From: Nostoc sp. MG11
Lineage (GTDB): Bacteria > Cyanobacteriota > Cyanobacteriia > Cyanobacteriales > Nostocaceae
Assembly (NCBI RefSeq): GCF_014904695.1
Contig: NZ_JACXXN010000013.1
Location: 62,001-126,000 of the forward strand
Direction of reading: 5' to 3'
Length of the DNA stretch: 64,000 nucleotides
The translations under genes and the position numbers were made by a program. This document shows, piece after piece, positions 1-64,000 of this stretch. The first letter of the stretch is position 1, and each line of letters starts with the position of its first letter. Below the pieces are notes generated by a model, which was not told the origin of the DNA, made no database searches, and saw nothing but the letters and a program-made list of their open reading frames with translations.

Positions 1-2
1 GT

Positions 3-65
3 CGTCCATTGCCAGCAGCAGAATTTGAAAATTTTTTGTTAACTAGCAAATTTTTATCAGTATAA
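3..65 (+). CDS. C-terminal tail of a protein entering from the left, probably an EAL-domain phosphodiesterase (partial)
   Basis: The third forward frame is open from the window edge to a TAA at 63-65. Its 20 residues begin RPLPAAEFENFL. A 'PLPAxEFE' stretch near the C-terminus is typical of EAL cyclic-di-GMP phosphodiesterase domains. Nothing else of the gene is visible, so the assignment rests on one short motif. The 161 bases before the next gene are AT-rich and hold no gene. Confidence 0.35.
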   Translation, partial: RPLPAAEFENFLLTSKFLSV

Positions 66-226
66 ATAAAAGTTAATTTGAATATTTTTATGCTCATGTA
101 TTATACAGAAGTAAAGGGTAATTTAAATAATAAATAGTATTAATTTAGCTATTAGCAGTTATTCATATTTTTAACAGTAATCAAAAATAAAAATACAACT
201 AATTTATTCTTTATTATTTTAGGCAG

Positions 227-1411
227 ATGAACAAAATACTAGTAATTGAAGATGATATAAACGTACGTCAAAATATTTTAGATTTGTTAGATGCGGAAGA
301 TTTTAAGGTAATTGGCGCAGAAAACGGTCTTCTCGGTTTGCAGTTAGCCCAAGAGGAAATTCCCGATCTGATTCTTTGCGACGTGATGATGCCGGAATTA
401 GATGGTCATGGAGTACTAAAGGCACTACGACAAAATCCGCTAACTGCGATGATTCCATTGATTTTTCTGACTGCAAAATCTGACAATACTGACTTTCGCC
501 AAGGCATGGAATTAGGTGCAGATGATTACATTATCAAGCCATTTAGGAGGGCAGAACTACTAGCAGCTATTACCTGTAGATTAGAAAAACAAATAGCAAT
601 TAATCAGCAATCTCAAAAGAAACTGGATGATTTACGTAACAGTATCACTTTGTCCCTTCCTCATGAAATGCGAACACCTCTGAATGGTATTTTAGGTTTT
701 TCGCAACTGCTAATGGAAGAAAGTGATAGTCTCAACTCAGAAGCAATTCGCGAAATGGCAGAAGGTATTTATAAGTCAGGTGAACGTTTATTTAAATTAA
801 TCCAAAACTTTTTGCTATATGCAGAGATTGAAATTATGGCAACCGAGCCACAGCAAATCAAATTACTGCAAAGTCAGCAAACATTCTTTCCGACATCGGC
901 ATTAACTAACTTAATAATTGAAAAAGCTAAAAAGGTAGGACGGGAAGCAGATTTGCAAGTAGATTTACATGGATGTCATATAAAAATATCTCCCACAAAG
1001 ATTTATAAAATAATTGAAGAATTAATTGATAATGCCTTGAAGTTTTCCCCACAAGGAACACCGATTTTAGTTACTAGTAAATCTGTTAACAATACTTTTA
1101 ATCTATGCTTTACTGATAGCGGTAGGGGCATGACAGTAGAGCAGATTGTTGAATTGGGAGCTTATCAGCAATTTGAGCGCAAACTTTACGAACAAGAAGG
1201 TTCAGGTTTGGGGTTAATTATCGCCAAACGTTTGGTTGAATTGCACGGTGGTACACTCAAAATTCAAAGTCAGCCAAAAGAAAAAACAATTGTGCAAGTA
1301 ATGCTTCCATGTATTACACAAGAAGAGTCTATTTGTGAAGACAACTCTTATCGGAGTAAATTATCTATTGGTAATGAGACAAGGGCAAGCAATGATTTGA
1401 GTAAAAAGTAG
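227..1411 (+). CDS. Response regulator-histidine kinase hybrid (REC-HisKA-HATPase)
   Basis: A 394-residue cytoplasmic signalling protein with an N-terminal receiver domain and a C-terminal kinase. The receiver (about 1-120) has the acidic pair E8/D9-D10, the phospho-acceptor D52 in CDVMMP and the conserved K104 in IIKPF. The H-box LSLPHEMRTPLNG places the phosphorylated histidine at H146. The ATPase domain shows the N box (ELIDNALKFSP), G1 (DSGRGM) and G2 (GSGLGL). There is no membrane segment or sensor domain, so input must come through the receiver, probably from another kinase. This receiver-first layout is common in cyanobacteria. The partner and output are unknown. Confidence 0.88.
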   Translation: MNKILVIEDDINVRQNILDLLDAEDFKVIGAENGLLGLQLAQEEIPDLILCDVMMPELDGHGVLKALRQNPLTAMIPLIFLTAKSDNTDFRQGMELGADDYIIKPFRRAELLAAITCRLEKQIAINQQSQKKLDDLRNSITLSLPHEMRTPLNGILGFSQLLMEESDSLNSEAIREMAEGIYKSGERLFKLIQNFLLYAEIEIMATEPQQIKLLQSQQTFFPTSALTNLIIEKAKKVGREADLQVDLHGCHIKISPTKIYKIIEELIDNALKFSPQGTPILVTSKSVNNTFNLCFTDSGRGMTVEQIVELGAYQQFERKLYEQEGSGLGLIIAKRLVELHGGTLKIQSQPKEKTIVQVMLPCITQEESICEDNSYRSKLSIGNETRASNDLSKK

Positions 1412-1499
1412 TTAAAGCTATAAAAATCGGACTTTAGACTGGTGATATTTATCGAGTTTCAGGTTTAAATTAAGAATATTGTGTATTATTTTTGCTGCC

Positions 1500-2840
1500 A
1501 TGAAAGTTTCTGCGCGTTTGTTGCTGCTAGTTTTGTTACTGACTACAGCAGCAGCCTGTAACCAGACTCGCGCCTCCTTGGATAATGCCACGCAAGTATC
1601 TGCACCTTCGCCGCAGTTGGCACAGAATCCTACACAGCCGCAAAATAGTATCCGTACTGAACGACTTTCACCTACACCTATCCGAATTAACCTGAAGAAT
1701 TTACCAGCACCTTTCGCTACGGAAAGTGTTTCCAAGAGACCTGAGGTTGTACCAATTCCTCAAAACCCCGTGCTGCGCGTACCATTAGGATTTACAGTTA
1801 ATGTGTTTGCTGAAGGTCTAGATGCCCCTCGCTGGCTGGCTTTAACCCCCAGTGGTGATGTGCTGGTGACGGAAACCGGGCAAAACCGCATTCGTCTGTT
1901 GCGTGATACTAACAGCGACGGCGTAGCCGATGTTCGAGAGACGTTTGCTAGCAGGACGAATGGACTCAATAGACCCTTTGGTATGGCTTTTGCAGGTAAT
2001 TCCTTCTTTTTGGGGAACACTGATGCTGTACTAAGTTTTCCTTATTCTCAAGGTCAAAACAAAATTACAGGTAAGGGTAAAAAAATCGCTGACTTACCTG
2101 CTGAGGGTTACAACAATCATTGGACGCGCAATGTTGTTGTCTCGCCAGATAGTAATAAGTTATATGTTTCAATTGGTTCAGGAACCAATGTGGATGAGGA
2201 ACCCTTACCAAGGGCATCGGTACAAGTAATGAATTTGGATGGTTCCCAGCAGCAGACTCTTGCTTTTGGCTTGCGTAACCCTGTTGGTTTAGATTTTCAC
2301 CCTGTAACAAAGGAACTTTACACCACTGTCAACGAACGGGATGGTATTGGTGATGATTTAGTACCAGACTACTTAACACGCATCCAGCAAGGGGAATTCT
2401 ACGGCTGGCCTTATGCTTATCTTACGCCAAGCAACCTCGATCCGCGTCAGAAGACGAATAACAAAAGTAAGCGCCCCGACTTAGTAGCCCGTACTCAAAC
2501 ACCGGATGTGCTTTTTCAGGCGCACTCAGCGGCATTAGGTTTGCAGTTTTATGACCGTCAAACATTTCCAAAAAAGTATCGTAACGGTGCTTTTACTGCT
2601 TTTCGTGGTTCTTGGAACCGCGATCGCGGCACTGGTTATAAAATTGTCTTTGTTCCCTTCGATAGTAAAGGACGCCCACAAGGTTACTACGAAGACTTTC
2701 TTACAGGATTTTTGCTAAATCCTTCTACGCCAACTACTTGGGGAAGACCTGTGGGGTTACTCGTATTACCTGATGGCAGTTTACTAGTAACAGAGGAAGC
2801 CAATAATCGTATTTATCGGATTCAGTATACGGGGGGTTAG
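1500..2840 (+). CDS. PQQ-type sugar (glucose/sorbosone) dehydrogenase-like lipoprotein
   Basis: A secreted beta-propeller oxidoreductase of the glucose/sorbosone dehydrogenase family. I choose the ATG at 1500 over the upstream in-frame ATG at 1479 because it directly starts a signal peptide (MKVSARLLLLVLLL) ending in a lipobox-like TAAAC, which predicts lipid anchoring at Cys20. A Pro/Gln-rich linker follows. The propeller has repeated 'G(D/S)VLVTE..NRIRLL' strands, a calcium-loop-like DTNSDG segment, and the family's terminal signature WGRPVGLLVLPDGSLLVTEE. PQQ binding is inferred from the family and is not shown here. A second, more diverged member lies at 40253-41884. Confidence 0.82.
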   Translation: MKVSARLLLLVLLLTTAAACNQTRASLDNATQVSAPSPQLAQNPTQPQNSIRTERLSPTPIRINLKNLPAPFATESVSKRPEVVPIPQNPVLRVPLGFTVNVFAEGLDAPRWLALTPSGDVLVTETGQNRIRLLRDTNSDGVADVRETFASRTNGLNRPFGMAFAGNSFFLGNTDAVLSFPYSQGQNKITGKGKKIADLPAEGYNNHWTRNVVVSPDSNKLYVSIGSGTNVDEEPLPRASVQVMNLDGSQQQTLAFGLRNPVGLDFHPVTKELYTTVNERDGIGDDLVPDYLTRIQQGEFYGWPYAYLTPSNLDPRQKTNNKSKRPDLVARTQTPDVLFQAHSAALGLQFYDRQTFPKKYRNGAFTAFRGSWNRDRGTGYKIVFVPFDSKGRPQGYYEDFLTGFLLNPSTPTTWGRPVGLLVLPDGSLLVTEEANNRIYRIQYTGG

Positions 2841-3007
2841 GGACTGGGGAAGAGTTTTTCCAGTATCTAATATTCAAGATCTAGTATGCGATCGCTAAGT
2901 AAACCTCGTTGACAGCAATTCTTTGTGTGGCTTAACTATAGCTTTATCTGGTTGACGTTAAATTACTGGAGAATAATAGTAATAGTCATCTGGTTGAGAA
3001 ATTAGTT

Positions 3008-3415
3008 ATGACTCAGAATGAGGATAATATTAAGTCAAATATCAACGAACCTTCCTCACATTCAGGTACACGATACTGGGGTAACGTGGAGGTGATAGAG
3101 GAGGGAGAAAGCTATAGAATTAGTCGTGTTGAAATCAAGCCTAGGCACGGCATTAAACCGCAAATCCATTATCACCGTAATGAACATTGGGTAGTAGTTT
3201 CTGGTGTAGCGAAGGTGACTTGTGGAGAAGAGGAAGTATTACTAAATCGAAATGAGTCAACTTTTGTTCCAGCAGCGACGCTGCATAAGGTAGAAAATCC
3301 TGGGCATATTCCACTAATTATTTTGGAAATTCAAAATGGTGAATATTTAGGTGAGGACGATACAGAACGACCTTATGACCTCAATTTAGTCAAGCCTGCA
3401 ACTGAAGCTCAGTAA
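3008..3415 (+). CDS. Cupin, stand-alone homologue of the mannose-6-phosphate isomerase type II domain
   Basis: A 135-residue single cupin barrel. It resembles the C-terminal isomerase domain of bifunctional ManC/AlgA enzymes: it has RYWGNVEVIEEGESYRISR, the metal motif HYHRNEHW, the 'SGVAKVTCGEE' strand and the terminal 'YLGEDDTER..YD' block. Metal ligands would be the His pair and Glu of HYHRNEHW and the later His in ATLHKVEN. The guanylyltransferase domain of full ManC is absent, so this is either a free mannose-6-phosphate isomerase or a sugar-binding cupin. It stands alone between the dehydrogenase and a convergent gene. Confidence 0.8.
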   Translation: MTQNEDNIKSNINEPSSHSGTRYWGNVEVIEEGESYRISRVEIKPRHGIKPQIHYHRNEHWVVVSGVAKVTCGEEEVLLNRNESTFVPAATLHKVENPGHIPLIILEIQNGEYLGEDDTERPYDLNLVKPATEAQ

Positions 3416-3504
3416 GGGTTGAGGTAACAACGGAGTCAGCAAACAGAATAAAGAAAACTATTGATCTGTTGATCTGTAAAATCTGAATTCTAAAAATTCA
3501 AAAG

Positions 3505-4263
3505 TTAAAACCACCCTTCTTGTTCTAGGGTTTCAATTAGCTGTAAACCACGGGGATCACCTACTCCTAGTAGTGAGGCTTTGGCGTCTTCGCGCACTCC
3601 TAAATCTTGGTCTTCAGCAAAGGCTTGAATTAGTGCATCGATCGCTGTGGCATAAACTACGTTAGAAGGCAGTTCCCGGCACAATTGTCCGATCGCCCAA
3701 GCGCAGTTACTCCTTACTGCTGCTACGGGGTCTTTAACTAAGGCTCCAATTAGTGGCGGTATGGCTCCTAAAACTGCCTCGTAACCTACGTCTGCCATCT
3801 GTGCCAGGGCGCTAGCAGCCCACAAACGAACTGCGGAGATGTCGGTTTTTAAGGCGTCTGCTAGGGGTGCTAATGAACGGCGATCGCGACAGTTTCCTAA
3901 AGCCCAAACTACACCTTTACGTACATAGCCATTCCAATCCTGGTGCAATTGGGCAATTAATGGCCCTACTGCATCTGGGCTGGGATTGCGTCCGAGTCCA
4001 TAAGCGGCACTTACTCGAACTAAAGGACAAGTATCAGTTAACAGACGAATTAGATGAGGAGTAGCACGGGGATATTCAATATCACAAAAAGCACGAGCTG
4101 CTAGCATCCTTTGCTGGGGCTGGGGATTTTCTAGGAGGGCTAGCATCAGTTCGGGATCTGGCTTTGCTTCCTCTGACTCAGCAGTTAGCGGCTCTATTTT
4201 ATCTAGGGGGCTTTCTAGCTCCACCTCGGCATCGAGTAGGCTTAGGTCGTCTTCGTCGTACAT
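3505..4263 (-). CDS. HEAT-repeat protein (PBS-lyase-type repeats)
   Basis: A 252-residue protein with an acidic N-terminus (about 1-35) followed by five or so helical HEAT repeats, for example 'AARAFCDIEYPRATPHLIRLLTDTCPLVR' and 'GALVKDPVAAVRSNCAWAIGQL'. The repeats are of the phycobilisome-lyase HEAT-like type. In cyanobacteria such proteins include bilin lyases and many adaptors. I see no lyase-specific motif, so a scaffold or protein-binding role is the safer call. There is no signal peptide or membrane segment. Confidence 0.72.
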   Translation of the reverse strand: MYDEDDLSLLDAEVELESPLDKIEPLTAESEEAKPDPELMLALLENPQPQQRMLAARAFCDIEYPRATPHLIRLLTDTCPLVRVSAAYGLGRNPSPDAVGPLIAQLHQDWNGYVRKGVVWALGNCRDRRSLAPLADALKTDISAVRLWAASALAQMADVGYEAVLGAIPPLIGALVKDPVAAVRSNCAWAIGQLCRELPSNVVYATAIDALIQAFAEDQDLGVREDAKASLLGVGDPRGLQLIETLEQEGWF

Positions 4264-4432
4264 AATTTCAATCCCTAGTGGGGATTAACTCACAACCCTC
4301 CATGCCAACAGATAAAACCCTGATAGATGTTAGTTACATCATTGTACATTTTCTCATCAATCGCGTTGATTTTTATGTTCACGAGAACTTGTATAACTAA
4401 GACGCTACAGAATGTTATCGTTATGCACTAGT

Positions 4433-4951
4433 TTATTTCTCAGCACTCAGGAATTTTATCATCCAGAGGGATTGGGTTTGATAACCCAACTGATTGTAAA
4501 GATTTAATGCAGGGGTGTTTGATTGAAACACTTGCAGTCCGATTTGGCGGTCGCCTCTTTGAGCAGCCCAATTTTCTACATATCGCATCAAAGCTGTGCC
4601 AATACCTCGCCGTCGGTATTCTGGCACAACGTAGAGGATGAAGATGTGAGCATGGCGATCACCCCGCACTTGGTCTATGGCATTGCCTACCCAGAGGCAA
4701 GCGATGGGAGGAGTGGGGGCGGAGGAGAAATTTCGATTTTTCTGCTCCCCTGCTCCCTTGTCCTCCTCTTCTTCGACCCACCATAAGGGTGTGTCGCTAG
4801 AAAAGTATTGCTTGACTGTTTGCTCTAGGTGAGCAAAATCCTGGTTGGAGAACATATCCTGGTAAGTCCGCTGCATGAATTTGACTAGCAGCGACCGATC
4901 TAAAGTTGAGCCTCGGCGAATATGATACCCCGGTAGTAGTTGCTCAGACAC
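4433..4951 (-). CDS. GNAT-family N-acetyltransferase with an in-frame low-complexity insertion
   Basis: A 172-residue GNAT enzyme that would transfer an acetyl group from acetyl-CoA to an unknown amine. The acetyl-CoA pyrophosphate-binding loop is VPEYRRRGIGTALM, and the C-terminal strand/helix NTPALNLYNQLGYQ is typical. Residues about 60-82 (EEEEDKGAGEQKNRNFSSAP region, DNA 4706-4774) look unlike the rest: they come from purine-rich, low-complexity DNA like that found between genes elsewhere in this window. The insertion keeps the frame and sits before the core acetyl-CoA motif, so the enzyme may still fold. The small membrane protein gene at 4969 lies just upstream on the same strand. Confidence 0.82.
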   Translation of the reverse strand: MSEQLLPGYHIRRGSTLDRSLLVKFMQRTYQDMFSNQDFAHLEQTVKQYFSSDTPLWWVEEEEDKGAGEQKNRNFSSAPTPPIACLWVGNAIDQVRGDRHAHIFILYVVPEYRRRGIGTALMRYVENWAAQRGDRQIGLQVFQSNTPALNLYNQLGYQTQSLWMIKFLSAEK

Positions 4952-4968
4952 TTTTGACGTTCATTAAC

Positions 4969-5154
4969 TTAGCTAGCTGAGTTATGTAATGCTGGTAGGG
5001 CAGGAGTGGGTTGAGCACTCACGCCTATCTCTTCAATTGGTGCTGGTGCTGCCATGTCGGAGGGTAAAAATATGCGGGCGCTGACTGCCACTAGGGCAAA
5101 GAAAAATACTAATACTGCAAGCAGTGGGGCGATGTACTGACGAAAAATAGCCAT
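4969..5154 (-). CDS. Small single-pass membrane protein
   Basis: A 61-residue protein with one hydrophobic helix (PLLAVLVFFFALVAVSARIF) after a short basic N-terminus, then a Pro/Ala-rich tail. It starts at an ATG and ends only 17 bases before the GNAT start, so the two may be co-transcribed. I do not recognise a family. Its compact form and intact reading frame between well-supported genes favour a real gene. Confidence 0.55.
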   Translation of the reverse strand: MAIFRQYIAPLLAVLVFFFALVAVSARIFLPSDMAAPAPIEEIGVSAQPTPALPALHNSAS

Positions 5155-5258
5155 ATTTTGGATTGCAAAAAGCTAGGACTTCTCTGAGAACCTAGCTAAA
5201 TATTTGTGAAGTTTCCTTGATTTATTTTAGCGATTTTCCGGGGCTAAAAAATAACAGA

Positions 5259-5663
5259 TTATCGGCGATCGCGCTCTAAGTCATCGAGCACTCTTTCACA
5301 ATACCAATTCTCTGGCATACCAGGATAATTCTCTTTTGCCTGCTCAATTAACCTTTCGGCAGCGGCAGTATCACCAGATAATCTGGCGATCAGCCTGTTT
5401 TTGAGATAGCTATCAGATGCACTCTCTTCTACTTGGTTTGGTATTTCTCCTCTAAATGATGGGGTTGGCGTCTGTCTCCTCAACTGCCAAAATAAAACGT
5501 AATAAAGTGTACCAAAAATTAAAATCAGGCTGAGTGTTCCAAAAAAAGTTAGGAGGTTAAATCCCAAAAATCCTAAAACTAACTGCGAGAGAACATAGCC
5601 AAGTAACAAACCAGTCAGTAAAAGGATAAGTGTGCCGACAGAAATAACTACTTGATTCCCCAT
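5259..5663 (-). CDS. Conserved membrane protein, two N-terminal transmembrane helices
   Basis: A 134-residue protein with two hydrophobic segments at about 8-30 and 34-60, then a soluble C-terminal half (about 75-134) ending in basic residues (DDLERDRR). The soluble part (NRLIARLSGDTAAAERLIEQAKENYPGMPENWYCERVLDDL) looks helical and TPR-like. Its start overlaps the end of the upstream transporter gene by 16 bases, which implies translational coupling. I recognise it only as a cyanobacterial type, without known function. Confidence 0.7.
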   Translation of the reverse strand: MGNQVVISVGTLILLLTGLLLGYVLSQLVLGFLGFNLLTFFGTLSLILIFGTLYYVLFWQLRRQTPTPSFRGEIPNQVEESASDSYLKNRLIARLSGDTAAAERLIEQAKENYPGMPENWYCERVLDDLERDRR

Positions 5664-6937
5664 ATATCCTCTTCTTCCTCAAGTCCTGGTCTAGATACTG
5701 CCACTGGCTGAGGATTCCAAGGGGCAAACACTGGTAATAAGAGTAGTCCTGGTATAGCGGCGGCGATGGTAATTAAGAAAAATACAGGCCATCCCGTGCT
5801 TTGGGCGATCGCGCCACCAGGAGATGCTAAGATATCGCGGCTAACGGCCATCAAGCTAGAAAGCAAAGCATACTGAGTTGCAGAAAACCGCTGGTTACAA
5901 AGACTCATCAAAAAGGCAACAAAGGCTGCTGTCCCCAATCCACCACAGAACTGTTCTATGTTGATAGCAAGTACCATAGCTTGGTAGTTTTTACCGATAT
6001 ACGCTAGAAAAAAGTACGCTAAATTACTGACAGCTTGTAGAACACCAAACACCCAAAGTGAGCGATTGATACCAATTGTGCTCAAAATTGAACCACCCGC
6101 TAAAGCACCGACAATAGTAGCAATTAATCCCATACCTACTTGAATTGCTCCAATGTCGGTTTTGGTAAAACCAGTTTGCAGCAAAAAAGGCGTGGTCATA
6201 TTGCTCAGTAAGGCGTCACCCAGCTTGTATAGAGTAATGAACACAAGAATTAAAATAGCTTGAATGATACCCTGACGCTGGAAAAATTCTCTAAAGGGTA
6301 AGACAACAGCATCGGCTAAGGAAGCTGGAGGACTAATTGCTTCTGGTTCTGGTGCTAATAAGGTGGCAAAAATACCGATTACCATCGTCCCTGCCATGAT
6401 CAAGTAAACTGATGACCAAGGCAGGTTATCGGCAAGTATCAAGGCTAAAGCACCTGCCACTAATAGGGCAATTCGATAACCTAAGATAAAAACTGCTGCA
6501 CCAGCCCCCATTTCTAATTTTTCTAAAACGTCAGTACGGTAGGCATCACTCGCTATATCTTGAGTCGCACTAATAAAGGCAATAACTATGGCGTTGATAG
6601 CTAAAAGCTGTAATGCTTGTTTGGGTTGTTGAAAACCCATGACGGCGATCGCTACTATCAAAGCAATCTGTGTCAAAATTAACCAACCCCGCCGCCGTCC
6701 CAAAACTGGCAGGGTAAATCTATCCAGTAACGGCGACCAAAGAAACTTCAAAGAATAAGGCAACCCAACGAGGCTAAACCATCCAATAGCTGCCAAATCT
6801 ACCTTTTCTATGGTCATCCAAGCCTTTAAAGTATTACCGATTAACAATAACGGTAAACCGGATGCAAAACCTAGTAATAATAAAGCCGCCATCTTGCGGC
6901 TACCAAAAACTTGTAGCAGCGATTTAGTTTCCCTCAT
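5648..6937 (-). CDS. Major facilitator transporter, AmpG/PAT-like
   Basis: A 429-residue integral membrane protein with about 12 helices. The opening 'KMAALLLLGFASGLPLLLIGNTLKAWM' and 'WSPLLDRFTLPVLGRRRGW' match the AmpG muropeptide permease / acetyl-CoA transporter (PAT) branch of the major facilitator superfamily, as does 'ATQDIASDAYR' in helix 4-5. In proteobacteria AmpG imports anhydro-muropeptides for wall recycling. The substrate here is inferred only. The downstream two-helix protein overlaps it and may assist it. Confidence 0.82.
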   Translation of the reverse strand: MRETKSLLQVFGSRKMAALLLLGFASGLPLLLIGNTLKAWMTIEKVDLAAIGWFSLVGLPYSLKFLWSPLLDRFTLPVLGRRRGWLILTQIALIVAIAVMGFQQPKQALQLLAINAIVIAFISATQDIASDAYRTDVLEKLEMGAGAAVFILGYRIALLVAGALALILADNLPWSSVYLIMAGTMVIGIFATLLAPEPEAISPPASLADAVVLPFREFFQRQGIIQAILILVFITLYKLGDALLSNMTTPFLLQTGFTKTDIGAIQVGMGLIATIVGALAGGSILSTIGINRSLWVFGVLQAVSNLAYFFLAYIGKNYQAMVLAINIEQFCGGLGTAAFVAFLMSLCNQRFSATQYALLSSLMAVSRDILASPGGAIAQSTGWPVFFLITIAAAIPGLLLLPVFAPWNPQPVAVSRPGLEEEEDIWGIK

Positions 6938-7230
6938 AGTTTCAATTTTTTGCCTTTTTTGAGGAAATCTCAGTCATGGTAATTGGAGTTTGGATAAAAT
7001 ACAACGAGTAAATGAGAAAGCGTATCATGTAACTAATACCTATAAAAGGTTTGAATTATCAGGGTAGCAGTAGTTTCGGACTAATCCCTTTTAAGGACTG
7101 AGATATCTTGCCATAGCTGCTATGCAATTATATGTAAACATGCCAACTTACCAAGATTTACTTGGCTGAAATAGAAATTCAGGATTCCGTTACAGCGTCA
7201 ACAGTTTCTTAACTTTCCTAAAACCATCTC

Positions 7231-8688
7231 TTAACTTTCCTGAATCGGATAAACTTGATGACCTCTGATTTCTATCCCGTGTGCAGCAAGGCATTTTTCC
7301 CAACCTTCACGTGTACCGATATCGCTTTTTTGCTTGAGTAGTCCTAGTTGCTGTTCTTGTTGGGTAAGTTGAGCAAATTCTTCGTAAAGCGGGTAGTTGC
7401 TGGTAACAAAGTTTTCTTTACGGTGCAAAATCGGCGGATTTGCTCTATTTTGATAGTCTCGGTGAGTAACAAATAGGGTTTTTAAGTCAATAGTTATACT
7501 CGCTTTTAAGGCTGGATGGGGGTCAGTGTCGAATTCGGGGTAAAACAGATAGGATATTTGCGGTTTATCAGTGTAATATTTTACCAGTGTTGCACCATCT
7601 CCCCGCCCAATGGTACGGCTGGCGCAGCCTTCGTAAATTCGCAGCAAGGGATCGAGTGCTGCTAATGCCCAAACATGGACGTAAAGGGCGCCGCGTGTGT
7701 GTTTACCAATTTTGCTTTTTTCGCAAGCAGTTTGAATAACTCTTGGTTTACCTAAACTGAAAAGCTTTTGGTCGGCTACAGCGCAGGCTTCCTCATAGCT
7801 ACCAAAAAAGGCTTTGATATCGTGACGCATTTCTGGCGCTAGCTTTTGCCATGCAGGGCGTTGATCAAAGTGGGTGAGAGCGAGGTAAACTTGGATGTCT
7901 AGAGAACGACGGTAGGCGATCGCATCCCATTCTGCTTCGTCGGTAGCTTGCAAAACTATAGCAAAGGCACGACGGAAGTTACCAAACTCGCTCAACAATT
8001 CCTGTTCATTGTCTAATTCGCCTTTGACAGGTAGTCGACCGCGCTTGGTAAAAAAAGCCATTAGTGGTTCAAGCTGTTCTTGATAGTCTTCAAACCGCTT
8101 GCTGGAGATGCGGATTCGCGGCGTAGAGGTTCTAGAAAAGAATCGGATAGCTTTGTAACTCTCTTTTTCGGCTTCATCTCGAAAGACAAAGTAAACGCCT
8201 AACGCCACTGGTACTGCATCTACATTTAGTGCTTCATCAATATAAGTTTTGAGTTCTTCTTGTTCGTAATATTTTTGAAAAGTATTGCGGCGAGTTACGA
8301 TCCCATCGTTGTAAGCTAATTGAGCCTTGCTGGGAGCGTTAATCAGTATTTGAGCAGCGACAATTAAAACTCTTTGGGTAAGTTCCCAAGCTTGGATTAA
8401 ACTTTGACGGCGTTCGTCTGGATCTTCAATAACGTTGAGGACGTAACCCAAGTTAACTACATCGGCACGGGTGATGGGTGTATTAGGGTAGTAGTAAGGA
8501 TCCCAGCCTGCGCTGGTGTAGGCTAAGTTTCCTACTCGCTCGACATCGCCACCATAGCCGCAGCCGTAGTCAAAAAAAGTGGTATCTTTATGCAAGATTG
8601 CCCACTCTATTGCCAATCGTACAGGGCGAGATATGTCATTGCGAGCGATCGCGGCTCTGTGACGCTCGATTTCTAGCGCTTCAGGCAT
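7231..8688 (-). CDS. DNA phosphorothioation-associated putative methyltransferase
   Basis: A 485-residue protein that I recognise as the methyltransferase-like family that travels with dnd genes. An N-terminal Rossmann-type domain has the SAM-binding motif FFDYGCGYGGDVERV (about 38-52) and a later block DVVNLGYVLNVIEDPDER. The long C-terminal half has no motif I can name. It is the last gene of the minus-strand dnd run, 65 bases downstream of dndE. The family has no established reaction: it could modify DNA near phosphorothioates, or another substrate. Confidence is high for the family and low for the activity. Confidence 0.82.
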   Translation of the reverse strand: MPEALEIERHRAAIARNDISRPVRLAIEWAILHKDTTFFDYGCGYGGDVERVGNLAYTSAGWDPYYYPNTPITRADVVNLGYVLNVIEDPDERRQSLIQAWELTQRVLIVAAQILINAPSKAQLAYNDGIVTRRNTFQKYYEQEELKTYIDEALNVDAVPVALGVYFVFRDEAEKESYKAIRFFSRTSTPRIRISSKRFEDYQEQLEPLMAFFTKRGRLPVKGELDNEQELLSEFGNFRRAFAIVLQATDEAEWDAIAYRRSLDIQVYLALTHFDQRPAWQKLAPEMRHDIKAFFGSYEEACAVADQKLFSLGKPRVIQTACEKSKIGKHTRGALYVHVWALAALDPLLRIYEGCASRTIGRGDGATLVKYYTDKPQISYLFYPEFDTDPHPALKASITIDLKTLFVTHRDYQNRANPPILHRKENFVTSNYPLYEEFAQLTQQEQQLGLLKQKSDIGTREGWEKCLAAHGIEIRGHQVYPIQES

Positions 8689-8753
8689 AAGACTAATTCG
8701 TAATTAAGAAAGTCGGGTATATGCTGTTTTTGTAGCCAATACCTAATATCCTT

Positions 8754-9140
8754 TCAATTTTTAATGGCTAGTTCAATTAAATCTTCAATTTTCTTGATAT
8801 TTGGATCGCCTGCTAAGTAACCAATACCACGATGCAAATGTAAGCGGAATTGGGTGGCGAGGGTTTCTTTGTCCGTGGGGTAGCCGTCATTGTGACAGCG
8901 TTGCTTGAGGGCGAGGAGGAGAATATCAGACATTTCGCCGCCAAAGACGCGCCAAGTCATTTCGACGTTGCTATCTTGGGGAATGGTTACGGGGGAGGGT
9001 GTGGTTGGTTCTGCTAGGGAACGACAAAATGCCCAACGGCATAAGATATTCCATTGGTCGATTTTGGTACTGCGTTTAAGTTTGGTAAGTTGGTCTTTGG
9101 CTGTTTGGGAAAGTTTTATTCTTTCGATTGGCGATTCCAT
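8754..9140 (-). CDS. dndE: DNA sulfur modification protein DndE
   Basis: A 128-residue DndE, the small DNA-binding member of the DndCDE complex that installs phosphorothioate linkages in the DNA backbone. The C-terminal signature DKETLATQFRLHLHRGIGYL is characteristic. The N-terminal 'IERIKLSQTAKDQLTKLKRSTKI.QWNILCRWAFCRSL' matches the usual start. Length is normal for the family. Unusually, a toxin-antitoxin pair separates it from dndD, starting 30 bases upstream. It is followed by the Dnd-associated methyltransferase. Confidence 0.92.
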   Translation of the reverse strand: MESPIERIKLSQTAKDQLTKLKRSTKIDQWNILCRWAFCRSLAEPTTPSPVTIPQDSNVEMTWRVFGGEMSDILLLALKQRCHNDGYPTDKETLATQFRLHLHRGIGYLAGDPNIKKIEDLIELAIKN

Positions 9141-9170
9141 AATCTTCCTAAAAATTAAGGTAGTTTTTAC

Positions 9171-9518
9171 TCATAAACCCAAACAGTAGCGAACCGCAGT
9201 TTCAACTTCAAGCATCTTAGAGTCAGAAATCTTGCCAGATGGATCAGCAGGAAAGCGATTTGGATCTAAGGAACGAATTTGAAAATATAAAAACACCGTT
9301 TCTATAAGCAATCTACTATCACTTGGAAAGACTCGTATATTAGTTGGATAATCGTGCTTAATATTTGTTCCTTTCGTCTCGATAACCACAGTCACAACCA
9401 AAGGTAATTCCTTGACAGCGTTTATGAATAATACTAAAACTGGTCTTTTTCCTGCCTGCTCTCGACCCAATACTGGATTAAGATTGACAAAATAAATTTG
9501 TCCTCTCTCGATGCTCAC
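9171..9518 (-). CDS. MazF/PemK-type toxin, probable endoribonuclease
   Basis: A 115-residue MazF/PemK fold protein, with the family opening IERGQIYFVNLNPVLGREQAGKRPVLVL and the RPVLV strand. I choose the GTG at 9518: it overlaps the antitoxin stop as GTGA, the usual coupling in such operons, and it begins right at the conserved domain. A start further upstream (9551) would add residues with no family match. MazF toxins cleave mRNA and are blocked by the neighbouring antitoxin. The pair sits inside the dnd operon between dndD and dndE, on the same strand. Confidence 0.8.
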   Translation of the reverse strand: MSIERGQIYFVNLNPVLGREQAGKRPVLVLFINAVKELPLVVTVVIETKGTNIKHDYPTNIRVFPSDSRLLIETVFLYFQIRSLDPNRFPADPSGKISDSKMLEVETAVRYCLGL

Positions 9519-9766
9519 AAGTTTTCTAAACCATCCATTTCTGTAACGCAAAAATCATTATTGATAGAGGTAATTTCTTTCTGTATATCTAAATAGCTAG
9601 CCATTGCAAATAGTTGTTCATTTATATATTTAACATCAGTGAATTTATTTGATATTTGCTTTCTTTCTTGCACCTGTTTTGCAATACATTCTAATAGCCA
9701 TTCTAATTCTTCTAATGACAAAACACGTAGGTCATGCTCTATTTTTATTAAATGTGGTGAGTTCAT
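9515..9766 (-). CDS. Antitoxin partner of the MazF-type toxin
   Basis: An 83-residue protein starting at the ATG at 9766, which has a strong ribosome-binding site (AAGGAGATC) seven bases or so upstream. An in-frame upstream ATG at 9784 lies inside that region and is less likely. The protein is helical with an acidic C-terminal half and no clear DNA-binding motif (HDLRVLSLEELEWLLECIAKQV). I name it antitoxin from position: it overlaps the toxin by 4 bases and precedes it. Its DNA is more AT-rich than that of the flanking dnd genes, which fits later insertion of the pair. Confidence 0.7.
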   Translation of the reverse strand: MNSPHLIKIEHDLRVLSLEELEWLLECIAKQVQERKQISNKFTDVKYINEQLFAMASYLDIQKEITSINNDFCVTEMDGLENL

Positions 9767-9882
9767 AATTGATCTCCTTTCCAAAGGTCGTTAGATATAT
9801 TGTAAAGATATAGGCTTCAAAAAATTGCGTAGACGCATAGCGGCTTGTCGTTAGACATCGCCCAATTTTTTAAAAATATGTA

Positions 9883-11868
9883 CTACCAAAAATATCCTGG
9901 TTTAATGGTTGTTTGGCGAGTAGTAGAATCGTATTTGAGGAGATATTCACGCGCGATCGCTTCATTTTCTCGCAATGTTTCAACTTCTTTTTTACCGATT
10001 TCGGTGTCGGTGGAAAGTAAGATTACTTGGTGGCTAGCGGATGGAAAGTAGCGTTCAACTAAGTTATTGCGATGGGAGGAGTCTAGTCTACCGAGAGGCG
10101 TATCGATTGCTACTGGTAGGCGGTGGCCGGAGACTTTTGCTAGTCCCCATAAGAAGGCGATCGCGAGTAGTTGTTTTTCGCCGGCGGAGAGGCGATGTTT
10201 CGGGACTGGTTTACCATTGAAATCGTAAAGCGAAAGGCTGAAAGTATTGGTATCAATAGCGATGCGATGTACTAAGTCTGATTTGTGGAGGAGATAAAGG
10301 AAACAATTTTTAACTTCTTCCTCTAATTTATTGAGCTTTCTCAAGGTTAGTTTTTCACGAAAAATCCTGAGTGTATTTTGAACCTTAGCCGCAGAGGTAA
10401 TAATATGTTCGTTATTTTTATGTTTGATATTTTCTACAGTATATTCACTTAATTCTTTTTTGGATTTGGCAATAATAGTTTCTAATTCAGCTAAACGTCG
10501 GCGGATTGTTTCGTAATTTGCTTTAGCTTCAACAACTTGATTTTGTGCTGCTTCTAGTGCCTGACGCAGCTTTGCATAATCTTCTGGTTCTGCGGCTGTC
10601 TGTATTTGTCTTTCCAGACTATGAATTTCTTCTTCTTTATTTTTGAGAATAGTCAATTTTTCTTTTGTAGAAAGTTGAGAATTTTGCAAGTGATAGATGA
10701 GATTATCTAGCTGACTTAAAGTTTCGTCATCAGCTAATAACCAAGGTACTTTCATTTGGAAAGTTTTTGCATATAAGGTATTTATATCTTGAATTAGAAA
10801 AGATTGAATTTTTTCTAGTTCTGTCGGGGTGATATCTACTTGAGTAAGCCAAGTGAGTAAACGCTGATCTCGCTCACTTAACACATCTTTTGAAATTTGG
10901 ATTTGTTGATAACGAAATTCTTTTTCTCCCTGCGTTTGCACCTGAGTAAGTAAATTGGAAATTAATGCTAAAGGTAAAACATCAGCCGCTAACTCAGACA
11001 TCGATTGACGCACTTGTTCAACCTCCGCAGATTTTTCTTCCTTTTTTAGTTCTAATTGATTTCGTTCTGCCGCAATTTTACCCCCATCATAAATAAATTT
11101 ATCAAAAGCTTCGCGCTGCTGAATTTCTAATTTTTCTAGCTGATTTTTCAGAGTTTTTAATGCTTCTGTTGTTGTTTGATAATCTTCTTGCTGCTGAGTT
11201 AACTTGGTTTCAATTTCCTCTATGTTTGCTAAATCTTTACTAGTACCAATTTCTTTAAGTTTACGGTTAACTAAAATATCCAAGTCAACTGCTAAACGAT
11301 CTGCTAACTCTAGACCTAAAAGTCCGCGAATGGCTTCAACTACAACTGGTGGTGGTGTTTCCTGTTCAGCTAGTTCTTTGACCTGTTCACCATCAAATAG
11401 AAATAAATTAGAAATTCCTAACGGCAAAAGATTTTCTATGTATTCATCCCAGATATTAACTAAAGCATCAGGCCATGTATCACTATCACCTAAAATACCT
11501 AATGTATCCTTACCGTCTTTAGGATTTTTTGTCCAACTACGCACAATACGGTACTTTATTGGCTTATCATTTTCGATATGTTCAAAAAGTAGTTCAATCC
11601 GGGTGTCTGCAATTGGATCTATCTTGCTGTTAACACATTGGTTAAGAAAATCGCTATAACTTAAATTACCACGAGTAGAACATTGGGCGCGTTGTCCATA
11701 AAGGGCGAGACGAATAGCATCCATTAGGGTAGTTTTTCCACCGCCATTCATACCACCTAATAGGATAATTGGATGCGAGTTTTCTTCATCAATTTTTGGG
11801 TTAAGATTGATTACCTGTTTACCACTGTAGGGGCCAAAGTTTTGTAATACGAGTTCTAGAAATATCAT
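9883..11868 (-). CDS. dndD: DNA sulfur modification protein DndD (SMC/RecN-like ATPase)
   Basis: A 661-residue ABC/SMC-type ATPase of the DndCDE phosphorothioation complex. The N-terminus has Walker A GMNGGGKTT (39-47). Two coiled-coil arms (about 200-280 and 400-480) flank a hinge. The C-terminal part has the ABC signature LSAGEKQLLAIAF and Walker B LPVAIDTPLGRLD. The family block NLFLFDGEQVKELAEQETPP is typical of DndD. No CxxC zinc hook is present. It follows dndC, separated by 126 bases that hold an inverted repeat. DndD ATPase activity is thought to be linked to DNA opening during sulfur insertion (family knowledge). Confidence 0.93.
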   Translation of the reverse strand: MIFLELVLQNFGPYSGKQVINLNPKIDEENSHPIILLGGMNGGGKTTLMDAIRLALYGQRAQCSTRGNLSYSDFLNQCVNSKIDPIADTRIELLFEHIENDKPIKYRIVRSWTKNPKDGKDTLGILGDSDTWPDALVNIWDEYIENLLPLGISNLFLFDGEQVKELAEQETPPPVVVEAIRGLLGLELADRLAVDLDILVNRKLKEIGTSKDLANIEEIETKLTQQQEDYQTTTEALKTLKNQLEKLEIQQREAFDKFIYDGGKIAAERNQLELKKEEKSAEVEQVRQSMSELAADVLPLALISNLLTQVQTQGEKEFRYQQIQISKDVLSERDQRLLTWLTQVDITPTELEKIQSFLIQDINTLYAKTFQMKVPWLLADDETLSQLDNLIYHLQNSQLSTKEKLTILKNKEEEIHSLERQIQTAAEPEDYAKLRQALEAAQNQVVEAKANYETIRRRLAELETIIAKSKKELSEYTVENIKHKNNEHIITSAAKVQNTLRIFREKLTLRKLNKLEEEVKNCFLYLLHKSDLVHRIAIDTNTFSLSLYDFNGKPVPKHRLSAGEKQLLAIAFLWGLAKVSGHRLPVAIDTPLGRLDSSHRNNLVERYFPSASHQVILLSTDTEIGKKEVETLRENEAIAREYLLKYDSTTRQTTIKPGYFW

Positions 11869-11952
11869 TGATTTTTAAGATTATTAATCCAGCGGCGGCT
11901 GAAGAGTTTATCAGCCTGTATTTAGAAAACTCTACAGAGGATCGCGATGTCT

Positions 11953-11985
11953 AGATCCCCGACTTCTTAAAGAAGTTGGGGATCT
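11953..11985. repeat. Inverted repeat between dndC and dndD
   Basis: A near-perfect hairpin with 15-base arms (AGATCCCCGACTTCT and its complement with one G/T mismatch) and a loop of about 3 bases. It lies ten bases after the dndC stop, in the gap before dndD. It resembles a dispersed Nostocales palindrome. It could act as an attenuator or RNA-processing site that lowers dndD expression relative to dndC. A poly-T tract does not directly follow on the minus strand, so a classical terminator is doubtful. Confidence 0.7.
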
Positions 11986-11994
11986 AACTTTTTA

Positions 11995-13698
11995 CTATGG
12001 CGTTGTTTCCTTATTTTTAAATTTCATACTCGCCCAAGTTACCTGTTCATCATTTTCACTTTCATCTTCATCCACTTCATCCGTTGCTGCAACATCGCCC
12101 AAAGTCATCTGCTTGACTTTTGCAACATCACCTTGACTAACTGCCTCACTTAATTCGCGTTTCAAACGAGCATTTTTAATAGCGTCTTCTGGAGAACGGG
12201 AACTCGTATTAAAACATTTTTCTAGGGTTTCGTATATTCCCACGCGACGAGTTTTTTTGCGATACTGGCGTTCTGTGTCTAGCAATTTTGCCATGAGTTC
12301 CAAGTGCATCGCGTCACCTTCACAGATTTCTTCTAAAACTATCCATTCATCACGACCTAGTAGGCTATAGTCAGCACCAGGACGGGGGTCTTGAAATTCT
12401 TCACCTGTCACTTCTTGATAAATGCGGGGTAAACTATCATCAAATTCATGTTTGTCTTCAAGCCAGATACGGCGAATTTCACTTAATTCTTCTAGAGTAA
12501 TTAAAGTGATATCGCGCATATTTTCTGGTGCTGTACGACGGATTTGTGTCTGCGCTTCTAATAATCGTCTTAACCAATGTTCTCGCCAATATTTGGTATA
12601 AGGGCCATGAATTGGTTCAACTGAAATTTCACCTTCTACATTGCGCTCAAAAAGTTGAACTTCGCCCCAGATGCGGCGGAAGTCTCTTTTATTGCGGTCA
12701 TCTCTATTATCTAATTCATTGCGGATATCTAATAGAGGCTGCATCCATTCTTTCTCTTCATCATTTTGAATCATTGCCTCCATTGATTTATCCTTACTAA
12801 CAATTGTGCAAACCCAACACCCAAATCGAGAATCACCACAGCTAGCAGTAGAAGTATCAACAACTAGTGGACATTCATTATCTGCTGTAGCACCTCTATA
12901 CATGGTGAATAAATCTTTATTGCTATAGCCCCAAGGGTTTTGCTGCTGATTTAGGTAAATCCAAACTTCATCAGTACGCCAATCTTCTATGGGGCTGTAA
13001 ATTAATGAATTAGGCAAGCTTGGACTATGGTAAAGCAGAGATGTAGGTAAACTTGAATCAGAAACGAGGCGATCTTTTAGGCTCCCTACTTGATGTTTTT
13101 CCATTGAGATAGCACGTTTGATACTTTCAGCCTTACGCGTACCTAAAATAAGAATAACTTCCCCATTTACTCTAACCACATCACGTATAAAACGGTTAGA
13201 AGGATGAATTTTCAGACGGTCTGTACACCAACGAAATTTTCCTCGCGGCGTTGGATAACCTTTACCAATCAAGCTTACCCAGAATGTCTCTTTGATTTCT
13301 GGTTGTAATAAGTGGGGTTCAATGGGCATGTTCTGTTCTTTAGCAGCAGTCCTCATGCTTTCTAAGGATTTGCGTACCCAAACAGAGACTACAGGGTTTT
13401 CTACCAATGTGTCAGTTGTAATAATATGAATAGTCTTTTTTCGCTTTTCAATAGGTAGTGCTGCGATCGCATTCCAGATAAGCTGTAAAGTAGCAGTACT
13501 ATCTTTGCCGCCCGAATAGCCTACTACCCAAGGTATTTGATCCAAACTGTACAATTCTTGAATCTCGGTGGTGAGAGCTTGGATATATTCCACTAAATCT
13601 GTTACAGTACGTGTCTGCTGAACTTTATTTTCTGGTTTTTGTGCTGTAGTCATTTCTCCTTCTCTCTGAAAACATGGGTGTAACTTTATCTCTTCCAT
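11995..13698 (-). CDS. dndC: DNA sulfur modification protein DndC (PAPS reductase-like, iron-sulfur)
   Basis: A 567-residue DndC, the PP-loop ATP pyrophosphatase that activates the DNA phosphate for sulfur transfer. The PP-loop SGGKDST is at 62-68. Four cysteines at 276, 287, 294 and 297 are spaced 11, 7 and 3, the pattern of the DndC 4Fe-4S cluster. The 'SPIEDWRTDEVWIYL' segment is shared with PAPS reductases. Start is uncertain: the ATG at 13698 has no clear ribosome site, while the ATG at 13653 has GGAG only two bases away. It is first of the minus-strand dnd operon and divergent from dndB. DndA/IscS, its sulfur donor, is not in the window. Confidence 0.94.
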   Translation of the reverse strand: MEEIKLHPCFQREGEMTTAQKPENKVQQTRTVTDLVEYIQALTTEIQELYSLDQIPWVVGYSGGKDSTATLQLIWNAIAALPIEKRKKTIHIITTDTLVENPVVSVWVRKSLESMRTAAKEQNMPIEPHLLQPEIKETFWVSLIGKGYPTPRGKFRWCTDRLKIHPSNRFIRDVVRVNGEVILILGTRKAESIKRAISMEKHQVGSLKDRLVSDSSLPTSLLYHSPSLPNSLIYSPIEDWRTDEVWIYLNQQQNPWGYSNKDLFTMYRGATADNECPLVVDTSTASCGDSRFGCWVCTIVSKDKSMEAMIQNDEEKEWMQPLLDIRNELDNRDDRNKRDFRRIWGEVQLFERNVEGEISVEPIHGPYTKYWREHWLRRLLEAQTQIRRTAPENMRDITLITLEELSEIRRIWLEDKHEFDDSLPRIYQEVTGEEFQDPRPGADYSLLGRDEWIVLEEICEGDAMHLELMAKLLDTERQYRKKTRRVGIYETLEKCFNTSSRSPEDAIKNARLKRELSEAVSQGDVAKVKQMTLGDVAATDEVDEDESENDEQVTWASMKFKNKETTP

Positions 13699-13757
13699 CT
13701 CAGTACATGGAATTCGAGGCTACACAGGGACAACGCACGTACTCATGTCCTAACAAA

Positions 13758-13769
13758 GTTTTTAAAAAC
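13758..13769. promoter_or_regulatory. Perfect 12-bp palindrome in the dndC/dndB divergent promoter region
   Basis: GTTTTTAAAAAC lies about midway in the 139 bases between the divergent dndC and dndB starts. A symmetrical site in a shared promoter region is a candidate operator. DndB is known to repress dnd genes in some bacteria, but the published DndB site pattern (TACG-N10-CGTA) is not present here, and an AT-rich palindrome this short can arise by chance. Confidence 0.3.
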
Positions 13770-13837
13770 CTTACTACTAATACCTAATTTTTTGGACAAT
13801 TAAACTACATAATTACTAGTTCGTTTTTAAAATTAAC

Positions 13838-15436
13838 ATGAAAGATAGTGCATCCGACCCAACTGCTGACATCGCTAGAGAGTACCTGGAACGGGAAAAC
13901 AAGGAAAAACAAGTACTCTTTTTACTACTAGAGAAGTTTTTAGGGAGAAAAGATCAGATTCTAGTTCAAAAAACTGAGATGGGTGGTACTGTGGCTTATG
14001 TTAGCTCTGTTACTCTGGAATGGTTTGCGGGTCGTGTTCACTTCGCCTCTGGCTTACCTCTGTTTCAGAAAAAGTACAATCCTGAGACTGATAATGTCGA
14101 GATTGACGCAGATAGTATTGATGAAATTCAGCAACGTCCCCTTGATTGGTCACGTCAAGCACCGCTAGTTCAGTATTTAGCGGCTCGACACAACCATAAG
14201 TTTCCGCCAGTGCTGGTAGTAATTAATCAACCGTGGGTAGATAATCCCAAAGCTGCTGAGTGGGATGGCGAAGGACGCGCCACCAAGTCTACGACTGATT
14301 TCATACCTCTAGATAAAGACGGTAAGGTAGGTCTGCTAAATATTTCTGAGGATGATGTAACCATTTATGCACTAGATGGTCAACACCGATTAATGGGGGT
14401 TCAGGGATTGATGGAGTTAATCAAAACTCGTAAACTCCAGCGCTATAAAAAAGATAAAGGTGCTGATGACAGTTTTATTACAGTCAATGATTTGATAGAA
14501 AAGTACCAAGTAGATCTTGCTTACTTGCAAAATTTACCCAAGGAAAAAATTGGTATTGAGTTTATCTGTGCAGTTGCGCCTGGGGAAACTCGTATCCAAG
14601 CGAGGCGGAGGGTGAGATCAATTTTTGTTCATGTCAACCTGATGGCTGCACCCTTGACTAAAGGTCAGTTAACACAGTTGAATGAGGATGATGGTTTTGC
14701 GATCGCTGCTAGAAAAATTGCAGTTACACATCCACTGTTAGAACAACAACAAGAACGCAACCCCCGCGTTAATTGGAATAGTGCAACAGTAGCTTCTAAT
14801 TCTACAGTTTTGACTACGTTGCAAGCTCTACAAGATATGTCTGAGCGATATTTGGGTCAAAAGTTCCCTCACTGGAAACCCTTGGAGAAAGGTCTAATTC
14901 CCATGCGTCCAGAGGATGAAGAACTTGAGCAGGGGATTGAGGAATTAACAAAGCTATTTGATTATTTGGCTAATCTTCCTAGTTATAAGATTTTGGAACA
15001 CGAAGATACGCCTGCTTTGCGGCGGTTCAGCTTTGAGAAGGATGGAGGTGAAGGAAATATGCTTTTCCGTCCGGTTGCTCAAGTTGCATTAGCGCAAGCT
15101 TTAGGAATTTTAGTGTTTAAAAAAGGCTTTTCTCTTGCAGATATCTTTAAGAAACTGCGGAAGTTTGACCAGCAAGGTGGTTTTAGTGGTATGGAGTATC
15201 CACAATCTATTTGGTATGGGGTTTTGTATGACCCAAATAAAAAGCGAGTACAGGTTGCTGGACGAGATTTGGCAACGAAGTTATTAGTTTACATTCTGGG
15301 TGGAATTCAGGAACAGATGGAACGTGCTGAACTTCGTAAGGCTTTGGCTGATGCTAGGACTATGGAAGATAAAACTATAGGTTTTGATGGCAAGTTTGTT
15401 GAACCGAAAGCGGTAGGACTTCCACCTATCCTGTAA
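13838..15436 (+). CDS. dndB: DNA sulfur modification protein DndB / DGQHR-domain protein
   Basis: A 532-residue protein with the diagnostic DGQHR motif at 180-184, inside VTIYALDGQHRLMGVQG. Family members linked to dnd loci are called DndB and act as regulators that limit phosphorothioation or repress dnd transcription. This one is longer than the usual DndB of roughly 350-380 residues; the extra length is in the C-terminal half (about 330-532). It diverges from dndC, so one intergenic region could serve both. It converges with the broken HNH gene, whose frame runs into its 3' end. Confidence 0.88.
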   Translation: MKDSASDPTADIAREYLERENKEKQVLFLLLEKFLGRKDQILVQKTEMGGTVAYVSSVTLEWFAGRVHFASGLPLFQKKYNPETDNVEIDADSIDEIQQRPLDWSRQAPLVQYLAARHNHKFPPVLVVINQPWVDNPKAAEWDGEGRATKSTTDFIPLDKDGKVGLLNISEDDVTIYALDGQHRLMGVQGLMELIKTRKLQRYKKDKGADDSFITVNDLIEKYQVDLAYLQNLPKEKIGIEFICAVAPGETRIQARRRVRSIFVHVNLMAAPLTKGQLTQLNEDDGFAIAARKIAVTHPLLEQQQERNPRVNWNSATVASNSTVLTTLQALQDMSERYLGQKFPHWKPLEKGLIPMRPEDEELEQGIEELTKLFDYLANLPSYKILEHEDTPALRRFSFEKDGGEGNMLFRPVAQVALAQALGILVFKKGFSLADIFKKLRKFDQQGGFSGMEYPQSIWYGVLYDPNKKRVQVAGRDLATKLLVYILGGIQEQMERAELRKALADARTMEDKTIGFDGKFVEPKAVGLPPIL

Positions 15437-15439
15437 TTA

Positions 15440-16200
15440 TGCTTGAAATAAAATATATTTTGGCGATGCCAGTGTAGCGCTTCCAGTTGTGGAAAGTGTT
15501 GCTCTGTATTTGGTAGAAGTATTGTTTCACCATGAAAATCTTTCATAGGTTTACTATGATGAGATGCTTCTTCCAAATCATTACTAACTATAATTTTGTA
15601 TTGTTCATCTACAGTGAACCAACCCCTATCAAATGCCCAATGATGATTTTTGCAAAGAGCAATTCCATTATGAATTTTATTATCATAAAACTGTGAAAAT
15701 GGCTTGATGTGTGCGCCATCAACAATATTTTGATTTATTTTTTTAGTTACTTTTAGTCCACAAAAAGCACATCTGTAATCATAAATATGTACAACTGCTT
15801 TCCTAAAGAAAGCATTTCTAGTTACTGCTCGTTTGAAGCTCCACCTTGGATTAGTCTCTAAAATTGATGTTTCAATTGATTTTTCTATCTCTACCGCGTT
15901 ATCTTGAAAAGTTTAATTTATTTGTAAAATAGCTTCTAAATCATTTTCATTATCAGAAAAGAAAGCTGCCACAAGTGCATCAATTGTAAGATGGAGAACT
16001 GATTACATTCCAATACCTCTCAAATGTTTGAATTAATTCATCTGAAACTGGAATTTCATTAGTTGTAATGACACCTCGCGTAATCAAATCAATTACAGAT
16101 AAAAGTAATATTGGTTTATATTGAGCGTTACCACGCTTCTGGATACTACTCACATTTAATTCAGCAAAGCGTTGACAATAATATACTATATTTTTTATAT
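15440..16200 (-). pseudogene. Broken HNH endonuclease resembling phosphorothioate-dependent (SBD-HNH, McrA-like) restriction enzymes
   Basis: Read on the minus strand. A first piece (about 16200-15980) reads YCQRFAELNVSSIQKRGNAQ, then YKPILLLSVIDLITRG and IPVSDELIQTFERYW, before a TGA at 15982-15980. A second piece in another frame (IDALVAAFFSDNENDLEAIL) meets an in-frame TAA at 15915-15913. The same frame then continues into a full HNH domain: YRCAFCG, DGAHIKPF, HNGIALCKNHH, WAFDRGWF, ending near LHWHRQNIF. The first piece resembles the sulfur-binding N-terminal domain of phosphorothioate-dependent HNH enzymes ('APHKPLLLL..DLI...YW'). About 60 residues seem deleted between pieces. No ATG or GTG start is visible, and the C-terminal frame runs on into antisense dndB. 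Family name is from memory. Confidence 0.72.
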
Positions 16201-16229
16201 TTAATAATTTAATTAAGCAAGCAAAAAAA

Positions 16230-16700
16230 TCAATTTAAGAATTTACTGAGGTTAAATTCTTCTTCTAGCTGTTCTTTTGTTCCTCTGTCAGAAATCAGAA
16301 CTAATAGAAGTCGCTCTGAGTAATCAACAGAACCCCGTAACTCGTTTTGTAAAATTTCGAGTCCTGCATTAGCATACTCTTCAAATATTTGAGTACGTTT
16401 ATCTTCATCTTGTTCTTCTCTAGATGAGAGTATGTTGATGTCTTGAGTTTCGTTGATTCCTAATAATTTAATGATTAGGTCATATCCCAATGAAGCAAAA
16501 TTTTCTTGTGGAATTGGAGATGGTTCTCTTTTTGTAGTTTCCCCCAAAGGAACGCGCTTTTTATATTTAACGCCCAATGCTGCTGCAAACACCATTACTT
16601 CTACATAAGTCTGAAAAGGCCCAGTTGTGTCTTTTGATGCAACTAGAGTTTTCACCAACTCAGCCTTATCTTTAGCAACCCTGATTCTGTTTGCAGCCAT
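16230..16700 (-). CDS. Dnd system-associated protein 4
   Basis: A 156-residue soluble protein that I recognise as the family found with dnd clusters ('dnd system-associated protein 4'). Typical features are the start IRVAKDKAELVKTL, the block 'PFQTYVEVMVFAAALGVKYKKRVPL', and the acidic C-terminal part ending EEEFNLSKFLN. It carries no catalytic motif I can see. It lies immediately upstream of the broken HNH gene on the same strand, suggesting that both formed a restriction-side operon. Its biochemical role is unknown. Confidence 0.75.
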   Translation of the reverse strand: MAANRIRVAKDKAELVKTLVASKDTTGPFQTYVEVMVFAAALGVKYKKRVPLGETTKREPSPIPQENFASLGYDLIIKLLGINETQDINILSSREEQDEDKRTQIFEEYANAGLEILQNELRGSVDYSERLLLVLISDRGTKEQLEEEFNLSKFLN

Positions 16701-17032
16701 TGTTTTAATATCTATATTGTTGCCATAATAACCGAAAGGTAAGGGCGATGCCTAGGAGCAAGCCACTCATGTCTACGTACGTATTTTGCATTATTTTAAA
16801 CTAATTACAAAGCGATCGCAAACTTCCATTACCCCAACAAACTCATGATTTTATGGGTATGACTGATAAGATACGCGAGGTTATACTGGTAGCCTCGCAA
16901 CAGTTCAGTTTTATCTAGCCAAGACTAAAAAAGTATAATAAAATACATATTCAAGTTTATTCAATTAAGTCATGCGTAGTTTCTCGTAATCATTACTTCA
17001 GTAAAAGAGTTTTACCAACAAGGGTTTAGTGT
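16701..17032. other. Divergent intergenic region without a gene
   Basis: These 332 bases separate dnd-associated protein 4 (minus) from the membrane-anchored unknown (plus). They hold one HIP1 octamer, a perfect 10-bp palindrome TACGTACGTA at 16774-16783, and just before it ACTCATGTC, a 9-mer that also occurs in the dndC/dndB promoter region (13741). I see no open reading frame or RNA gene. Confidence 0.5.
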
Positions 17033-17614
17033 ATGAGTGAAAATGACAAGCAAGGTAATTTCTGGACTACGTTACCTGGAATAATTACAGCATTAACTGG
17101 TATAATAACGGCTACAGGGGGATTGATTGCATCTCTTCATGCGACTGGTATATTTTCTAGCCAAAATACCCAATCTTCTTCTGCAAATCCACCACAGATT
17201 CAAACTAATACTAATACTTGTCTTCAACAGGCAAATAATGCAACTTTCGAGGTTAAAGCTTATAACCAAAATGGTTGTAAATTTAAAATTTTAAATAATA
17301 AGAATAACGTTAAAGCACACTTTCATGCTAGTGGAGAATGGGCCGTGGGTAAAGCGGCTGATGGATTTGAATATGTCACAGTGGAAGGTTATACAAGAGA
17401 GATTGACGAATCTACCAAAAAGCTATTCAAATGTCCAGATCAAAAACTAGGAGCATTAATATATATACGTAAAGGAAAATGTTATCACGCAGGTGAAGAT
17501 ACAGTTTTACCATTAGAAGCAGAAGAGGAAATTAATTTTTATATTAACGATCATGCTGAGGGTTATAATGATAACCGAGGAATTGTGAAAGTTACCTGGG
17601 ATATAGCCAACTAA
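17033..17614 (+). CDS. Membrane-anchored protein of unknown function in the dnd island
   Basis: A 193-residue protein. One hydrophobic segment at about 13-35 (GIITALTGIITATGGLIASL) should anchor it with the C-terminal domain outside. A Ser/Asn/Thr-rich linker leads to a domain of about 120 residues with four cysteines (C63, C81 and two later, in LFKCPDQ and KGKCYHAG) that could form disulfides. I do not recognise the family. It is the only plus-strand gene between dnd-associated protein 4 and the Uma2/ATPase operon, with a MITE-like element just downstream. Confidence 0.6.
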   Translation: MSENDKQGNFWTTLPGIITALTGIITATGGLIASLHATGIFSSQNTQSSSANPPQIQTNTNTCLQQANNATFEVKAYNQNGCKFKILNNKNNVKAHFHASGEWAVGKAADGFEYVTVEGYTREIDESTKKLFKCPDQKLGALIYIRKGKCYHAGEDTVLPLEAEEEINFYINDHAEGYNDNRGIVKVTWDIAN

Positions 17615-17686
17615 AATATAGTTTTGTACTTGAAGGCAAGCAAAAAGCGATCGCACTTATAACCACATTACTTTATATTAATTATC

Positions 17687-17909
17687 GGCGTTGCTGAATC
17701 CAGGTATGAATTTATCTCACGCAGAGACGCAGCGGAAAGTCTGTAGCTTGCTTCCCGCAGGGTACGCCGGCTTCCGGCGAACAGACGCCACTTGCTTCAA
17801 GCCGGGGAACCCGTCCAACGCAGTGGCTCAACTTTTCAAGACAGAGGCGCAGAGAGCAAGAGTTTTAGATGTTAAGTTTTTAAATTTCATACTTCAATTC
17901 AGCAATGCC
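17687..17909. mobile_element. MITE-like element, copy 1
   Basis: A 223-bp element with terminal inverted repeats GGCGTTGCTGAAT / ATTCAGCAATGCC (12 of 13 match). It is flanked by a perfect 8-bp direct repeat, TAATTATC, which looks like a target duplication. It shares its ends and long internal blocks (for example CTTTTCAAGACAGAGGCGCA and the last 60 or so bases) with copy 2 at 27045-27272. It has no transposase frame. The centre differs between copies and carries GC-rich palindromes, as if other small repeats were nested within. Confidence 0.85.
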
Positions 17910-17926
17910 TAATTATCAAACGATCG

Positions 17927-18478
17927 CTAAACAAATAAATTATCCACTAACATAGTCCATCCTGGTACTGCGGGTTCAGCTTCCGCTACCTCACCACGGC
18001 GATAAATTTGGGGTTGTTCGGGGTTACTGGCGCGATATACTCTGATAACTTCCTCTTTGACTACATCCACATCCCAAACGACCAAAGTACCCACCGCAAA
18101 ATAATCACGGCGTTTGCTAGCCATATCTTTCTCTGCTGTCTCACTGTAATCATTTTCACTTCGCACCTCAGCAGCAAACACAGGCGCACCATTAAGGAAC
18201 TTTCCACCTGTAGGTTTGCCAGTGTAAAATGCGGCATCAGGACTTAAAGAACGGCGGTTAGGAAGATTGATAAGAAAACCAACATTATCAGGTAAAGCAT
18301 AACCACTTTTTGTCAGACGTTCGTAATCGCGCAGACTGGCATAAATTTCACCTCCTGCACGTCCTGGTAAAAATCCAGTTGGAGACATCAGCAGCAGTTC
18401 TCCATTGACAATCTCCGCTTTACAATTTTCAGGGACGCTGTATAAATCTTCAATAGTTGCTTCACTCTTTATATTCAT
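17927..18478 (-). CDS. Uma2-family protein (PD-(D/E)XK-like)
   Basis: A Uma2 (formerly DUF820) protein of 183 residues, starting at the ATG at 18478 (MNIKSEATIEDLYSVPEN); the longer frame to 18568 adds residues from repeat-like DNA and is unlikely. The fold's putative nuclease residues are in SPDAAF, FAAEVRSEND and a following lysine (AEKDMASKRR). Uma2 proteins are greatly expanded in cyanobacteria and their substrates are unknown. It follows another Uma2 gene by 93 bases on the same strand and may belong to the ATPase operon upstream. Confidence 0.8.
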   Translation of the reverse strand: MNIKSEATIEDLYSVPENCKAEIVNGELLLMSPTGFLPGRAGGEIYASLRDYERLTKSGYALPDNVGFLINLPNRRSLSPDAAFYTGKPTGGKFLNGAPVFAAEVRSENDYSETAEKDMASKRRDYFAVGTLVVWDVDVVKEEVIRVYRASNPEQPQIYRRGEVAEAEPAVPGWTMLVDNLFV

Positions 18479-18571
18479 AAAACACCTGATATGAATTGGA
18501 GATAATCTCAATTTAACAATCTCTCCTCCTCTCTGCGTCCTTGACGCCTCTGCGGTTAGTTTCACCAAAAC

Positions 18572-19141
18572 TTAGGTTGGAAACTGAACATCCTCATAAA
18601 CTAAAGAAATAGGAAAGTGAAAATCAACGCTAGTTAAATGAACTTCATCCCCTTCTTCGTAAGGATGCAACTCCCAGAGTCCTTTATCATTTAGCCGAAA
18701 GCAATCTAAACTAATTTTTTCAGCATCAATGAGAACATATTCTTGTAAAGTCTGGATACGGCGATACTGGATAAATTTACGACCTCTGTCGTAAGCTTCT
18801 GTACTAGGAGATAGAACTTCGACAATTAGACAAGGATACTGAATAAATTGAATGGCTTGTCTGTCTCGTTCATCACAACTCACCACAACATCTGGGTAGT
18901 GAAATGGCCCGTTCTCAGTTACTCCTACTTTTGCATCTGCCATGAAGGCGCGATATGGGCCTCCCCGGAGGTGACTTTTTAATGCTGAAGCCAAGTTTAA
19001 GGCAATGGTAGTATGGGGAATTGTCCCCCCAGTCATGGCGAAGACTTCACCATTGATATATTCGTATTTAATATTTTGGTGTTCTTCCCACTCTAGATAT
19101 TGTTGGGGAGACATATAATTTTGGTCTCGACTTGCAATCAT
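18572..19141 (-). CDS. Uma2-family protein (PD-(D/E)XK-like)
   Basis: A 189-residue Uma2 protein with the usual opening YMSPQQYLEWEEHQNIKYEYINGEVFAMTGG and putative active-site residues in YPDVVVSCDE, LIVEVLSPSTEAYDRGRKF and the following Lys/Arg. It begins only 3 bases after the stop of the SMC-like ATPase, so the two are almost certainly co-transcribed and probably translationally coupled. That tight link to an SMC-like ATPase is what sets it apart from the many scattered Uma2 genes of cyanobacteria. Confidence 0.83.
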   Translation of the reverse strand: MIASRDQNYMSPQQYLEWEEHQNIKYEYINGEVFAMTGGTIPHTTIALNLASALKSHLRGGPYRAFMADAKVGVTENGPFHYPDVVVSCDERDRQAIQFIQYPCLIVEVLSPSTEAYDRGRKFIQYRRIQTLQEYVLIDAEKISLDCFRLNDKGLWELHPYEEGDEVHLTSVDFHFPISLVYEDVQFPT

Positions 19142-19144
19142 AGA

Positions 19145-21217
19145 TTACCTACCACGTTCAACTTGAATAATCTCGGTATATTCAAACTCGTTGGGACTTT
19201 GCCTAACTAAAGGATATCTTTCTCCACCTAACTCAATATAATCCTGCTCACAATCTGGTTTGGATGAATAATACGTAAGTACATATTCTCTACCGATTCT
19301 ATCTGTTATTTCTGCTTCTACTTCACCCCGCCACTGAGTTTTAGTTACTAAAACTATTAACTGATTTGCTAATTGGGGAATTGTTCTAGCAATGTGTCGC
19401 CGCGAACTTTCATCCAAACTACCGAAAGGTGAATCCATGACAATTGGGAAAGTGCTACTATCGGGAATCATCATCATTTTCCGTTTCTCACTCCATTCCC
19501 TTACTTTGTCAATAATGCTGGCGATAAAGGATAAACTGAGAATTTGATTTTCACCAGTGGATGCTGCGATCGGTGCTTCCATACCTGTGGTATTTTCTAT
19601 TAATGTTAGTTCATATTTATCGCTAATTTTCGGAATATATGGAGTAACAGAAATTTCTGCGAATATCTCTTGTACCCGCTTTTCTAGTTGCAGTCGGAAT
19701 TGTTTTTCTTGACGATTCCTGACTTCTGTTAACCTTTCAATTGCATCTTGGGTGGCATTAATGCGTCGCTGTGCCAACGATTGCTTTTCTTCATTTAGCT
19801 TTTGCTTAGCTATTTGTTTTACCAAGGTATCAATTTCTGTTGTGAAGTGAGTAATTTGCTGCTGATTTGCACCTTGTTCTCTATTTAATTCATCGATTTT
19901 CCCTTCAATCTTATCTAAGCGCTTTTGTAAGCTGCTAATTTCTTCGTTAGCATCTTTTCGCAACCTTTCTTGAATGCTATCTAATTCGCTTTCAATTTGA
20001 GATATTGTTTGTCTTAACTGATTAATTCTGCTTTGTTCTTTGTCAACTTCTTCCCAAAACACTATTGCTTGCTTATCAATTTCATCTACTTGAGCGCTCA
20101 TGCGAATTGTAGTTTCTTCTACCGCTGAGGAACCTGCTCTATTCAACCAAATTTCAACATTGGTATGGGAATGATTCCCTATCTGTAATTCAGTACCACA
20201 AATACAGCGTTTAGAATTAAGTAAGTCATTGACAAATTCTCGCGAAATTCCCGATGTTAACTTACCTCGCTGCTTTAATTCATTGATAATTTCTCGAAAC
20301 TGTGCTGTAGCTTCTGATAGCAATACGGTGTAGCCGCGTGAAGAGATAACTTTTTTTAGGGCTTCCCTAGTTTGTCGCAGAGCATTTTGGTTTGCGATTT
20401 TCTGGTTTTCTAACTCTTGACGTCTTTCTTGCAGTTCTTGGGCGGCGCTGAGTTCTCGTAAATGGTTATTTGTCTCTTTCTTAAAAGTTTGTTGATATTC
20501 TAACTCTTGTTGAATTTCTGTTTGTCGTTTGGCGATGCGCTCAATCTCTTGTTCTATCTTTTCTTGTTCTTTCAAAAGTTGTTTAATTTCTGAATCACCA
20601 ATAGATTTTAACTCATTCTCTAAACTTCTTTTAGCTTCTCCCAAATGTCTGATTGAACGATTGATTACCTCGACGCCTAAGAAAATCTTGGTAGCCTCAG
20701 CAATTTCAGCTTTTTTGTCTGTTCTAACTATCTCTTCAATCCGCTCGCCATCAAAGAAAAAATATTGGTGTAAACTAGCAGGTAATATTTGTCCAATTAT
20801 TTCTTCTGGTTGCTGGAGTGGAAAATACCACCTACCATCATCACCAGCGACTTGCATTAATAATTCTGTTTTGCTCAAGTCGAAGTCGGTTTTGTTTTTA
20901 TAAACTCGACACTGGCGTTTGACGTTGTAGCGTTTACCTTCATGTTCCCAAGTAATTTCTACCCAACATTCTACAGATTGTCCAGTTTTAGCTTCAGCGA
21001 TCGCACGCTTATTAACTAGCTGCTCAGTTGATGCAAAGGCTGCACTAAATTTATCATATAATACCCACGTAAATGCATTTAGCAGACTAGTTTTTCCTGC
21101 TCCATTATTGCCGTGAATAATTGTTGTGTTAAAAGTGTCTCCACCTGCAAGGATTATTTCTGGTGTTTTACCATAAAAGGAGCGAAAGTTGCACAGCTTG
21201 ATTGAAGTCAGCTTCAT
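19145..21217 (-). CDS. SMC/DndD-like ATPase
   Basis: A 690-residue ABC/SMC-type ATPase with the same plan as DndD but clearly distinct. Walker A is GNNGAGKTS (36-44). A DndD-like block QYFFFDGERIEEIV is at 151-164. Long coiled coils flank a hinge with C338-I-C340, a possible metal or zinc-hook half-site. The ABC signature is STGENQILSLSF (553-564) and Walker B is PIVMDSPFGSLD (591-602). DNA end or repair-type activity is inferred. A 57-residue ORF overlaps its start by 4 bases, and a Uma2 gene starts 3 bases after its stop. It may be the motor of a restriction or defence module. Confidence 0.85.
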   Translation of the reverse strand: MKLTSIKLCNFRSFYGKTPEIILAGGDTFNTTIIHGNNGAGKTSLLNAFTWVLYDKFSAAFASTEQLVNKRAIAEAKTGQSVECWVEITWEHEGKRYNVKRQCRVYKNKTDFDLSKTELLMQVAGDDGRWYFPLQQPEEIIGQILPASLHQYFFFDGERIEEIVRTDKKAEIAEATKIFLGVEVINRSIRHLGEAKRSLENELKSIGDSEIKQLLKEQEKIEQEIERIAKRQTEIQQELEYQQTFKKETNNHLRELSAAQELQERRQELENQKIANQNALRQTREALKKVISSRGYTVLLSEATAQFREIINELKQRGKLTSGISREFVNDLLNSKRCICGTELQIGNHSHTNVEIWLNRAGSSAVEETTIRMSAQVDEIDKQAIVFWEEVDKEQSRINQLRQTISQIESELDSIQERLRKDANEEISSLQKRLDKIEGKIDELNREQGANQQQITHFTTEIDTLVKQIAKQKLNEEKQSLAQRRINATQDAIERLTEVRNRQEKQFRLQLEKRVQEIFAEISVTPYIPKISDKYELTLIENTTGMEAPIAASTGENQILSLSFIASIIDKVREWSEKRKMMMIPDSSTFPIVMDSPFGSLDESSRRHIARTIPQLANQLIVLVTKTQWRGEVEAEITDRIGREYVLTYYSSKPDCEQDYIELGGERYPLVRQSPNEFEYTEIIQVERGR

Positions 21218-21387
21218 CGCACCTCTTCCTTCACAATTGCCAAAATATCATCATTAATATGGCTGTTACTTTTCTTATCTAGCCTGCTCTTTTCTAGATG
21301 CCATACCCGCTCTATAATTTGTCGTACTTCTGGCGAGGCGCTGGTTATTGGCTCCTGAACATCATCGATATTTGGTTCTTCTAACAT
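21214..21387 (-). CDS. Small ORF translationally coupled to the SMC-like ATPase
   Basis: A 57-residue ORF reading MLEEPNIDDVQEPITSAS at its start and ending KEEVR. Its stop overlaps the ATPase start as ATGA, a classic coupling arrangement. It is highly charged, without membrane segment or cysteine, and predicted helical in the middle (PEVRQIIERVWHLEKSRLD). I do not recognise a family. The overlap and intact frame argue that it is a real, dedicated partner of the ATPase, perhaps a small subunit. Confidence 0.6.
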   Translation of the reverse strand: MLEEPNIDDVQEPITSASPEVRQIIERVWHLEKSRLDKKSNSHINDDILAIVKEEVR

Positions 21388-21739
21388 TTGGTATTTTAAA
21401 ATATATTTTTTCTATATTTTAACCGTCTCTAATGCTGCGATCGCCTCTCTAAAGCTATTATTAGTAGTATCTTTATTTTCAGTAAGTTCTATCTTTAAAT
21501 TTATAATTTTTTGGAAAAAAGTACTTTATTTTTGAAGAGTTTTCTGTTATTATTTAAATTAATAAGATTTACTTTATAATGGAAATTCAGTAAATTTAAA
21601 AGTTTTGCTTACACCCCATTATAAAAACCTTAATATTATCTTCCCATATTAAGTACTTCTTTTCTCCAAATCCCAAAAAATTTTACAAAAGAACACAACT
21701 ATAAACGTGTAAAACAGCAAATCAATCCGTAATACCTCA
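21388..21739. other. Intergenic region upstream of the ATPase operon
   Basis: These 352 AT-rich bases lie between the helicase stop and the small ORF start, both on the minus strand. One HIP1-like site is present. Runs of A and T are frequent. I see no gene, hairpin terminator or recognisable promoter I would defend, but the ATPase operon promoter is expected here. Confidence 0.45.
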
Positions 21740-23224
21740 TCAAATATCTAACAATCCATATCGCTTTTGTAAATCCAACAACTTCATTCTCGCTTCGCCA
21801 GCATTGTCAGCTAAATCAGCGAATTCGACAAAGCGACGCAATTCCTTTTTCAACAGATTACGCTCAACTTCTATAGTTTCCCTGTCTAAGTCTGGTGGCA
21901 AAACAATCATGTCAAATATAGTGGCGCGTTGTTTAGTAGGATGAGGACGCAAAACACGCCCCCGCCGCTGGATAAACTGGCGAGGATTACCAGAACTTGA
22001 TAAAATCACCGCAGTTTGAATTGCCGGAATATCGACACCTTCATCTAAACAGCGAATTGCTACCAAACCTTGCAATTCACCACTTTCAAATTGATGCCGC
22101 AAAACTTCACGTTCTTGTAATGATGTTTGTGCCGTATAGGTGCTTACCTTGTACCCTAGTTCCACTCCGAGAATTTTGGCGACAGCTTTAAGTTGTCGCA
22201 GAGATGAACGTTGTCCCGTATCTTGTGAACCATCACTGCAATAGAAAAGAGTGTGAGTAGTTTCGCGGCGAATTGTCATTAAATCCCGCAAAGCATTTAA
22301 TTTATTTTCTGCCGCACCAATCAACCTTGCTCGTTGCATCAACAACGGCTTTAAATCTTCATGGTTTTCAAAGTCTGCCGATTCACCATTTTCCCGTTCC
22401 CGATATAATAGCGATCGCCCAATTCTTTTAGTTAATTTTAAATAAGCAATACTTTCTGCCTCAGTTAATTCTACCAAAATTGGATAATACTGATAATGCA
22501 CTAAAGCACCTTGAGCGATCGCATCTCGCAAAGTAAACTCTGGCTGGAGAACCGGGCCAAAATAAGCAAACAAAGATTGCGTACCATATTCATCAAAATA
22601 CCTCTCTGGTGTCGCAGATAAAGCCAGCCGCAACCCTACACGGCGCGGTAAACTTTCTTCTAGCTTGGGTGCGCCTAAATTATGCGCTTCGTCTCCAATA
22701 ATTAAAGTCTTGGCGGGAAAATATTTGAGTTGAGATTGAAATCCTTCTCCAATTAAAGTGGAGTTGGTAGTAATCACCGTCACGAAACCTTGGGAACCAG
22801 AACGCAAATTGTAAATCTGCGTAGAAAGTTGACTTTGCCAAGCGCGTAAATTCTCGAAAGCTAAAATAGGCTGCAAATTAAATTTTTCACATTCTCGCGC
22901 CCATTGGGTGACAAGATGGCGGTAGGGACAGACTACCAACAAGACTTGTAGGTTAATTTGTTGGTATAATTCACAGGCGATCGCTAATGCTGTAATTGTT
23001 TTACCACTACCAGTTGCCATTTTTAGCGTTCCTCTACCATTGTTAGCAAACCAGCTAGTGATAGCTTGTCGCTGATACTGCCGCAATTGCACAGATAAAG
23101 GTATTTTCGGGAATCCTGGTAGTGGTTGTTGAGTCTGATAACTGCCCTTACTTTCCCTTACAAATGGTAATTTGAGTTTGAAAGTGGGCAGTTGTTGCTG
23201 CACTGGATTTGACGTCAGATACAT
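21740..23224 (-). CDS. DNA phosphorothioation system restriction enzyme-like helicase (DEAD/DEAH, SF2)
   Basis: A 494-residue superfamily 2 helicase. Motif I is MATGSGKT, motif II is GDEAHNLG (a DEAH box), motif III is LALSATPER, and motif VI is QFIQRRGRVLRPH. The fold resembles the translocase part of type III Res subunits. I recognise it as the family named 'DNA phosphorothioation system restriction enzyme', which occurs in dnd islands lacking DptFGH. No nuclease domain is evident in its short C-terminal tail, so cleavage may need a partner. It is about 350 bases upstream of the ATPase/Uma2 set on the same strand. Confidence 0.8.
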   Translation of the reverse strand: MYLTSNPVQQQLPTFKLKLPFVRESKGSYQTQQPLPGFPKIPLSVQLRQYQRQAITSWFANNGRGTLKMATGSGKTITALAIACELYQQINLQVLLVVCPYRHLVTQWARECEKFNLQPILAFENLRAWQSQLSTQIYNLRSGSQGFVTVITTNSTLIGEGFQSQLKYFPAKTLIIGDEAHNLGAPKLEESLPRRVGLRLALSATPERYFDEYGTQSLFAYFGPVLQPEFTLRDAIAQGALVHYQYYPILVELTEAESIAYLKLTKRIGRSLLYRERENGESADFENHEDLKPLLMQRARLIGAAENKLNALRDLMTIRRETTHTLFYCSDGSQDTGQRSSLRQLKAVAKILGVELGYKVSTYTAQTSLQEREVLRHQFESGELQGLVAIRCLDEGVDIPAIQTAVILSSSGNPRQFIQRRGRVLRPHPTKQRATIFDMIVLPPDLDRETIEVERNLLKKELRRFVEFADLADNAGEARMKLLDLQKRYGLLDI

Positions 23225-23269
23225 AAAATGTCAGGCACAAAGATGGTAACGAACCCTAATTAATTGAGG

Positions 23270-23304
23270 ATTAGTCATTAGTCATTAGTAATTAGTCATT
23301 GGTA
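23270..23304. repeat. Heptameric short tandem repeat
   Basis: Five consecutive 7-base units (ATTAGTC, ATTAGTC, ATTAGTA, ATTAGTC, ATTGGTA) lie between the Dnd helicase and lexA. Heptameric tandem repeats of this kind are a hallmark of heterocystous cyanobacteria. A CCCTAATCC-rich stretch follows up to 23350. Confidence 0.75.
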
Positions 23305-23361
23305 CTTATTTTTCCCAGTCCCTAATCTCTATGCCTAATCCCTAATCCCCAGTCCCTATTT

Positions 23362-23964
23362 TCAGTAACCGCGCCAAACGCCGATGAGAGAACCTTGTAC
23401 CTGCACATGCATAGCTGCAACTTCAATGGGGTTGTACTTAGAATTTGCTGGTTTGAGGGTAACGCGATCGCCACTTCGATAAAAACGTTTTAAAGTAGTA
23501 CCGTATCCATCAACTCTGGCGGCGACAATAGTACCATTTTTCAGATGATCTGGTTCTACTACTGGGCGCAAGAATACTAAATCTCCATCAGCAATTAAAT
23601 CTTCAATCATGCTGTCGCCAGCTACGCGCAAAGCATAGGTTTGAGCAGGTAATGAGAAATTAGAAAAGTCCAGATGATCTACAGTATCAGTGAATGGTTC
23701 AATTAAACCACCTGCGGCGATCGTACCTAAAATCGGTACACCTTGCTTGACAGGATGTAAAATCCGAATAGTTCGCGCCTTCCCTTCATTCCATTCTATG
23801 TATCCTTTGACGCGTAAATGTTCCAAGCGGCTTTGAATTGGTGCTGGCGACTTCAAGCTCATCGCCTGCATCATTTGCCGAATTGAAGGCGAATGTTGGT
23901 GCGTTCGGATGTATTCCGCCAACCATTCGTAAAGTTCTTGTTGAGCTTCCGTTAGACGTTCCAT
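23362..23964 (-). CDS. lexA: LexA repressor
   Basis: A 200-residue LexA. The N-terminal winged helix (about 1-66; LTEAQQELYEWLAEYIRTH, SPSIRQMMQAM) binds DNA. The C-terminal S24 peptidase domain has the self-cleavage bond at Ala84-Gly85 (GTIAAGG), the nucleophile S118 in AGDSMIED and the general base K159 in TTLKRF. It therefore appears able to self-cleave, unlike some cyanobacterial LexA proteins that have lost these residues. A cyanobacterial LexA box lies 33 bases upstream of its start, predicting autoregulation. Confidence 0.93.
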   Translation of the reverse strand: MERLTEAQQELYEWLAEYIRTHQHSPSIRQMMQAMSLKSPAPIQSRLEHLRVKGYIEWNEGKARTIRILHPVKQGVPILGTIAAGGLIEPFTDTVDHLDFSNFSLPAQTYALRVAGDSMIEDLIADGDLVFLRPVVEPDHLKNGTIVAARVDGYGTTLKRFYRSGDRVTLKPANSKYNPIEVAAMHVQVQGSLIGVWRGY

Positions 23965-23996
23965 AAATTTATCGGGAAGTAATTATAAATGTCCCT

Positions 23997-24010
23997 AGAA
24001 CATTAGTACT
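23997..24010 (-). promoter_or_regulatory. LexA box upstream of lexA
   Basis: Read on the minus strand, AGTACTAATGTTCT fits the cyanobacterial LexA consensus RGTACNNNDGTWCB at every position. It lies 33 bases before the lexA start codon, where a repressor would block transcription. The consensus is from published work on Anabaena LexA; the match is seen directly. Confidence 0.75.
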
Positions 24011-24199
24011 ACAAAAAACTCTCCATAACAAGATAAAAGTAAAAATATGAAAAGCAAAAGAAAGATAATTCTTTTATTTTTTGCCTGTTTATTTTTGATT
24101 TTTTCCTAAGAAATAGCCAAGAGTTGAGAGTCAGGAGTTAAAAGACAGGGGAAGTGCAGGAGTGAGGGAACACACAAGCAGAGGAGAAAGGCGAGAAAA

Positions 24200-24233
24200 T
24201 AACTCTTGACTCTTGACTCTTGACTTTTGACTC
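24200..24233. repeat. Heptameric short tandem repeat downstream of argF
   Basis: CTTGACT-type heptamers are repeated four to five times (ACTCTTGACTCTTGACTCTT and on). An inverted partner (GAGTTGAGAGTCAGGAGTTA) lies at 24120-24139, so the stretch just past the argF stop can fold into a long imperfect hairpin and may help end argF transcription. Confidence 0.6.
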
Positions 24234-24236
24234 CTT

Positions 24237-25157
24237 TCACTCTGCCCCTAAAATACTTACAAGCAAAGCCTTTTGGGCGTGCAAGCGATTTTCGGCTTGA
24301 TCCCAAACTCGTGATTGGGAACCTTCGATTACAGCCTCGGTAATTTCTTCACCGCGATGGGCTGGTAAGCAGTGTAAAACAATTGCCTCTGGATCAGCTA
24401 GGCTCAATAGTTGCTCCGAAATTTGGTAAGGTTGGAAAATCGGCAAGCGATCGCCTGCTTGATCTTCTTGCCCCATACTTGCCCAAACATCGCTGTAAAG
24501 TACAGCAGTTCCCTTGGCTGCTAATTCTGGGTCATGAGTCAGGAGAACTTCAGTTTTATTATTAGCGATCGCTCTTGCTTGTTCTACAATCTTAGGATCT
24601 GGTTCGTATCCCCTAGGCGTAGCAATTCTGACATTCATTCCAGCCAAGGCGCAGCCAAGCATCAGAGAATTAGCCATATTATTCCCATCACCCACGTAAG
24701 TTAAAGTTAACCCAGCAAGGGTGTTAAAGCTTTCTTGAATCGTCAACAAATCAGCTAATACCTGACAGGGGTGTTCTGCATCAGTAAGCGCATTAATTAC
24801 CGGAATCTTTGCATAATGAGCAAAAGTTTCCAACTCCTGCTGTGCAAAAGTGCGAATTGCCAAAATATCCAGATATCGATCCAACACCCGCGCCGTATCC
24901 TGCAAAGGTTCCCCACGACTAACTTGAGTGACATTAGGGTTGAGATCGATTACCTGTCCACCTAATTGGTACATTGCCACTGTAAAACTCACCCGTGTGC
25001 GAGTAGAAGCTTTAGAAAACAACAATCCCAAAACCTTATTACATCGCAACTTTAGCTGTTGCGATTTTAGTTGAGTTGCCAATTGCAGGAGTTCCTGAAG
25101 TTCCTTTGGACTTAGGTCTGCCAGACTTAATAAATCTCGTCCGCTCAACGCTGCCAT
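24237..25157 (-). CDS. argF: Ornithine carbamoyltransferase
   Basis: Catalyses carbamoyl phosphate plus ornithine to citrulline in arginine synthesis. The carbamoyl-phosphate motif is SKASTRTRVSF, followed by HPCQVLADLLT, the ornithine-loop DVWASMGQE and the catalytic HCLPAHRG. I choose the ATG at 25157 (MAALSGRDLLSLADLS), which gives a normal length of 306 residues; an upstream in-frame start at 25214 adds 19 residues without family match. It is a single gene, on the minus strand with lexA. Confidence 0.93.
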   Translation of the reverse strand: MAALSGRDLLSLADLSPKELQELLQLATQLKSQQLKLRCNKVLGLLFSKASTRTRVSFTVAMYQLGGQVIDLNPNVTQVSRGEPLQDTARVLDRYLDILAIRTFAQQELETFAHYAKIPVINALTDAEHPCQVLADLLTIQESFNTLAGLTLTYVGDGNNMANSLMLGCALAGMNVRIATPRGYEPDPKIVEQARAIANNKTEVLLTHDPELAAKGTAVLYSDVWASMGQEDQAGDRLPIFQPYQISEQLLSLADPEAIVLHCLPAHRGEEITEAVIEGSQSRVWDQAENRLHAQKALLVSILGAE

Positions 25158-25509
25158 GCTTGTAATCTGTAAAGAACAATTACGTATTTCTGTTCCTTTA
25201 CCCAACTGTGGCAAAAAAATACAGTTTTAAAACTGTATCAATATTTTTGCGCCTAGCCTAGGATTTGAGATAGCTTTGCTATGAATATTAATTTATCAAC
25301 TTTACCAGTAATTTTAATCACTGATTTTTTGTATTTATTAGAGATTAGAGACTTTTAAGATTTGGTTAAAACCTTGCCTTTTGTGGGCAGATTTTTTCTT
25401 TAGTCCCGAATCTCTAGTACCCAGTTTTATTTATCACATTTTTAACGCCTACTCAACTATCTAAGGGCTGAAAAGCAATAATCTAAAAATGTTTATTTGT
25501 AATCGATAC

Positions 25510-25537
25510 TAGACAATCAAATTACTTATGGTACAAT
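25510..25537 (+). promoter_or_regulatory. Putative sigma-70-type promoter for tRNA-Thr
   Basis: A -35 element TAGACA and a -10 element TACAAT, each 5 of 6 to consensus, are 16 bases apart. Transcription would begin near 25544, about 33 bases before the tRNA. The rest of the 419-base gap from the argF start at 25157 holds no gene. Confidence 0.5.
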
Positions 25538-25576
25538 AGGAAGTCGGTTAGTGCTTGAAAGCATTAGTCAATGAGC

Positions 25577-25648
25577 GCCAGCATAGCACAGTGGTAGTGC
25601 ATCCGACTTGTAATCGGAAGGTCGTCGGTTCAAATCCGACTGCTGGCT
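25577..25648 (+). tRNA. tRNA-Thr (anticodon UGU)
   Basis: A 72-base cloverleaf. The acceptor arms GCCAGCA and TGCTGGC pair fully, with discriminator T. The anticodon stem TCCGA/TCGGA encloses the loop CTTGTAA, giving anticodon TGT. The T arm is GTCGG-TTCAAAT-CCGAC. CCA is not encoded. Confidence 0.95.
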
Positions 25649-25993
25649 TTAAGGCTATACCAAGTTTTAAACCTGTACTGTACATTCACTAATTGGATGC
25701 CGCTGTTTAGTAAATTCGCGTCGTTACTTAACTTTGGCTAACCGTTGATAATTGTAATTATGATTGCGATCGCCCTTCAATCAACTAACCTACAAAATTT
25801 ACTGTGACTCTACGGAGAATAATGTAACACCTTACTTGGTTGCTATCAAACAATATGTGCTTGAACCTCATTCTTGCTAAAATTCCTGAAAGCTTGATTG
25901 TGGCGATCGCAATCATCATAACTATGTTTGAGGTACTACACACAAAAACGTTAAATACCTTACAACAAACAAGTGATTACCCTTTTCAAACAC
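25649..25993. other. Intergenic region after tRNA-Thr
   Basis: 345 bases with two HIP1-core sites (GCGATCGC-like) and no open frame of note. I see no terminator hairpin after the tRNA and no RNA gene. Confidence 0.45.
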
Positions 25994-26188
25994 TTATTCG
26001 CTTTCGCTAATCGCTTTGCTCACATCAGCTAACGTTTGATACTCTTTTGAAGGCAATCGGTTTAAGGCTCGCAGTATTTTCTCGTCAATACCTTTTTCTT
26101 CAGCGTACCTAACCAAGTCTTGTTTACTCAGCGGGTAACTGATTTCGTTCAAACTGTGCTGTAGCTGCACTATATTCACTTTAATCAT
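25994..26188 (-). CDS. DUF2795 protein
   Basis: A 64-residue protein starting at the ATG at 26188, which has a strong ribosome site (GGAGAGTC). It opens MIKVNIVQLQHSLNEISYPL and continues SKQDLVRYAEEKGIDEKILRALNRLPSKEYQTLADVS. This matches the DUF2795 family (a small fold with 'yPaskqeLi..A...ga...v...L..LP...Y.s..dV'). Function is unknown. The longer frame to 26299 is not supported. Confidence 0.8.
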   Translation of the reverse strand: MIKVNIVQLQHSLNEISYPLSKQDLVRYAEEKGIDEKILRALNRLPSKEYQTLADVSKAISESE

Positions 26189-26563
26189 AATGACTCTCCT
26201 CAAGCCTGACGCTGGGTATTCTGGTGAATAAAGTAGAGATTTAGTCAAATATTGACTAAATAAATAGGGAGAATAGTTAAGAGGGAGCTGAAAAACCATT
26301 CACACCCCACCCTGTGCGGTTTTAGCTTTGATTCGTTTCAGTTCGCACCATTTTGACAGATGAATGTCACCTTTACTCGGTAAGAACTTCTTTGATTTAC
26401 AAACGAAACTTCAACGTGTGCTATCTCTAGCATGAGGTAGATTCCATAGTAAATTCATTCATCTAAGGTCTGACTTTTTATAGAATCTTTTTAGCTTATG
26501 GATAGATGCCAAGCTCACTTTTTCCATTACTTCCCTATATATCCACCGCAACCCCACAACAGG
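26189..26563. other. Intergenic region between trxA and the DUF2795 gene
   Basis: 375 bases, both flanking genes on the minus strand. An open frame continues upstream of the DUF2795 start to 26299 but lacks support. A CAAATATTGACTAAATAAAT stretch (about 26247-26266) is AT-rich. I see no gene or clear terminator. Confidence 0.4.
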
Positions 26564-26890
26564 CTAAAAAAGCTTCTGAATAGCTTCGGTAAACTGTTCG
26601 TAAGGAGAAACTCCCACGATAGTTTCTGCTAATTCACCATCCTTGAAAAATAAAACCGCCGGAATGTTGCGAAGACCGAATTTTTTAAAAATCGGCTTGT
26701 TGTTGTCAATGTCTACTTTAACAACCTTGGCGCGACCTTTGTATTCCTCTGCGAGTTGATCCATTAACGGACTAATCAAGCGACAGGGGCCACACCAAGT
26801 AGCAGTAAAATCAACAACAACTACTTTCTCTTCACTTAAAAGAGCATCAAAGTCACTTTCTTCAACGTAAGCAACTGTATCAGTAGACAT
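26564..26890 (-). CDS. trxA: Thioredoxin
   Basis: A 108-residue thioredoxin with the active site TATWCGPCRLISP, the preceding VVVDF strand and the cis-proline loop RNIPAVLFF. It reduces protein disulfides in the cytoplasm using electrons from thioredoxin reductase or ferredoxin. Length and motifs are those of a standard m- or y-type bacterial thioredoxin. It is monocistronic. Confidence 0.93.
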   Translation of the reverse strand: MSTDTVAYVEESDFDALLSEEKVVVVDFTATWCGPCRLISPLMDQLAEEYKGRAKVVKVDIDNNKPIFKKFGLRNIPAVLFFKDGELAETIVGVSPYEQFTEAIQKLF

Positions 26891-27044
26891 TTTTGTAATT
26901 CTCCAGTATCAAACTCAAATTTCAGTAAACAGCTAACTGTACAAACTATACTCTCTTCTGCTCAGCGCTAATCAAACAGTATTTAGAGGAATATTCCAGG
27001 GGCGATCGCTAATTTGTCAAAAATCAGCTTGTCAGTTTTAAACC

Positions 27045-27272
27045 GGCGTTGCTGAATCCAGAGATGAATTTACCGGGCTACGCCCCGCTTCTCTACGAGA
27101 CGCTCCGCGAATGCTAACACCCAGAGACGCAGCGAAAAGTTCTGTTCGCCTCCGGTCTCCGTCAGGAGAAGGAGGGTTTCCCCGACCCAGGAAACTTTTC
27201 AAGACAGAGGCGCAGAGAGTAAGAGTTTAAGATGTTAAGTTTTTAAATTTCATACTTCAATTCAGCAATGCC
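27045..27272. mobile_element. MITE-like element, copy 2
   Basis: A 228-bp element with the same ends as copy 1 (GGCGTTGCTGAAT / ATTCAGCAATGCC), flanked by a perfect 8-bp direct repeat TTTAAACC. The outer blocks match copy 1 closely; the centre (27090-27210) differs and carries its own GC-rich palindromes such as GGGCTACGCCCC. It has no coding capacity. It lies upstream of trxA. The bases from 27273 to the terminator at 27480 continue as GC-rich repeat DNA, including GGGGGC/GCCCCC arms at 27380-27397. Confidence 0.85.
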
Positions 27273-27479
27273 TTTAAACCTCTTCCCCATAACGCTACTT
27301 GTTACCCTACGGAAACGCTAAGAGCGAACAACCAGGGGAAAAGAGGCAATGCAGTGCGCTCCTCAAGCCAGCCGCGTGTGGGGGCCCCGAAGCCCCCCGT
27401 TGAGCAGACTGGCGCGGAAAACCCTTGATGCTCGTCGCTACTGCTGCGCTAACACCACGGCACTGGCTTCCTCATGCCC

Positions 27480-27512
27480 AAAAAATCCACCCCTTAGTGG
27501 ATGGATTTTTTT
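27480..27512 (-). terminator. Rho-independent terminator after the DUF2805 gene
   Basis: On the minus strand the hairpin AATCCATCCACTAAGGGGTG-GATT folds (ATCCAC/GTGGAT core, or a longer AAAAAATCCA/TGGATTTTTT stem) and ends in a run of six T. It begins at the stop codon of the gene at 27511-27765. The flanking A and T runs would let it work in both directions. Confidence 0.7.
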
Positions 27513-27765
27513 ATGTTTTTTGATTTTGTGACTTAAATCTGCCTGCAATAAACTCTCGCTTACGTAGATGCTTCGTTTTGCGTTTATTAACTCGTTCTCG
27601 CCACATCCGAAAACTCGATTTTTTCATTTCATGTTTCATTAAGGCAATTACTTCTTTTTCAAGGAGTCCAAACTGAGCCTCAATAGCATCAAATGGTGTT
27701 CTATCTTCCCATGCCATTTCAATGATGCGATCAATAGTTTCGGGATTGAGGTTAGGTAGATTCAT
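27511..27765 (-). CDS. DUF2805 / TIGR03643-type small protein
   Basis: An 84-residue basic protein. The core IIEMAWEDRTPFDAIEAQFG-LLEKEVIALMKHEMKKSSF-RMWRERV matches the DUF2805 family, which looks like a helix-turn-helix and has no known role. Cyanobacteria and marine bacteria carry it widely. A terminator directly follows. Confidence 0.83.
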   Translation of the reverse strand: MNLPNLNPETIDRIIEMAWEDRTPFDAIEAQFGLLEKEVIALMKHEMKKSSFRMWRERVNKRKTKHLRKREFIAGRFKSQNQKT

Positions 27766-28361
27766 TTCTTTGTTTTCAATTATTAAATTTGAGCTATTTT
27801 TTTTCTAAAGTAATTTGATTGCTAGACTTACCACACGCGATCACATTTCGATAGCAGTGTATATAGTTGAGTGTTACTTAATCTCTACCATAGATAAACA
27901 TAGAGTTCACTTGATTTTTTCTATAACTAAATTTTACTAATATAAACATTAAATTTAATCCTCAATGATTTATTTATTACCCCCTACTATTTCTCTAATA
28001 CCACTTCGACTGACTTCTAGGGAATCCATTTCTCTTAAATCAGACTAAAAGTAAGATAGATGCCGCTATCCTATCCTATCTATAGCTATCTCTTAGAGAA
28101 TTGATATAACCCTTTTTCATCACTCTGGCGAAAGAATGAACAAGACTAAATATTAATAGTTTATAGGAATTGCTTTATCTCCAAAGAATGAGGAAGTCAA
28201 AACACAGGTAGTGTATCTTAATGAATTATCCATGTTAATATCTATCTATTTTACGGCATTTTACTAATAATTCAAAGGTATTTATGTATGTTTATATATT
28301 AGTTAAGTAATTAAGCAATTTACTTGAATAAAAACACATCTAACGCATTTTGGAAACTTTT
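27766..28361. other. Long AT-rich divergent intergenic region
   Basis: About 600 bases between the DUF2805 gene (minus) and the HdeD-like gene (plus). It holds short CTATC direct repeats near 28068-28095 but no open frame, RNA gene or strong hairpin that I can support. Both divergent promoters should lie here. Confidence 0.45.
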
Positions 28362-28922
28362 ATGAACTCTGAAGATATTAATGAAGCCAGACGAGGCTTA
28401 GGATGGTCGATTGCTCTGGGCATTTTTATGATTGTGCTAGGCATTGGGGCGATCGCAGAACCATTCGTTGCTACTATTGCCATCACATTCGTCCTCTCCT
28501 GGATTTTATTGATCGCTGGTATCATCCGAATTGTTCACGCATTTCAATCACGGCGAAAACGAAGCTTCTGGTCAAAGCTACTGATTGGCATTCTATACGT
28601 AATTGCTGGGATTCTGCTGCTTAGCAACATCTTTGGCGCTGCACTTTCCCTTACCTTAGCTTTGGGAATTCTCTTTTTTGTTGAAGGTGTATTTGAGGTG
28701 ATTGCAGCGTTTCAAGTGCGTCCAGACCCAAACTGGGGTTGGGTATTGTTCAGTGGCATTATGGCTATCATTCTAGGTATTTTGATTATGTCTGAATGGC
28801 CTTTCAGCGCAGCTTGGGTACTGGGAGTATTCGCAGGCATTAATTTTTTGTTAACAGGCATTTGGATGATCATGCTTTCATTGTCTATCCGCAGCCTTTC
28901 TAACCAGAGGACAAGAATTTGA
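28362..28922 (+). CDS. HdeD / DUF308 family membrane protein
   Basis: A 186-residue protein with six hydrophobic helices, in three repeated pairs, typical of HdeD (acid-resistance membrane protein) relatives. Segments such as GWSIALGIFMIVLGIGAIA and WGWVLFSGIMAIILGILIM are the family's repeated pattern. I choose the ATG at 28362 over a TTG four codons upstream. The role in cyanobacteria is unknown; E. coli HdeD supports acid survival at high density. A permease gene follows on the same strand. Confidence 0.82.
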   Translation: MNSEDINEARRGLGWSIALGIFMIVLGIGAIAEPFVATIAITFVLSWILLIAGIIRIVHAFQSRRKRSFWSKLLIGILYVIAGILLLSNIFGAALSLTLALGILFFVEGVFEVIAAFQVRPDPNWGWVLFSGIMAIILGILIMSEWPFSAAWVLGVFAGINFLLTGIWMIMLSLSIRSLSNQRTRI

Positions 28923-29015
28923 CGCAAATTCGGCAACTATGAGCAGTTGCTATTGTTTGTAAATCAAATAGGATGCTTAACCCATAATAAGAAATGATAG
29001 TGCTATGTCTTTATA

Positions 29016-31031
29016 GTGCAAAATTTTAATAAACCACAAAAGTTCAAAGAAATCACCAAGCCGATTGCAACACAACCGTATTTAATGTCTAAATCAACTG
29101 TTTCAACAAAACGGCTCAGTAAAAGGTTCATCCACTGGTTACTTGAAGAAGACAGACAAGAAAAGGAAGGCCCTTATCGTAAGGAAGAACCACATCACCA
29201 GCATTCTTGGTGGCAAGTCATGTGCCTGACTGGTGTAGATTATTTCTCGACTCTTGGCTATCAACCTGGTATTGCAGCACTGGCAGCAGGCGCTCTTTCT
29301 CCTGTGGCTACCCTAATTTTGGTTTTGCTGACGCTTTTTGGCGCATTACCAATCTATCGGCGTATTGCTGCGGAAAGTCCTCATGGGGAAGGGTCGATCG
29401 CAATGTTAGAGCGTTTGCTCTCCTGGTGGCAAGGCAAATTACTTGTACTGTGCCTACTTGGCTTTGTGGCAACTGACTTTATTATCACTATTACCCTCTC
29501 GGCTGCTGATGCCACAGCCCATATCATCGAAAATCCGCTGACTCCAGATTTACTTCATGATCAGACGATCGCTATTACCCTATTATTAATTGCATTATTA
29601 AGCGCAGTTTTCCTGAGAGGTTTCCGAGAAGCGATCGGTATTGCAGTATTTTTAGTTGCAATTTATCTGCTGTTAAACTTAATTGTGATTAGCGTTGGTG
29701 TGTATCAGATCTTAACTCACCCAGGAGCGATCGCTCAATGGCAGACTGCACTTTTCGCACGTAATTCTAACCCTTTGGTAATACTCGGTATAGCTATCTT
29801 GTTATTCCCCAAGCTAGCGCTGGGATTGTCAGGCTTTGAGACTGGCGTTACCGTTATGCCCCTGGTAAAAGGTAGCAGCAGCGACATTCAAGAGCATCCC
29901 AGAGGACGTATTCGGAATACGCGCAAGCTACTGACTGCTGCTGCTGTGATTATGAGCTTCTTTTTGCTTACCAGCAGCTTGATAACCACTCTACTAATTC
30001 CAGCCGCAGAATTTGCATCAGGGGGCAAAGCCAACGGACGTGCTTTGGCTTATCTGGCACATCTGTACTTAGGCGATGGCTTTGGCACAATTTACGATCT
30101 GAGTACTATTTCTATTCTGTGGTTCGCAGGTGCATCTGCAATGGCAGGGTTGCTGAATATCGTACCTCGTTACCTGCCACGCTATGGCATGGCACCCAAT
30201 TGGGCGCTATTAGCGCGGCCTTTAGTGTTAGTCTATACAGTGATCGCCTTTGTTGTGACAATTATCTTCCGGGCAAATGTGGAAGCCCAAGGTGGAGCTT
30301 ACGCAACTGGTGTACTTGTGTTGATCACCTCAGCTGCCTTTGCTGTAACCTTATCAGCCCACCGTCGCAGAGAAAAGCAAAAAACACTTGTCTTTGCAAT
30401 CATCACACTGTTGTTTTTATATACAACTATTGTCAATATCATCGAAAGACCAGAAGGGATTAGAATCGCTGCGTGTTTTATTGGTGCGATTATTTTTACC
30501 TCGCTGATTTCTCGCGTTTGGCGTTCAACTGAATTGCGAGTAGAGCAGATCGAATTTGACGATACTGCTCGTCAATTCCTTGCCGAAGAAAGTCAGGGGG
30601 AAATACGACTGATTGCTAATCGATTGAATGAGGGCGATGTCCAAGAGTATTTTTTAAAAGAGAAAGAAGTGCGCGAGGATAACCATATTCCACACAACGA
30701 TCCAATCCTCTTTCTAGAGATTATGGTATCCGATGCTTCAGAATTTGCTGATGTCATCAAAGTAAAAGGGGTGCAAGTTGGTGATTACCGCATTCTACGT
30801 GCTGAAAGTGCAGCAGTACCTAATGCGATCGCAGCTTTACTGCTCTATATTCGTGATCAAACAGGTAAGATTCCTCATGCTTACTTCGGCTGGGTTGAGG
30901 GAAATCCCATACAATACTTACTGCGTTTTATCTTATTTGGTGAAGGTGATATTGCTGTAGTCACCCGCGAAGTTCTCCGTCGGGCTGAAAAGAATTCTCA
31001 AAGGCGTCCTGGCATTCATGTCGGGGGTTGA
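29016..31031 (+). CDS. APC-superfamily amino-acid permease-like transporter
   Basis: A large membrane protein of up to 671 residues with about 12 helices. The first transmembrane region '[28 protein letters not shown]' and '[14 protein letters not shown]' resemble APC-family permeases related to potassium uptake carriers. A soluble C-terminal domain of roughly 150 residues follows the last helix (from about 510). Start is unsure: the frame opens with GTG at 29016 and the first ATG is at 29085 ([15 protein letters not shown]); neither has a good ribosome site. The substrate cannot be told from sequence. Confidence 0.75.
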
Positions 31032-31057
31032 GGCAGATCTGTGCTCTGATACCAAAA

Positions 31058-31453
31058 CTAGTTTAGTCTAGCTTGTTTTGAAATCTGTCTAGTTATTTCA
31101 ACTTCTTGCTTGAGTTGATCTGCTTCGTCTTGACATTCCTTTGCTAACTCTTCAAGATTATTCGCTATTGACAATACCTCTTGCGCTTGGTGTTTTGTCT
31201 GTGCTGATTTCTGGTCATATATTTGCGAAACTTCTGTAATTTCAGAAAAAAGATCTTTGTATTCTTCAGGTGGATTTTCTAACCACGCGTCGAACTCACT
31301 TTGCTGTTTCTGAAGAATAGCAAGAGTTTTTTCCCAAGAAATTTTTTGACGCATATCTAACGTCTTAATCTCTTCATACTTAGCCTTGAGTTGTTTGGTA
31401 GTATTTACTTCAGTTAACTCGTAGATTTTAGTTTTTAGCTCTTGAAGTCTCAT
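31058..31453 (-). CDS. Coiled-coil protein of unknown function
   Basis: A 131-residue protein starting at the ATG at 31453 (MRLQELKTKIYELTEV). It is almost wholly helical with heptad-like spacing and rich in Glu, Gln and Lys. No catalytic motif or membrane segment is seen. It lies 33 bases after the next coiled-coil gene on the same strand, so they may be co-transcribed and interact. Confidence 0.6.
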   Translation of the reverse strand: MRLQELKTKIYELTEVNTTKQLKAKYEEIKTLDMRQKISWEKTLAILQKQQSEFDAWLENPPEEYKDLFSEITEVSQIYDQKSAQTKHQAQEVLSIANNLEELAKECQDEADQLKQEVEITRQISKQARLN

Positions 31454-31486
31454 AGTTACTATCGAGCGTCTCAAATTTAGAGCATT

Positions 31487-32185
31487 TCATCGATCCACTT
31501 GTTTTAATTTCTGATAAAGCTTTTCATTCTCTTCACGAAGATGCTGACTCTCTTGAACCAAGATAGCAATTTGCTGTTTCTGTTGTTCAATGAAAGTTTT
31601 TGCTTCGTCTCTTTGCTGCTTATACCGTTTCGTATGGGCAACTTTCCCACCTAAACTCTGATTATTCTTAGCTAATTCCTGTCTTCTCTTCTCAACCGCA
31701 TTGTACTTCTTTTGAAGCTGCTCCAGTTCTTTAACTAGTTCTGCCTCAGCTTTACTATTCTCAGCTTCAGATCGCAGAGCTTCATTTTCAGTCTCTAGCA
31801 AGGCAATTCGTGCTTGTAACTTTTTAATTTCTTTGTCCTTACCAAACAGTTTCTCTTGTAATGCTTTGATGAGACCGAGAAGCTTGGATTTTTGTTGATC
31901 TTGTTCATAAAAAGCTGCTTCCAGCTCGTTAGCGCGATCGCGGAGACGACCAGTCCGATTCTGTAGAACTTTGGCTGTACATTCGTACTTAATAATAGCA
32001 ATAACCTTGCTGCGCTCTGGTTCGTCCAGCCGTTGAACTTCGGGGCTACGCCAAAGATGATCGTAGTTGGTACATTCATGACGTAGATCCTGGGTTTGGA
32101 TGTGTCCAGGAGCCGCAATTAACTCATAGTTTTTAAGCTGGACTCGGTCATGCCAGTAGTCAAACAATGCCTTGCTGTCGTCCAT
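31487..32185 (-). CDS. Long coiled-coil protein of unknown function
   Basis: A 232-residue protein from the ATG at 32185 (MDDSKALFDYWHDRVQLKNY). Residues 1-70 look globular (AAPGHIQTQDLRHECTNYDH-LWRSPEVQRLDEPER). The rest, from about 90 to the end, is a continuous charged coiled coil. The longer frame to 32320 adds poorly supported residues. The globular part does not match a family I know. It precedes the smaller coiled-coil gene. Confidence 0.62.
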   Translation of the reverse strand: MDDSKALFDYWHDRVQLKNYELIAAPGHIQTQDLRHECTNYDHLWRSPEVQRLDEPERSKVIAIIKYECTAKVLQNRTGRLRDRANELEAAFYEQDQQKSKLLGLIKALQEKLFGKDKEIKKLQARIALLETENEALRSEAENSKAEAELVKELEQLQKKYNAVEKRRQELAKNNQSLGGKVAHTKRYKQQRDEAKTFIEQQKQQIAILVQESQHLREENEKLYQKLKQVDR

Positions 32186-32436
32186 TGTGCGATCGCTTGT
32201 GAAGTAGCTGTTTATCCTTAAAGATAGAGTAACTAGAAGCTGACTTGTAGCCGTATTTACTCTAGACTGCTTTAAGATGAAGTTGCAAATTCGAGTTTTA
32301 TCGGTTTGTTTGCGCTGCATAGCACAGCCTATTTACAACTATACCAACCTGTGATCACAACCCATTAAATACCGATTGTGGATTTTGTGACTGCGGGATG
32401 CCAAACTTAAACCGCTGTTATGTTCACTCTTGAGGT

Positions 32437-33015
32437 TTAGTCTGGGAAAGCTACACCAGTCATTGGGTCACGGATATACAGCCCTAGTGTGAGACTACGG
32501 ATTACTTCATCCCAAATGGGTGTTAGCTGCTCTGCTTGATCTGCCCAATAATCAAATGTAATCAAGCATTGAACATTTGACCCCAAACCAATGCAAGTCC
32601 GCGAAAAAGCTTCGCGTGGTTCTTCTTGAGTATCAATAAACTTCATCTCTGTCCACACAATTCTAGCTGTTTGGCGCTTGAGGGTAACGATTTCTCCTTT
32701 AGCAATGACGTTGCGACTATCGTCTTCCATCACTTTCTTCAAGGTAGATTTTAGGGGAAACGAACTCCAGTCATTGGGTGGCAGACGATTGAAAGACACT
32801 TCCAAGCAGCAATCATCGTCAGGCGGTTTTTTATCGAGAAACTTGAATGATTTTTCTTGTGGCTCAAAAACCCAATTCTGGGGAACATTGAAGCGAACAG
32901 ACCCCCGATCTGCGACAAAAATTTTGTAGCCTGATGGAGATTCCCAGCGATGGTCGGGTTTTAGTTCAAGCGTTTCTTTAATCCACTGGAGATTGCTTTT
33001 CTTACGCTTTGCCAT
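32437..33015 (-). CDS. Conserved protein of unknown function
   Basis: A 192-residue soluble protein with a basic start (MAKRKKSNLQWIKETLEL). A block resembling small cyanobacterial domains reads HRWESPSGYKIFVADRGSVR-FNVPQNWVF. It is Trp- and Phe-rich, probably a beta-sheet domain that recalls PsbP/DUF1795-like folds, but I cannot assign it. No signal peptide is seen. Confidence 0.6.
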   Translation of the reverse strand: MAKRKKSNLQWIKETLELKPDHRWESPSGYKIFVADRGSVRFNVPQNWVFEPQEKSFKFLDKKPPDDDCCLEVSFNRLPPNDWSSFPLKSTLKKVMEDDSRNVIAKGEIVTLKRQTARIVWTEMKFIDTQEEPREAFSRTCIGLGSNVQCLITFDYWADQAEQLTPIWDEVIRSLTLGLYIRDPMTGVAFPD

Positions 33016-33112
33016 AGTGTTTTTGCAAATCTACTGAAGACAGCTTACGACCACTTTACTAATCTTATCAAATTTCGGCGTTGCTAAATGTGCCGCACTT
33101 GCATCTCTATCT

Positions 33113-33412
33113 TTAATAGATAACTTGAATATTGACAGGAAGTGTAATAATAAACTCAGTACCTTGACCGAGTGTAGAGTTGACATCCAGCGAGCCGTTG
33201 TGTTTTTCGGTGACAATTTGATAAGCGATTGCTAATCCTAATCCTGTTCCTTTACCAATATCTTTTGTTGTAAATAAGTGGTCAAAGATTCTTTGTTTTA
33301 CTTGTTTTGACATGCCAATGCCATTATCTTGAATCCGCAGCTGTACTAGTTGAGGATCATCTGTTAACTGGGTACAAGGATACGTAGGCGTAACCTGTCG
33401 TAGACATCGCAC
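33113..33412 (-). pseudogene. Histidine kinase remnant (HATPase C-terminal fragment)
   Basis: An open frame of 99 residues in which about 23-95 is the end of a kinase ATPase domain (IQDNGIGMSKQVKQRIFDHL, TTKDIGKGTGLGLAIAYQIV). The H-box and N-box are missing, and the first 20 or so residues are read from repeat-like DNA (GTAGGCGTAACCTGTCGTAG). It resembles the end of the intact kinase at 36730-38592, so it may be left from a duplicated or related kinase. A single GGCGTTGCTAAAT, like a MITE end, lies at 33076. Confidence 0.7.
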
Positions 33413-33416
33413 TGAG

Positions 33417-33440
33417 CCGCATAACGGTAAAGTTATGCGG
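33417..33440. repeat. Perfect hairpin downstream of the large helicase gene
   Basis: CCGCATAAC and GTTATGCGG form nine perfect pairs around a 6-base loop. It lies 80 bases past the helicase stop. No T-run follows, so it may be a dispersed repeat and not a terminator. Confidence 0.6.
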
Positions 33441-33519
33441 TGGCAAGTAGCTTTGGTTACTCACCGATAGCCTACATTCCGTCCGCACTAACGCATTGTC
33501 ATACCCTGTCGCAGACAAC

Positions 33520-36500
33520 TCAAAAGTCGGGATAAGTAACGGCTACTAATGCTACAGGTATTGGAAGAAAATATTTTTGATCCCCAAGTTTTGGAAGTAT
33601 TCTGGAGTTACTTAACCACTCTGATATTCTCTTTCCTGATTTTCTAGCTTGTTCAAGGAGTGAATGATCGAGTACACTTAAATTGGGTTGAGTAGCTTCT
33701 CTTTCAAGCAGTTGGATTACTTGATTAACACAATCGGCAGAATAGCCATTGGACTGAATTGGGGAACTCAAATCATCGCCAAAGGCGTAGAATGTTAGGT
33801 ACGACAAGCCACTATGACTAAGATGTTCTTCTACTTCAAGCATGGGATGAGTAGCAAACAGCAAGTATCGACTACCTTTGAGACTTGGAATTACTTCAAA
33901 TAAACTAGTGCCAGAAACAATTGTGAAATCTGCCTGACGTTGCCTAGCTAATGAACAAGCCAGATCTCCTATTGAATCAGATCGTCTGAGAGGACGATGT
34001 TTCCATATATCTCCATCTCTACCATTTCTCTCGTCTCTCACCCAAGGACGTAACCCTGCTAGTGAATAGGTGTCGCTACCACCACCAAAGAGGTTAAATT
34101 CTGGATCAAACGTAATTTTATGTACTTTCCAATTTTCATCTTTTCGCTTGATAGTTGCAACTACTGCTTGTGCTGTCTCGCTAATAGTAGCTTGATCGAC
34201 TGCAAATATTGGGCGCTGCCATTCCACAGTATCAAAGTTTAGTTTGAATTCTGCTTGATCACGCAGAGGTAGTCCCAGCTTCACCCAGTATTCCAATCTT
34301 TGAGCCAGCATTGTTCTGTCAATTACTGCTTTTGCAGTTAAATCCTTCTGAAGTTTTCCCAAATTATCATTCATCCTTTGATTTTGTTCGTTTGCTTTTC
34401 TTAGAAGCTCATCAATAATTACTGGTTGATTCTCTTCAACTGCTTTTTCTACTTCATCCTCATCTAGTGACCCAAGAATTCTTAGTCTTAGTTGTTCGTC
34501 TGCTATACCTAATTGGTTAAATTTTTCATGCAAAATCTCCTCTCTTCTAGCTTCGTGAGTTTCTGTCATCATTAGGTAGTAAGCAACAACATCGGATACT
34601 TGCCCAAGTCTTGCAACTCGTCCATTCCGTTGCATAAGAACAGCTGGCGAAGAACTCAAGTCCCAGTGTACAACGCGGTTTGCAACCTGAAAATCAAAGC
34701 CTTCGTCAGCAGCAGATGTTGCAACTAAAACTCGAATTACAGGTTTTTCTTGACCACGAAATCTACGCACTACTTTCTCTCTTTCACTATTACCCATACT
34801 TCCAGTCAACTTATCAGAAATTCTGGGAAGAGCTTTAGTTATAATTTCACAAGTTTGTAAGATTTCTGTGAAGACGAGAAACCGTGAGTCAGGATATTCT
34901 TCAAGCATCCTTTTCAGCCAGTTCAGTTTAGCATTTTCCACTCCATTACTTTGAGTTGATGTAGAGAAATTAAGTAATCTGGTTGCTAAATTGGTTAATT
35001 CAAGAATTTCGTCTGGTATAGCATTGAACCCCCTACCTTCATCGTCTTTTTTATGCAAAATCTCACTGAATCTATAGATATCATCAACTTTTCCTCCACC
35101 TGCAAGACTTGCAAGTTTAAAGTGAAAACTATCACTGGGAAAAGATACATCTGCATATTTGTTAGAACTACCTAAATCAAATTCGGCGATTCTTTGAGAA
35201 ATCTGGATAATTAACTTACGCAGACTTTCTGTACTCTCAGAAGTATCCTGCCTATAGATTGCTTGGGTTTTCCAAGTTTTGTGTCGAATACACCAGCGAA
35301 ATAGCCAAATAGCACCTGCTATAGAACTACTAGTTAGCCTCATCTCAAGTTGTCTTGTCGCAAATCCACCAAAACTTTCACCATTGTCCAGACAAATTTT
35401 CTGAACTGTTGCACGTATCTCTCTCATAATGTCAAGATACTCTGGAGTCGTCTCAAGTTTTATCCGATCAACAGTTAATCTTGGAAAGAGTGGCTGACCA
35501 GTCCAACTAAATACATTATTCTGTTGTCGCCAAATGACTATAGCAGTAGAATCTTCCTTTTTTAGCTCTGCTACGAGATTATTTTCACGAACATCATTCA
35601 AAAAAACATTTTCAAATACAGATTGATGAGAAATCAGACGCAGCAAGTTGATAAATTGAGTACTCGAACGAAAAGGAGTTGCACTCATCAAGACTACAAG
35701 TTTCGGTGGCTCTGAGTCTTGCCAATATTCACCACTGATTAGTTGATATGCTGCTTTATAAGTTTGAGTTGCCAATCTAATCCGTTCAACCCGATTTAAT
35801 TCTTCACTACTTCCACAGTGATGACATTCATCAATAATTAGAATCTCAGGTCTAACTCCTTTAGGTAAATTCTCTTTATCTCTCTCCTCAACATAGAGGC
35901 GTGCGGCATCAATACTTGCAACTTGAATACCACTAGTATTATTTCTGCCATAGCTTCGGAAAGAATCAACTACCTGGACAATATTTTGATTTTGCCCATC
36001 AACTGTCAACGCACCTTTCATTACAGATTGCAACTTAAGGCAAGCATCATCAACAAGTCCTGCTTTGGTGAGATACAAGCACCTAAATCGTTCAAAACTA
36101 CCTTTGGCAATTAGTAAATCTCTCAAAACCAGACCAATCTCGATGGTCTTACCAAGCCCAACTTCATCTGCAATTAATAACCGATTAACCCTATTTCCAT
36201 TGTCTTTCATATACTGCTGTAAAGCTAACTGGTGAGGGAATGGATCTTTATCATTTGCAGTAATACGACCAGAAAAAATGTTAGCTAGAATCTCTAACGC
36301 ACCAAGACGCATAATAGTGTTCACATAAAAATCTTGGTCAATTGGTGAAGCTCCTAGTACACCTTCTCCAGGGATATATTCTTGTGAATTATAAATTCGC
36401 TGCATAATCTCTGGAAATTCTGTTTCATACCAAGACCATGCACGAAAATTATTGCTAGGTATCCCACGCCTATCTGTTATCTCATTAATGTTTGCAGTAG

Positions 36501-36615
36501 CGCCCCGTGTGTAGGAGTAATGGGTAAAAAAGCGATCAGAACCATTATTTGGATCTCGGATAAAAACTACATCCGAATGATAGCCATCTGACGAAGGAAT
36601 CTCAAATAGAGGCAT
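33520..36615 (-). CDS. Large SNF2/HepA-like helicase
   Basis: A 1031-residue superfamily 2 helicase. Motif I is LLIADEVGLGKTIEIGLVLRD, motif II is LIIDECHHCG, motif III is VVLMSATPFR; the second RecA domain has FLVFTEIL, VLVATSAADEGFDFQVANRV and VI-like MQRNGRVARLGQ. This resembles RapA/HepA and other large defence- or repair-type helicases (for example DISARM DrmD). The C-terminal 300 residues are not recognised. It is single, between a kinase remnant and an intact kinase, so no partner gene is obvious. Start ATG is at 36615. Confidence 0.82.
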   Translation of the reverse strand: MPLFEIPSSDGYHSDVVFIRDPNNGSDRFFTHYSYTRGATANINEITDRRGIPSNNFRAWSWYETEFPEIMQRIYNSQEYIPGEGVLGASPIDQDFYVNTIMRLGALEILANIFSGRITANDKDPFPHQLALQQYMKDNGNRVNRLLIADEVGLGKTIEIGLVLRDLLIAKGSFERFRCLYLTKAGLVDDACLKLQSVMKGALTVDGQNQNIVQVVDSFRSYGRNNTSGIQVASIDAARLYVEERDKENLPKGVRPEILIIDECHHCGSSEELNRVERIRLATQTYKAAYQLISGEYWQDSEPPKLVVLMSATPFRSSTQFINLLRLISHQSVFENVFLNDVRENNLVAELKKEDSTAIVIWRQQNNVFSWTGQPLFPRLTVDRIKLETTPEYLDIMREIRATVQKICLDNGESFGGFATRQLEMRLTSSSIAGAIWLFRWCIRHKTWKTQAIYRQDTSESTESLRKLIIQISQRIAEFDLGSSNKYADVSFPSDSFHFKLASLAGGGKVDDIYRFSEILHKKDDEGRGFNAIPDEILELTNLATRLLNFSTSTQSNGVENAKLNWLKRMLEEYPDSRFLVFTEILQTCEIITKALPRISDKLTGSMGNSEREKVVRRFRGQEKPVIRVLVATSAADEGFDFQVANRVVHWDLSSSPAVLMQRNGRVARLGQVSDVVAYYLMMTETHEARREEILHEKFNQLGIADEQLRLRILGSLDEDEVEKAVEENQPVIIDELLRKANEQNQRMNDNLGKLQKDLTAKAVIDRTMLAQRLEYWVKLGLPLRDQAEFKLNFDTVEWQRPIFAVDQATISETAQAVVATIKRKDENWKVHKITFDPEFNLFGGGSDTYSLAGLRPWVRDERNGRDGDIWKHRPLRRSDSIGDLACSLARQRQADFTIVSGTSLFEVIPSLKGSRYLLFATHPMLEVEEHLSHSGLSYLTFYAFGDDLSSPIQSNGYSADCVNQVIQLLEREATQPNLSVLDHSLLEQARKSGKRISEWLSNSRILPKLGDQKYFLPIPVALVAVTYPDF

Positions 36616-36729
36616 AACTTTTACTTTTTTTATTTTTCAAGATTTTTACTGTCTAAGCCATGCTTTTATACTGACAGTTACCTTTGCTGCTGTGTCTGTA
36701 CTCAGAACTGAGGTACATGGGCTTGCTTG

Positions 36730-38592
36730 TTAGACCGCATTACGAATTTGCTGCTGGACAGGGATTTGAATGATAAACTCCGTTCCCTCGCCAGGTACGG
36801 AGAAACAATCTAACTTACCGCCATGTTTCTCAGTGACAATCTGATAGCTAATCGGCATTCCCATACCCGTTCCCTTACCGACTGATTTTGTGGTGAAGAA
36901 TGGATCAAATATGCGTTTGTGAACAGATTCAGTCATTCCCATTCCATTATCAGAAATTGCAATTTTTATCCACTTTGAATCAATCATAGAAGTGCGGATA
37001 ATAATCTGGCTGGGATTTTCCTTAATCTCCTCATAGGTTCGTTTGGCGTTGGCTTCTTCTAGCGCATCAATGGCATTTGCCAGAATGTTCATAAACGCCT
37101 GATTGATTTGACCAGGATAGCATTCCACTGGCGGGATACTGCGATAGTCACGAATTACTTGAATCGCTGGATGCTCTGGTTTATCTTTCAAACGATGCTG
37201 TAAAATCAACAACGTGCTATCAATGCCCTCATGAATATCAACGGCTTTAAAGTCAGCTTCATCCATTCGTGAGAAATTGCGGAGTGACAAGACAATCTGG
37301 CGAATGCGATCAGTACCCATTTTCATGGAATTCAGCATTTTGGGTAGATCAACTTGGACAAACTCCATATCAAGTTCTTCCGCTTCAGCTTGGATTTCGG
37401 GTGCTGGGTTGGGATAGTACTTCTGATAAAGTTGCACAAAAGCTAATAAATTGTGGGCATATTCTTGCACATGGCTCAAGTTGCCGTGGATGAAGTTGAC
37501 CGGATTGTTGATTTCGTGTGCCACCCCTGCCACCATTTGCCCCAAAGCAGACATCTTTTCACTTTGCACCATTTGAACCTGAGTGCGTTGCAGTTCTTCT
37601 AAGAGTTGTTGCAACTGCGTATTTTTGTCGTTGAGTTCTTGGGTTCTTCCCTCAACTTGAGACTCAAGTGTTTGGCTGTAAGTTTGTAGTTGTTCGTTGG
37701 CTGTTTTCTGTTGCTGTAAGAGTTGTTGAACAGCGCGAATTAATTGGTTAAAGGCATTGGCAAGCGTTCCAATCTCATCATTTTGCTCAACAGTCGCTTG
37801 TAAATCAAAGTTAGACTCTTCAGTGGAACGTCGGGCAATGCTGGTCAGAGTTTCAATCGGTTGAGCGATCGCTCGGTTGGTCAAAATTGCTAAAATAATG
37901 GCGATCACAATAGACAATCCGATACTCGTAACCACCACTTTCTCAGCAACTTCACTAGCCTGTTCATTTGACTTTACTGCTGCCTCCAGTTCTTGGTAAG
38001 CTTGATCAATTAAACCCACCAGATCATCCGATATGCCATCGAATTCAAGCGCCAAATCACTATTGGTAAATTCCAACATTAGTGCTTGGGCTAGCTTAAC
38101 ATTAGTAGGTGACGCCAGATTCAGCTGACGGATTTGTTCAACTCGGTATTCTAATTCTTGTGAGTAAAGTTGTGGCACACGGTCATAGGTTTGCAAGAAA
38201 GCTGGAATCCTTGCCTGGTGTACATGATCTGGTGGGATCTGAGACTTTGCCACAAACGCCTTAAGTTCAGCCCAAATTGTTTGAATTTCAGTTTTATGCT
38301 TTAGCAAGTGAGCATATTCATCCTGAAATTTTTCTCGGTATTGCGCTAGAGGGATAAGTTGCTGTTGATGTGTTCGAGTCTGGAGAATACGAGATTGCAA
38401 GCGATGCAGAAGTTCCACTTCGTTGCGTGCGTGTTCTTCTTGTTCTTCAGCCTGTTGTTGATAATGATGCCCAACTCTAAAACCAGCAATTGTTCCAGAC
38501 ACAGCAATGCCTAGAGCAAGGGCGTATCCCAAACCGATCTTTTGACCAACCTTAAGGCTCGATAACCGTTGTCCTAAACTCTGCCATATCAT
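36730..38592 (-). CDS. Membrane histidine kinase (sensor-HAMP-HisKA-HATPase)
   Basis: A 620-residue kinase. One membrane helix at about 18-36, an extracytoplasmic helical sensor (about 40-215) and a second helix at about 217-240 lead to a HAMP linker (NRAIAQPIETLTSIARRSTE) and a coiled coil. The H-box is MVAGVAHEINNPVNFIHGNL. The ATPase domain has FMNILANAIDALEE, SDNGMGM and GKGTGMGMPIS. It would detect an external or membrane signal; the stimulus and response regulator are unknown. No regulator gene is next to it. Confidence 0.88.
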   Translation of the reverse strand: MIWQSLGQRLSSLKVGQKIGLGYALALGIAVSGTIAGFRVGHHYQQQAEEQEEHARNEVELLHRLQSRILQTRTHQQQLIPLAQYREKFQDEYAHLLKHKTEIQTIWAELKAFVAKSQIPPDHVHQARIPAFLQTYDRVPQLYSQELEYRVEQIRQLNLASPTNVKLAQALMLEFTNSDLALEFDGISDDLVGLIDQAYQELEAAVKSNEQASEVAEKVVVTSIGLSIVIAIILAILTNRAIAQPIETLTSIARRSTEESNFDLQATVEQNDEIGTLANAFNQLIRAVQQLLQQQKTANEQLQTYSQTLESQVEGRTQELNDKNTQLQQLLEELQRTQVQMVQSEKMSALGQMVAGVAHEINNPVNFIHGNLSHVQEYAHNLLAFVQLYQKYYPNPAPEIQAEAEELDMEFVQVDLPKMLNSMKMGTDRIRQIVLSLRNFSRMDEADFKAVDIHEGIDSTLLILQHRLKDKPEHPAIQVIRDYRSIPPVECYPGQINQAFMNILANAIDALEEANAKRTYEEIKENPSQIIIRTSMIDSKWIKIAISDNGMGMTESVHKRIFDPFFTTKSVGKGTGMGMPISYQIVTEKHGGKLDCFSVPGEGTEFIIQIPVQQQIRNAV

Positions 38593-38786
38593 ACAACCTT
38601 TCCACTCTACATAGGAGTATATATAAATCTAGGATTCCCAGCTTTCTTAGCGTTCTAACTATACCTTGCGCTTTGCAGCAACGCCCCCTACAGTATTTTG
38701 ATCAAATGCTTGTACCAGTCTCCCTACCCTGTTCCCTTGACTTCGGAATTCATAGGTAATTAACCTCTTTCAAAATCATCGACCAA

Positions 38787-38996
38787 TTATCGTTGACTGT
38801 AGAGACGTTGCATTGCAACGTCTCTACGAAATAATCGGTTTTTCTCGCCCCTATCTTGAATACTGAATCGGTGTTCTAGTGTCTGTGATTCTGTTTTTGA
38901 CGTAACTCTGGAAATGGTTAGAAAAACTGCTGCACCAACCAAACCGAGCAATAACGAGAAGATAATCATGTATTCGTCTACCTTCACGATAATCAT
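38787..38996 (-). CDS. Small membrane protein whose C-terminus is encoded by a palindromic repeat
   Basis: Up to 69 residues with one hydrophobic helix (YMIIFSLLLGLVGAAVFLTI) and a charged tail. An internal ATG at 38969 may be the true start. The last nine or so codons are supplied by the 29-base palindrome at 38799-38827, so a repeat insertion probably changed the original C-terminus. No family recognised; it may be real but minor. Confidence 0.42.
   Translation of the reverse strand: MIIVKVDEYMIIFSLLLGLVGAAVFLTISRVTSKTESQTLEHRFSIQDRGEKNRLFRRDVAMQRLYSQR
38799..38827. repeat. 29-base palindromic repeat
   Basis: Arms GTAGAGACGTTGCA and TGCAACGTCTCTAC pair perfectly across one central base. 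This palindrome is of a type commonly dispersed in Nostoc-like genomes. It overlaps the 3' end of the small gene at 38787-38996. Confidence 0.85.
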
Positions 38997-39044
38997 AACT
39001 AGTCAGTGCATCACAGAAATATAGATAAAGTCAAATTTAGTTAG

Positions 39045-39290
39045 CAAAATGGCGTTTGACTTACTCAAAATGCTATTTGACTTTCTAATTTTGGTATTTT
39101 CCGCAAGTAAAATGACGTCTCACTTACTCAAAATGCTATTTGACTTTCTAATTTTGGTATTTTCCGCAAGCAAAACAAGCTTTTACTTTCTCAAAATGGT
39201 ATTTGATTAACTCATTTTGGTGTTTTCCGCAAGCAAAACAAGCTTTTACTTTCTCAAACCGCAGTTTGCTTTCTCATTTAAGTAGTTTAC
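39045..39290. repeat. 63-bp direct tandem repeat with 21-bp substructure
   Basis: Three full 63-base units begin at 39066, 39129 and 39192, with partial units before (39045) and after (39255). Each unit is three related 21-mers (for example CAAAATGCTATTTGACTTTC and AATTTTGGTATTTTCCGCAA), so the array has nested periodicity. Units are adjacent with no spacers. A 53-codon open frame (39049-39210) runs through two units because 63 is a multiple of three. The array fills most of the 423 bases upstream of the gene at 39420. Confidence 0.88.
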
Positions 39291-39419
39291 GCATTTGATG
39301 ATAATTCTCGCTGTGTAGCAAAAACCATTGCAGATTTGCCGGAATTCTCTCAGGCTGATCAATACGGAAGTTTTTTAAGGTAAAGAATATCAACCGTACT
39401 GAATTCCAAGGTGTATTTT

Positions 39420-39848
39420 ATGGCTCGTCAAAAAAGAACCTCTAAGGTGTTAGAAAAAGCAGTGCGTCGTGCGGCTAGCATCAACTCAATTGATCCGAAT
39501 TTAGATTTAGGCAATGGATTTACCCTACCTGCCTTCTCAAACCTGATACAGAAGATGCGAACTAGAGAAAATGCATACAACACTGCCCTTTCCAGCTTGG
39601 ATAAGCTATATCGTGAAATGCTGGCAACGGAGGATGAGTTAGCAGATATGATAGAGCACATGCTCATGGCAGTTGCAATTCGATATGGCAAAAGCAGTGT
39701 AGAGTATGGCATGGCGGGAGGAGTTCCTAAGAACCAACGTCGCAAGGGATTGCGAGGTGAGTCACCAACTTCCAGTTCTGAGCAACCTTCATTCATTGCC
39801 AGTGTGGATAGTAACACAAATGGAAAGAAGGCAAAAGCGACAAGTTAG
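39420..39848 (+). CDS. Protein of unknown function, 142 residues
   Basis: Starts at the ATG at 39420, seven bases after AAGGTG; a GTG three codons upstream is less likely. The N-terminus is basic (MARQKRTSKVLEKAVRRA), the middle helical (about 30-95, ENAYNTALSSLDKLYREMLA), and the tail Ser/Lys-rich and likely disordered. No family recognised. The basic start and size suggest a nucleic-acid-binding protein, which is only a guess. Confidence 0.6.
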   Translation: MARQKRTSKVLEKAVRRAASINSIDPNLDLGNGFTLPAFSNLIQKMRTRENAYNTALSSLDKLYREMLATEDELADMIEHMLMAVAIRYGKSSVEYGMAGGVPKNQRRKGLRGESPTSSSEQPSFIASVDSNTNGKKAKATS

Positions 39849-39862
39849 GATGTACGCCATGA

Positions 39863-39920
39863 GGACTGGGGAGGAATTTTATTAATTCCCAATTCCTACT
39901 ACCTAATTCCCAGTCCTTTT
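39863..39920 (+). terminator. Probable terminator after the gene at 39420-39848
   Basis: GGACTGGG (39863-39870) pairs with CCCAGTCC (39909-39916), and an inner AATT pair extends the stem; TTTT follows directly. The loop is long (about 30 bases) and made of AATTCCTA-type repeats, so the structure may be a repeat with terminator activity. Confidence 0.5.
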
Positions 39921-40252
39921 GACGTTACCGTAAATTTACCAAAAAAACTTTTAAATAAAATTCAAATACTAGTGAATATACGAGTTACATCCAGCTTTCG
40001 CCTCAATAGGATGTAACCAAACATAAATCACTCGTTAAAACTAGCGGTCTGCAATACTAATTGCTGAAATCTGCACTCCCAACATTTTCAAGCCAGGGTT
40101 AACTGCAATCATCCGTTACGACCAGAATTATTGACAAATAGGCTTAAGACCTTACCAATACTATGCTGTAATGACTGACAAGAGTAGTCAAAAACTCATC
40201 TCAGAATTTATGTAGTTACGTAATATTACTACCACCTCGAAGGAAGTTCAAA
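39921..40252. other. Intergenic region upstream of the second sugar dehydrogenase
   Basis: 332 bases. A perfect 9-bp inverted repeat GTTACATCC/GGATGTAAC with a 16-base loop is at 39984-40017. No gene is seen. The region should hold the promoter of the following dehydrogenase. Confidence 0.45.
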
Positions 40253-41884
40253 ATGTTAGATCTGTTTGCTCTACACCCAACACAGTGGCTTGGACGGATA
40301 GCATCTACACGGCTAGTAAGTTTGATCGCCCTGCTTACTACTGTGATATCCTCCGAAGTTCTTCCCACAGCTGCGCTTGGCAGCCCACCAGCTGCGTCTG
40401 TTGAAACCAAGCTTCAAGTGCCTAGTACAATGACCTCTACGCCCTTCAATACTAGCCGTTACTTGAAAGTACCGCCCAACTTCGCCATCTCCGTCTATGC
40501 GCGAATTCCCAAAGCCCGGTTTATGGCAGTTGCTCCCAATGGGGATCTTCTAGTCTCGCAGCCCAGTACAGGTAAAGTACTAATTGTGCAGCCAAATGGC
40601 AGCAATGACCCAATTATTTCTGACTTCGTAACGGGTCTACGCAAACCGCACGACATTGTGTTTCACAAGATTGACAATACGACATACGTTTATATTTCTG
40701 AGACTCATCAAATTAACCGCTTCATCTACAAATCTGGAGATATAACCGCAAACAATCGCCAAGTCGTCATAGCTGGCTTACCAGACAGCAGCACACCGGA
40801 ACTCAAAGGCTCTTACGGTCACGAACTGAAAAATATCGCACTCGATGCCAACCATAAACTATACGTTTCGATCGCCTCTACATGTAATGCCTGTTTGGAA
40901 GATACTGTGAGTAACCCACGGCGGGGCGCAATTTACCAATACAATGCTGATGGAACCAATCCGCGACTTTTTGCCCAAGGCCTACGCAATGCAGAAGGGC
41001 TGGCATTTTTGCCTGACACAAATGACCTCTGGGTAGTTGTTAATAATCGAGACAGAATTGCCTACCCCTTCAACGATAGCAGTGGCAATTACGGTAAGGT
41101 TATCCAGTCATATGTAGACGACCACCCACCAGAAGAGTTCACAAAAGTTCGGGATGGTGGCAACTATGGTTGGCCATTCTGCAACCCCAATCCTGACAAG
41201 CCCAATGGCTTCAATGATATGCCATTCGACCGCGACTTTCAGTTTAATGCTGATGGACGTGTTAATTGCAACGCAATGGACAGGATTACCAAGGGTATCC
41301 AAGCACATTCAGCTCCGTTGGGATTAACTTTTTTACAAGATACAAATTTTCCCAGCTTGTACTCTACTGGGGCAGTGGTGGGGCTACACGGTTCATGGAA
41401 TCGGCAGAAAAAAACAGGCTATAAAATAGCTTATTTTCCTTGGGACAATACGACAAATATCCCAGGAGATCAGATAGATTTAGTTAGCGGCTGGCTAATT
41501 ACAGCAACCCAAGAAGTTTGGGGACGACCCGTGGATATGGTAGTAGATAAGCAGGGCAATTTGTTAATCTCAGATGACTACAGCGGCACTATCTACAAGC
41601 TTTCTTACACACCTTCTGTTGAACAGGTTCAGGTCTACAAACACATCAACTTTGCTGGAGTTTCCCAATCTTTTCCTGCAAGTCCAGGAATATACAAAGC
41701 CAGCCAAGGTAACTTAAGTATCGTTGGTAATGACAGTATTAGCTCATTACGCGTGCCACCAGATACAGTGGTACGTGTATGCGAACATAACAATGGTGGT
41801 CGATGCCGTGAGTATGGTTCTGGTGATCATAAATATGTTGGAAAAGACTTTAATGACATAATCTCGTATATAGAAGTAAAGTAG
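40253..41884 (+). CDS. Secreted sugar dehydrogenase-like protein with a C-terminal beta/gamma-crystallin domain
   Basis: A 543-residue protein with a signal peptide (about 1-43, hydrophobic LVSLIALLTTVISSEVLP) and a glucose/sorbosone dehydrogenase-type propeller (about 70-460; SGKVLIVQPNGSN-like strands, AHSAPLGLTFL, VWGRPVDMVVDKQGNLLISD). Residues about 462-543 form a beta/gamma-crystallin domain: YKHINFAGVSQSF, GNDSISSLRVP and DFNDIISYIEV. The calcium motif N/D-N/D-x-x-S/T-S is complete in NDSISS and altered in NDIISY. ATG at 40253 follows GAAGGAAG. It is a paralogue of the lipoprotein at 1500-2840, which lacks the crystallin domain. Confidence 0.82.
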   Translation: MLDLFALHPTQWLGRIASTRLVSLIALLTTVISSEVLPTAALGSPPAASVETKLQVPSTMTSTPFNTSRYLKVPPNFAISVYARIPKARFMAVAPNGDLLVSQPSTGKVLIVQPNGSNDPIISDFVTGLRKPHDIVFHKIDNTTYVYISETHQINRFIYKSGDITANNRQVVIAGLPDSSTPELKGSYGHELKNIALDANHKLYVSIASTCNACLEDTVSNPRRGAIYQYNADGTNPRLFAQGLRNAEGLAFLPDTNDLWVVVNNRDRIAYPFNDSSGNYGKVIQSYVDDHPPEEFTKVRDGGNYGWPFCNPNPDKPNGFNDMPFDRDFQFNADGRVNCNAMDRITKGIQAHSAPLGLTFLQDTNFPSLYSTGAVVGLHGSWNRQKKTGYKIAYFPWDNTTNIPGDQIDLVSGWLITATQEVWGRPVDMVVDKQGNLLISDDYSGTIYKLSYTPSVEQVQVYKHINFAGVSQSFPASPGIYKASQGNLSIVGNDSISSLRVPPDTVVRVCEHNNGGRCREYGSGDHKYVGKDFNDIISYIEVK

Positions 41885-42185
41885 CTGGCAGCTTGTCGTA
41901 TTCTCAGAGTATGGCGATCGCTCTTACTGTTGACGATTAAGTTATGCCGTGTTTTTATCGATACGACTGCGATCGCAAGGAATGCTTTTACAACTCGCTT
42001 CTTTTAAGCATCAACCGCAAAGCACCAGAATTACTAGTTTTTTATCTTAAAGTGTGATCACCCGACTGGTTGAATTGTTGTTCACTCAGTAGGGCGACCC
42101 AAATGCCTGAGGTTACATTTTGTAAAAAAAGAGATTCTAGTACTAGAGAACATTGATTTTACTTAACTCTAGTAAAAAGAATCCT
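41885..42185. other. Intergenic region upstream of the outer-membrane-like protein
   Basis: 301 bases with two HIP1-core sites and no gene. AGTACTAGAGAACA at 42139-42152 partly resembles a LexA box but has mismatches. A promoter for the next gene is expected but not identified. Confidence 0.4.
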
Positions 42186-42707
42186 ATGAAACTGACAAAA
42201 TTAGCTGCCTCTGTACTTGCTGTTGCTTCTGTTGTCCTCTCTGCGGGAGTTGCTTCAGCTCAACCAGTTCAACCAATCGGCACAAACGGCAACTACATCG
42301 GTGCTGGTATTGCTGCAGGTGCAACTAGTGGTGGACAGGGAAATGATGAAGCGCAACTTGGTGGCAATGTTCAAGGACGGTACGCCATTTCACAAACACC
42401 TCTTTCACTGCGGGGTTCGCTGTTGTATGGTGGTAATGCTGCTGCAATTATGCCCATAGTGACTTACGATGCACCTATAGCCCGAAACACTAACGTTTAC
42501 TTCGGTGGTGGCTATTCTTTTGTAACTGACGAAGGTCAAAACACTCCGTTAGGCAATCAAAATGCGCCTGTAGTCACCCTTGGTGCTGAATCAGAAGTTG
42601 GCCCAAATATCATCGCGTATGGTGATGCTAAATGGGGCATTGACGCTTACAGAAACAGTGATGCTGATGCCGTGAGCTTCCAAGCAGGATTAGGCTACCG
42701 CTTCTAA
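42186..42707 (+). CDS. Small secreted beta-barrel-like outer membrane protein
   Basis: A 173-residue protein starting at the ATG at 42186, with a clear signal peptide (MKLTKLAASVLAVASVVLSA...ASAQ). The mature part has alternating beta strands with aromatic girdles (NVYFGGGYSFVTD, AYGDAKWGIDAYR) and ends in F (GLGYRF), as outer membrane barrel proteins do. About eight strands are expected. Similar small barrel proteins occur throughout cyanobacteria; function is unknown. An in-frame start 11 codons upstream is less likely. Confidence 0.75.
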   Translation: MKLTKLAASVLAVASVVLSAGVASAQPVQPIGTNGNYIGAGIAAGATSGGQGNDEAQLGGNVQGRYAISQTPLSLRGSLLYGGNAAAIMPIVTYDAPIARNTNVYFGGGYSFVTDEGQNTPLGNQNAPVVTLGAESEVGPNIIAYGDAKWGIDAYRNSDADAVSFQAGLGYRF

Positions 42708-42831
42708 GTTGATATTGCAACTGAGGAAGGTAGGAGTCAAGAGGCAGGGGAGCAGGGGGGCAAGGGGGCAGGGGAGAAAACTATACTCAGCACGGCTTAA
42801 ACGCTCCGCTAGCGCTAACATTACTCATTAC

Positions 42832-45171
42832 TCAGTTTGCCAGTGGTAAGGTGAACCAAAACTGTGCCCCAGCACCCGGTTGACTAATAACGCCAATTTG
42901 TCCTCCGTGAGCGGTGATAATTTGCCGACACAGGTATAAACCTAAACCAATACCTGTGGCTCGCGATCGACTACCTCTGATATAGCGATCAAATAATTGC
43001 TCGCAGAGATCACGATCTATGCCGACGCCATTGTCAGCTATTGTGCAGCAAACCATCTCATTTCCAACTACGGCATTTAAGGTGAGACTCAGCTCTGGTG
43101 GATTATGGTTGAGGGCATTAGCAATCAGATTTTCAAACACTCGCCTTAAGTGCAATGGATCGGCAGCTACTAAGGGCAAATTTACTGCAATTTGATTGGT
43201 AATTGTAGCTTGGTTTTTTACGAGCAGTGGTTCTAAGTCTTTGACAATTGCCTGGCTAAAGGTGTGCAGTGATAGTGGCACTTGCTGGATTGTTAATCCC
43301 TTGACATCGCTGGAGTGTGCTTCTAACAGTGACTCGATCAGTTGAAGCTGACGATCGCAACTTTGAATTACTCGCTCTAAAACTGCTAAAGAAATTGTCG
43401 CTGATTTACCGTTGCTAAGGCTATGAAGATTCTTCATCACTAGCAAGATGCCCATAATTGGGGTTCGCAAGTCGTGGGAAAAGGCTTGGAGGAATTCATC
43501 TTTGATGTTCTGCAATTCTTCGAGTTCAGTATATTTTTGCCGTAACTCTTGAGTGCGTTCCTCGACTTGCTGCTCTAAACTAGCATTGAGACGTTGTAAT
43601 TCTTCGTAAAGTTTTGCTTGCTGGATGGCGATCGCAACTGGGGTTGATAGCTTCTCAAGTAAACCAATCTCATCAGTGTTCCACTCACGCGCTTGGGAAC
43701 ACTGATGAGCAACTAGCAAACCATATAACTCGTCAGCAACCACAATTGGTACACTCACAATGGCTCGGATCTGAAAGTCGATAAAATCTTGAGCGATCGC
43801 CGCTGGAACATCTATTTTATTTGTGTCGTTAATTACATCGATATTTTTATTTGCAAAGTAAGATTGAATCGCTTTGGCGTGGTTTTCACAGTTTGTCCAC
43901 TCCCGCATTGAGCGAAAATTTCCAGCAACAGATTCAGCTATCACTCCACTATTAGAGCCACGGATATTAGCGTCGATAATAAATACTCTGTCTGCTTGGA
44001 GAAACTCCCGCACCTCTGCCACAGTGGTGTCGAGAATGGTTTGTAAATCTAGCGAAGTTCGGATTCTTTCTGCCATGCCTCTTAAAAGGCGATCGCGTTT
44101 AGCAATGGCTTTTAATTGTTCTAGCGCTTGATGGCGATTAGTAATATCGCGGGCAAATCCCTGTATCCCTACAAATTGACCATTTGTAATAATCGCGGAC
44201 TCAGCAATTTCTAACACTATTAATCGACCATCTTGATGTCGAGCTTGAATGGCGTAAGTCTCTACACGTTTCCCTATCAAATCATCAGCTAATCGCTGGG
44301 ATGATTCATGGAATACCAACTCGTAGATATTGCCCACTAACTCTTCTGGAGCGTAGCCTAGTACCGCATGTACTGAGGGAGAAATGTATTGAAATATATA
44401 GTCGTTGTCGTAAAAATAGAAAAAGACTTGTTCGCTACCTTCTACCATCAACCGGAATCGTTCTTCACTTTCGGCAAGTTGGACTTGGGCTTGTTGGCGC
44501 TCACTATATAGTACATCTGACATTTGGCGATAAGCCAGAATACTACCCAAAGTCACAGCTATTGTTGTCAACGCTGCTTCTTCATCCTGTGACCACTCTC
44601 TTTCGTGGTAGCAATCACTAAAGCCAATAAAACCCCAGATTTTACTCTCAACGGGAATCGGTACTAATAAAATTGATTTAACTTGCAAGGATTCCAGAAA
44701 TTGTCGCTGTGGTGGGGATAGATTAGACGCGATCGCAATGAAAGAATATCCAGCAGTCAAATGTTGATACCATGCTTGCAAGTCAAATTTGCTTTGACTG
44801 AGGTTCTGTAGGAGTGGGTTATTTTGCTGCGGTGTAATACCCGATTGTACCCATTCAAATCGGCAACTCAAGGCAAGTTCCCCTGTTACGGGATGGGGAT
44901 GATACTCACAAACGGACACCCGATGTGCTGCCGTAGCTTGTCCTAAAATAGCCAAGGCTTCATTGATAGCGGTGCTGCGTGAAGCGAAGCTATCCCGTAG
45001 GGAATCGCTATTTGTCAGCAAGGCTTTTGTTGCTTTTGCCACCCCTTGTAAAAGGTTAGGCAAAGATGCTACACGTGTAGTAGATTCTGCATTGTAATCG
45101 GAATCTAGCCTTGGTAATTCTGAAGCAGTTGATTGCAAATCTGTATTTGTGGTTTCCTTATCCATGCCCAT
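42832..45171 (-). CDS. Multi-sensor histidine kinase (GAF-PAS-GAF-HisKA-HATPase)
   Basis: A 779-residue soluble kinase. A GAF domain lies at about 45-215, a PAS domain at about 230-350 (FYFYDNDYIFQYISPSVHAV), and a second GAF at about 360-520. A coiled coil then leads to the H-box FSHDLRTPIMGILLVMKN and the ATPase motifs FENLIANALNHNP, ADNGVGI and ATGIGLGLYLCRQ. The second GAF has no obvious bilin-binding cysteine motif that I can confirm. Near residue 55-65 (DNA about 44980-45010) a repeat-like GCGAAGCTATCCCGTAGGGA is read in frame as DSLRDSFASRS. Confidence 0.87.
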   Translation of the reverse strand: MGMDKETTNTDLQSTASELPRLDSDYNAESTTRVASLPNLLQGVAKATKALLTNSDSLRDSFASRSTAINEALAILGQATAAHRVSVCEYHPHPVTGELALSCRFEWVQSGITPQQNNPLLQNLSQSKFDLQAWYQHLTAGYSFIAIASNLSPPQRQFLESLQVKSILLVPIPVESKIWGFIGFSDCYHEREWSQDEEAALTTIAVTLGSILAYRQMSDVLYSERQQAQVQLAESEERFRLMVEGSEQVFFYFYDNDYIFQYISPSVHAVLGYAPEELVGNIYELVFHESSQRLADDLIGKRVETYAIQARHQDGRLIVLEIAESAIITNGQFVGIQGFARDITNRHQALEQLKAIAKRDRLLRGMAERIRTSLDLQTILDTTVAEVREFLQADRVFIIDANIRGSNSGVIAESVAGNFRSMREWTNCENHAKAIQSYFANKNIDVINDTNKIDVPAAIAQDFIDFQIRAIVSVPIVVADELYGLLVAHQCSQAREWNTDEIGLLEKLSTPVAIAIQQAKLYEELQRLNASLEQQVEERTQELRQKYTELEELQNIKDEFLQAFSHDLRTPIMGILLVMKNLHSLSNGKSATISLAVLERVIQSCDRQLQLIESLLEAHSSDVKGLTIQQVPLSLHTFSQAIVKDLEPLLVKNQATITNQIAVNLPLVAADPLHLRRVFENLIANALNHNPPELSLTLNAVVGNEMVCCTIADNGVGIDRDLCEQLFDRYIRGSRSRATGIGLGLYLCRQIITAHGGQIGVISQPGAGAQFWFTLPLAN

Positions 45172-45404
45172 ATAACAGCTCAGAATATTCCACTACCAGC
45201 CTTGTCAAAAATATCAAACCACATGAAGATGCCTTGTTGTTAGCAAAAGTATAAAGTTTTGATAAGTTTATTTTGCTAGCAGGCGAAGGGTATAAAGGAA
45301 GGGATAAAAATTCAAACCTTTCTTCCCTGGAGCGAACCTTATGCTACCTCATTTTCAGCTTCAGGCTAGAATAACTAAAAATACGAGGACAAGAAAAGTT
45401 TGTA

Positions 45405-46634
45405 GTGAATACGCCCCACATCCCCAAATTACCTCTACCACCGCCACTTGTGGGGTCAGAAGTTGGTTCTTTTACTGAGTTTACAGTCACTCAACGGATG
45501 CCTGCGATCGCACGCCGGGTGATCGTTGAAAACAATTTCTCACCGGATATTAATAATAGCTTGGAAAGCCTGGCTAAAGAACTACCACTAGGATATTTAC
45601 GACCTCTTATAAATGATACTGGCGCAGATTTTTCCGTTTGGAATAAACATTTAGAACTTTACAGGGGTCAACGTTGGGTAGATGTTCCCTGGTTCTTTGC
45701 AGAAACTTATTTTTATCGATTGATTTTAGAAATTACCAATTATTTTCGCCCTGGTACATGGCAAGGTGTAGATCCATTTGAATTGCAAAAATCTCAAGGT
45801 TTAGAAGCATCTCTTGACTCGATTATCCCTCTGTGTAGTCAAGTTAACAAATGGTTGGATGATTCACAACTAGATGAACAATCAAATCCAACAGCTTTAG
45901 TTGCACTACTACATTTTGCTTTGTGGGGAAATCGAGTTGACTTGAGTTTATGGTCAGCATTTGAGGGCGATCGCAGTCGTTTTGATATTCAAAGCCAACT
46001 AGCTCACATATTAGTAGACGATGCCTACCGAGTTAGTGAATTATTAATCAATTCTCCTAGGAGACGCATTGATTTTGTTGTAGACAATGCTGGCTTTGAA
46101 CTTGTCTGTGACTTATGTTTAGTAGATTTCTTATTAAGTAGCGGCTTAGCTAATCAGGCTTATTTGCATTTAAAGCCTCATCCGACTTTTGTATCTGACG
46201 CCATGATTAAGGATGTACATTACACAATCAAGTTTCTAGCTGCTACTAGCTATCCAAAAGTGGTATCTTTTGCCCACAGGTTACAAGAAAATATTGCATC
46301 AGGGCGTTTAATATTATCTGACAATGATTTTTGGACATCACCTTTAGCATTTTGGGAAATACCTGATTCGCTAAAGAATGAGTTAGCCAATTCTAGTTTG
46401 ATTATAGTCAAAGGAGATGCAAATTATCGGCGATTATTAGGCGATCGCCATTGGAACTTTACCACCAACTTTGCAGATATAGTCTGCTACTTTCCTGCGC
46501 CAGTGGTAGCCTTACGCACTCTCAAGTCGGAAGTAGTAGCAGATTTGAAATCTGAAATTGTCGAGAAAGTCGCAAAATCTGATTCTTTGTGGTTGACAAA
46601 TGGACAGTGGGGTGTTGTGCAGTTAGTGGCTTAG
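45405..46634 (+). CDS. DUF89 / ARMT1-like damage-control phosphatase
   Basis: A 409-residue protein of the DUF89 family, which contains metal-dependent phosphatases acting on damaged or excess sugar phosphates and related metabolites. Signature blocks are the metal-binding VVDNAGFELVCDLCLVDFL and the later KGDANYRRLLGDRHW, with HLKPHPTFVSDAM between. It starts at a GTG (45405). Human ARMT1 was also reported as a protein carboxyl methyltransferase; the phosphatase role is the better supported one. Single gene. Confidence 0.82.
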   Translation: MNTPHIPKLPLPPPLVGSEVGSFTEFTVTQRMPAIARRVIVENNFSPDINNSLESLAKELPLGYLRPLINDTGADFSVWNKHLELYRGQRWVDVPWFFAETYFYRLILEITNYFRPGTWQGVDPFELQKSQGLEASLDSIIPLCSQVNKWLDDSQLDEQSNPTALVALLHFALWGNRVDLSLWSAFEGDRSRFDIQSQLAHILVDDAYRVSELLINSPRRRIDFVVDNAGFELVCDLCLVDFLLSSGLANQAYLHLKPHPTFVSDAMIKDVHYTIKFLAATSYPKVVSFAHRLQENIASGRLILSDNDFWTSPLAFWEIPDSLKNELANSSLIIVKGDANYRRLLGDRHWNFTTNFADIVCYFPAPVVALRTLKSEVVADLKSEIVEKVAKSDSLWLTNGQWGVVQLVA

Positions 46635-46985
46635 ATAATGTGAAATACCTTTTGAGAAAGCAATATGCCTTTTTACTTATTAAATATGAATTTTAGTTAA
46701 ATATGCGATCGCCTTTACCGATGTCCCAAGGGTGATCGCCATTATTCCTAACCATCAAGCTGCAACACGGGTGCTTGATAAACTAAAGAGCATGAAGGTG
46801 AGCGATCGCATGATCATTGCTTTGACCAGTAATTTTATTATCAGGCGATCGGATGCCGATTCTTCAGCCACTAGCAAAACAACTTCTTATATGAAATTTA
46901 AAGTAACCTCACCTTACCTTGTTCTTAACCAAAAAATAGGAGTATCTGCTCTGTAAACAACAACTTTGATGTTTGAGAACAGCAA
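46635..46985. other. Intergenic region upstream of the propeller/phosphoesterase gene
   Basis: 351 bases with HIP1-core sites. A 74-codon open frame (46732-46956) lacks a ribosome site and family features and is not called. No RNA gene or terminator is evident. Confidence 0.45.
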
Positions 46986-49900
46986 ATGCTAAATTTCAAG
47001 CGTAAGCGATATCTCCTACTGAGCCTGCTGGTAGCAGCAGTAATAGTAGTAAGTGGTATCCAGGTAGTCAGCGCTGTGCTTGCTACTAGCCCAGTTGGCG
47101 AACTTCCTGAAGGTGGGGCATTACTACCCACAGGTCAGATAATTACACCCGCAGCAGCACCAGGCTCGACTTTTGCACCCTTAGCAACTGGTTTGCGTGC
47201 AGATAATAATGCTGATGCTGCCGAAGCCGTAACCACAACCCTCAGCCCCGATGGTAAAACTCTACTGGTGCTGACCAGTGGTTACAATCAAAATTTCAAA
47301 GATCAAAATACTGGCGCTGATCTCACTTATCCTGTGCTAGATCCGTTAACTGGCAAACCGAGTAGTGAGACAACCCGAAAAGCCGAATGGGTTTTTGTCT
47401 ATGATGTCAGCAACGGCAAGTTAGTTAAACGGCAGCAACTCAACATTCCCAACACATACAATGGTTTAGCTTGGGCAAAAGATGGTAAGCGCTTCTATGT
47501 ATCAGGCGGGATAGACGATCGCGTTTATATTTACGCCTTAAATGGTAACAAATATCTACCAGAAGCTCCCTTTATTCTATTAGGTCACAACTCTAATCAA
47601 AACGCACCTTTCCCTGATTATGATGGTGGTTTGCTGAAAGACACACCAGCTAAGAATGTCGCCACAGGAGCAGTTGTAGCGGGTCTTGCTGTTAGTAAAG
47701 ACGGCAATACTTTAGTAGCTGCTAATTTTGAGAACGACTCAATCTCAATTGTTAATACTACTAACCGTCAAGTAATCAAAGAAATTAAATTCTTTGTTCC
47801 AGGCGGTAAAGAAGCGACAGGGGAATTTCCTTTTGATGTCGCCCTCAAGAATACCAACAGTGGTGCAGCTACTAAAGCCTTCATTAGTAGTCAGCGCGAT
47901 AATGAAGTACTGGCTGTTGACATTACTTCTGGGGAAATTGCTCGTATCCCCGTAGGTAGCCAACCCAACAAGATACTGCTCTCACCCGACCAAAACCGAC
48001 TGTATGTAGCTAATGGTAATAGTGACTCGATTTCAGTCATCGATACCAATAACAACAGCGTTGTTCAGACTATCTCTCTGTCTCGACCAAGTGACAGATA
48101 CAAAGGAGCAAATCCTAACTCATTGGCTCTGAGTCCAGATGAACACATGCTTTACACTACCCTAGGTGGTGAGAACGCTGTTGCTGTTATAGACTTGCAA
48201 CCTGGTAAAGTGACTGGACGTATTCCCACCGGCTGGTATCCCAATTCTGTCAGCGTTAGTCGAGATGGTCAAAAGCTTTACGTTGTCAATGCCAAGAGCA
48301 ATTCTGGCCCTAACCCTTCAAATAACCGGACAACAGAGGCGGGATTAGCACGTAATACCACTTTTAGAAACGAGTACAACTGGGCTTTGGAAAAAGCTGG
48401 AATCTCAATAATTCCAGTTCCCAAGGGTGGAACGTTGGCTATGCTTTCAGAGCAGGTAGACAAAAACAACGGTTTCTTGAATCGTCGCCCTGACCGGACA
48501 ATGAAGTTTTTGCAAGGCAAGATTAAGCACGTTATCTACGTGTTAAAAGAAAATCGCACTTATGATCAGGTACTCGGTGATTTACCTGTTGGTAATGGTG
48601 ATCCTGCACTGACTTTATTTCCTCAACCCGTGTCACCTAACCATCACAAGTTAGCTCTCGACTTTGTAACTTTTGATAACTTCTACGATTCTGGTGAGTC
48701 AAGTGGTGTGGGCTGGAACTGGTCTACTTATGGACGCACTACTGATTATACCGAGAAAACTCAGTCGGTACTTTATGGTAACGCTGGGTTTAACGGTCTG
48801 ACTTACGACTACGAAGGAACTAACCGTAACATCAACATTGTTCTTCCGCAAACTTCCTCTAATCCTTCCCAATTCAATACACGCGTCACAGGAGTTTTAG
48901 ATCCCTCTAGTCAATCTGCTATTTTGCCTGGAAACATGGATGTGAATGCTCCCGCAGGCGATGGTGAATTAACATCAAATACAATTGGTGGCTATCTTTG
49001 GGATTCAGTATTGCGTGCTGGTAAGACTGTACGTAATTACGGTTTCTTCGTTGATGGCAATTACGGCACAGCTCAAGAAGATCCCACACAACCCGATCCC
49101 AGCAACCCGCTTTACATCCCCATCTCTGCAAATCCTGCGGCTGAGAATATTCCTCAAGCTGTAGCTGCTAAAGCTGTATTGTTGGATAAAACCGACATTT
49201 ATTTCCGGGGATATGACCAAAAGGAACCAGACATCTATCTATATAATGAGTGGGCACGCGACATTGATAGCTATCTGGCAAGGAATGAACTACCTAACTT
49301 GTCGCTGGTACGTTTGCCTCATGACCACTTTGGTAACTTCAGCAATGCTGTAGCTGGTTTGAATACTGCCGATCTGCAAATGGCTGATAATGATTATGCA
49401 GTTGGCTTGTTAGTGGAAAAAATCTCTAAGTCTCCTTTATGGAAAGAGACTGCTATTGTCGTACTGGAAGATGACTGTCAAAATGGCCCTGACCATGTAG
49501 ATAGTCATCGCTCAGTAGCCTATATCATTTCGCCTTATACGAAGCGAAATGTTGTTGTTAGCACTAACTACAATACTGTTAGCGTGATGCGGACAATGGA
49601 GGATCTATTAAACATTGGCTACCTGGGAATGAATGATGCTAATGCTAAACCAATGTCCGACGCCTTCACTAGAGAACCGGATTTTACTCCTTACACAGCT
49701 GTTTTGCCAGGTAACTTGTGTGCTGAACCTGTAGATCCCAAACTAGTACCAGCTTGTCAAGACAAGAATATCGAAAAGACCACAGTTGTTTCTTCTCTGC
49801 GTAATAAGCAGTGGTGGGCGCAAGCAACTAAGGACTTCTATTTTGAAGTTGAAGATAAGGTCGATCCTGAGAAATTTAACCGCGTACTTTGGGCTGGCAT

Positions 49901-50021
49901 CAAAGGCGACACTGCACCTTATCCAGATGAGCGCAGCCATGTAAATCTCAGTCAAAATCGCGCACAACTGCTGGAAAAATGGCGTTTGAGTTCAGATTAT
50001 CTCACTGCTCAAGCGAACTAA
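46986..50021 (+). CDS. YncE-type beta-propeller fused to an alkaline phosphatase-like phosphoesterase
   Basis: A 1011-residue exported protein. The signal peptide is MLNFKRKRYLLLSLLVAAVI...VSA. Residues about 60-480 form a YVTN/YncE propeller (VAVIDLQPGKVTGRIPTGWY, LYVANGNSDSISVIDTNN). Residues about 510-980 form a phosphoesterase domain: HVIYVLKENRTYDQVLGDLP, DSGESSGVGWNWS, and the terminal metal motif VVLEDDCQNGPDHVDSHRS. The substrate is unknown; family members include phosphatases and phospholipase-C-like enzymes. The propeller may bind the substrate or a surface partner. Confidence 0.85.
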   Translation: MLNFKRKRYLLLSLLVAAVIVVSGIQVVSAVLATSPVGELPEGGALLPTGQIITPAAAPGSTFAPLATGLRADNNADAAEAVTTTLSPDGKTLLVLTSGYNQNFKDQNTGADLTYPVLDPLTGKPSSETTRKAEWVFVYDVSNGKLVKRQQLNIPNTYNGLAWAKDGKRFYVSGGIDDRVYIYALNGNKYLPEAPFILLGHNSNQNAPFPDYDGGLLKDTPAKNVATGAVVAGLAVSKDGNTLVAANFENDSISIVNTTNRQVIKEIKFFVPGGKEATGEFPFDVALKNTNSGAATKAFISSQRDNEVLAVDITSGEIARIPVGSQPNKILLSPDQNRLYVANGNSDSISVIDTNNNSVVQTISLSRPSDRYKGANPNSLALSPDEHMLYTTLGGENAVAVIDLQPGKVTGRIPTGWYPNSVSVSRDGQKLYVVNAKSNSGPNPSNNRTTEAGLARNTTFRNEYNWALEKAGISIIPVPKGGTLAMLSEQVDKNNGFLNRRPDRTMKFLQGKIKHVIYVLKENRTYDQVLGDLPVGNGDPALTLFPQPVSPNHHKLALDFVTFDNFYDSGESSGVGWNWSTYGRTTDYTEKTQSVLYGNAGFNGLTYDYEGTNRNINIVLPQTSSNPSQFNTRVTGVLDPSSQSAILPGNMDVNAPAGDGELTSNTIGGYLWDSVLRAGKTVRNYGFFVDGNYGTAQEDPTQPDPSNPLYIPISANPAAENIPQAVAAKAVLLDKTDIYFRGYDQKEPDIYLYNEWARDIDSYLARNELPNLSLVRLPHDHFGNFSNAVAGLNTADLQMADNDYAVGLLVEKISKSPLWKETAIVVLEDDCQNGPDHVDSHRSVAYIISPYTKRNVVVSTNYNTVSVMRTMEDLLNIGYLGMNDANAKPMSDAFTREPDFTPYTAVLPGNLCAEPVDPKLVPACQDKNIEKTTVVSSLRNKQWWAQATKDFYFEVEDKVDPEKFNRVLWAGIKGDTAPYPDERSHVNLSQNRAQLLEKWRLSSDYLTAQAN

Positions 50022-50033
50022 TTTTGTAAATTA

Positions 50034-50088
50034 AACCACAGATGAACACAGATAAACATAGATAATTTATCTGTGTTCATCTGTGGTT
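50034..50088. repeat. Long inverted repeat / probable terminator
   Basis: A perfect 23-bp stem: AACCACAGATGAACACAGAT (first 20 bases) and its complement surround a 9-base loop. It lies 12 bases after the stop of the propeller/phosphoesterase gene, and ACTTTTTC follows, so it can serve as its terminator. It is also typical of a dispersed repeat. Confidence 0.75.
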
Positions 50089-50176
50089 ACTTTTTCGCTT
50101 ATTCGCTTTTTTGCAATAAGTATAATGAAAGTTGTAGTTAGTAATACAACTACATTACTCTCTGTCAATGCAGTGG

Positions 50177-50710
50177 TTAAGCTTCTAACTTTTTAACTGA
50201 TTTTCTTTTTCGCTTCATGAGCCAGCCAATGCCGCCAGCCATGAGGCTACCACCTAGGGTGATCGGCTCAGGAACTATCTTATAAGAAACTTTACCTAAG
50301 CTTATTTGGTTGTTTGCAGTAATAGTGAAATCGTAACCATTAACTTCGTAGTCGATAGCAGAATTAGCTTTGTCGAGAAACTTATATTGCAATCCTACTG
50401 ATTTCGTACCTGTCAAGAATGTGGTTGGAAATACGAGGGGATAAGTTGGATATTCAAGGTCGTCACGTTCAGTGTAAACGCCAGATTGACCGTCGAATTG
50501 GAAATTTAAAGACTTAATTGGCGCTACTGGAATATTATCATTACTGAAAGTTGCGTCATCAAAGCTAAAAGAACCATTTCCCTTAGTGATGGGACTATCT
50601 ACAGTAAAATCGTAATAAACAATTGCGGCAGATGCCGATTTTTCACCAAAGTTAGTAAAAATTAAACCAAAACTAGCAGTTGCGATCGCTAATCGTGAAA
50701 TCAATTTCAT
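50177..50710 (-). CDS. PEP-CTERM sorting-signal protein
   Basis: A 177-residue exported protein starting at the ATG at 50710 (MKLISRLAIATASFGLIF, signal peptide to about 30). The C-terminus has VPEPITLGGSLMAGGIGWLM followed by a basic KRKRK tail, the PEP-CTERM sorting signal that exosortases process. The middle is beta-rich and unassigned. It converges with the propeller/phosphoesterase gene. Likely surface or matrix protein. Confidence 0.82.
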   Translation of the reverse strand: MKLISRLAIATASFGLIFTNFGEKSASAAIVYYDFTVDSPITKGNGSFSFDDATFSNDNIPVAPIKSLNFQFDGQSGVYTERDDLEYPTYPLVFPTTFLTGTKSVGLQYKFLDKANSAIDYEVNGYDFTITANNQISLGKVSYKIVPEPITLGGSLMAGGIGWLMKRKRKSVKKLEA

Positions 50711-50951
50711 ATTAATTTCCCTCAAGTTAAATTTCTGTAAACTCTCTTCAAGGCAAACTTAAGATCTTGAGTTTAAGCAGAATTTAATTAGAGGTAAAAA
50801 TAACATCTATCGCAGAGGACAGAAAGAAGTTAAAGCGGAGGCTTCAGACGCTCTCTACGAGACATTACGCGTAGCTTGCTTCCATTCCTTACAATGGAAT
50901 GGGGTTTTATTCACTTTCCTACAACAGGGAATCTCAAAGCCAAGACCACAA

Positions 50952-51641
50952 ATGCAATTTGATACCCAACTGCTACCACGCATTAATGCCAAATCCCAGA
51001 GAGAAAATGGTAAACAATATTATGTAGATGCTCAGGGGAATCGCATCCCCAGCGTGACAACAATACTTAATGCCACCAAACCACAAGCAGACCGTGATAG
51101 ATTATTAAACTGGAAAGCGCGTGTTGGTACAGAAGAAGCCACCCGCATATCTACAAACGCCAGTCGTCGGGGAACTCAAACACACAAACAAATTGAGCGT
51201 TACCTCCTCGGTCAAAATCCTGTCTGTCCTGAAGCAAGTCTTCTTTATTGGGAAAGTATCAAGCCAGTTTTACAAGAAATCGACACAGTTAGGCTTGTTG
51301 AAGGCTCGGTTTTTCATTATGATTTGAGCTATTCTGGCAAAGTTGATTGTATTGCCACCTATCAAGGCATTCCCTGTATTTGCGAGTGGAAAACAGCAGA
51401 TAAACCCAAAGGCTCAATTGAACATTTATATGAACATCCACTGCAACTTACAGCATACATAGGCGCAGCTAACGAGTATTATCGAGATTATGGCATTGAG
51501 CTAAATCATGCTCTGTTGGTGGTGGCGATTCCAAAAATGCCAGCTGAAGTTTTTTGGTTTGAACCAACAGCAATCAAAGATTACTGGGAACAGTGGGAAA
51601 AAAGAGTTGCTGAGTATTGGGAACGCAAAAGTTGGGGTTAG
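50952..51641 (+). CDS. PD-(D/E)XK nuclease, MGME1/RecB-like
   Basis: A 229-residue nuclease-like protein. Motif residues are the helix RGTQTHKQIERYL, the aspartate of SGKVDCIATYQG and the E-x-K of CICEWKTADKPK, followed by Q in HPLQLTAYIGAA. This is the arrangement of exonucleases such as MGME1 and RecB-family domains. It likely trims single-stranded or flap DNA. It is alone; the nearest genes are on the other strand. Repeat-rich DNA with GGAATGG palindromes precedes it. Confidence 0.8.
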   Translation: MQFDTQLLPRINAKSQRENGKQYYVDAQGNRIPSVTTILNATKPQADRDRLLNWKARVGTEEATRISTNASRRGTQTHKQIERYLLGQNPVCPEASLLYWESIKPVLQEIDTVRLVEGSVFHYDLSYSGKVDCIATYQGIPCICEWKTADKPKGSIEHLYEHPLQLTAYIGAANEYYRDYGIELNHALLVVAIPKMPAEVFWFEPTAIKDYWEQWEKRVAEYWERKSWG

Positions 51642-51732
51642 TGAGTGAGATTATAGAGAGTCTGAAAACTTTAATTTTACTGCTTTGAGGCGATCTAGTT
51701 TTGCAATGGCAAAACAGTAATTAGCTGAGTTA

Positions 51733-51969
51733 TTAGTCGTCTGCATAAAGGTCTTCTCTGTGGAAAGTCAGGCTTTCTGAGACTAATCCTACAGGATAGG
51801 CGGAAAATTTGAGAGGTGCTTTCTTTTCTTTCCTCTCTGCTTTATCTAATAAAGGCTTTTCATCAATTACTATCACAACTTGATGTTCTCCCTCTGGGAT
51901 ATCAAGTGATAATTGCGCTGTAACTTTGCCATCTTTTGTTACTGTGGCAATTGTTTCTATACTTTTCAT
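51733..51969 (-). CDS. Small protein resembling orphan VapB-type antitoxins
   Basis: A 78-residue acidic protein opening MKSIETIATVTKDGKVTAQL and continuing SLDIPEGEHQVVIVIDEKPL, with a C-terminus 'TFHREDLYADD'. I know this pattern from cyanobacterial antitoxin-like proteins next to PIN toxins. No toxin gene is adjacent here, so it may be an orphan. The start has a good ribosome site (AAGGAG) upstream. Confidence 0.6.
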   Translation of the reverse strand: MKSIETIATVTKDGKVTAQLSLDIPEGEHQVVIVIDEKPLLDKAERKEKKAPLKFSAYPVGLVSESLTFHREDLYADD

Positions 51970-52007
51970 GTGATTTCTCCTTGAAGTAGCTAGACATTAA
52001 TAAATTA

Positions 52008-52051
52008 AGTTCGTAGTTGGCGCTTTAGCGCTAAAGCACTAACTACAAACT
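52008..52051. repeat. Nested inverted repeat, family member 1
   Basis: Outer arms AGTTCGTAGTT/AACTACAAACT (10 of 11) surround an inner perfect palindrome GCTTTAGCGCTAAAGC. The flank AAGTAGCTAGAC..AATAAATTAA on the left is also found beside the member at 60250-60315. It lies just after the Bax1 gene's neighbour region, between two minus-strand genes. Confidence 0.75.
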
Positions 52052-52085
52052 ACAACATATTTTCTCACTTACACTCATTAACTTA

Positions 52086-53300
52086 TCAATCCATCACAGC
52101 TAAAACAGATTTTGGTAATAACTTATCTTTAAACCAAACAATTCTCGCGGGGACATCATTTAATTTTACTCCCGCCTTTTCTAAATTCAGTCGCTCGGAA
52201 ATTGCCAAAATTAAGTCTTCACGTCCAGCACGTCGCACCTGAGAAAACTTCTTTTGTAAATATTCTGGTCGCCAATAACCGACAATTTCTAATAAGAAGC
52301 TACGTCCATCACGATGTACTAAGCGAAAATCGGGAATCATCACACTACCGGGAATCGGAATTAAATCAACTTCTCGCTCTAACGCCCAGTCACTTTTTAA
52401 CGCATCCCACTTATCAGCAAAGGATGCTTCTAGCATACTATCGTAAGGCTTGCCTGGTGGATAGTGGGATACTAAGCCACATTCAGAATTGAGCGTAAAG
52501 CGTCCAGTTTTCCACGCATTTGTATAGGCGTCGCGGGTTTTGAGAATGGAGGAAAGACTCCATTTAGTAACGTGGAGTAAAGCGGGAATCAGTTTAGCGA
52601 TCGCTAAACCATATCGTGTACTAGGATTAAACAAACTCGTCGGCCCATCAATGCTAATTGTAAACCCATGATCAGCATCGCCCTCAATATAAGCCATCAA
52701 TTGAAACAACTTCAAATAGCGAAATAACAGCTTATATTCTCCTGGCACATTGCGATGAGCATTCAACACAAGTTGACTGGCTTTATAAAACACACCTTGC
52801 ACCTGAGATAAGTTATATCGATTTAACAAATCTGGCGCTGTTGGTGCATCAAAAGCCGTCAAAATTTTATTCTCAGCTAAGTCAGCATACAATCCATTAC
52901 GAACCTGTTCTAATAAAACTTCTCGCTCAAGTTCTTGAGTTAACTCATCAGCAATTTTACTCAGAGTAACTTGTGTTGATTCCCGACTAGAAACTGATTT
53001 TGCCGATAGCGAAAATACCCGTTCTCTTAACATTTGTGGTTCCAGCGGACTAACCACCTCAAACGTGCAAAAACTACTTTTGAGAATATAAGCTAATCCC
53101 CGCTTCACACGATAATCAGTCGTATCTCCTTCAAAATCAGCCAGTTGACGCTCAAGCACACCTTGAGTCTTCCCCACCGCTGCTTGAAAATAATTAATTA
53201 AATCAATCGCCAACTCCGAAGTTTTCTGATCAATCTTCAGCCTCTTCGGGATGATCTCCTCCCCATTTTGGCGATGCATCAGTAAGTCTGTCGGTAACAT
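52086..53300 (-). CDS. Bax1-like nuclease (DUF790), partner of XPB helicase
   Basis: A 404-residue DUF790 protein. In archaea its relative Bax1 binds XPB helicase and cuts DNA junctions in a repair-like reaction. Supporting features are MLPTDLLMHRQNGEEIIPKRL, the block 'DYRVKRGLAYILKSSFCTFEV' and a C-terminal nuclease-like core VMIPDFRLVHRDGRSFLLEI-VGYW (D..E-x-V/G). It overlaps the end of the upstream XPB gene by 71 bases, which implies close translational linkage. Role in cyanobacteria is inferred by homology only. Confidence 0.82.
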   Translation of the reverse strand: MLPTDLLMHRQNGEEIIPKRLKIDQKTSELAIDLINYFQAAVGKTQGVLERQLADFEGDTTDYRVKRGLAYILKSSFCTFEVVSPLEPQMLRERVFSLSAKSVSSRESTQVTLSKIADELTQELEREVLLEQVRNGLYADLAENKILTAFDAPTAPDLLNRYNLSQVQGVFYKASQLVLNAHRNVPGEYKLLFRYLKLFQLMAYIEGDADHGFTISIDGPTSLFNPSTRYGLAIAKLIPALLHVTKWSLSSILKTRDAYTNAWKTGRFTLNSECGLVSHYPPGKPYDSMLEASFADKWDALKSDWALEREVDLIPIPGSVMIPDFRLVHRDGRSFLLEIVGYWRPEYLQKKFSQVRRAGREDLILAISERLNLEKAGVKLNDVPARIVWFKDKLLPKSVLAVMD

Positions 53301-54810
53301 TTCCCTTTTCGCTCGAATAATTAATTTCTAACTGTTCCGCAGCCTTAAAACTCCTTTCCTTCCCACTCCCATACACAACATGTAACTTTCCTTTCCTCTC
53401 CTTTTCTCCCCCTGCTTCCCCTGCTCCCCCTACTCCCCCTCTCTTCTCCCCTCGCCGCCGCGCCGAAGTCCCCTCCTCACTCGTATCCTCCGCCACCACC
53501 TCATACAAAATCGCCTGCTTATTCTCGATATTCCCCTTCCGCAAAACCCTCCCCAAACGCTGAATATACTCCCTAGCCGAACCAGTTCCCGATAAAATAA
53601 TTGCCACAGAAGCCGCCGGCACATCAACCCCCTCATTCAACACATGAGAAGCAACCAAAGTGTTATATTCGCCCTCCCGAAACTTAGTTAATATTTCATG
53701 TCGTTCTTTTACAGGTGTTTGATGAGTAATTGCCGGAATCAGCAACTCCTGAGAAATGCGATAAACTGTAGCATTATCAGCAGTGAAAATTAAAACTCGT
53801 GCAGGGTAATGTTGTGCAAGTAAATCGATAAGAATTCGTAACTTTCCATCAGTACCCAAAGCGATATCTTTAGCTTCTCGATGCGCTAACATAGCTCTAC
53901 GTCCAGGTTGCGATCGCGCACTCATTTGCACGAACATTTGCCAGCCTTGTAGACTTCCTAAAGAAATTCGGGATTGCTTTAAAAAGTCGTTGCGGGTTTG
54001 AATTAACTGGTTGTATCTTTCCCGCTCAACTTGTGATAACTTCACCTTAATTTGAACAATTTCATGCTCTGCTAACGCCTTCCCCGCTAAATCTTCAGGG
54101 CGTTTGCGATATACTTCTTGGCCAATGAGAATATTTAAGTCAGCATGTTTGCCATCGGTGCGTTCTGGTGTAGCAGAGAGTCCTAAACGATAGGGTGCGA
54201 TCGCATACTCAGCGATCACACGATTAAAATCTGTCGGTAAATGGTGACACTCATCAAACACAACCAAAGCATATTTATTCCCCAGCGCCTCAGCGTGAAT
54301 TGCTGCACTGTCATAAGTTGCCACTAGGATGGGTGTCCTATCCCGCGAACCACCCCCCAGCAATCCCACCTCAGCATCGGGAAATGCCGCCACGAGATGG
54401 GCATACCACTGATGCATTAAATCCAACGTTGGTACAACAATCAGCGTTGAGCGCGGTGTCGCTTGCATTGCCATTTGCGCCAGATAAGTCTTTCCCGCTG
54501 CGGTGGGAAGCACTACCACCCCCTGCCTTCCCGCCAGCTTCCAAGCTGCTAACGCCTCACTCTGGTGCGGATAAGGTTCCATTTCCAGAGTGGGAACCAA
54601 ATCTATGGGATGAAATTCTTTGGCTTCGTCAAGAAAGTTCGTTTCTTCTGCTTGTAGTGCTTCCACTAAAGAGCGGTATCTAATCGCCGGAATGCGGAAT
54701 TTTTCAACCCTATCATCCCATGTTGCATAGTCCATCCAAGCTTTGCCGCGTGGTGGTGGATGCAAAACTAATGTACCGCGATCAAAAGTTAATGTGGGGG
54801 TGCGAGCCAT
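53230..54810 (-). CDS. XPB-like DNA helicase with low-complexity C-terminal insertion
   Basis: A 526-residue superfamily 2 helicase of the XPB type. An N-terminal damage-recognition-like region (about 1-75) precedes Walker A VVLPTAAGKTYLAQ, DEAH-variant VFDECHHLP, SATPERTDGKHADLN, and domain 2 with VASHVLNEGVDVPAASVAII and EYIQRLGRVLRKG. The expected XPB partner, Bax1, is encoded immediately downstream with overlap. After LYEVVAEDTSEEGTSARRR a stretch rich in Gly/Glu/Arg/Lys (DNA about 53391-53476) derives from purine-rich repeat-like DNA; downstream residues return to family-like sequence. Confidence 0.86.
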   Translation of the reverse strand: MARTPTLTFDRGTLVLHPPPRGKAWMDYATWDDRVEKFRIPAIRYRSLVEALQAEETNFLDEAKEFHPIDLVPTLEMEPYPHQSEALAAWKLAGRQGVVVLPTAAGKTYLAQMAMQATPRSTLIVVPTLDLMHQWYAHLVAAFPDAEVGLLGGGSRDRTPILVATYDSAAIHAEALGNKYALVVFDECHHLPTDFNRVIAEYAIAPYRLGLSATPERTDGKHADLNILIGQEVYRKRPEDLAGKALAEHEIVQIKVKLSQVERERYNQLIQTRNDFLKQSRISLGSLQGWQMFVQMSARSQPGRRAMLAHREAKDIALGTDGKLRILIDLLAQHYPARVLIFTADNATVYRISQELLIPAITHQTPVKERHEILTKFREGEYNTLVASHVLNEGVDVPAASVAIILSGTGSAREYIQRLGRVLRKGNIENKQAILYEVVAEDTSEEGTSARRRGEKRGGVGGAGEAGGEKERKGKLHVVYGSGKERSFKAAEQLEINYSSEKGNVTDRLTDASPKWGGDHPEEAED

Positions 54811-54816
54811 TTTGTA

Positions 54817-54876
54817 GGGGCTGGGGATTGGGGCATGGGGAATTGGGGAATTGGGGTAAGGGAAAGGGGGTAAGGG
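54817..54876 (+). repeat. G-run cluster with quadruplex potential upstream of the XPB gene
   Basis: On the plus strand six runs of four G (from 54817 to 54856) are separated by 2-4 bases, followed by further G runs to 54876. This meets the usual intramolecular G-quadruplex pattern several times. It starts 7 bases upstream of the XPB start codon, on the template side of that gene. It may also be a short tandem repeat (GGGGATT / GGGGAATT). Confidence 0.7.
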
Positions 54877-54991
54877 AAAAACTGTCCCTTTGCCGTTTAA
54901 CCTTTAACTTTTCCTCTCTTTTCCCTAATCCCTTGATTACTAATAACGCAAAAAGTGCATGATTCATCTGAGTAACTCAGACAAAATACAA

Positions 54992-55276
54992 TTAAATGCG
55001 TTCATTAAGTCTCCTTTTTTGTTTTCTAGCTAAATGAAATTGATACTTTGCTTCTAAGTTCGTCCAGAACTCAGGAGAAGTACCTAAGACTTGCGACAGT
55101 TCCATAGCTGTTTTAGGAGTTATCTGCTTGCTTTCCCGGATAATTGCGTTGATGGTTTGGATTGGACGACCGATAATTTCTGCAAGATCCTTTTGTGTCC
55201 AGCCACGGGCTTCTAGTTCTCGACTTAAAATTTTTCCTGGCGCTGGAACTCTTGCTGCTGTTAGTTTATGGCTCAT
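54992..55276 (-). CDS. higA: HigA-type antitoxin (XRE-family HTH)
   Basis: A 94-residue XRE/HTH protein of the HigA type: ARVPAPGKILSRELEARGWT, QKDLAEIIGRPIQTINAI, then TAMELSQVLGTSPEFWTNLE. HigA neutralises HigB, an mRNA interferase, and represses the operon. The toxin should be upstream; only a C-terminal remnant is found there (55304-55408), so the antitoxin appears to be an orphan. Confidence 0.87.
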   Translation of the reverse strand: MSHKLTAARVPAPGKILSRELEARGWTQKDLAEIIGRPIQTINAIIRESKQITPKTAMELSQVLGTSPEFWTNLEAKYQFHLARKQKRRLNERI

Positions 55277-55303
55277 AACTGCTGTCTTTCCCTGCTGCCT
55301 AAG

Positions 55304-55408
55304 TTAGTGATGGTCTTCGATATGAATAATTTTGAGGTAATATCGCTGTTTATCCTCTTCTAATACAATAATCAGATGCAACTGGTCATTTAAACATAGG
55401 AACCAGGT
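55304..55408 (-). pseudogene. HigB-like toxin remnant
   Basis: An open stretch of 34 codons with no start ends at TAA 55304, 27 bases before the higA start. It reads TWFLCLNDQLHLIIVLEEDK, then QRYYLKIIHIEDHH, resembling the final strand and tail of RelE/HigB toxins. A stop (55409) lies upstream and no N-terminal half was found. Position before higA supports the call. Confidence 0.5.
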
Positions 55409-55438
55409 CTAGAATTAGAATTGATGTGACGTTTTCTA

Positions 55439-57292
55439 GTGGCTCAAGTGTCAGAATTGCCATTGCGCGATCGCTATCTCGCTTTAATCGATGAAATTGT
55501 TGAAACCACTCTCAAGGGCAAGATTAGCTCTGTGGATATGGTGTATCAAATGCTGCTTAAAGGTATAACTTCCGGTACGGGTGAAGTGTTTGAGCTAGCT
55601 TTGAGCGATCGCTTAAATGCCATCCAAAGCCAAGTAGACAGCGAAAAAGATGAACTCAAAAAAGCCAAAGCTACACGGAGTTTAAGAGCAATTAAAACCA
55701 TCCAAAGTCAATGGCAACGTTGGCAAGAGCAAAACAAAACCACAGAAGCGATCGCCTCCGCAGTTAAAGAAATTACCACAGCCGATGCAGATGAGCGTCT
55801 AGCTATATTTTTACGTGTTACTGATCCCAATCAGAAAAATCCGCTAAATCTGGCACAATTACAGGAGTTATCAAAATCTTTACAGCAATTTGCCCAGGCT
55901 GATTCTGATTTACAACAATTCTCCGAAGGTATTACCCGTGGGTTGACTTCTTGGCAACGATTACAAGATAACTTGGTTAGCTGGATGTACGAGCAAAACC
56001 AGGGATCTCTAGGATTTGGTGGTGTACCTGGAGAACGCGGCCCTTGGGCAAGTTGGGATAAGCAAGTTAATAGTGAGTTACCCCAAAGACTATTTCGCAC
56101 TTTGGCAATGGAAGAATCTATAATTCAATTTGCCGAACAGCAGCGCGGTGTCACCCTCAGAGATTGGGTGGAAATGGCAATAGTTTTACAGTACTTGCAA
56201 CGGGGATTAGTTAACTGGTTTGACCAACAAGCCTACGATGTTAAGGCAGGGCCAAAGCTGTCCATTTCCACTTTCTTGACTTTTGCAGTGATTTGGAGTC
56301 AATTAGCGAGTGGTTTTCAGAGCATTGGGACAGTATACAGTGATGCCTGTTCTCAGATTATGTTCCAAATTCTACGAACCCTTGCCCAGCGTCCATATTT
56401 TCCTTTCTACGGTGGGATTTTTGCTTCTTTTTCTGGTACTTATTTGCGGGATGCCCTAGATTATTTAGATGAGCCACTGCAACAAGTCGAGGGAACCCAA
56501 GAAAAAGCCCGGATATTGACACTTTTAGGCTATTCGCAGCGTGCTTTAGGACAATACCAACGTGCGCTTGATTTTCATCAAGAAGCATTGGAGATCGCCA
56601 GGAGTGCAAGCGATCGCCCCTGTGAAATCGCTAACCTCAACCACCTCAGCCGCACCTACGTGCAAGAGCAAGATTACGCCGAGGCGATTAACTACAGTCA
56701 ACGGGCATTGATTCTGAGTCGGCAAGCAGGCGATCGCACAGGCGAGGCCAACGCACTGGTAAATTTAGGTTACAGCGAAGTTATGCAGGCTCAAGAACTG
56801 GAAAACCTCGAACCAGAAACCTATGAAGCCGCAATTAACTATTTAGAACAAGGCTTAAAGTTATCAGAAAAATTAGGTGATATTCAAAGTAAAGCTTTAT
56901 GTGTTAGCAGCCTAGGAATTGCCTATCTAGTAATTGGACAACATCAAACTGCAATTAAATATCTTGAAGATGGCTTTAAAACAGCCCAAGTTTCTGGTGA
57001 TTTATATCTCCAAGGGCGCAACTTAGCTTGTTTAGCCGAAGCTTATTATCATTTGCAAAATGCTGAAAAAACCGTTTACACTGGCTGTTTAGGAATGTAT
57101 CTATTAGAACAGATTGCTTCTCTTGAATGGCGTCAATCAGCAGGCTTACTAACAATTTTGCAGGGACAAATAGGGGCAGAAGATTTCTATAATTTATTAC
57201 AGCAACATCGCCCCAAAATCATTTCCGTTATTGGTGTAGATGGGTATGATCACATTCCTAAATTACTACAAGAATATAAGCAAGATATTTAG
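55439..57292 (+). CDS. Tetratricopeptide-repeat protein
   Basis: A 617-residue protein from a GTG start. The N-terminal half (1-340) is helical, without recognised motif except a KGKISSVDMVYQMLLKG start and a Trp-rich middle. The C-terminal half has about five TPR motifs (ARILTLLGYSQRALGQYQRAL, ALVNLGYSEVMQAQELENLE, AIKYLEDGFKTAQVSGDLYL). The repeats bind partner proteins. Domain order and length match large cyanobacterial TPR proteins of unknown role. The next genes follow on the same strand after 110 bases with a hairpin. Confidence 0.78.
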   Translation: MAQVSELPLRDRYLALIDEIVETTLKGKISSVDMVYQMLLKGITSGTGEVFELALSDRLNAIQSQVDSEKDELKKAKATRSLRAIKTIQSQWQRWQEQNKTTEAIASAVKEITTADADERLAIFLRVTDPNQKNPLNLAQLQELSKSLQQFAQADSDLQQFSEGITRGLTSWQRLQDNLVSWMYEQNQGSLGFGGVPGERGPWASWDKQVNSELPQRLFRTLAMEESIIQFAEQQRGVTLRDWVEMAIVLQYLQRGLVNWFDQQAYDVKAGPKLSISTFLTFAVIWSQLASGFQSIGTVYSDACSQIMFQILRTLAQRPYFPFYGGIFASFSGTYLRDALDYLDEPLQQVEGTQEKARILTLLGYSQRALGQYQRALDFHQEALEIARSASDRPCEIANLNHLSRTYVQEQDYAEAINYSQRALILSRQAGDRTGEANALVNLGYSEVMQAQELENLEPETYEAAINYLEQGLKLSEKLGDIQSKALCVSSLGIAYLVIGQHQTAIKYLEDGFKTAQVSGDLYLQGRNLACLAEAYYHLQNAEKTVYTGCLGMYLLEQIASLEWRQSAGLLTILQGQIGAEDFYNLLQQHRPKIISVIGVDGYDHIPKLLQEYKQDI

Positions 57293-57310
57293 ATTAAGTT
57301 TTCGCTGTGT

Positions 57311-57347
57311 CTTGGTGGTTAACCAAATTTATTTTTGAACCACCAAG
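57311..57347 (+). repeat. Hairpin repeat after the TPR gene
   Basis: CTTGGTGGTT (57311-57320) pairs with AACCACCAAG (57338-57347), ten perfect base pairs around a 17-base loop. It belongs to a type of 'protein-of-disguised-repeat' DNA in Nostoc intergenes ending AAAGACACAAAG. It lies 19 bases after the TPR stop and may aid termination. Confidence 0.6.
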
Positions 57348-57402
57348 GCACAAAGACACAAAGTAAATAGCGAGCTAATTCGTAGGATCAATCTAAAATT
57401 GA

Positions 57403-58449
57403 ATGATCATGCCAGCCGATAATTTAGAGATTAATGAAACGACTGCGACACAATTTGCTCAATTGGTATTGGATTGTATCGAGCGGGAGTATCCCCACAG
57501 TAATATATGTTGGGCTGATAGTGACCAAGATATAAAACCACCGCGTGAATTGACTCCTGCTTTTTATGGCTGCTTAGATTGGCATTCAGCTGTACATGGT
57601 CACTGCTTGCTGGTACGTCTGATGCGTCACTTCCCAGAAGCCTCCTTTAGTACAGCGGCGAAGCAAAAACTTGAGCAGAGCCTCACACCTGAGAAGATTC
57701 AAGGAGAAATTGCCCATTTCCAGCGGTTGCCATTTTTTGAATTTCCTTATGGTGTAGCATGGCTTCTGCAACTGGCTGCGGAACTTCACGAGTGGAATCA
57801 TCCTCAAGCCAAAGCATGGCGGGTTGTATTGGAACCGCTAGAGAAGTTGATTGCAGGTAACTTACAGCGCTGGCTTGACGCACTACAACTGCCAAATCGT
57901 ACAGGGACGCATAATCAAACAGCTTTTGCACTTGGTTTAATCCTGGATTGGGCAAGGATTACCGAAAATGCTGATTTCACTGGGTTAGTAGAGAACAAAG
58001 CACGGCAATTCTATCTGAGCGATCGCAATTATTCCTTACAATTTGAGCCACTTGGCTACGATTTTTCCTCTCCTGGCCTTGCCCAAGCAGACTTGATGCG
58101 GCGAGTACTCCCAACAACAGCTTTTACTGATTGGCTCACTAATTTTCTACCACAAATACCGATTGAAAATACAGCGAATTGGTTAGAACCTGTCAAAGTG
58201 GATAATCCTCAAGACTATATGCAATCCCATTTCCACGGTCTTAATCTTAGCCGTGCTTGGATGCTTGAGGGCATTATTTCTAAATTACCCAATGATGACC
58301 AGCGGATAGAAACACTTCGTTCTGCTGCTGTTCAGCATCGTCAAAGTGGGCTAGCAAATGCTGTTAGTGAACATTATGCAGCTAGTCACTGGCTAGGAAC
58401 TTTTGCTGTTTACCTGATAACGAATCGTGGGTTGCAAATTGCAAATTAA
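57403..58449 (+). CDS. DUF2891 protein
   Basis: A 348-residue protein of the DUF2891 family, with the signature FYGCLDWHSAVHGHCLLVRL near 55-74 and later QSHFHGLNLSRAWMLEGI. It looks like an alpha/alpha barrel and may act on a carbohydrate or small metabolite; no activity is established. A phosphotransferase gene starts 23 bases after its stop (58473), so the two are likely one operon. Confidence 0.82.
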   Translation: MIMPADNLEINETTATQFAQLVLDCIEREYPHSNICWADSDQDIKPPRELTPAFYGCLDWHSAVHGHCLLVRLMRHFPEASFSTAAKQKLEQSLTPEKIQGEIAHFQRLPFFEFPYGVAWLLQLAAELHEWNHPQAKAWRVVLEPLEKLIAGNLQRWLDALQLPNRTGTHNQTAFALGLILDWARITENADFTGLVENKARQFYLSDRNYSLQFEPLGYDFSSPGLAQADLMRRVLPTTAFTDWLTNFLPQIPIENTANWLEPVKVDNPQDYMQSHFHGLNLSRAWMLEGIISKLPNDDQRIETLRSAAVQHRQSGLANAVSEHYAASHWLGTFAVYLITNRGLQIAN

Positions 58450-58472
58450 AAGCTAAAACTTGTTATTTGATT

Positions 58473-59501
58473 ATGAACAAAGCTGAAACCCCACAGTTAT
58501 CTAAACAAGATGTTATTGAACTACTTGAAGCGTGGTCATTTCTTAGTAATTTAACAGTTCAACCAACAAACAAAGGTACAGTCAACACAACCTTTTTTGT
58601 AGAAACGCAAGCAGGCAATTTTATTCTAAAGCTATACAACGACTCTATAACCACTGCACAAATTCAATATGAACACTCATTACTGACATATCTGCAATCA
58701 TGTGATCTATCGTTCGCAGTTCCAACTCCTATACAAACTCAGTTGGGCGAAACATTGATTTCAGTTAATAAAAATAACTCATTACTACGAGTTGCTTTGC
58801 TTCCTTTCATTTTAGGTGAGCCTGGCGATCGCAAAAATATCGCTCATACCCATGCTGTCGGTGAGACACTTGGAGAACTGCATCACGCTTTGGCTGGATT
58901 CGATTCAGCAGGAGAAATGGCTCAATTACCTGCGTGGGGAGATATTTATCATATTCATCCTTTGGTGACAGATCCATTAGAAGTGCCAGAATTATTTGAA
59001 TTACCTCCAACGCAGCAACAGTACATTACGAAAACACTAATAGAAATTCTTGAAGCTGCGCCCAACTTATATAGAACGCTTCCAGTTCAAACAACTCATG
59101 CAGATTTCCTTTGTCCTAACGTTTTACTGATAGATAATCGTGTAGTTGGGGTTTTAGACTTTGAGTTTGCTACTTCAGATTTGCGCTTAATGGATTATGT
59201 TGCAGCACTCGATCACTTCACTCGATTTTCTTGGAAAGATGCACCCGATTTGGAGTTTGTGGAAGCTTTCAGCAAAGGATATGCCAAGTATAATTCTCTA
59301 ACATATTCAGAAGCAGAAGCGTTGACGTTAGTTTGGCGCTTGCAGCGAGCAAGTTGTATTGTTTACTGGACGGGTTGGCTTCGTGAGGGTAAAGTAACTC
59401 ACCAAAGTGTGGTTGATGCGGTAACAAACACAAGTTTGTTGGAAGAGTGGTTGGAAGAAAATACAACTAAGCTGTTGAGTTATATTGCTCCAACTGCGTA
59501 G
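58473..59501 (+). CDS. Phosphotransferase of the aminoglycoside/homoserine-kinase-like family
   Basis: A 342-residue APH-type kinase from the ATG at 58473; an in-frame TTG two codons upstream is less likely. The nucleotide-binding part has FFVETQAGNFILKLYND, and the catalytic and metal-binding loop is THADFLCPNVLLIDNRVVGV-LDFEFA. The small molecule is unknown; homoserine, choline and fructosamine-type substrates occur in related families. Linkage to the DUF2891 gene suggests the two act in one sugar or metabolite pathway. Confidence 0.8.
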   Translation: MNKAETPQLSKQDVIELLEAWSFLSNLTVQPTNKGTVNTTFFVETQAGNFILKLYNDSITTAQIQYEHSLLTYLQSCDLSFAVPTPIQTQLGETLISVNKNNSLLRVALLPFILGEPGDRKNIAHTHAVGETLGELHHALAGFDSAGEMAQLPAWGDIYHIHPLVTDPLEVPELFELPPTQQQYITKTLIEILEAAPNLYRTLPVQTTHADFLCPNVLLIDNRVVGVLDFEFATSDLRLMDYVAALDHFTRFSWKDAPDLEFVEAFSKGYAKYNSLTYSEAEALTLVWRLQRASCIVYWTGWLREGKVTHQSVVDAVTNTSLLEEWLEENTTKLLSYIAPTA

Positions 59502-59543
59502 ATACACAGAGGCGATATCTCTTGACTCGCCTCCACCGGAAAC

Positions 59544-59780
59544 TTAAACTACAACTTCTTCGCGTTGACAATCAAAAACAACCATGAAAGAAGTATTTGG
59601 TTTCTCTTGGCGTAAGTGCTGCATATAACCATCTGCATCAGAACGACTGCGGAAGCGGGCGACAATCTCCCGTTGTGTGTCAGGAAGTAAACGAGCGATC
59701 GCCCAAGAGTTAAGACGCTCTTTATAAGCGATCGCTTGATTGTCTGACTTGGAAGCTTTGTTATCCGTATTTTCTGGCAT
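59544..59780 (-). CDS. Small conserved protein of unknown function
   Basis: A 78-residue charged protein (MPENTDNKASKSDNQAIAYK). The C-terminal half, RFRSRSDADGYMQHLRQEKP followed by beta-strand residues VVFDCQREEVV, suggests a small alpha/beta domain. Cyanobacterial in style. It converges with the phosphotransferase gene. Confidence 0.6.
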   Translation of the reverse strand: MPENTDNKASKSDNQAIAYKERLNSWAIARLLPDTQREIVARFRSRSDADGYMQHLRQEKPNTSFMVVFDCQREEVVV

Positions 59781-60249
59781 GATTATGTTATCCGTATGAA
59801 GTTTAGTGAAGGGCGTTAATTAGTTTCTAGGTAGGAATGCACTAACGCTTTTTATTTAATGATGCTGCCACCTTGTTATTCGATTATTTATAAATTGTCA
59901 ACACTTAGGGCTACATTTTAGACCAACTAAATTGCAACGCCTCCTCAGCTATTAACCTCAAAGCCTTACTTGGCAACTGGTGCAAGGAAAACTAAGAACA
60001 AACAATGACAAAGTTGAAGGTATGACAAGTATTCCGTCTGTGCGATTTAGATAAATAAACATAACTAAAGCTAGTAGCAGTGATCAAATGATAATTTTAG
60101 TCTCAAATAATACATTCATACTTTAAATTTCGATGGCTTACTGTAAAAGTAGTTCAGTTTTCGATGTACAAAATTTCCAAAGCAGCGAATCAAGAAACAT
60201 CAAACTCTTAACTTTCCTATTATTAAGTAGCTAGGCGTAAATAAATTAA
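59781..60249. other. Long intergenic region
   Basis: 469 bases between a minus-strand gene and the repeat at 60250. AT-rich, no open frame of note, no RNA gene. The whole non-coding stretch runs to the ATP-grasp start at 60468, 687 bases in all. Confidence 0.5.
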
Positions 60250-60315
60250 AGTTTGTAGTCAGGATTAAAGTCCTGATTATCCTTGTTTTGAGCGATGAAT
60301 CGCTCACTACGAACT
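60250..60315. repeat. Nested inverted repeat, family member 2
   Basis: Outer arms AGTTTGTAGT/ACTACGAACT (9 of 10) enclose two inner hairpins, TCAGGA/TCCTGA and GAGCGAT/ATCGCTC. The left flank AAGTAGCTAGGC..AATAAATTAA matches that of the member at 52008-52051. A weaker complement of that flank follows at about 60325-60350, so the full unit may span about 60222-60350. Confidence 0.7.
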
Positions 60316-60467
60316 AAGATTTTTTTATATTTAATTATACCTACATACTTAGTGCAATCAGTGATGCCAGTTAGTAAGGTATTGTCACAAATTAAATAAG
60401 ACCGTTGTATATTGACCTATTACTATAAATTAGATAAAATTTTTTCGTACAAATTAAACCTTTTATA

Positions 60468-61478
60468 ATGAAAATACCATTTACAACTTCAACAATTAAA
60501 AAACTAGCAGAAGAAATAGGAGCAGTAATTGTAACTGACCCAGAATATAGCTTTGTTGGACACATTACGTTTAAAAATGGAAATAAAACATTTTTTCATA
60601 CGGCTACGTTTGATATTAATTATTTTGGCTCAGCAGCAATAGCAAAAGATAAAGGTGTCTCAAACTTTTTTCTCAAAAAATTTGGATATCAGGTTACTGA
60701 AGGTCAAAGATTTTTTAGTTATAAAATTTGTGAAAGACTATCTAATGCTAAGAATATTGATGCTGGATTTGATTATGCGAAAGAATTGGGCTTTCCTGTA
60801 ATTGTCAAGCCGATTAACCTCAGTCAAGGAATGTTTGTGACGAAGGTTTATAACAAACAAGAATACTATCAAGTAGCCAAGAAAATATTGAAAAACAACT
60901 CAGGATTAATCGTCGAGCGATTCTATAATGGCAATGACTATAGAATTGTGGTATTAGATGACGAAGTTCTTTCGGCATATCAAAGAATTCCCTTATTTAT
61001 TAAAGGAGATGGTAAATCTAGTATTTTGGAACTGATGCGCCAAAAACAAGAAAATTTTCTCAAAAGTGGAAGAAAAAAAATTATAGATTTTGAAGATTAC
61101 AGAATCAAATTAAAGTTGCAAAGACAAAAGCTAACTTTTGATAGTGTAATATCCGAAGATAGTATGGTTTACCTTTTAGACAATGCAAATTTATCAAGCG
61201 GAGGTGAGGCGGTAGATTTAACCGAAAATATCCATCCAGATTTTCATAAGTTAGCAGTAAATATTACAAAAGATATGGGTCTGAGATTAGCAGGTGTGGA
61301 TATTATTACTAATGATATAACACTACCAATGTTGAATTATACAACTATCGAAGTAAATGCCTCTCCTGGCTTAACTCACTATGCCTCAACTGGTGAGATT
61401 CAAACCAAGAGAGTAGAAAGTTTATATCTCAAAGTTCTTAAAGCACTTGAGAACGGGCAAAACAACAAATTATTGTGA
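60468..61478 (+). CDS. ATP-grasp ligase, cyanophycin-synthetase/GshF-like ATP-binding domain
   Basis: A 336-residue ATP-grasp enzyme. The ATP-binding half has ELGFPVIVKPINLSQGMFVT, followed by LIVERFYNGNDYRIVVLDDE. The metal and nucleotide site is LRLAGVDIITNDITLP then TIEVNASPGLTHY (the E-x-N of ATP-grasp folds). This arrangement matches the ATP-grasp part of cyanophycin synthetase and GshF, here without a Mur-ligase-like domain. It likely joins a carboxylate to an amine. Its DNA is more AT-rich than its neighbours and it has no partner gene. Confidence 0.78.
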   Translation: MKIPFTTSTIKKLAEEIGAVIVTDPEYSFVGHITFKNGNKTFFHTATFDINYFGSAAIAKDKGVSNFFLKKFGYQVTEGQRFFSYKICERLSNAKNIDAGFDYAKELGFPVIVKPINLSQGMFVTKVYNKQEYYQVAKKILKNNSGLIVERFYNGNDYRIVVLDDEVLSAYQRIPLFIKGDGKSSILELMRQKQENFLKSGRKKIIDFEDYRIKLKLQRQKLTFDSVISEDSMVYLLDNANLSSGGEAVDLTENIHPDFHKLAVNITKDMGLRLAGVDIITNDITLPMLNYTTIEVNASPGLTHYASTGEIQTKRVESLYLKVLKALENGQNNKLL

Positions 61479-61550
61479 TAAATAGCAACCACTATATAAA
61501 CTATATATTTATAAACTTTCTCTAGCAGTTGCTATGGCTGTTGCAAGATA

Positions 61551-61913
61551 TCACCAATCCTTACTTAGCAGAGATTCAAATTCAGCTTGTAAAGCCGCAA
61601 TATCTGCCACCCTAGCTACTAGTAAATTATCTCTACCAGCATCACTTAAACGTGCTTTCCAGTAGTTAACGCTCTCTGAATTATTTAACCAAAATTGAAT
61701 TACTGTATCTACTACTTGATCAAAATTCCAGTCCCATTTTGCTGGAACTGATTCCACAGATTCTAAAAATGCATCTAAAGTACACGTATGCGTTCCCAGG
61801 TATTCAACACCTTGATGCGGTGTTTTTTGCCAACTTTGCTGTTGGTGATTAAAAAAGTACAAAACTTGAGATACGCCTACAATATCAAAAGTATATTTCA
61901 TTTTGGTTTTCAC
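61551..61913 (-). CDS. Protein of unknown function
   Basis: A 120-residue soluble protein (MKTKMKYTFDIVGVSQVLYF). It is Trp-rich (QQSWQKTP, KWDWNFDQVVDTVIQFW). No family recognised. Intact frame and ordinary composition support a real gene. An internal ATG at codon 5 could be the start. Confidence 0.55.
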   Translation of the reverse strand: MKTKMKYTFDIVGVSQVLYFFNHQQQSWQKTPHQGVEYLGTHTCTLDAFLESVESVPAKWDWNFDQVVDTVIQFWLNNSESVNYWKARLSDAGRDNLLVARVADIAALQAEFESLLSKDW

Positions 61914-62118
61914 CCTTGCTAATCAGTTATACAAACTTATTGTTTTTACAAAAAATTATCCTTGCAACATCACTACATTACATCTAGAAAAAGTAGAGTT
62001 TACCTTTATATCCAAGGTATTAAACTTTAACCAAAAATTAGCACTTGCTACCTGTGAGTGCTAATATTTATTCAATTATTTGATGTAGTATTAAAGAGTT
62101 TCAGGCATTAATTCAGGT

Positions 62119-63057
62119 GTGTATATTATTTTTAATAATTCTTTAATTATTTCGCTCACAGCTTGGAAAGGCGAAGTCGCGGCTTTATTTGCTGCCTGTT
62201 TTTGGGCTGTAGCATCAGTGGTATATGGACTTTTGGGGCAACGTATTCCGCCACTGCAACTGAATTTGATTAAAGGGATAATTGCAATTACCCTACTTCT
62301 ATTAACTATCTTACTGACTGGGGATTTTTTGCCAACCCTGGCCCCTTTACCTGTATTTCTACTCTTTCTGAGTGGCGCTATAGGTATTGGCTTAGGCGAT
62401 ACAGCTTTTTTGACAGCTATAAATTGCTTGGGGGCGCGTCGGGTTTTACTCTTGGGAACCCTTTCGCCGCCAATGACAGCGATCGCTGCTACAATTCTTC
62501 TCCAGGAACGGTTAAATATCAATGCTTGGTGCGGCATTTTGCTCACCATTTTGGGAGTTGCTTGGGTAGTGACAGAACGAGTTGCTGGTACAAGCGATGT
62601 TTCCTCAACGCAACTATGGCAAGGAATCGGTTTTGGTTTGTTAGCAGCAATGACAAATGCCAGCGGAACTGTGATTTCTCGTATTGCGTATGCAACAGCA
62701 AGCATTAACCCGTTGTGGGCTTCCTTGTTACGATTAATTGCAGGTGTATTGATTATCTTAGTATGGACATGGATTCCTAACCGCAGAGATGTTACATTAT
62801 CGTATCCCTACTGGCGATCGCGGCGAGTAATTTTTGCAAGTTTCTTTGCTGCCTTTTGTGGAACCTTCTTAGGAATTTGGTTGCAACAGACAGCAATTAA
62901 ATTCACAGCTGCGGGAATTGCCTCAACCTTAATGCAGACTAGTCCACTATTTGTCATCCCCATTGCTATCTGTATGGGTGAAAAAGTGAGTTGGAGAGCA
63001 ATATCTGGTGTGATAATTGCGATCGCAGGGATTGGATTATTGTTTTATTTGAAGTAG
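62119..63057 (+). CDS. EamA-family (DMT) transporter
   Basis: A 312-residue membrane protein with ten helices in two EamA repeats (about 15-150 and 165-310). Repeat starts read WKGEVAALFAACFWAVASVV and LWQGIGFGLLAAMTNASGTV. Drug/metabolite transporters of this family export amino acids, drugs or other metabolites; the substrate is unknown. Start is a GTG at 62119. Confidence 0.83.
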   Translation: MYIIFNNSLIISLTAWKGEVAALFAACFWAVASVVYGLLGQRIPPLQLNLIKGIIAITLLLLTILLTGDFLPTLAPLPVFLLFLSGAIGIGLGDTAFLTAINCLGARRVLLLGTLSPPMTAIAATILLQERLNINAWCGILLTILGVAWVVTERVAGTSDVSSTQLWQGIGFGLLAAMTNASGTVISRIAYATASINPLWASLLRLIAGVLIILVWTWIPNRRDVTLSYPYWRSRRVIFASFFAAFCGTFLGIWLQQTAIKFTAAGIASTLMQTSPLFVIPIAICMGEKVSWRAISGVIIAIAGIGLLFYLK

Positions 63058-63083
63058 CTAATATCAAAAAATAAGGGGTAATA

Positions 63084-63737
63084 GTGAAGCCTTTACTGAC
63101 ACTTGATTTATTGCTACAGGAAGCTGTTAAGTTCTCCGAGATAGAAAGCATTTATGATGAGCCATCTCTATTTGGCGTTACAGATGGAAAGGCTGTTGGA
63201 ACCTACCTAGAACAAAAATTTCGGATATATTTAGCTTTGTTATATGAGTATAAACTAGGCAATTCTGCTTCTGGAATAGATTTCCCAGATTTAAATATAG
63301 ATATGAAAGTTACAAGCATCCGGCAACCTCAATCTTCATGCCCCTTCAAATCTGCTCGACAAAAAATTTTTGGTCTTGGTTATGGTTTGCTAATCTTTGT
63401 TTATGAGAAGACAGATGATCATCAATATAAAACTGGTAGACTCGATATGAAGCACACCATCTTTGTTAATCAAAACTGTACTGCTGATTATCAGATGACT
63501 CGTGGTATCCTGAATATTCTTGCAAATGATGGTAATGCTGAAGACCTTATTGCCTATATGATGGATCGCAATCTACCAGTTGACGAGATTGAAGCAAGTA
63601 ACATTGCAGAAGAGATACTTAACAATCCCCCTGAACAGGGTTATTTAACAATCTCAAATGCTTTACAGTGGCGACTTCAATATAGTCGTATTATACAAAA
63701 GGCTGGCGAGGTTAGCGGTATTTTTAAAGTGCGATAA
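63084..63737 (+). CDS. Probable type II restriction endonuclease (PD-(D/E)XK)
   Basis: A 217-residue protein starting at GTG 63084 with a good ribosome site (AAGGGG). The likely catalytic core is SGIDFPDLNIDMKVTSIRQP, a D...D-x-K pattern of PD-(D/E)XK restriction enzymes, preceded by GTYLEQKFRIYLALLYEY. A DNA methyltransferase gene starts 5 bases after its stop, which is the main support for calling a restriction-modification system. Specificity cannot be told. Confidence 0.72.
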   Translation: MKPLLTLDLLLQEAVKFSEIESIYDEPSLFGVTDGKAVGTYLEQKFRIYLALLYEYKLGNSASGIDFPDLNIDMKVTSIRQPQSSCPFKSARQKIFGLGYGLLIFVYEKTDDHQYKTGRLDMKHTIFVNQNCTADYQMTRGILNILANDGNAEDLIAYMMDRNLPVDEIEASNIAEEILNNPPEQGYLTISNALQWRLQYSRIIQKAGEVSGIFKVR

Positions 63738-63742
63738 CTGAA

Positions 63743-64000
63743 ATGGTATTACATAAAGATAAAAACGTATCTGAATTTGGTGACTTTCAAACACCAGAAA
63801 ATTTAGCATTAGAAGTTATGAAGGTTGTTAACAGATTAGGTGTAGCACCAGAGTCAGTTTTAGAGCCTACTTGTGGACGTGGATCTTTTTTACTAGCTTC
63901 TTGTCAAATATTTCCACATGTTAATAGATTTGTTGGTGTTGATATAAACTTAGAACACCTTAAATATCTTAAAGAAAAAATTTTATCAAAAAAATATTCT
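63743..64000 (+). CDS. N6-adenine-type DNA methyltransferase, cut by the window end (partial)
   Basis: An ATG at 63743 opens a frame of 86 codons without a stop to the window end. It reads FGDFQTPENLALEVMKVV, then the SAM-binding motif VLEPTCGRGSFLLASC and GVDINLEHL. This is the N-terminal half of a gamma-type N-6 DNA methylase like those paired with type II enzymes. The catalytic NPPY motif would lie beyond the edge. It would protect the host DNA from the neighbouring nuclease. Confidence 0.8.
   Translation, partial: MVLHKDKNVSEFGDFQTPENLALEVMKVVNRLGVAPESVLEPTCGRGSFLLASCQIFPHVNRFVGVDINLEHLKYLKEKILSKKYS

Follow-up and report, generated by a model that had tools for sequence, protein, structure and literature searches.

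The question raised by this locus is whether a 57-aa open reading frame (ORF), an SMC-like ATPase gene and two Uma2 genes, lying together in a dnd island, form a new defence operon, as an earlier note proposed, and whether the Uma2 genes belong with the ATPase or are its neighbours by chance. The window analysed is a 64-kb stretch of contig NZ_JACXXN010000013.1 of Nostoc sp. MG11, and all coordinates given here are positions in it. The four minus-strand ORFs are arranged as the note had placed them: the 57-aa ORF (21214–21387) overlaps the ATPase gene (19145–21217, 690 aa) by 4 bases (21214–21217), the first Uma2 gene, Uma2a (18572–19141, 189 aa), starts 3 bases past the ATPase stop, and the second, Uma2b, follows. 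However, the operon is almost certainly PbeABCD and not a new one: the small ORF corresponds to PbeB, the ATPase to PbeC and the genes flanking them to PbeA and PbeD of a published system, whose A-B-C-D order is given in the available text of reports on Haloterrigena jeotgali (PMC6459918) and on a CxC-ABC-ATPase/DndE system (PMC10853773). The order in the window is A-B-C-[Uma2-Uma2]-D, with dnd genes alongside. The note had stopped short of the genes that identify the operon, PbeA (21740–23224) and PbeD (16230–16700).

PbeC was recognized as a CxC-type (Rad50/DndD-like) ABC ATPase by its match to the PADLOC PbeC model (1184 bits, span 1–649); its scores against the DndD model TIGR03185 (161.9 bits; cut-off 245.85) and against SMC models (51.7 bits; cut-off 729.4) are below the respective thresholds. 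The CxC zinc-hook motif, Cys-Ile-Cys, is encoded at 20198–20206 (minus strand; residues 338–340) within the coiled-coil region, and CxC is present in 163 of 165 PbeC homologues, the two exceptions being incomplete frames. PbeB returned no match in NCBIfam, Pfam or PADLOC scans, and the PADLOC models of PbeB and PbeD gave no match even to the Ruegeria proteins at E 10. Since the PbeB model misses even the Ruegeria protein, the name rests on position, size and conservation. The small ORF is nonetheless a real gene, as the earlier note had supposed: its consensus is conserved across 141 distinct sequences, 163 of 165 distinct loci have a homologue, and 155 of those 163 show the exact 4-base pbeB/pbeC overlap, which places it beyond chance. 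The same overlap is found in Pseudanabaena and in Ruegeria and Pontibrevibacter plasmids.

PbeA (minus strand, 494 aa) is an SF2 helicase that exceeds the TIGR04095 cut-off (665.5 versus 600 bits) and contains the Pfam domains ResIII and Helicase_C, and its match to the PADLOC PbeA model (545.5 bits) covers only profile positions 239–681 of 682. All 167 cyanobacterial PbeA proteins measure 403–538 aa, with none above 600 aa; five from non-cyanobacterial plasmids measure 676–714 aa and have an HxK at residues 136–143. Two haloarchaeal proteins are likewise short (477 and 469 aa), and five cyanobacterial PbeA-like frames of 678–730 aa fall below the TIGR04095 cut-off. Judging by length and matched profile positions, cyanobacterial PbeA is predicted to be without the N-terminal part that bears the PLD/HKD nuclease. 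In the available text of the published work, a PLD domain is carried by the tested PbeA of H. jeotgali (PMC6459918), and an N-terminal PLD/HKD nuclease domain is attributed to PbeA in most systems (PMC10853773). The window set was therefore filed as a PbeABCD variant and not as a standard member. The pattern HxKxxxxD was no longer used to recognize the HKD nuclease, because five of five long PbeA proteins lack it as well, and the Pfam scan does not discriminate either, as PLD was not reported even for the long Ruegeria PbeA.

PbeD (minus strand) matches DNA phosphorothioation-associated protein 4 (TIGR04062, 209.1 bits; cut-off 74.25). A protein annotated in this way is encoded immediately after PbeC in plasmids of Ruegeria, Pontibrevibacter and Rhizobium (three of seven other annotated loci, the Ruegeria protein alone having been scanned), and a hypothetical protein of 142–160 aa follows PbeC in the remaining four. 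Sequence comparison gave no signal of kinship between PbeD and DndE. In a fold search with the PbeD model (pLDDT 62), four of 20 hits were DndE, rank 1 among them and none significant, and this predicted fold is suggestive of a DndE-like partner of PbeC.

The dnd island named in the earlier note is real. It comprises, on the minus strand, genes for the DndC sulfurtransferase of DNA phosphorothioation (PT; 11995–13698; TIGR03183, 726 bits), canonical DndD (9883–11868; TIGR03185, 748.9 bits), canonical DndE (8754–9140; TIGR03184, 143.7 bits) and a putative PT-associated methyltransferase (7231–8688; TIGR04096, 709.7 bits), and, on the plus strand, a gene for a DndB-like DGQHR protein (13838–15436; TIGR03187, 197.6 bits; PF14072, 44.5 bits). 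Between pbeD and dndB lies a decayed HNH gene of the phosphorothioated-DNA endonuclease type (15430–16160, limits approximate, minus strand). An HNH family (median 313 aa) occupies this position in 39 of 98 loci, the window copy being broken, and the one member scanned matched PF13391 and reached 118 bits against NF045808, below the cut-off of 180. When the window DNA was searched against plasmids, no match was obtained.

Both Uma2 assignments of the earlier note hold, as Uma2a and Uma2b score 146 and 86.5 bits against PF05685, for which the cut-off is 27. Uma2b (minus strand) was first called at 17927–18568 from a TTG (213 aa), but its homologues start at an ATG 30 codons inward, which makes 17927–18478 (183 aa) the likelier gene. 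The structure model of Uma2a, a predicted PD-(D/E)XK-fold protein, resembles Uma2 crystal structures. The conserved residues are P83, D84, E108, K122 and Y126 in Uma2a and D111, E134, K152 and Y156 in Uma2b (numbering of the 213-aa call); in an alignment of 120 Uma2 proteins, including both of the window, the D is retained in 119 and the P, E, K and Y in all 120. Median dN/dS is 0.137 for Uma2a and 0.134 for Uma2b, and 0.13–0.25 for Uma2 overall. The alignment and the substitution ratios show that the putative PD-(D/E)XK active site is intact and that Uma2 genes in this position are under purifying selection.

The link between Uma2 and Pbe was judged from the interval between pbeC and pbeD (the slot). 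Of 120 contiguous loci, 80 carry at least one Uma2 gene there, and in 61 of the 80 it lies no more than 150 bases from pbeC. With a first profile derived from just Uma2a and Uma2b, 65 of the 120 loci had been found, and two further subfamilies had escaped it; the count of 80 comes from a wider profile with fragments included, and one member of each of these two was confirmed by Pfam. The four subfamilies of the slot share less than 45% identity with each other. Uma2 accounts for 113 of 182 slot genes of at least 90 aa in the 120 loci, compared with 0/109 between pbeD and dndB, 0/35 between dndB and dndC and 8/894 upstream, although 10/39 was counted between dndC and dndD. By gene family, Uma2 represents 4 of 28 in the slot versus 4 of 446 upstream (p = 6e-4), shared ancestry being uncorrected in both comparisons. 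Of 21 loci outside the order to which Nostoc belongs, 14 have a gene of the Uma2c subfamily after pbeC, codirectional and no more than 200 bases away, and in Pseudanabaena galeata pbeC is overlapped by a truncated Uma2; Uma2c is also found far away from pbeC in many genomes. A chance-neighbour reading was favoured early on, when 94 Uma2 matches had been counted in the genome and Uma2 had been found within 500 bases in just 40 of 160 loci, and was dropped after the interval counts and the class-wide test of Uma2c. The ATPase-Uma2 coupling suggested by the earlier note thus goes beyond chance on the strength of the interval counts, the four subfamilies and the class-wide Uma2c, and Uma2 is probably tied functionally to PbeABCD in cyanobacteria. 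The slot of the window also holds a 193-aa ORF (17033–17614, plus strand, from the ORF listing), with relatives in three other pbeC–pbeD intervals, on the opposite strand in all.

Uma2 is, however, an accessory and not a core part of Pbe. It is dispensable, since 40 of the 120 contiguous loci are without it and it is present in only 6 of 37 loci where pbeD is not downstream; it is absent from all seven annotated Pbe loci of non-cyanobacterial origin. The earlier note had named ATPase homologues without the small ORF or Uma2 in most genomes as the finding that would count against its proposal: the small ORF proved a near-constant companion of the ATPase, and these Uma2 counts tell against the other half. 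Moreover, two haloarchaeal loci among these seven combine a short PbeA with the absence of Uma2, so a short PbeA does not depend on Uma2, and they count against a strict rule by which Uma2 would accompany a PbeA without HKD and be missing beside a PbeA with one.

The rival that survives best holds that the slot is permissive, and that Uma2 genes, being abundant, arrive in it as other small genes do and play no role in Pbe. The genome offers a large supply of Uma2 genes, broken copies occur in the slot, one-third of the contiguous loci have none, and 24 of 28 slot gene families are not Uma2, examples being an SLH/DUF3370 gene, present at 23 loci, and the NTase/HepT-like gene pair of Pseudanabaena. 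Furthermore, codirection is shared by 60 of the 69 slot genes of at least 90 aa that are not Uma2, which suggests that one direction is favoured for any gene; this weakened the codirection of slot Uma2 as functional evidence, lowered our confidence in the tie by a small step within the range of the probable, and raised the permissive slot slightly. It is nevertheless rather unlikely, because two neighbouring intervals are free of Uma2 (the dndC–dndD interval is not), Uma2c adjoins or overlaps pbeC across the class, and slot Uma2 proteins retain their active site at low dN/dS.

Of the order's 388 genomes, 342 have a PbeC match. Such near-core presence is uncommon for a defence system, and it was counted against the reading that we prefer. 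It would suit a view, which we consider decidedly unlikely, of cyanobacterial PbeABC as a DNA-maintenance complex with no part in defence and of Uma2 as an attached repair nuclease, and the Rad50-like character of the ATPase, the adjoining argF and lexA genes (101 of 180 loci each, duplicates kept) and the retention of pbeABC at loci whose pbeD and dnd genes are located elsewhere point in the same direction. However, dndC is present in 128 of 133 PbeC-positive genomes versus 6 of 27 with no or a weak PbeC match, which, together with residence in the dnd island, fits PT-based discrimination, and the homologous set of an archaeon is proven to be antiviral, according to the available text of PMC6459918. 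Also weighing against our preferred reading, the stretch surrounding PbeA showed no PbeC in 24 of the 40 more distant genomes.

It is improbable that slot Uma2 proteins are suicide effectors that the Pbe complex restrains and that are freed when it is disturbed, as opposed to restriction enzymes able to distinguish modified DNA from unmodified. Toxin-like NTase/HepT-like genes do occupy the same slot, a MazF-like gene lies between dndD and dndE, and a published proposal couples immunity loci to suicide nucleases (PMC3506569, from the text available), but many loci keep pbeABC without any Uma2, and the genomes concerned commonly have Uma2 genes with no Pbe beside them, which does not suggest a killer in need of a guard. 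The literal reading of the earlier note, in which the small ORF, the SMC-like ATPase and Uma2 make up a new and unrelated operon, has the tight gene spacing in its favour and is refuted by the family matches of PbeC, PbeA and PbeD and by the PbeABCD order.

The preferred reading, PbeABCD with a functionally tied Uma2 in cyanobacteria, is likely when both parts are taken jointly. Under it, host DNA would be given sulphur marks by DndBCDE, and PbeC with its CxC zinc hook, PbeB and the DndE-like PbeD would form a DNA-scanning complex. PbeA, here pared to an SF2 helicase motor, would translocate on mark-free DNA, which a recruited Uma2 would then cut or nick, replacing the PLD/HKD nuclease domain of archaeal PbeA; complex formation, Uma2 recruitment, cutting and a role in defence are all putative. 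That Uma2 supplies the nuclease is a best guess drawn from the predicted absence of the nuclease-bearing part of cyanobacterial PbeA, and it is possible, falling short of probable. Only tentatively can this be extended to a widespread cyanobacterial PT-restriction system with a nuclease-less motor PbeA and an exchangeable Uma2 behind PbeC as its cutting subunit. If that were true, the four dissimilar slot Uma2 types would be cutting heads exchanged for one another, with the many Uma2 genes of the genome as their reservoir.

The operon is a cyanobacterial version of a known set, and the recurrent Uma2 is an added element that does not look accidental. It shares with PbeABCD, as described in the available text of PMC6459918 and PMC10853773, the A-B-C-D order, the helicase, the small protein, the CxC ATPase, the PbeD-type protein and the link to dnd. 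It differs from that description in the missing N-terminal part of PbeA, in the Uma2 genes between C and D, in a PbeB that is well conserved in sequence where the published one is 'rapidly evolving', and in its near-core presence in the order. PbeC resembles DndD as a Rad50-like ABC ATPase of similar length, but it falls below the DndD cut-off, and the island has a canonical DndD of its own. The DndFGH restriction module likewise acts alongside DndBCDE; none of its genes was found among the scanned genes of 7231–23224. PT restriction parts, defined as DndFGH, are claimed to be absent from Cyanobacteria in the available text of PMC8569181, and the wide presence of Pbe in the order bears on that claim. 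Full-text literature searches returned no paper linking Uma2 or DUF820 with phosphorothioation. The slot Uma2 proteins share family, fold and active-site residues with Uma2/DUF820 at large (PF05685; 1wdj, 3ot2, 6okh, 9y1l), a very numerous and unexplained nuclease-like family, but differ in their recurrent operon position adjoining PbeC, and such a recurrent partner makes the function of Uma2 testable.

The genes that the earlier note described as a new defence operon (a 57-amino-acid (aa) ORF, an SMC-like ATPase and two Uma2 genes in a dnd island) are the known PbeABCD set, as the family matches of PbeC, PbeA and PbeD show, with two Uma2 genes between C and D. In transcription order, all on the minus strand, the window contains PbeA (21740-23224), the 57-aa ORF or PbeB (21214-21387), the ATPase or PbeC (19145-21217), Uma2a (18572-19141), Uma2b (17927-18478, its start placed by homologues at an internal ATG) and a 156-aa TIGR04062 protein, PbeD (16230-16700). 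The positions of these ORFs agree with the coordinates, the 4-base overlap of the small ORF with the ATPase gene and the 3-base gap before Uma2a that had been reported. The pbeC-pbeD interval (hereafter, the slot) also harbors a plus-strand 193-aa ORF of unknown family (17033-17614), with relatives in three other interval loci. The PbeD gene is followed by a plus-strand DGQHR/DndB-like gene, dndC, dndD, dndE and a dnd-linked methyltransferase.

The ATPase matches the PADLOC PbeC profile at 1184 bits, and scores under the DndD cut-off (161.9 versus 245.85 bits) and far under that for SMC. Its residues 338-340 (Cys-Ile-Cys) form the CxC zinc-hook, a defining trait of PbeC-type ATPases in passages of PMC10853773, and CxC occupies the corresponding place in 163 of 165 homologues, the two misses being incomplete frames. 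The helicase matches TIGR04095 (665.5 bits; cut-off 600) and, over its C-terminal two thirds, the PbeA profiles. PbeB and PbeD of H. jeotgali, as given in passages of PMC6459918, measure 66 and 152 aa, versus 57 and 156 aa here. Plasmids of Ruegeria, Pontibrevibacter and Rhizobium have, immediately downstream of PbeC, a gene annotated like PbeD here as 'DNA phosphorothioation-associated protein 4'; for Ruegeria, a profile scan of the protein bears this out (167.5 bits). Family matches, protein sizes and the same gene after PbeC elsewhere thus identify the set as PbeABCD.

Of 388 Cyanobacteriales genomes, 342 have a PbeC match (E <= 0.001), which is no more than weak in at least seven; among the 338 genomes of good quality the number is 304. 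Such a near-core distribution is unusual in a component of a defence system. In several genomes (e.g., G309, G235, G246, G312, G197, G191 and G385) a single stop interrupts pbeC. The 180 fetched loci comprised 100 from higher-scoring matches (at least 61% identity) and the best 80 of 98 others; removal of 15 with duplicate PbeC left 165. The proposed pairing of small ORF and ATPase holds in the sampled loci: PbeB was found in 163 of these 165 loci, adjoining pbeC in 161 and overlapping it by exactly 4 bases in 155, and its consensus (141 distinct sequences) retains a DVQEPI motif and an IIERV..EK region. Of the 159 loci with sufficient sequence, 118 have PbeA no more than 2.5 kb upstream; PbeD follows at up to 3.5 kb downstream in 109 of 153. 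In more distant genomes, PbeC was within reach in 16 of 40 further loci retrieved with PbeA as the centre, so the operon there is often split. The presence of argF and lexA, each in 101 of the 180 loci (duplicates included), points to an old chromosomal place for the Pbe locus.

The suggested link of the ATPase to dnd is likewise supported. dndC was detected in 78 of 80 genomes picked from those with a fetched PbeC locus and in 50 of another 53 with PbeC, or 128 of 133 in total. It was present in only 6 of 27 genomes that have a weak PbeC match or none, the latter being 20 of the 46 without a match (Fisher p = 2e-16, shared ancestry ignored). PbeD was present in all 80 genomes of the first set, at times far from pbeC, and PbeA exceeded its cut-off in 54 of 80 genomes of the second. 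Passages of PMC8569181 report phosphorothioate (PT) restriction systems, defined there as DndFGH, to be absent from Cyanobacteria, and describe two major DndD clades in Cyanobacteriales. One of these clades may in fact be PbeC. Between pbeD and dndB the window also has a decayed HNH gene, of the type that encodes phosphorothioated-DNA endonucleases (about 15430-16160, minus); in 39 of 98 loci an HNH family with a median length of 313 aa takes this position. dndD and dndE have between them a gene for a MazF/ChpB-like toxin (9171-9551, minus), matching under curated cut-offs. Elsewhere in the window is a 1031-aa SNF2-type helicase (33520-36615, minus) distantly similar to DISARM DrmD and DpdE, also under cut-offs.

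With 94 Uma2 matches in the Nostoc sp. MG11 genome, chance adjacency to pbeC needs to be ruled out. Where pbeC and pbeD are contiguous (120 distinct loci), Uma2 accounts for 113 of 182 slot genes of at least 90 aa (118 of 188 once shorter matching pieces count), compared with 0 of 109 genes between pbeD and dndB, 0 of 35 between dndB and dndC, 1 of 31 between pbeA and pbeB, 0 of 49 after dndD, and 3 of 662 and 5 of 232 upstream in the same loci. The dndC-dndD interval contains 10 of 39, all of a further Uma2 type that always follows the direction of pbeC (fetched locus L164:17031-17651 and nine others). All 113 slot Uma2 genes are codirectional with pbeC, though the same is true of 60 of the 69 other slot genes of this size. 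At least one slot Uma2 occurs in 80 of the 120 loci, fragments counted; the nearest is no more than 150 bases from the pbeC stop in 61 of the 80, and its first possible start, called mechanically, overlaps pbeC in 15. In a small control with seven other high-scoring Uma2 genes of the MG11 genome, three share the direction of the upstream gene, one of them at a distance of at most 150 bases. Loci without pbeD downstream in the fetched stretch have Uma2 in 6 of 37 cases. An SLH-domain/DUF3370 protein also fills the slot in 23 loci (L197:11179-13077 and 22 others). The ATPase-Uma2 coupling proposed earlier is, by this enrichment, right in substance, but Uma2 is an accessory only, missing from one third (40 of 120) of the contiguous cyanobacterial loci.

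Nor are the slot copies one inherited insertion. At 45% identity the 130 copies (several fragments included) fall into four main subfamilies: a (56 loci; two taxonomic families, counted over part of the genomes), c (33 loci, three from the second locus set; nine families; mostly -50 to +110 bases from the pbeC stop), b (26 loci; two families) and d (5 loci; four families), with a single further type in the slot of locus L171. Single members of c, of d and of the dndC-dndD type are each confirmed as Uma2 by Pfam. With gene families counted once per interval, a rough guard only against shared ancestry, Uma2 represents 4 of 28 in the slot versus 4 of 446 upstream (p = 6e-4), and 4 of 15 versus 1 of 111 among families in at least two loci. 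In a class-wide draw of 194 genomes, 21 of the 174 outside the order have a PbeC that is full-length or split, not counting shorter remnants. Downstream of pbeC, on its strand and no more than 200 bases away, a Uma2c match is present in at least 14 of these 21 and in at least 4 of 16 order genomes checked, MG11 itself left out. A Pseudanabaena galeata plasmid has the order A-B-C-truncated Uma2-NTase-HepT-like-D, with Uma2 overlapping pbeC. At G555:C37:403882-405458, in a surveyed genome, each of two Uma2c genes has, about 60-70 bases before it, a short and weak match to the pbeC C-terminus, as if a unit of pbeC tail and Uma2 had been duplicated.

Across 120 aligned proteins (slot copies of at least 160 aa and the two window proteins), the Uma2 residues P, E, K and Y are invariant, and D is retained in 119. 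Median pairwise dN/dS (simple counting method, dS 0.1-1.5) was 0.137 for Uma2a (30 of 56 sequences), 0.134 for b (21) and 0.25 for c (29), and 0.102 for PbeC from Uma2a genomes. At E <= 0.001 the Uma2a model (pLDDT 67) matches nine PDB entries; those with a name are Uma2/DUF820 or restriction-endonuclease-like folds, and one (6okh) is uncharacterised. Broken copies occur in some slots (e.g., genome G344).

Uma2 is an accessory of the known PbeABCD set and not part of a new operon. Near dnd genes, passages of PMC10853773 list HKD, HNH, several REase families (e.g., NERD), URI, HEPN and PIN; a word search of its main text returned neither Uma2 nor DUF820, and Uma2 may be hidden among its REases. 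A full-text literature search found no paper combining Uma2 or DUF820 with phosphorothioation.

A functional tie of some kind between Uma2 and Pbe is probable; what Uma2 contributes is more tentative, because the Uma2-free loci speak against a strict rule. Uma2 was found in none of seven annotated non-cyanobacterial Pbe loci, two of which, haloarchaeal, have a short helicase too (477 and 469 aa). PMC6459918 places a PLD domain before the helicase in the tested archaeal PbeA and reports that no cleavage was observed; PMC10853773, in the passages concerned, argues from this domain that the system cuts DNA. Five non-cyanobacterial plasmid PbeA proteins measure 676-714 aa, with HxK at residues 136-143. 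The HxKxxxxD motif is missing also from these five and Pfam reports no PLD even in the long Ruegeria PbeA, so neither motif nor scan discriminates. The simplest reading, possible though somewhat doubtful, is that Uma2 would supply a nuclease to a PbeA without one: the archaeal PbeA, in the passages of PMC6459918, has a PLD part, whereas cyanobacterial PbeA, at 403-538 aa in all 167 cases, ends short of it.
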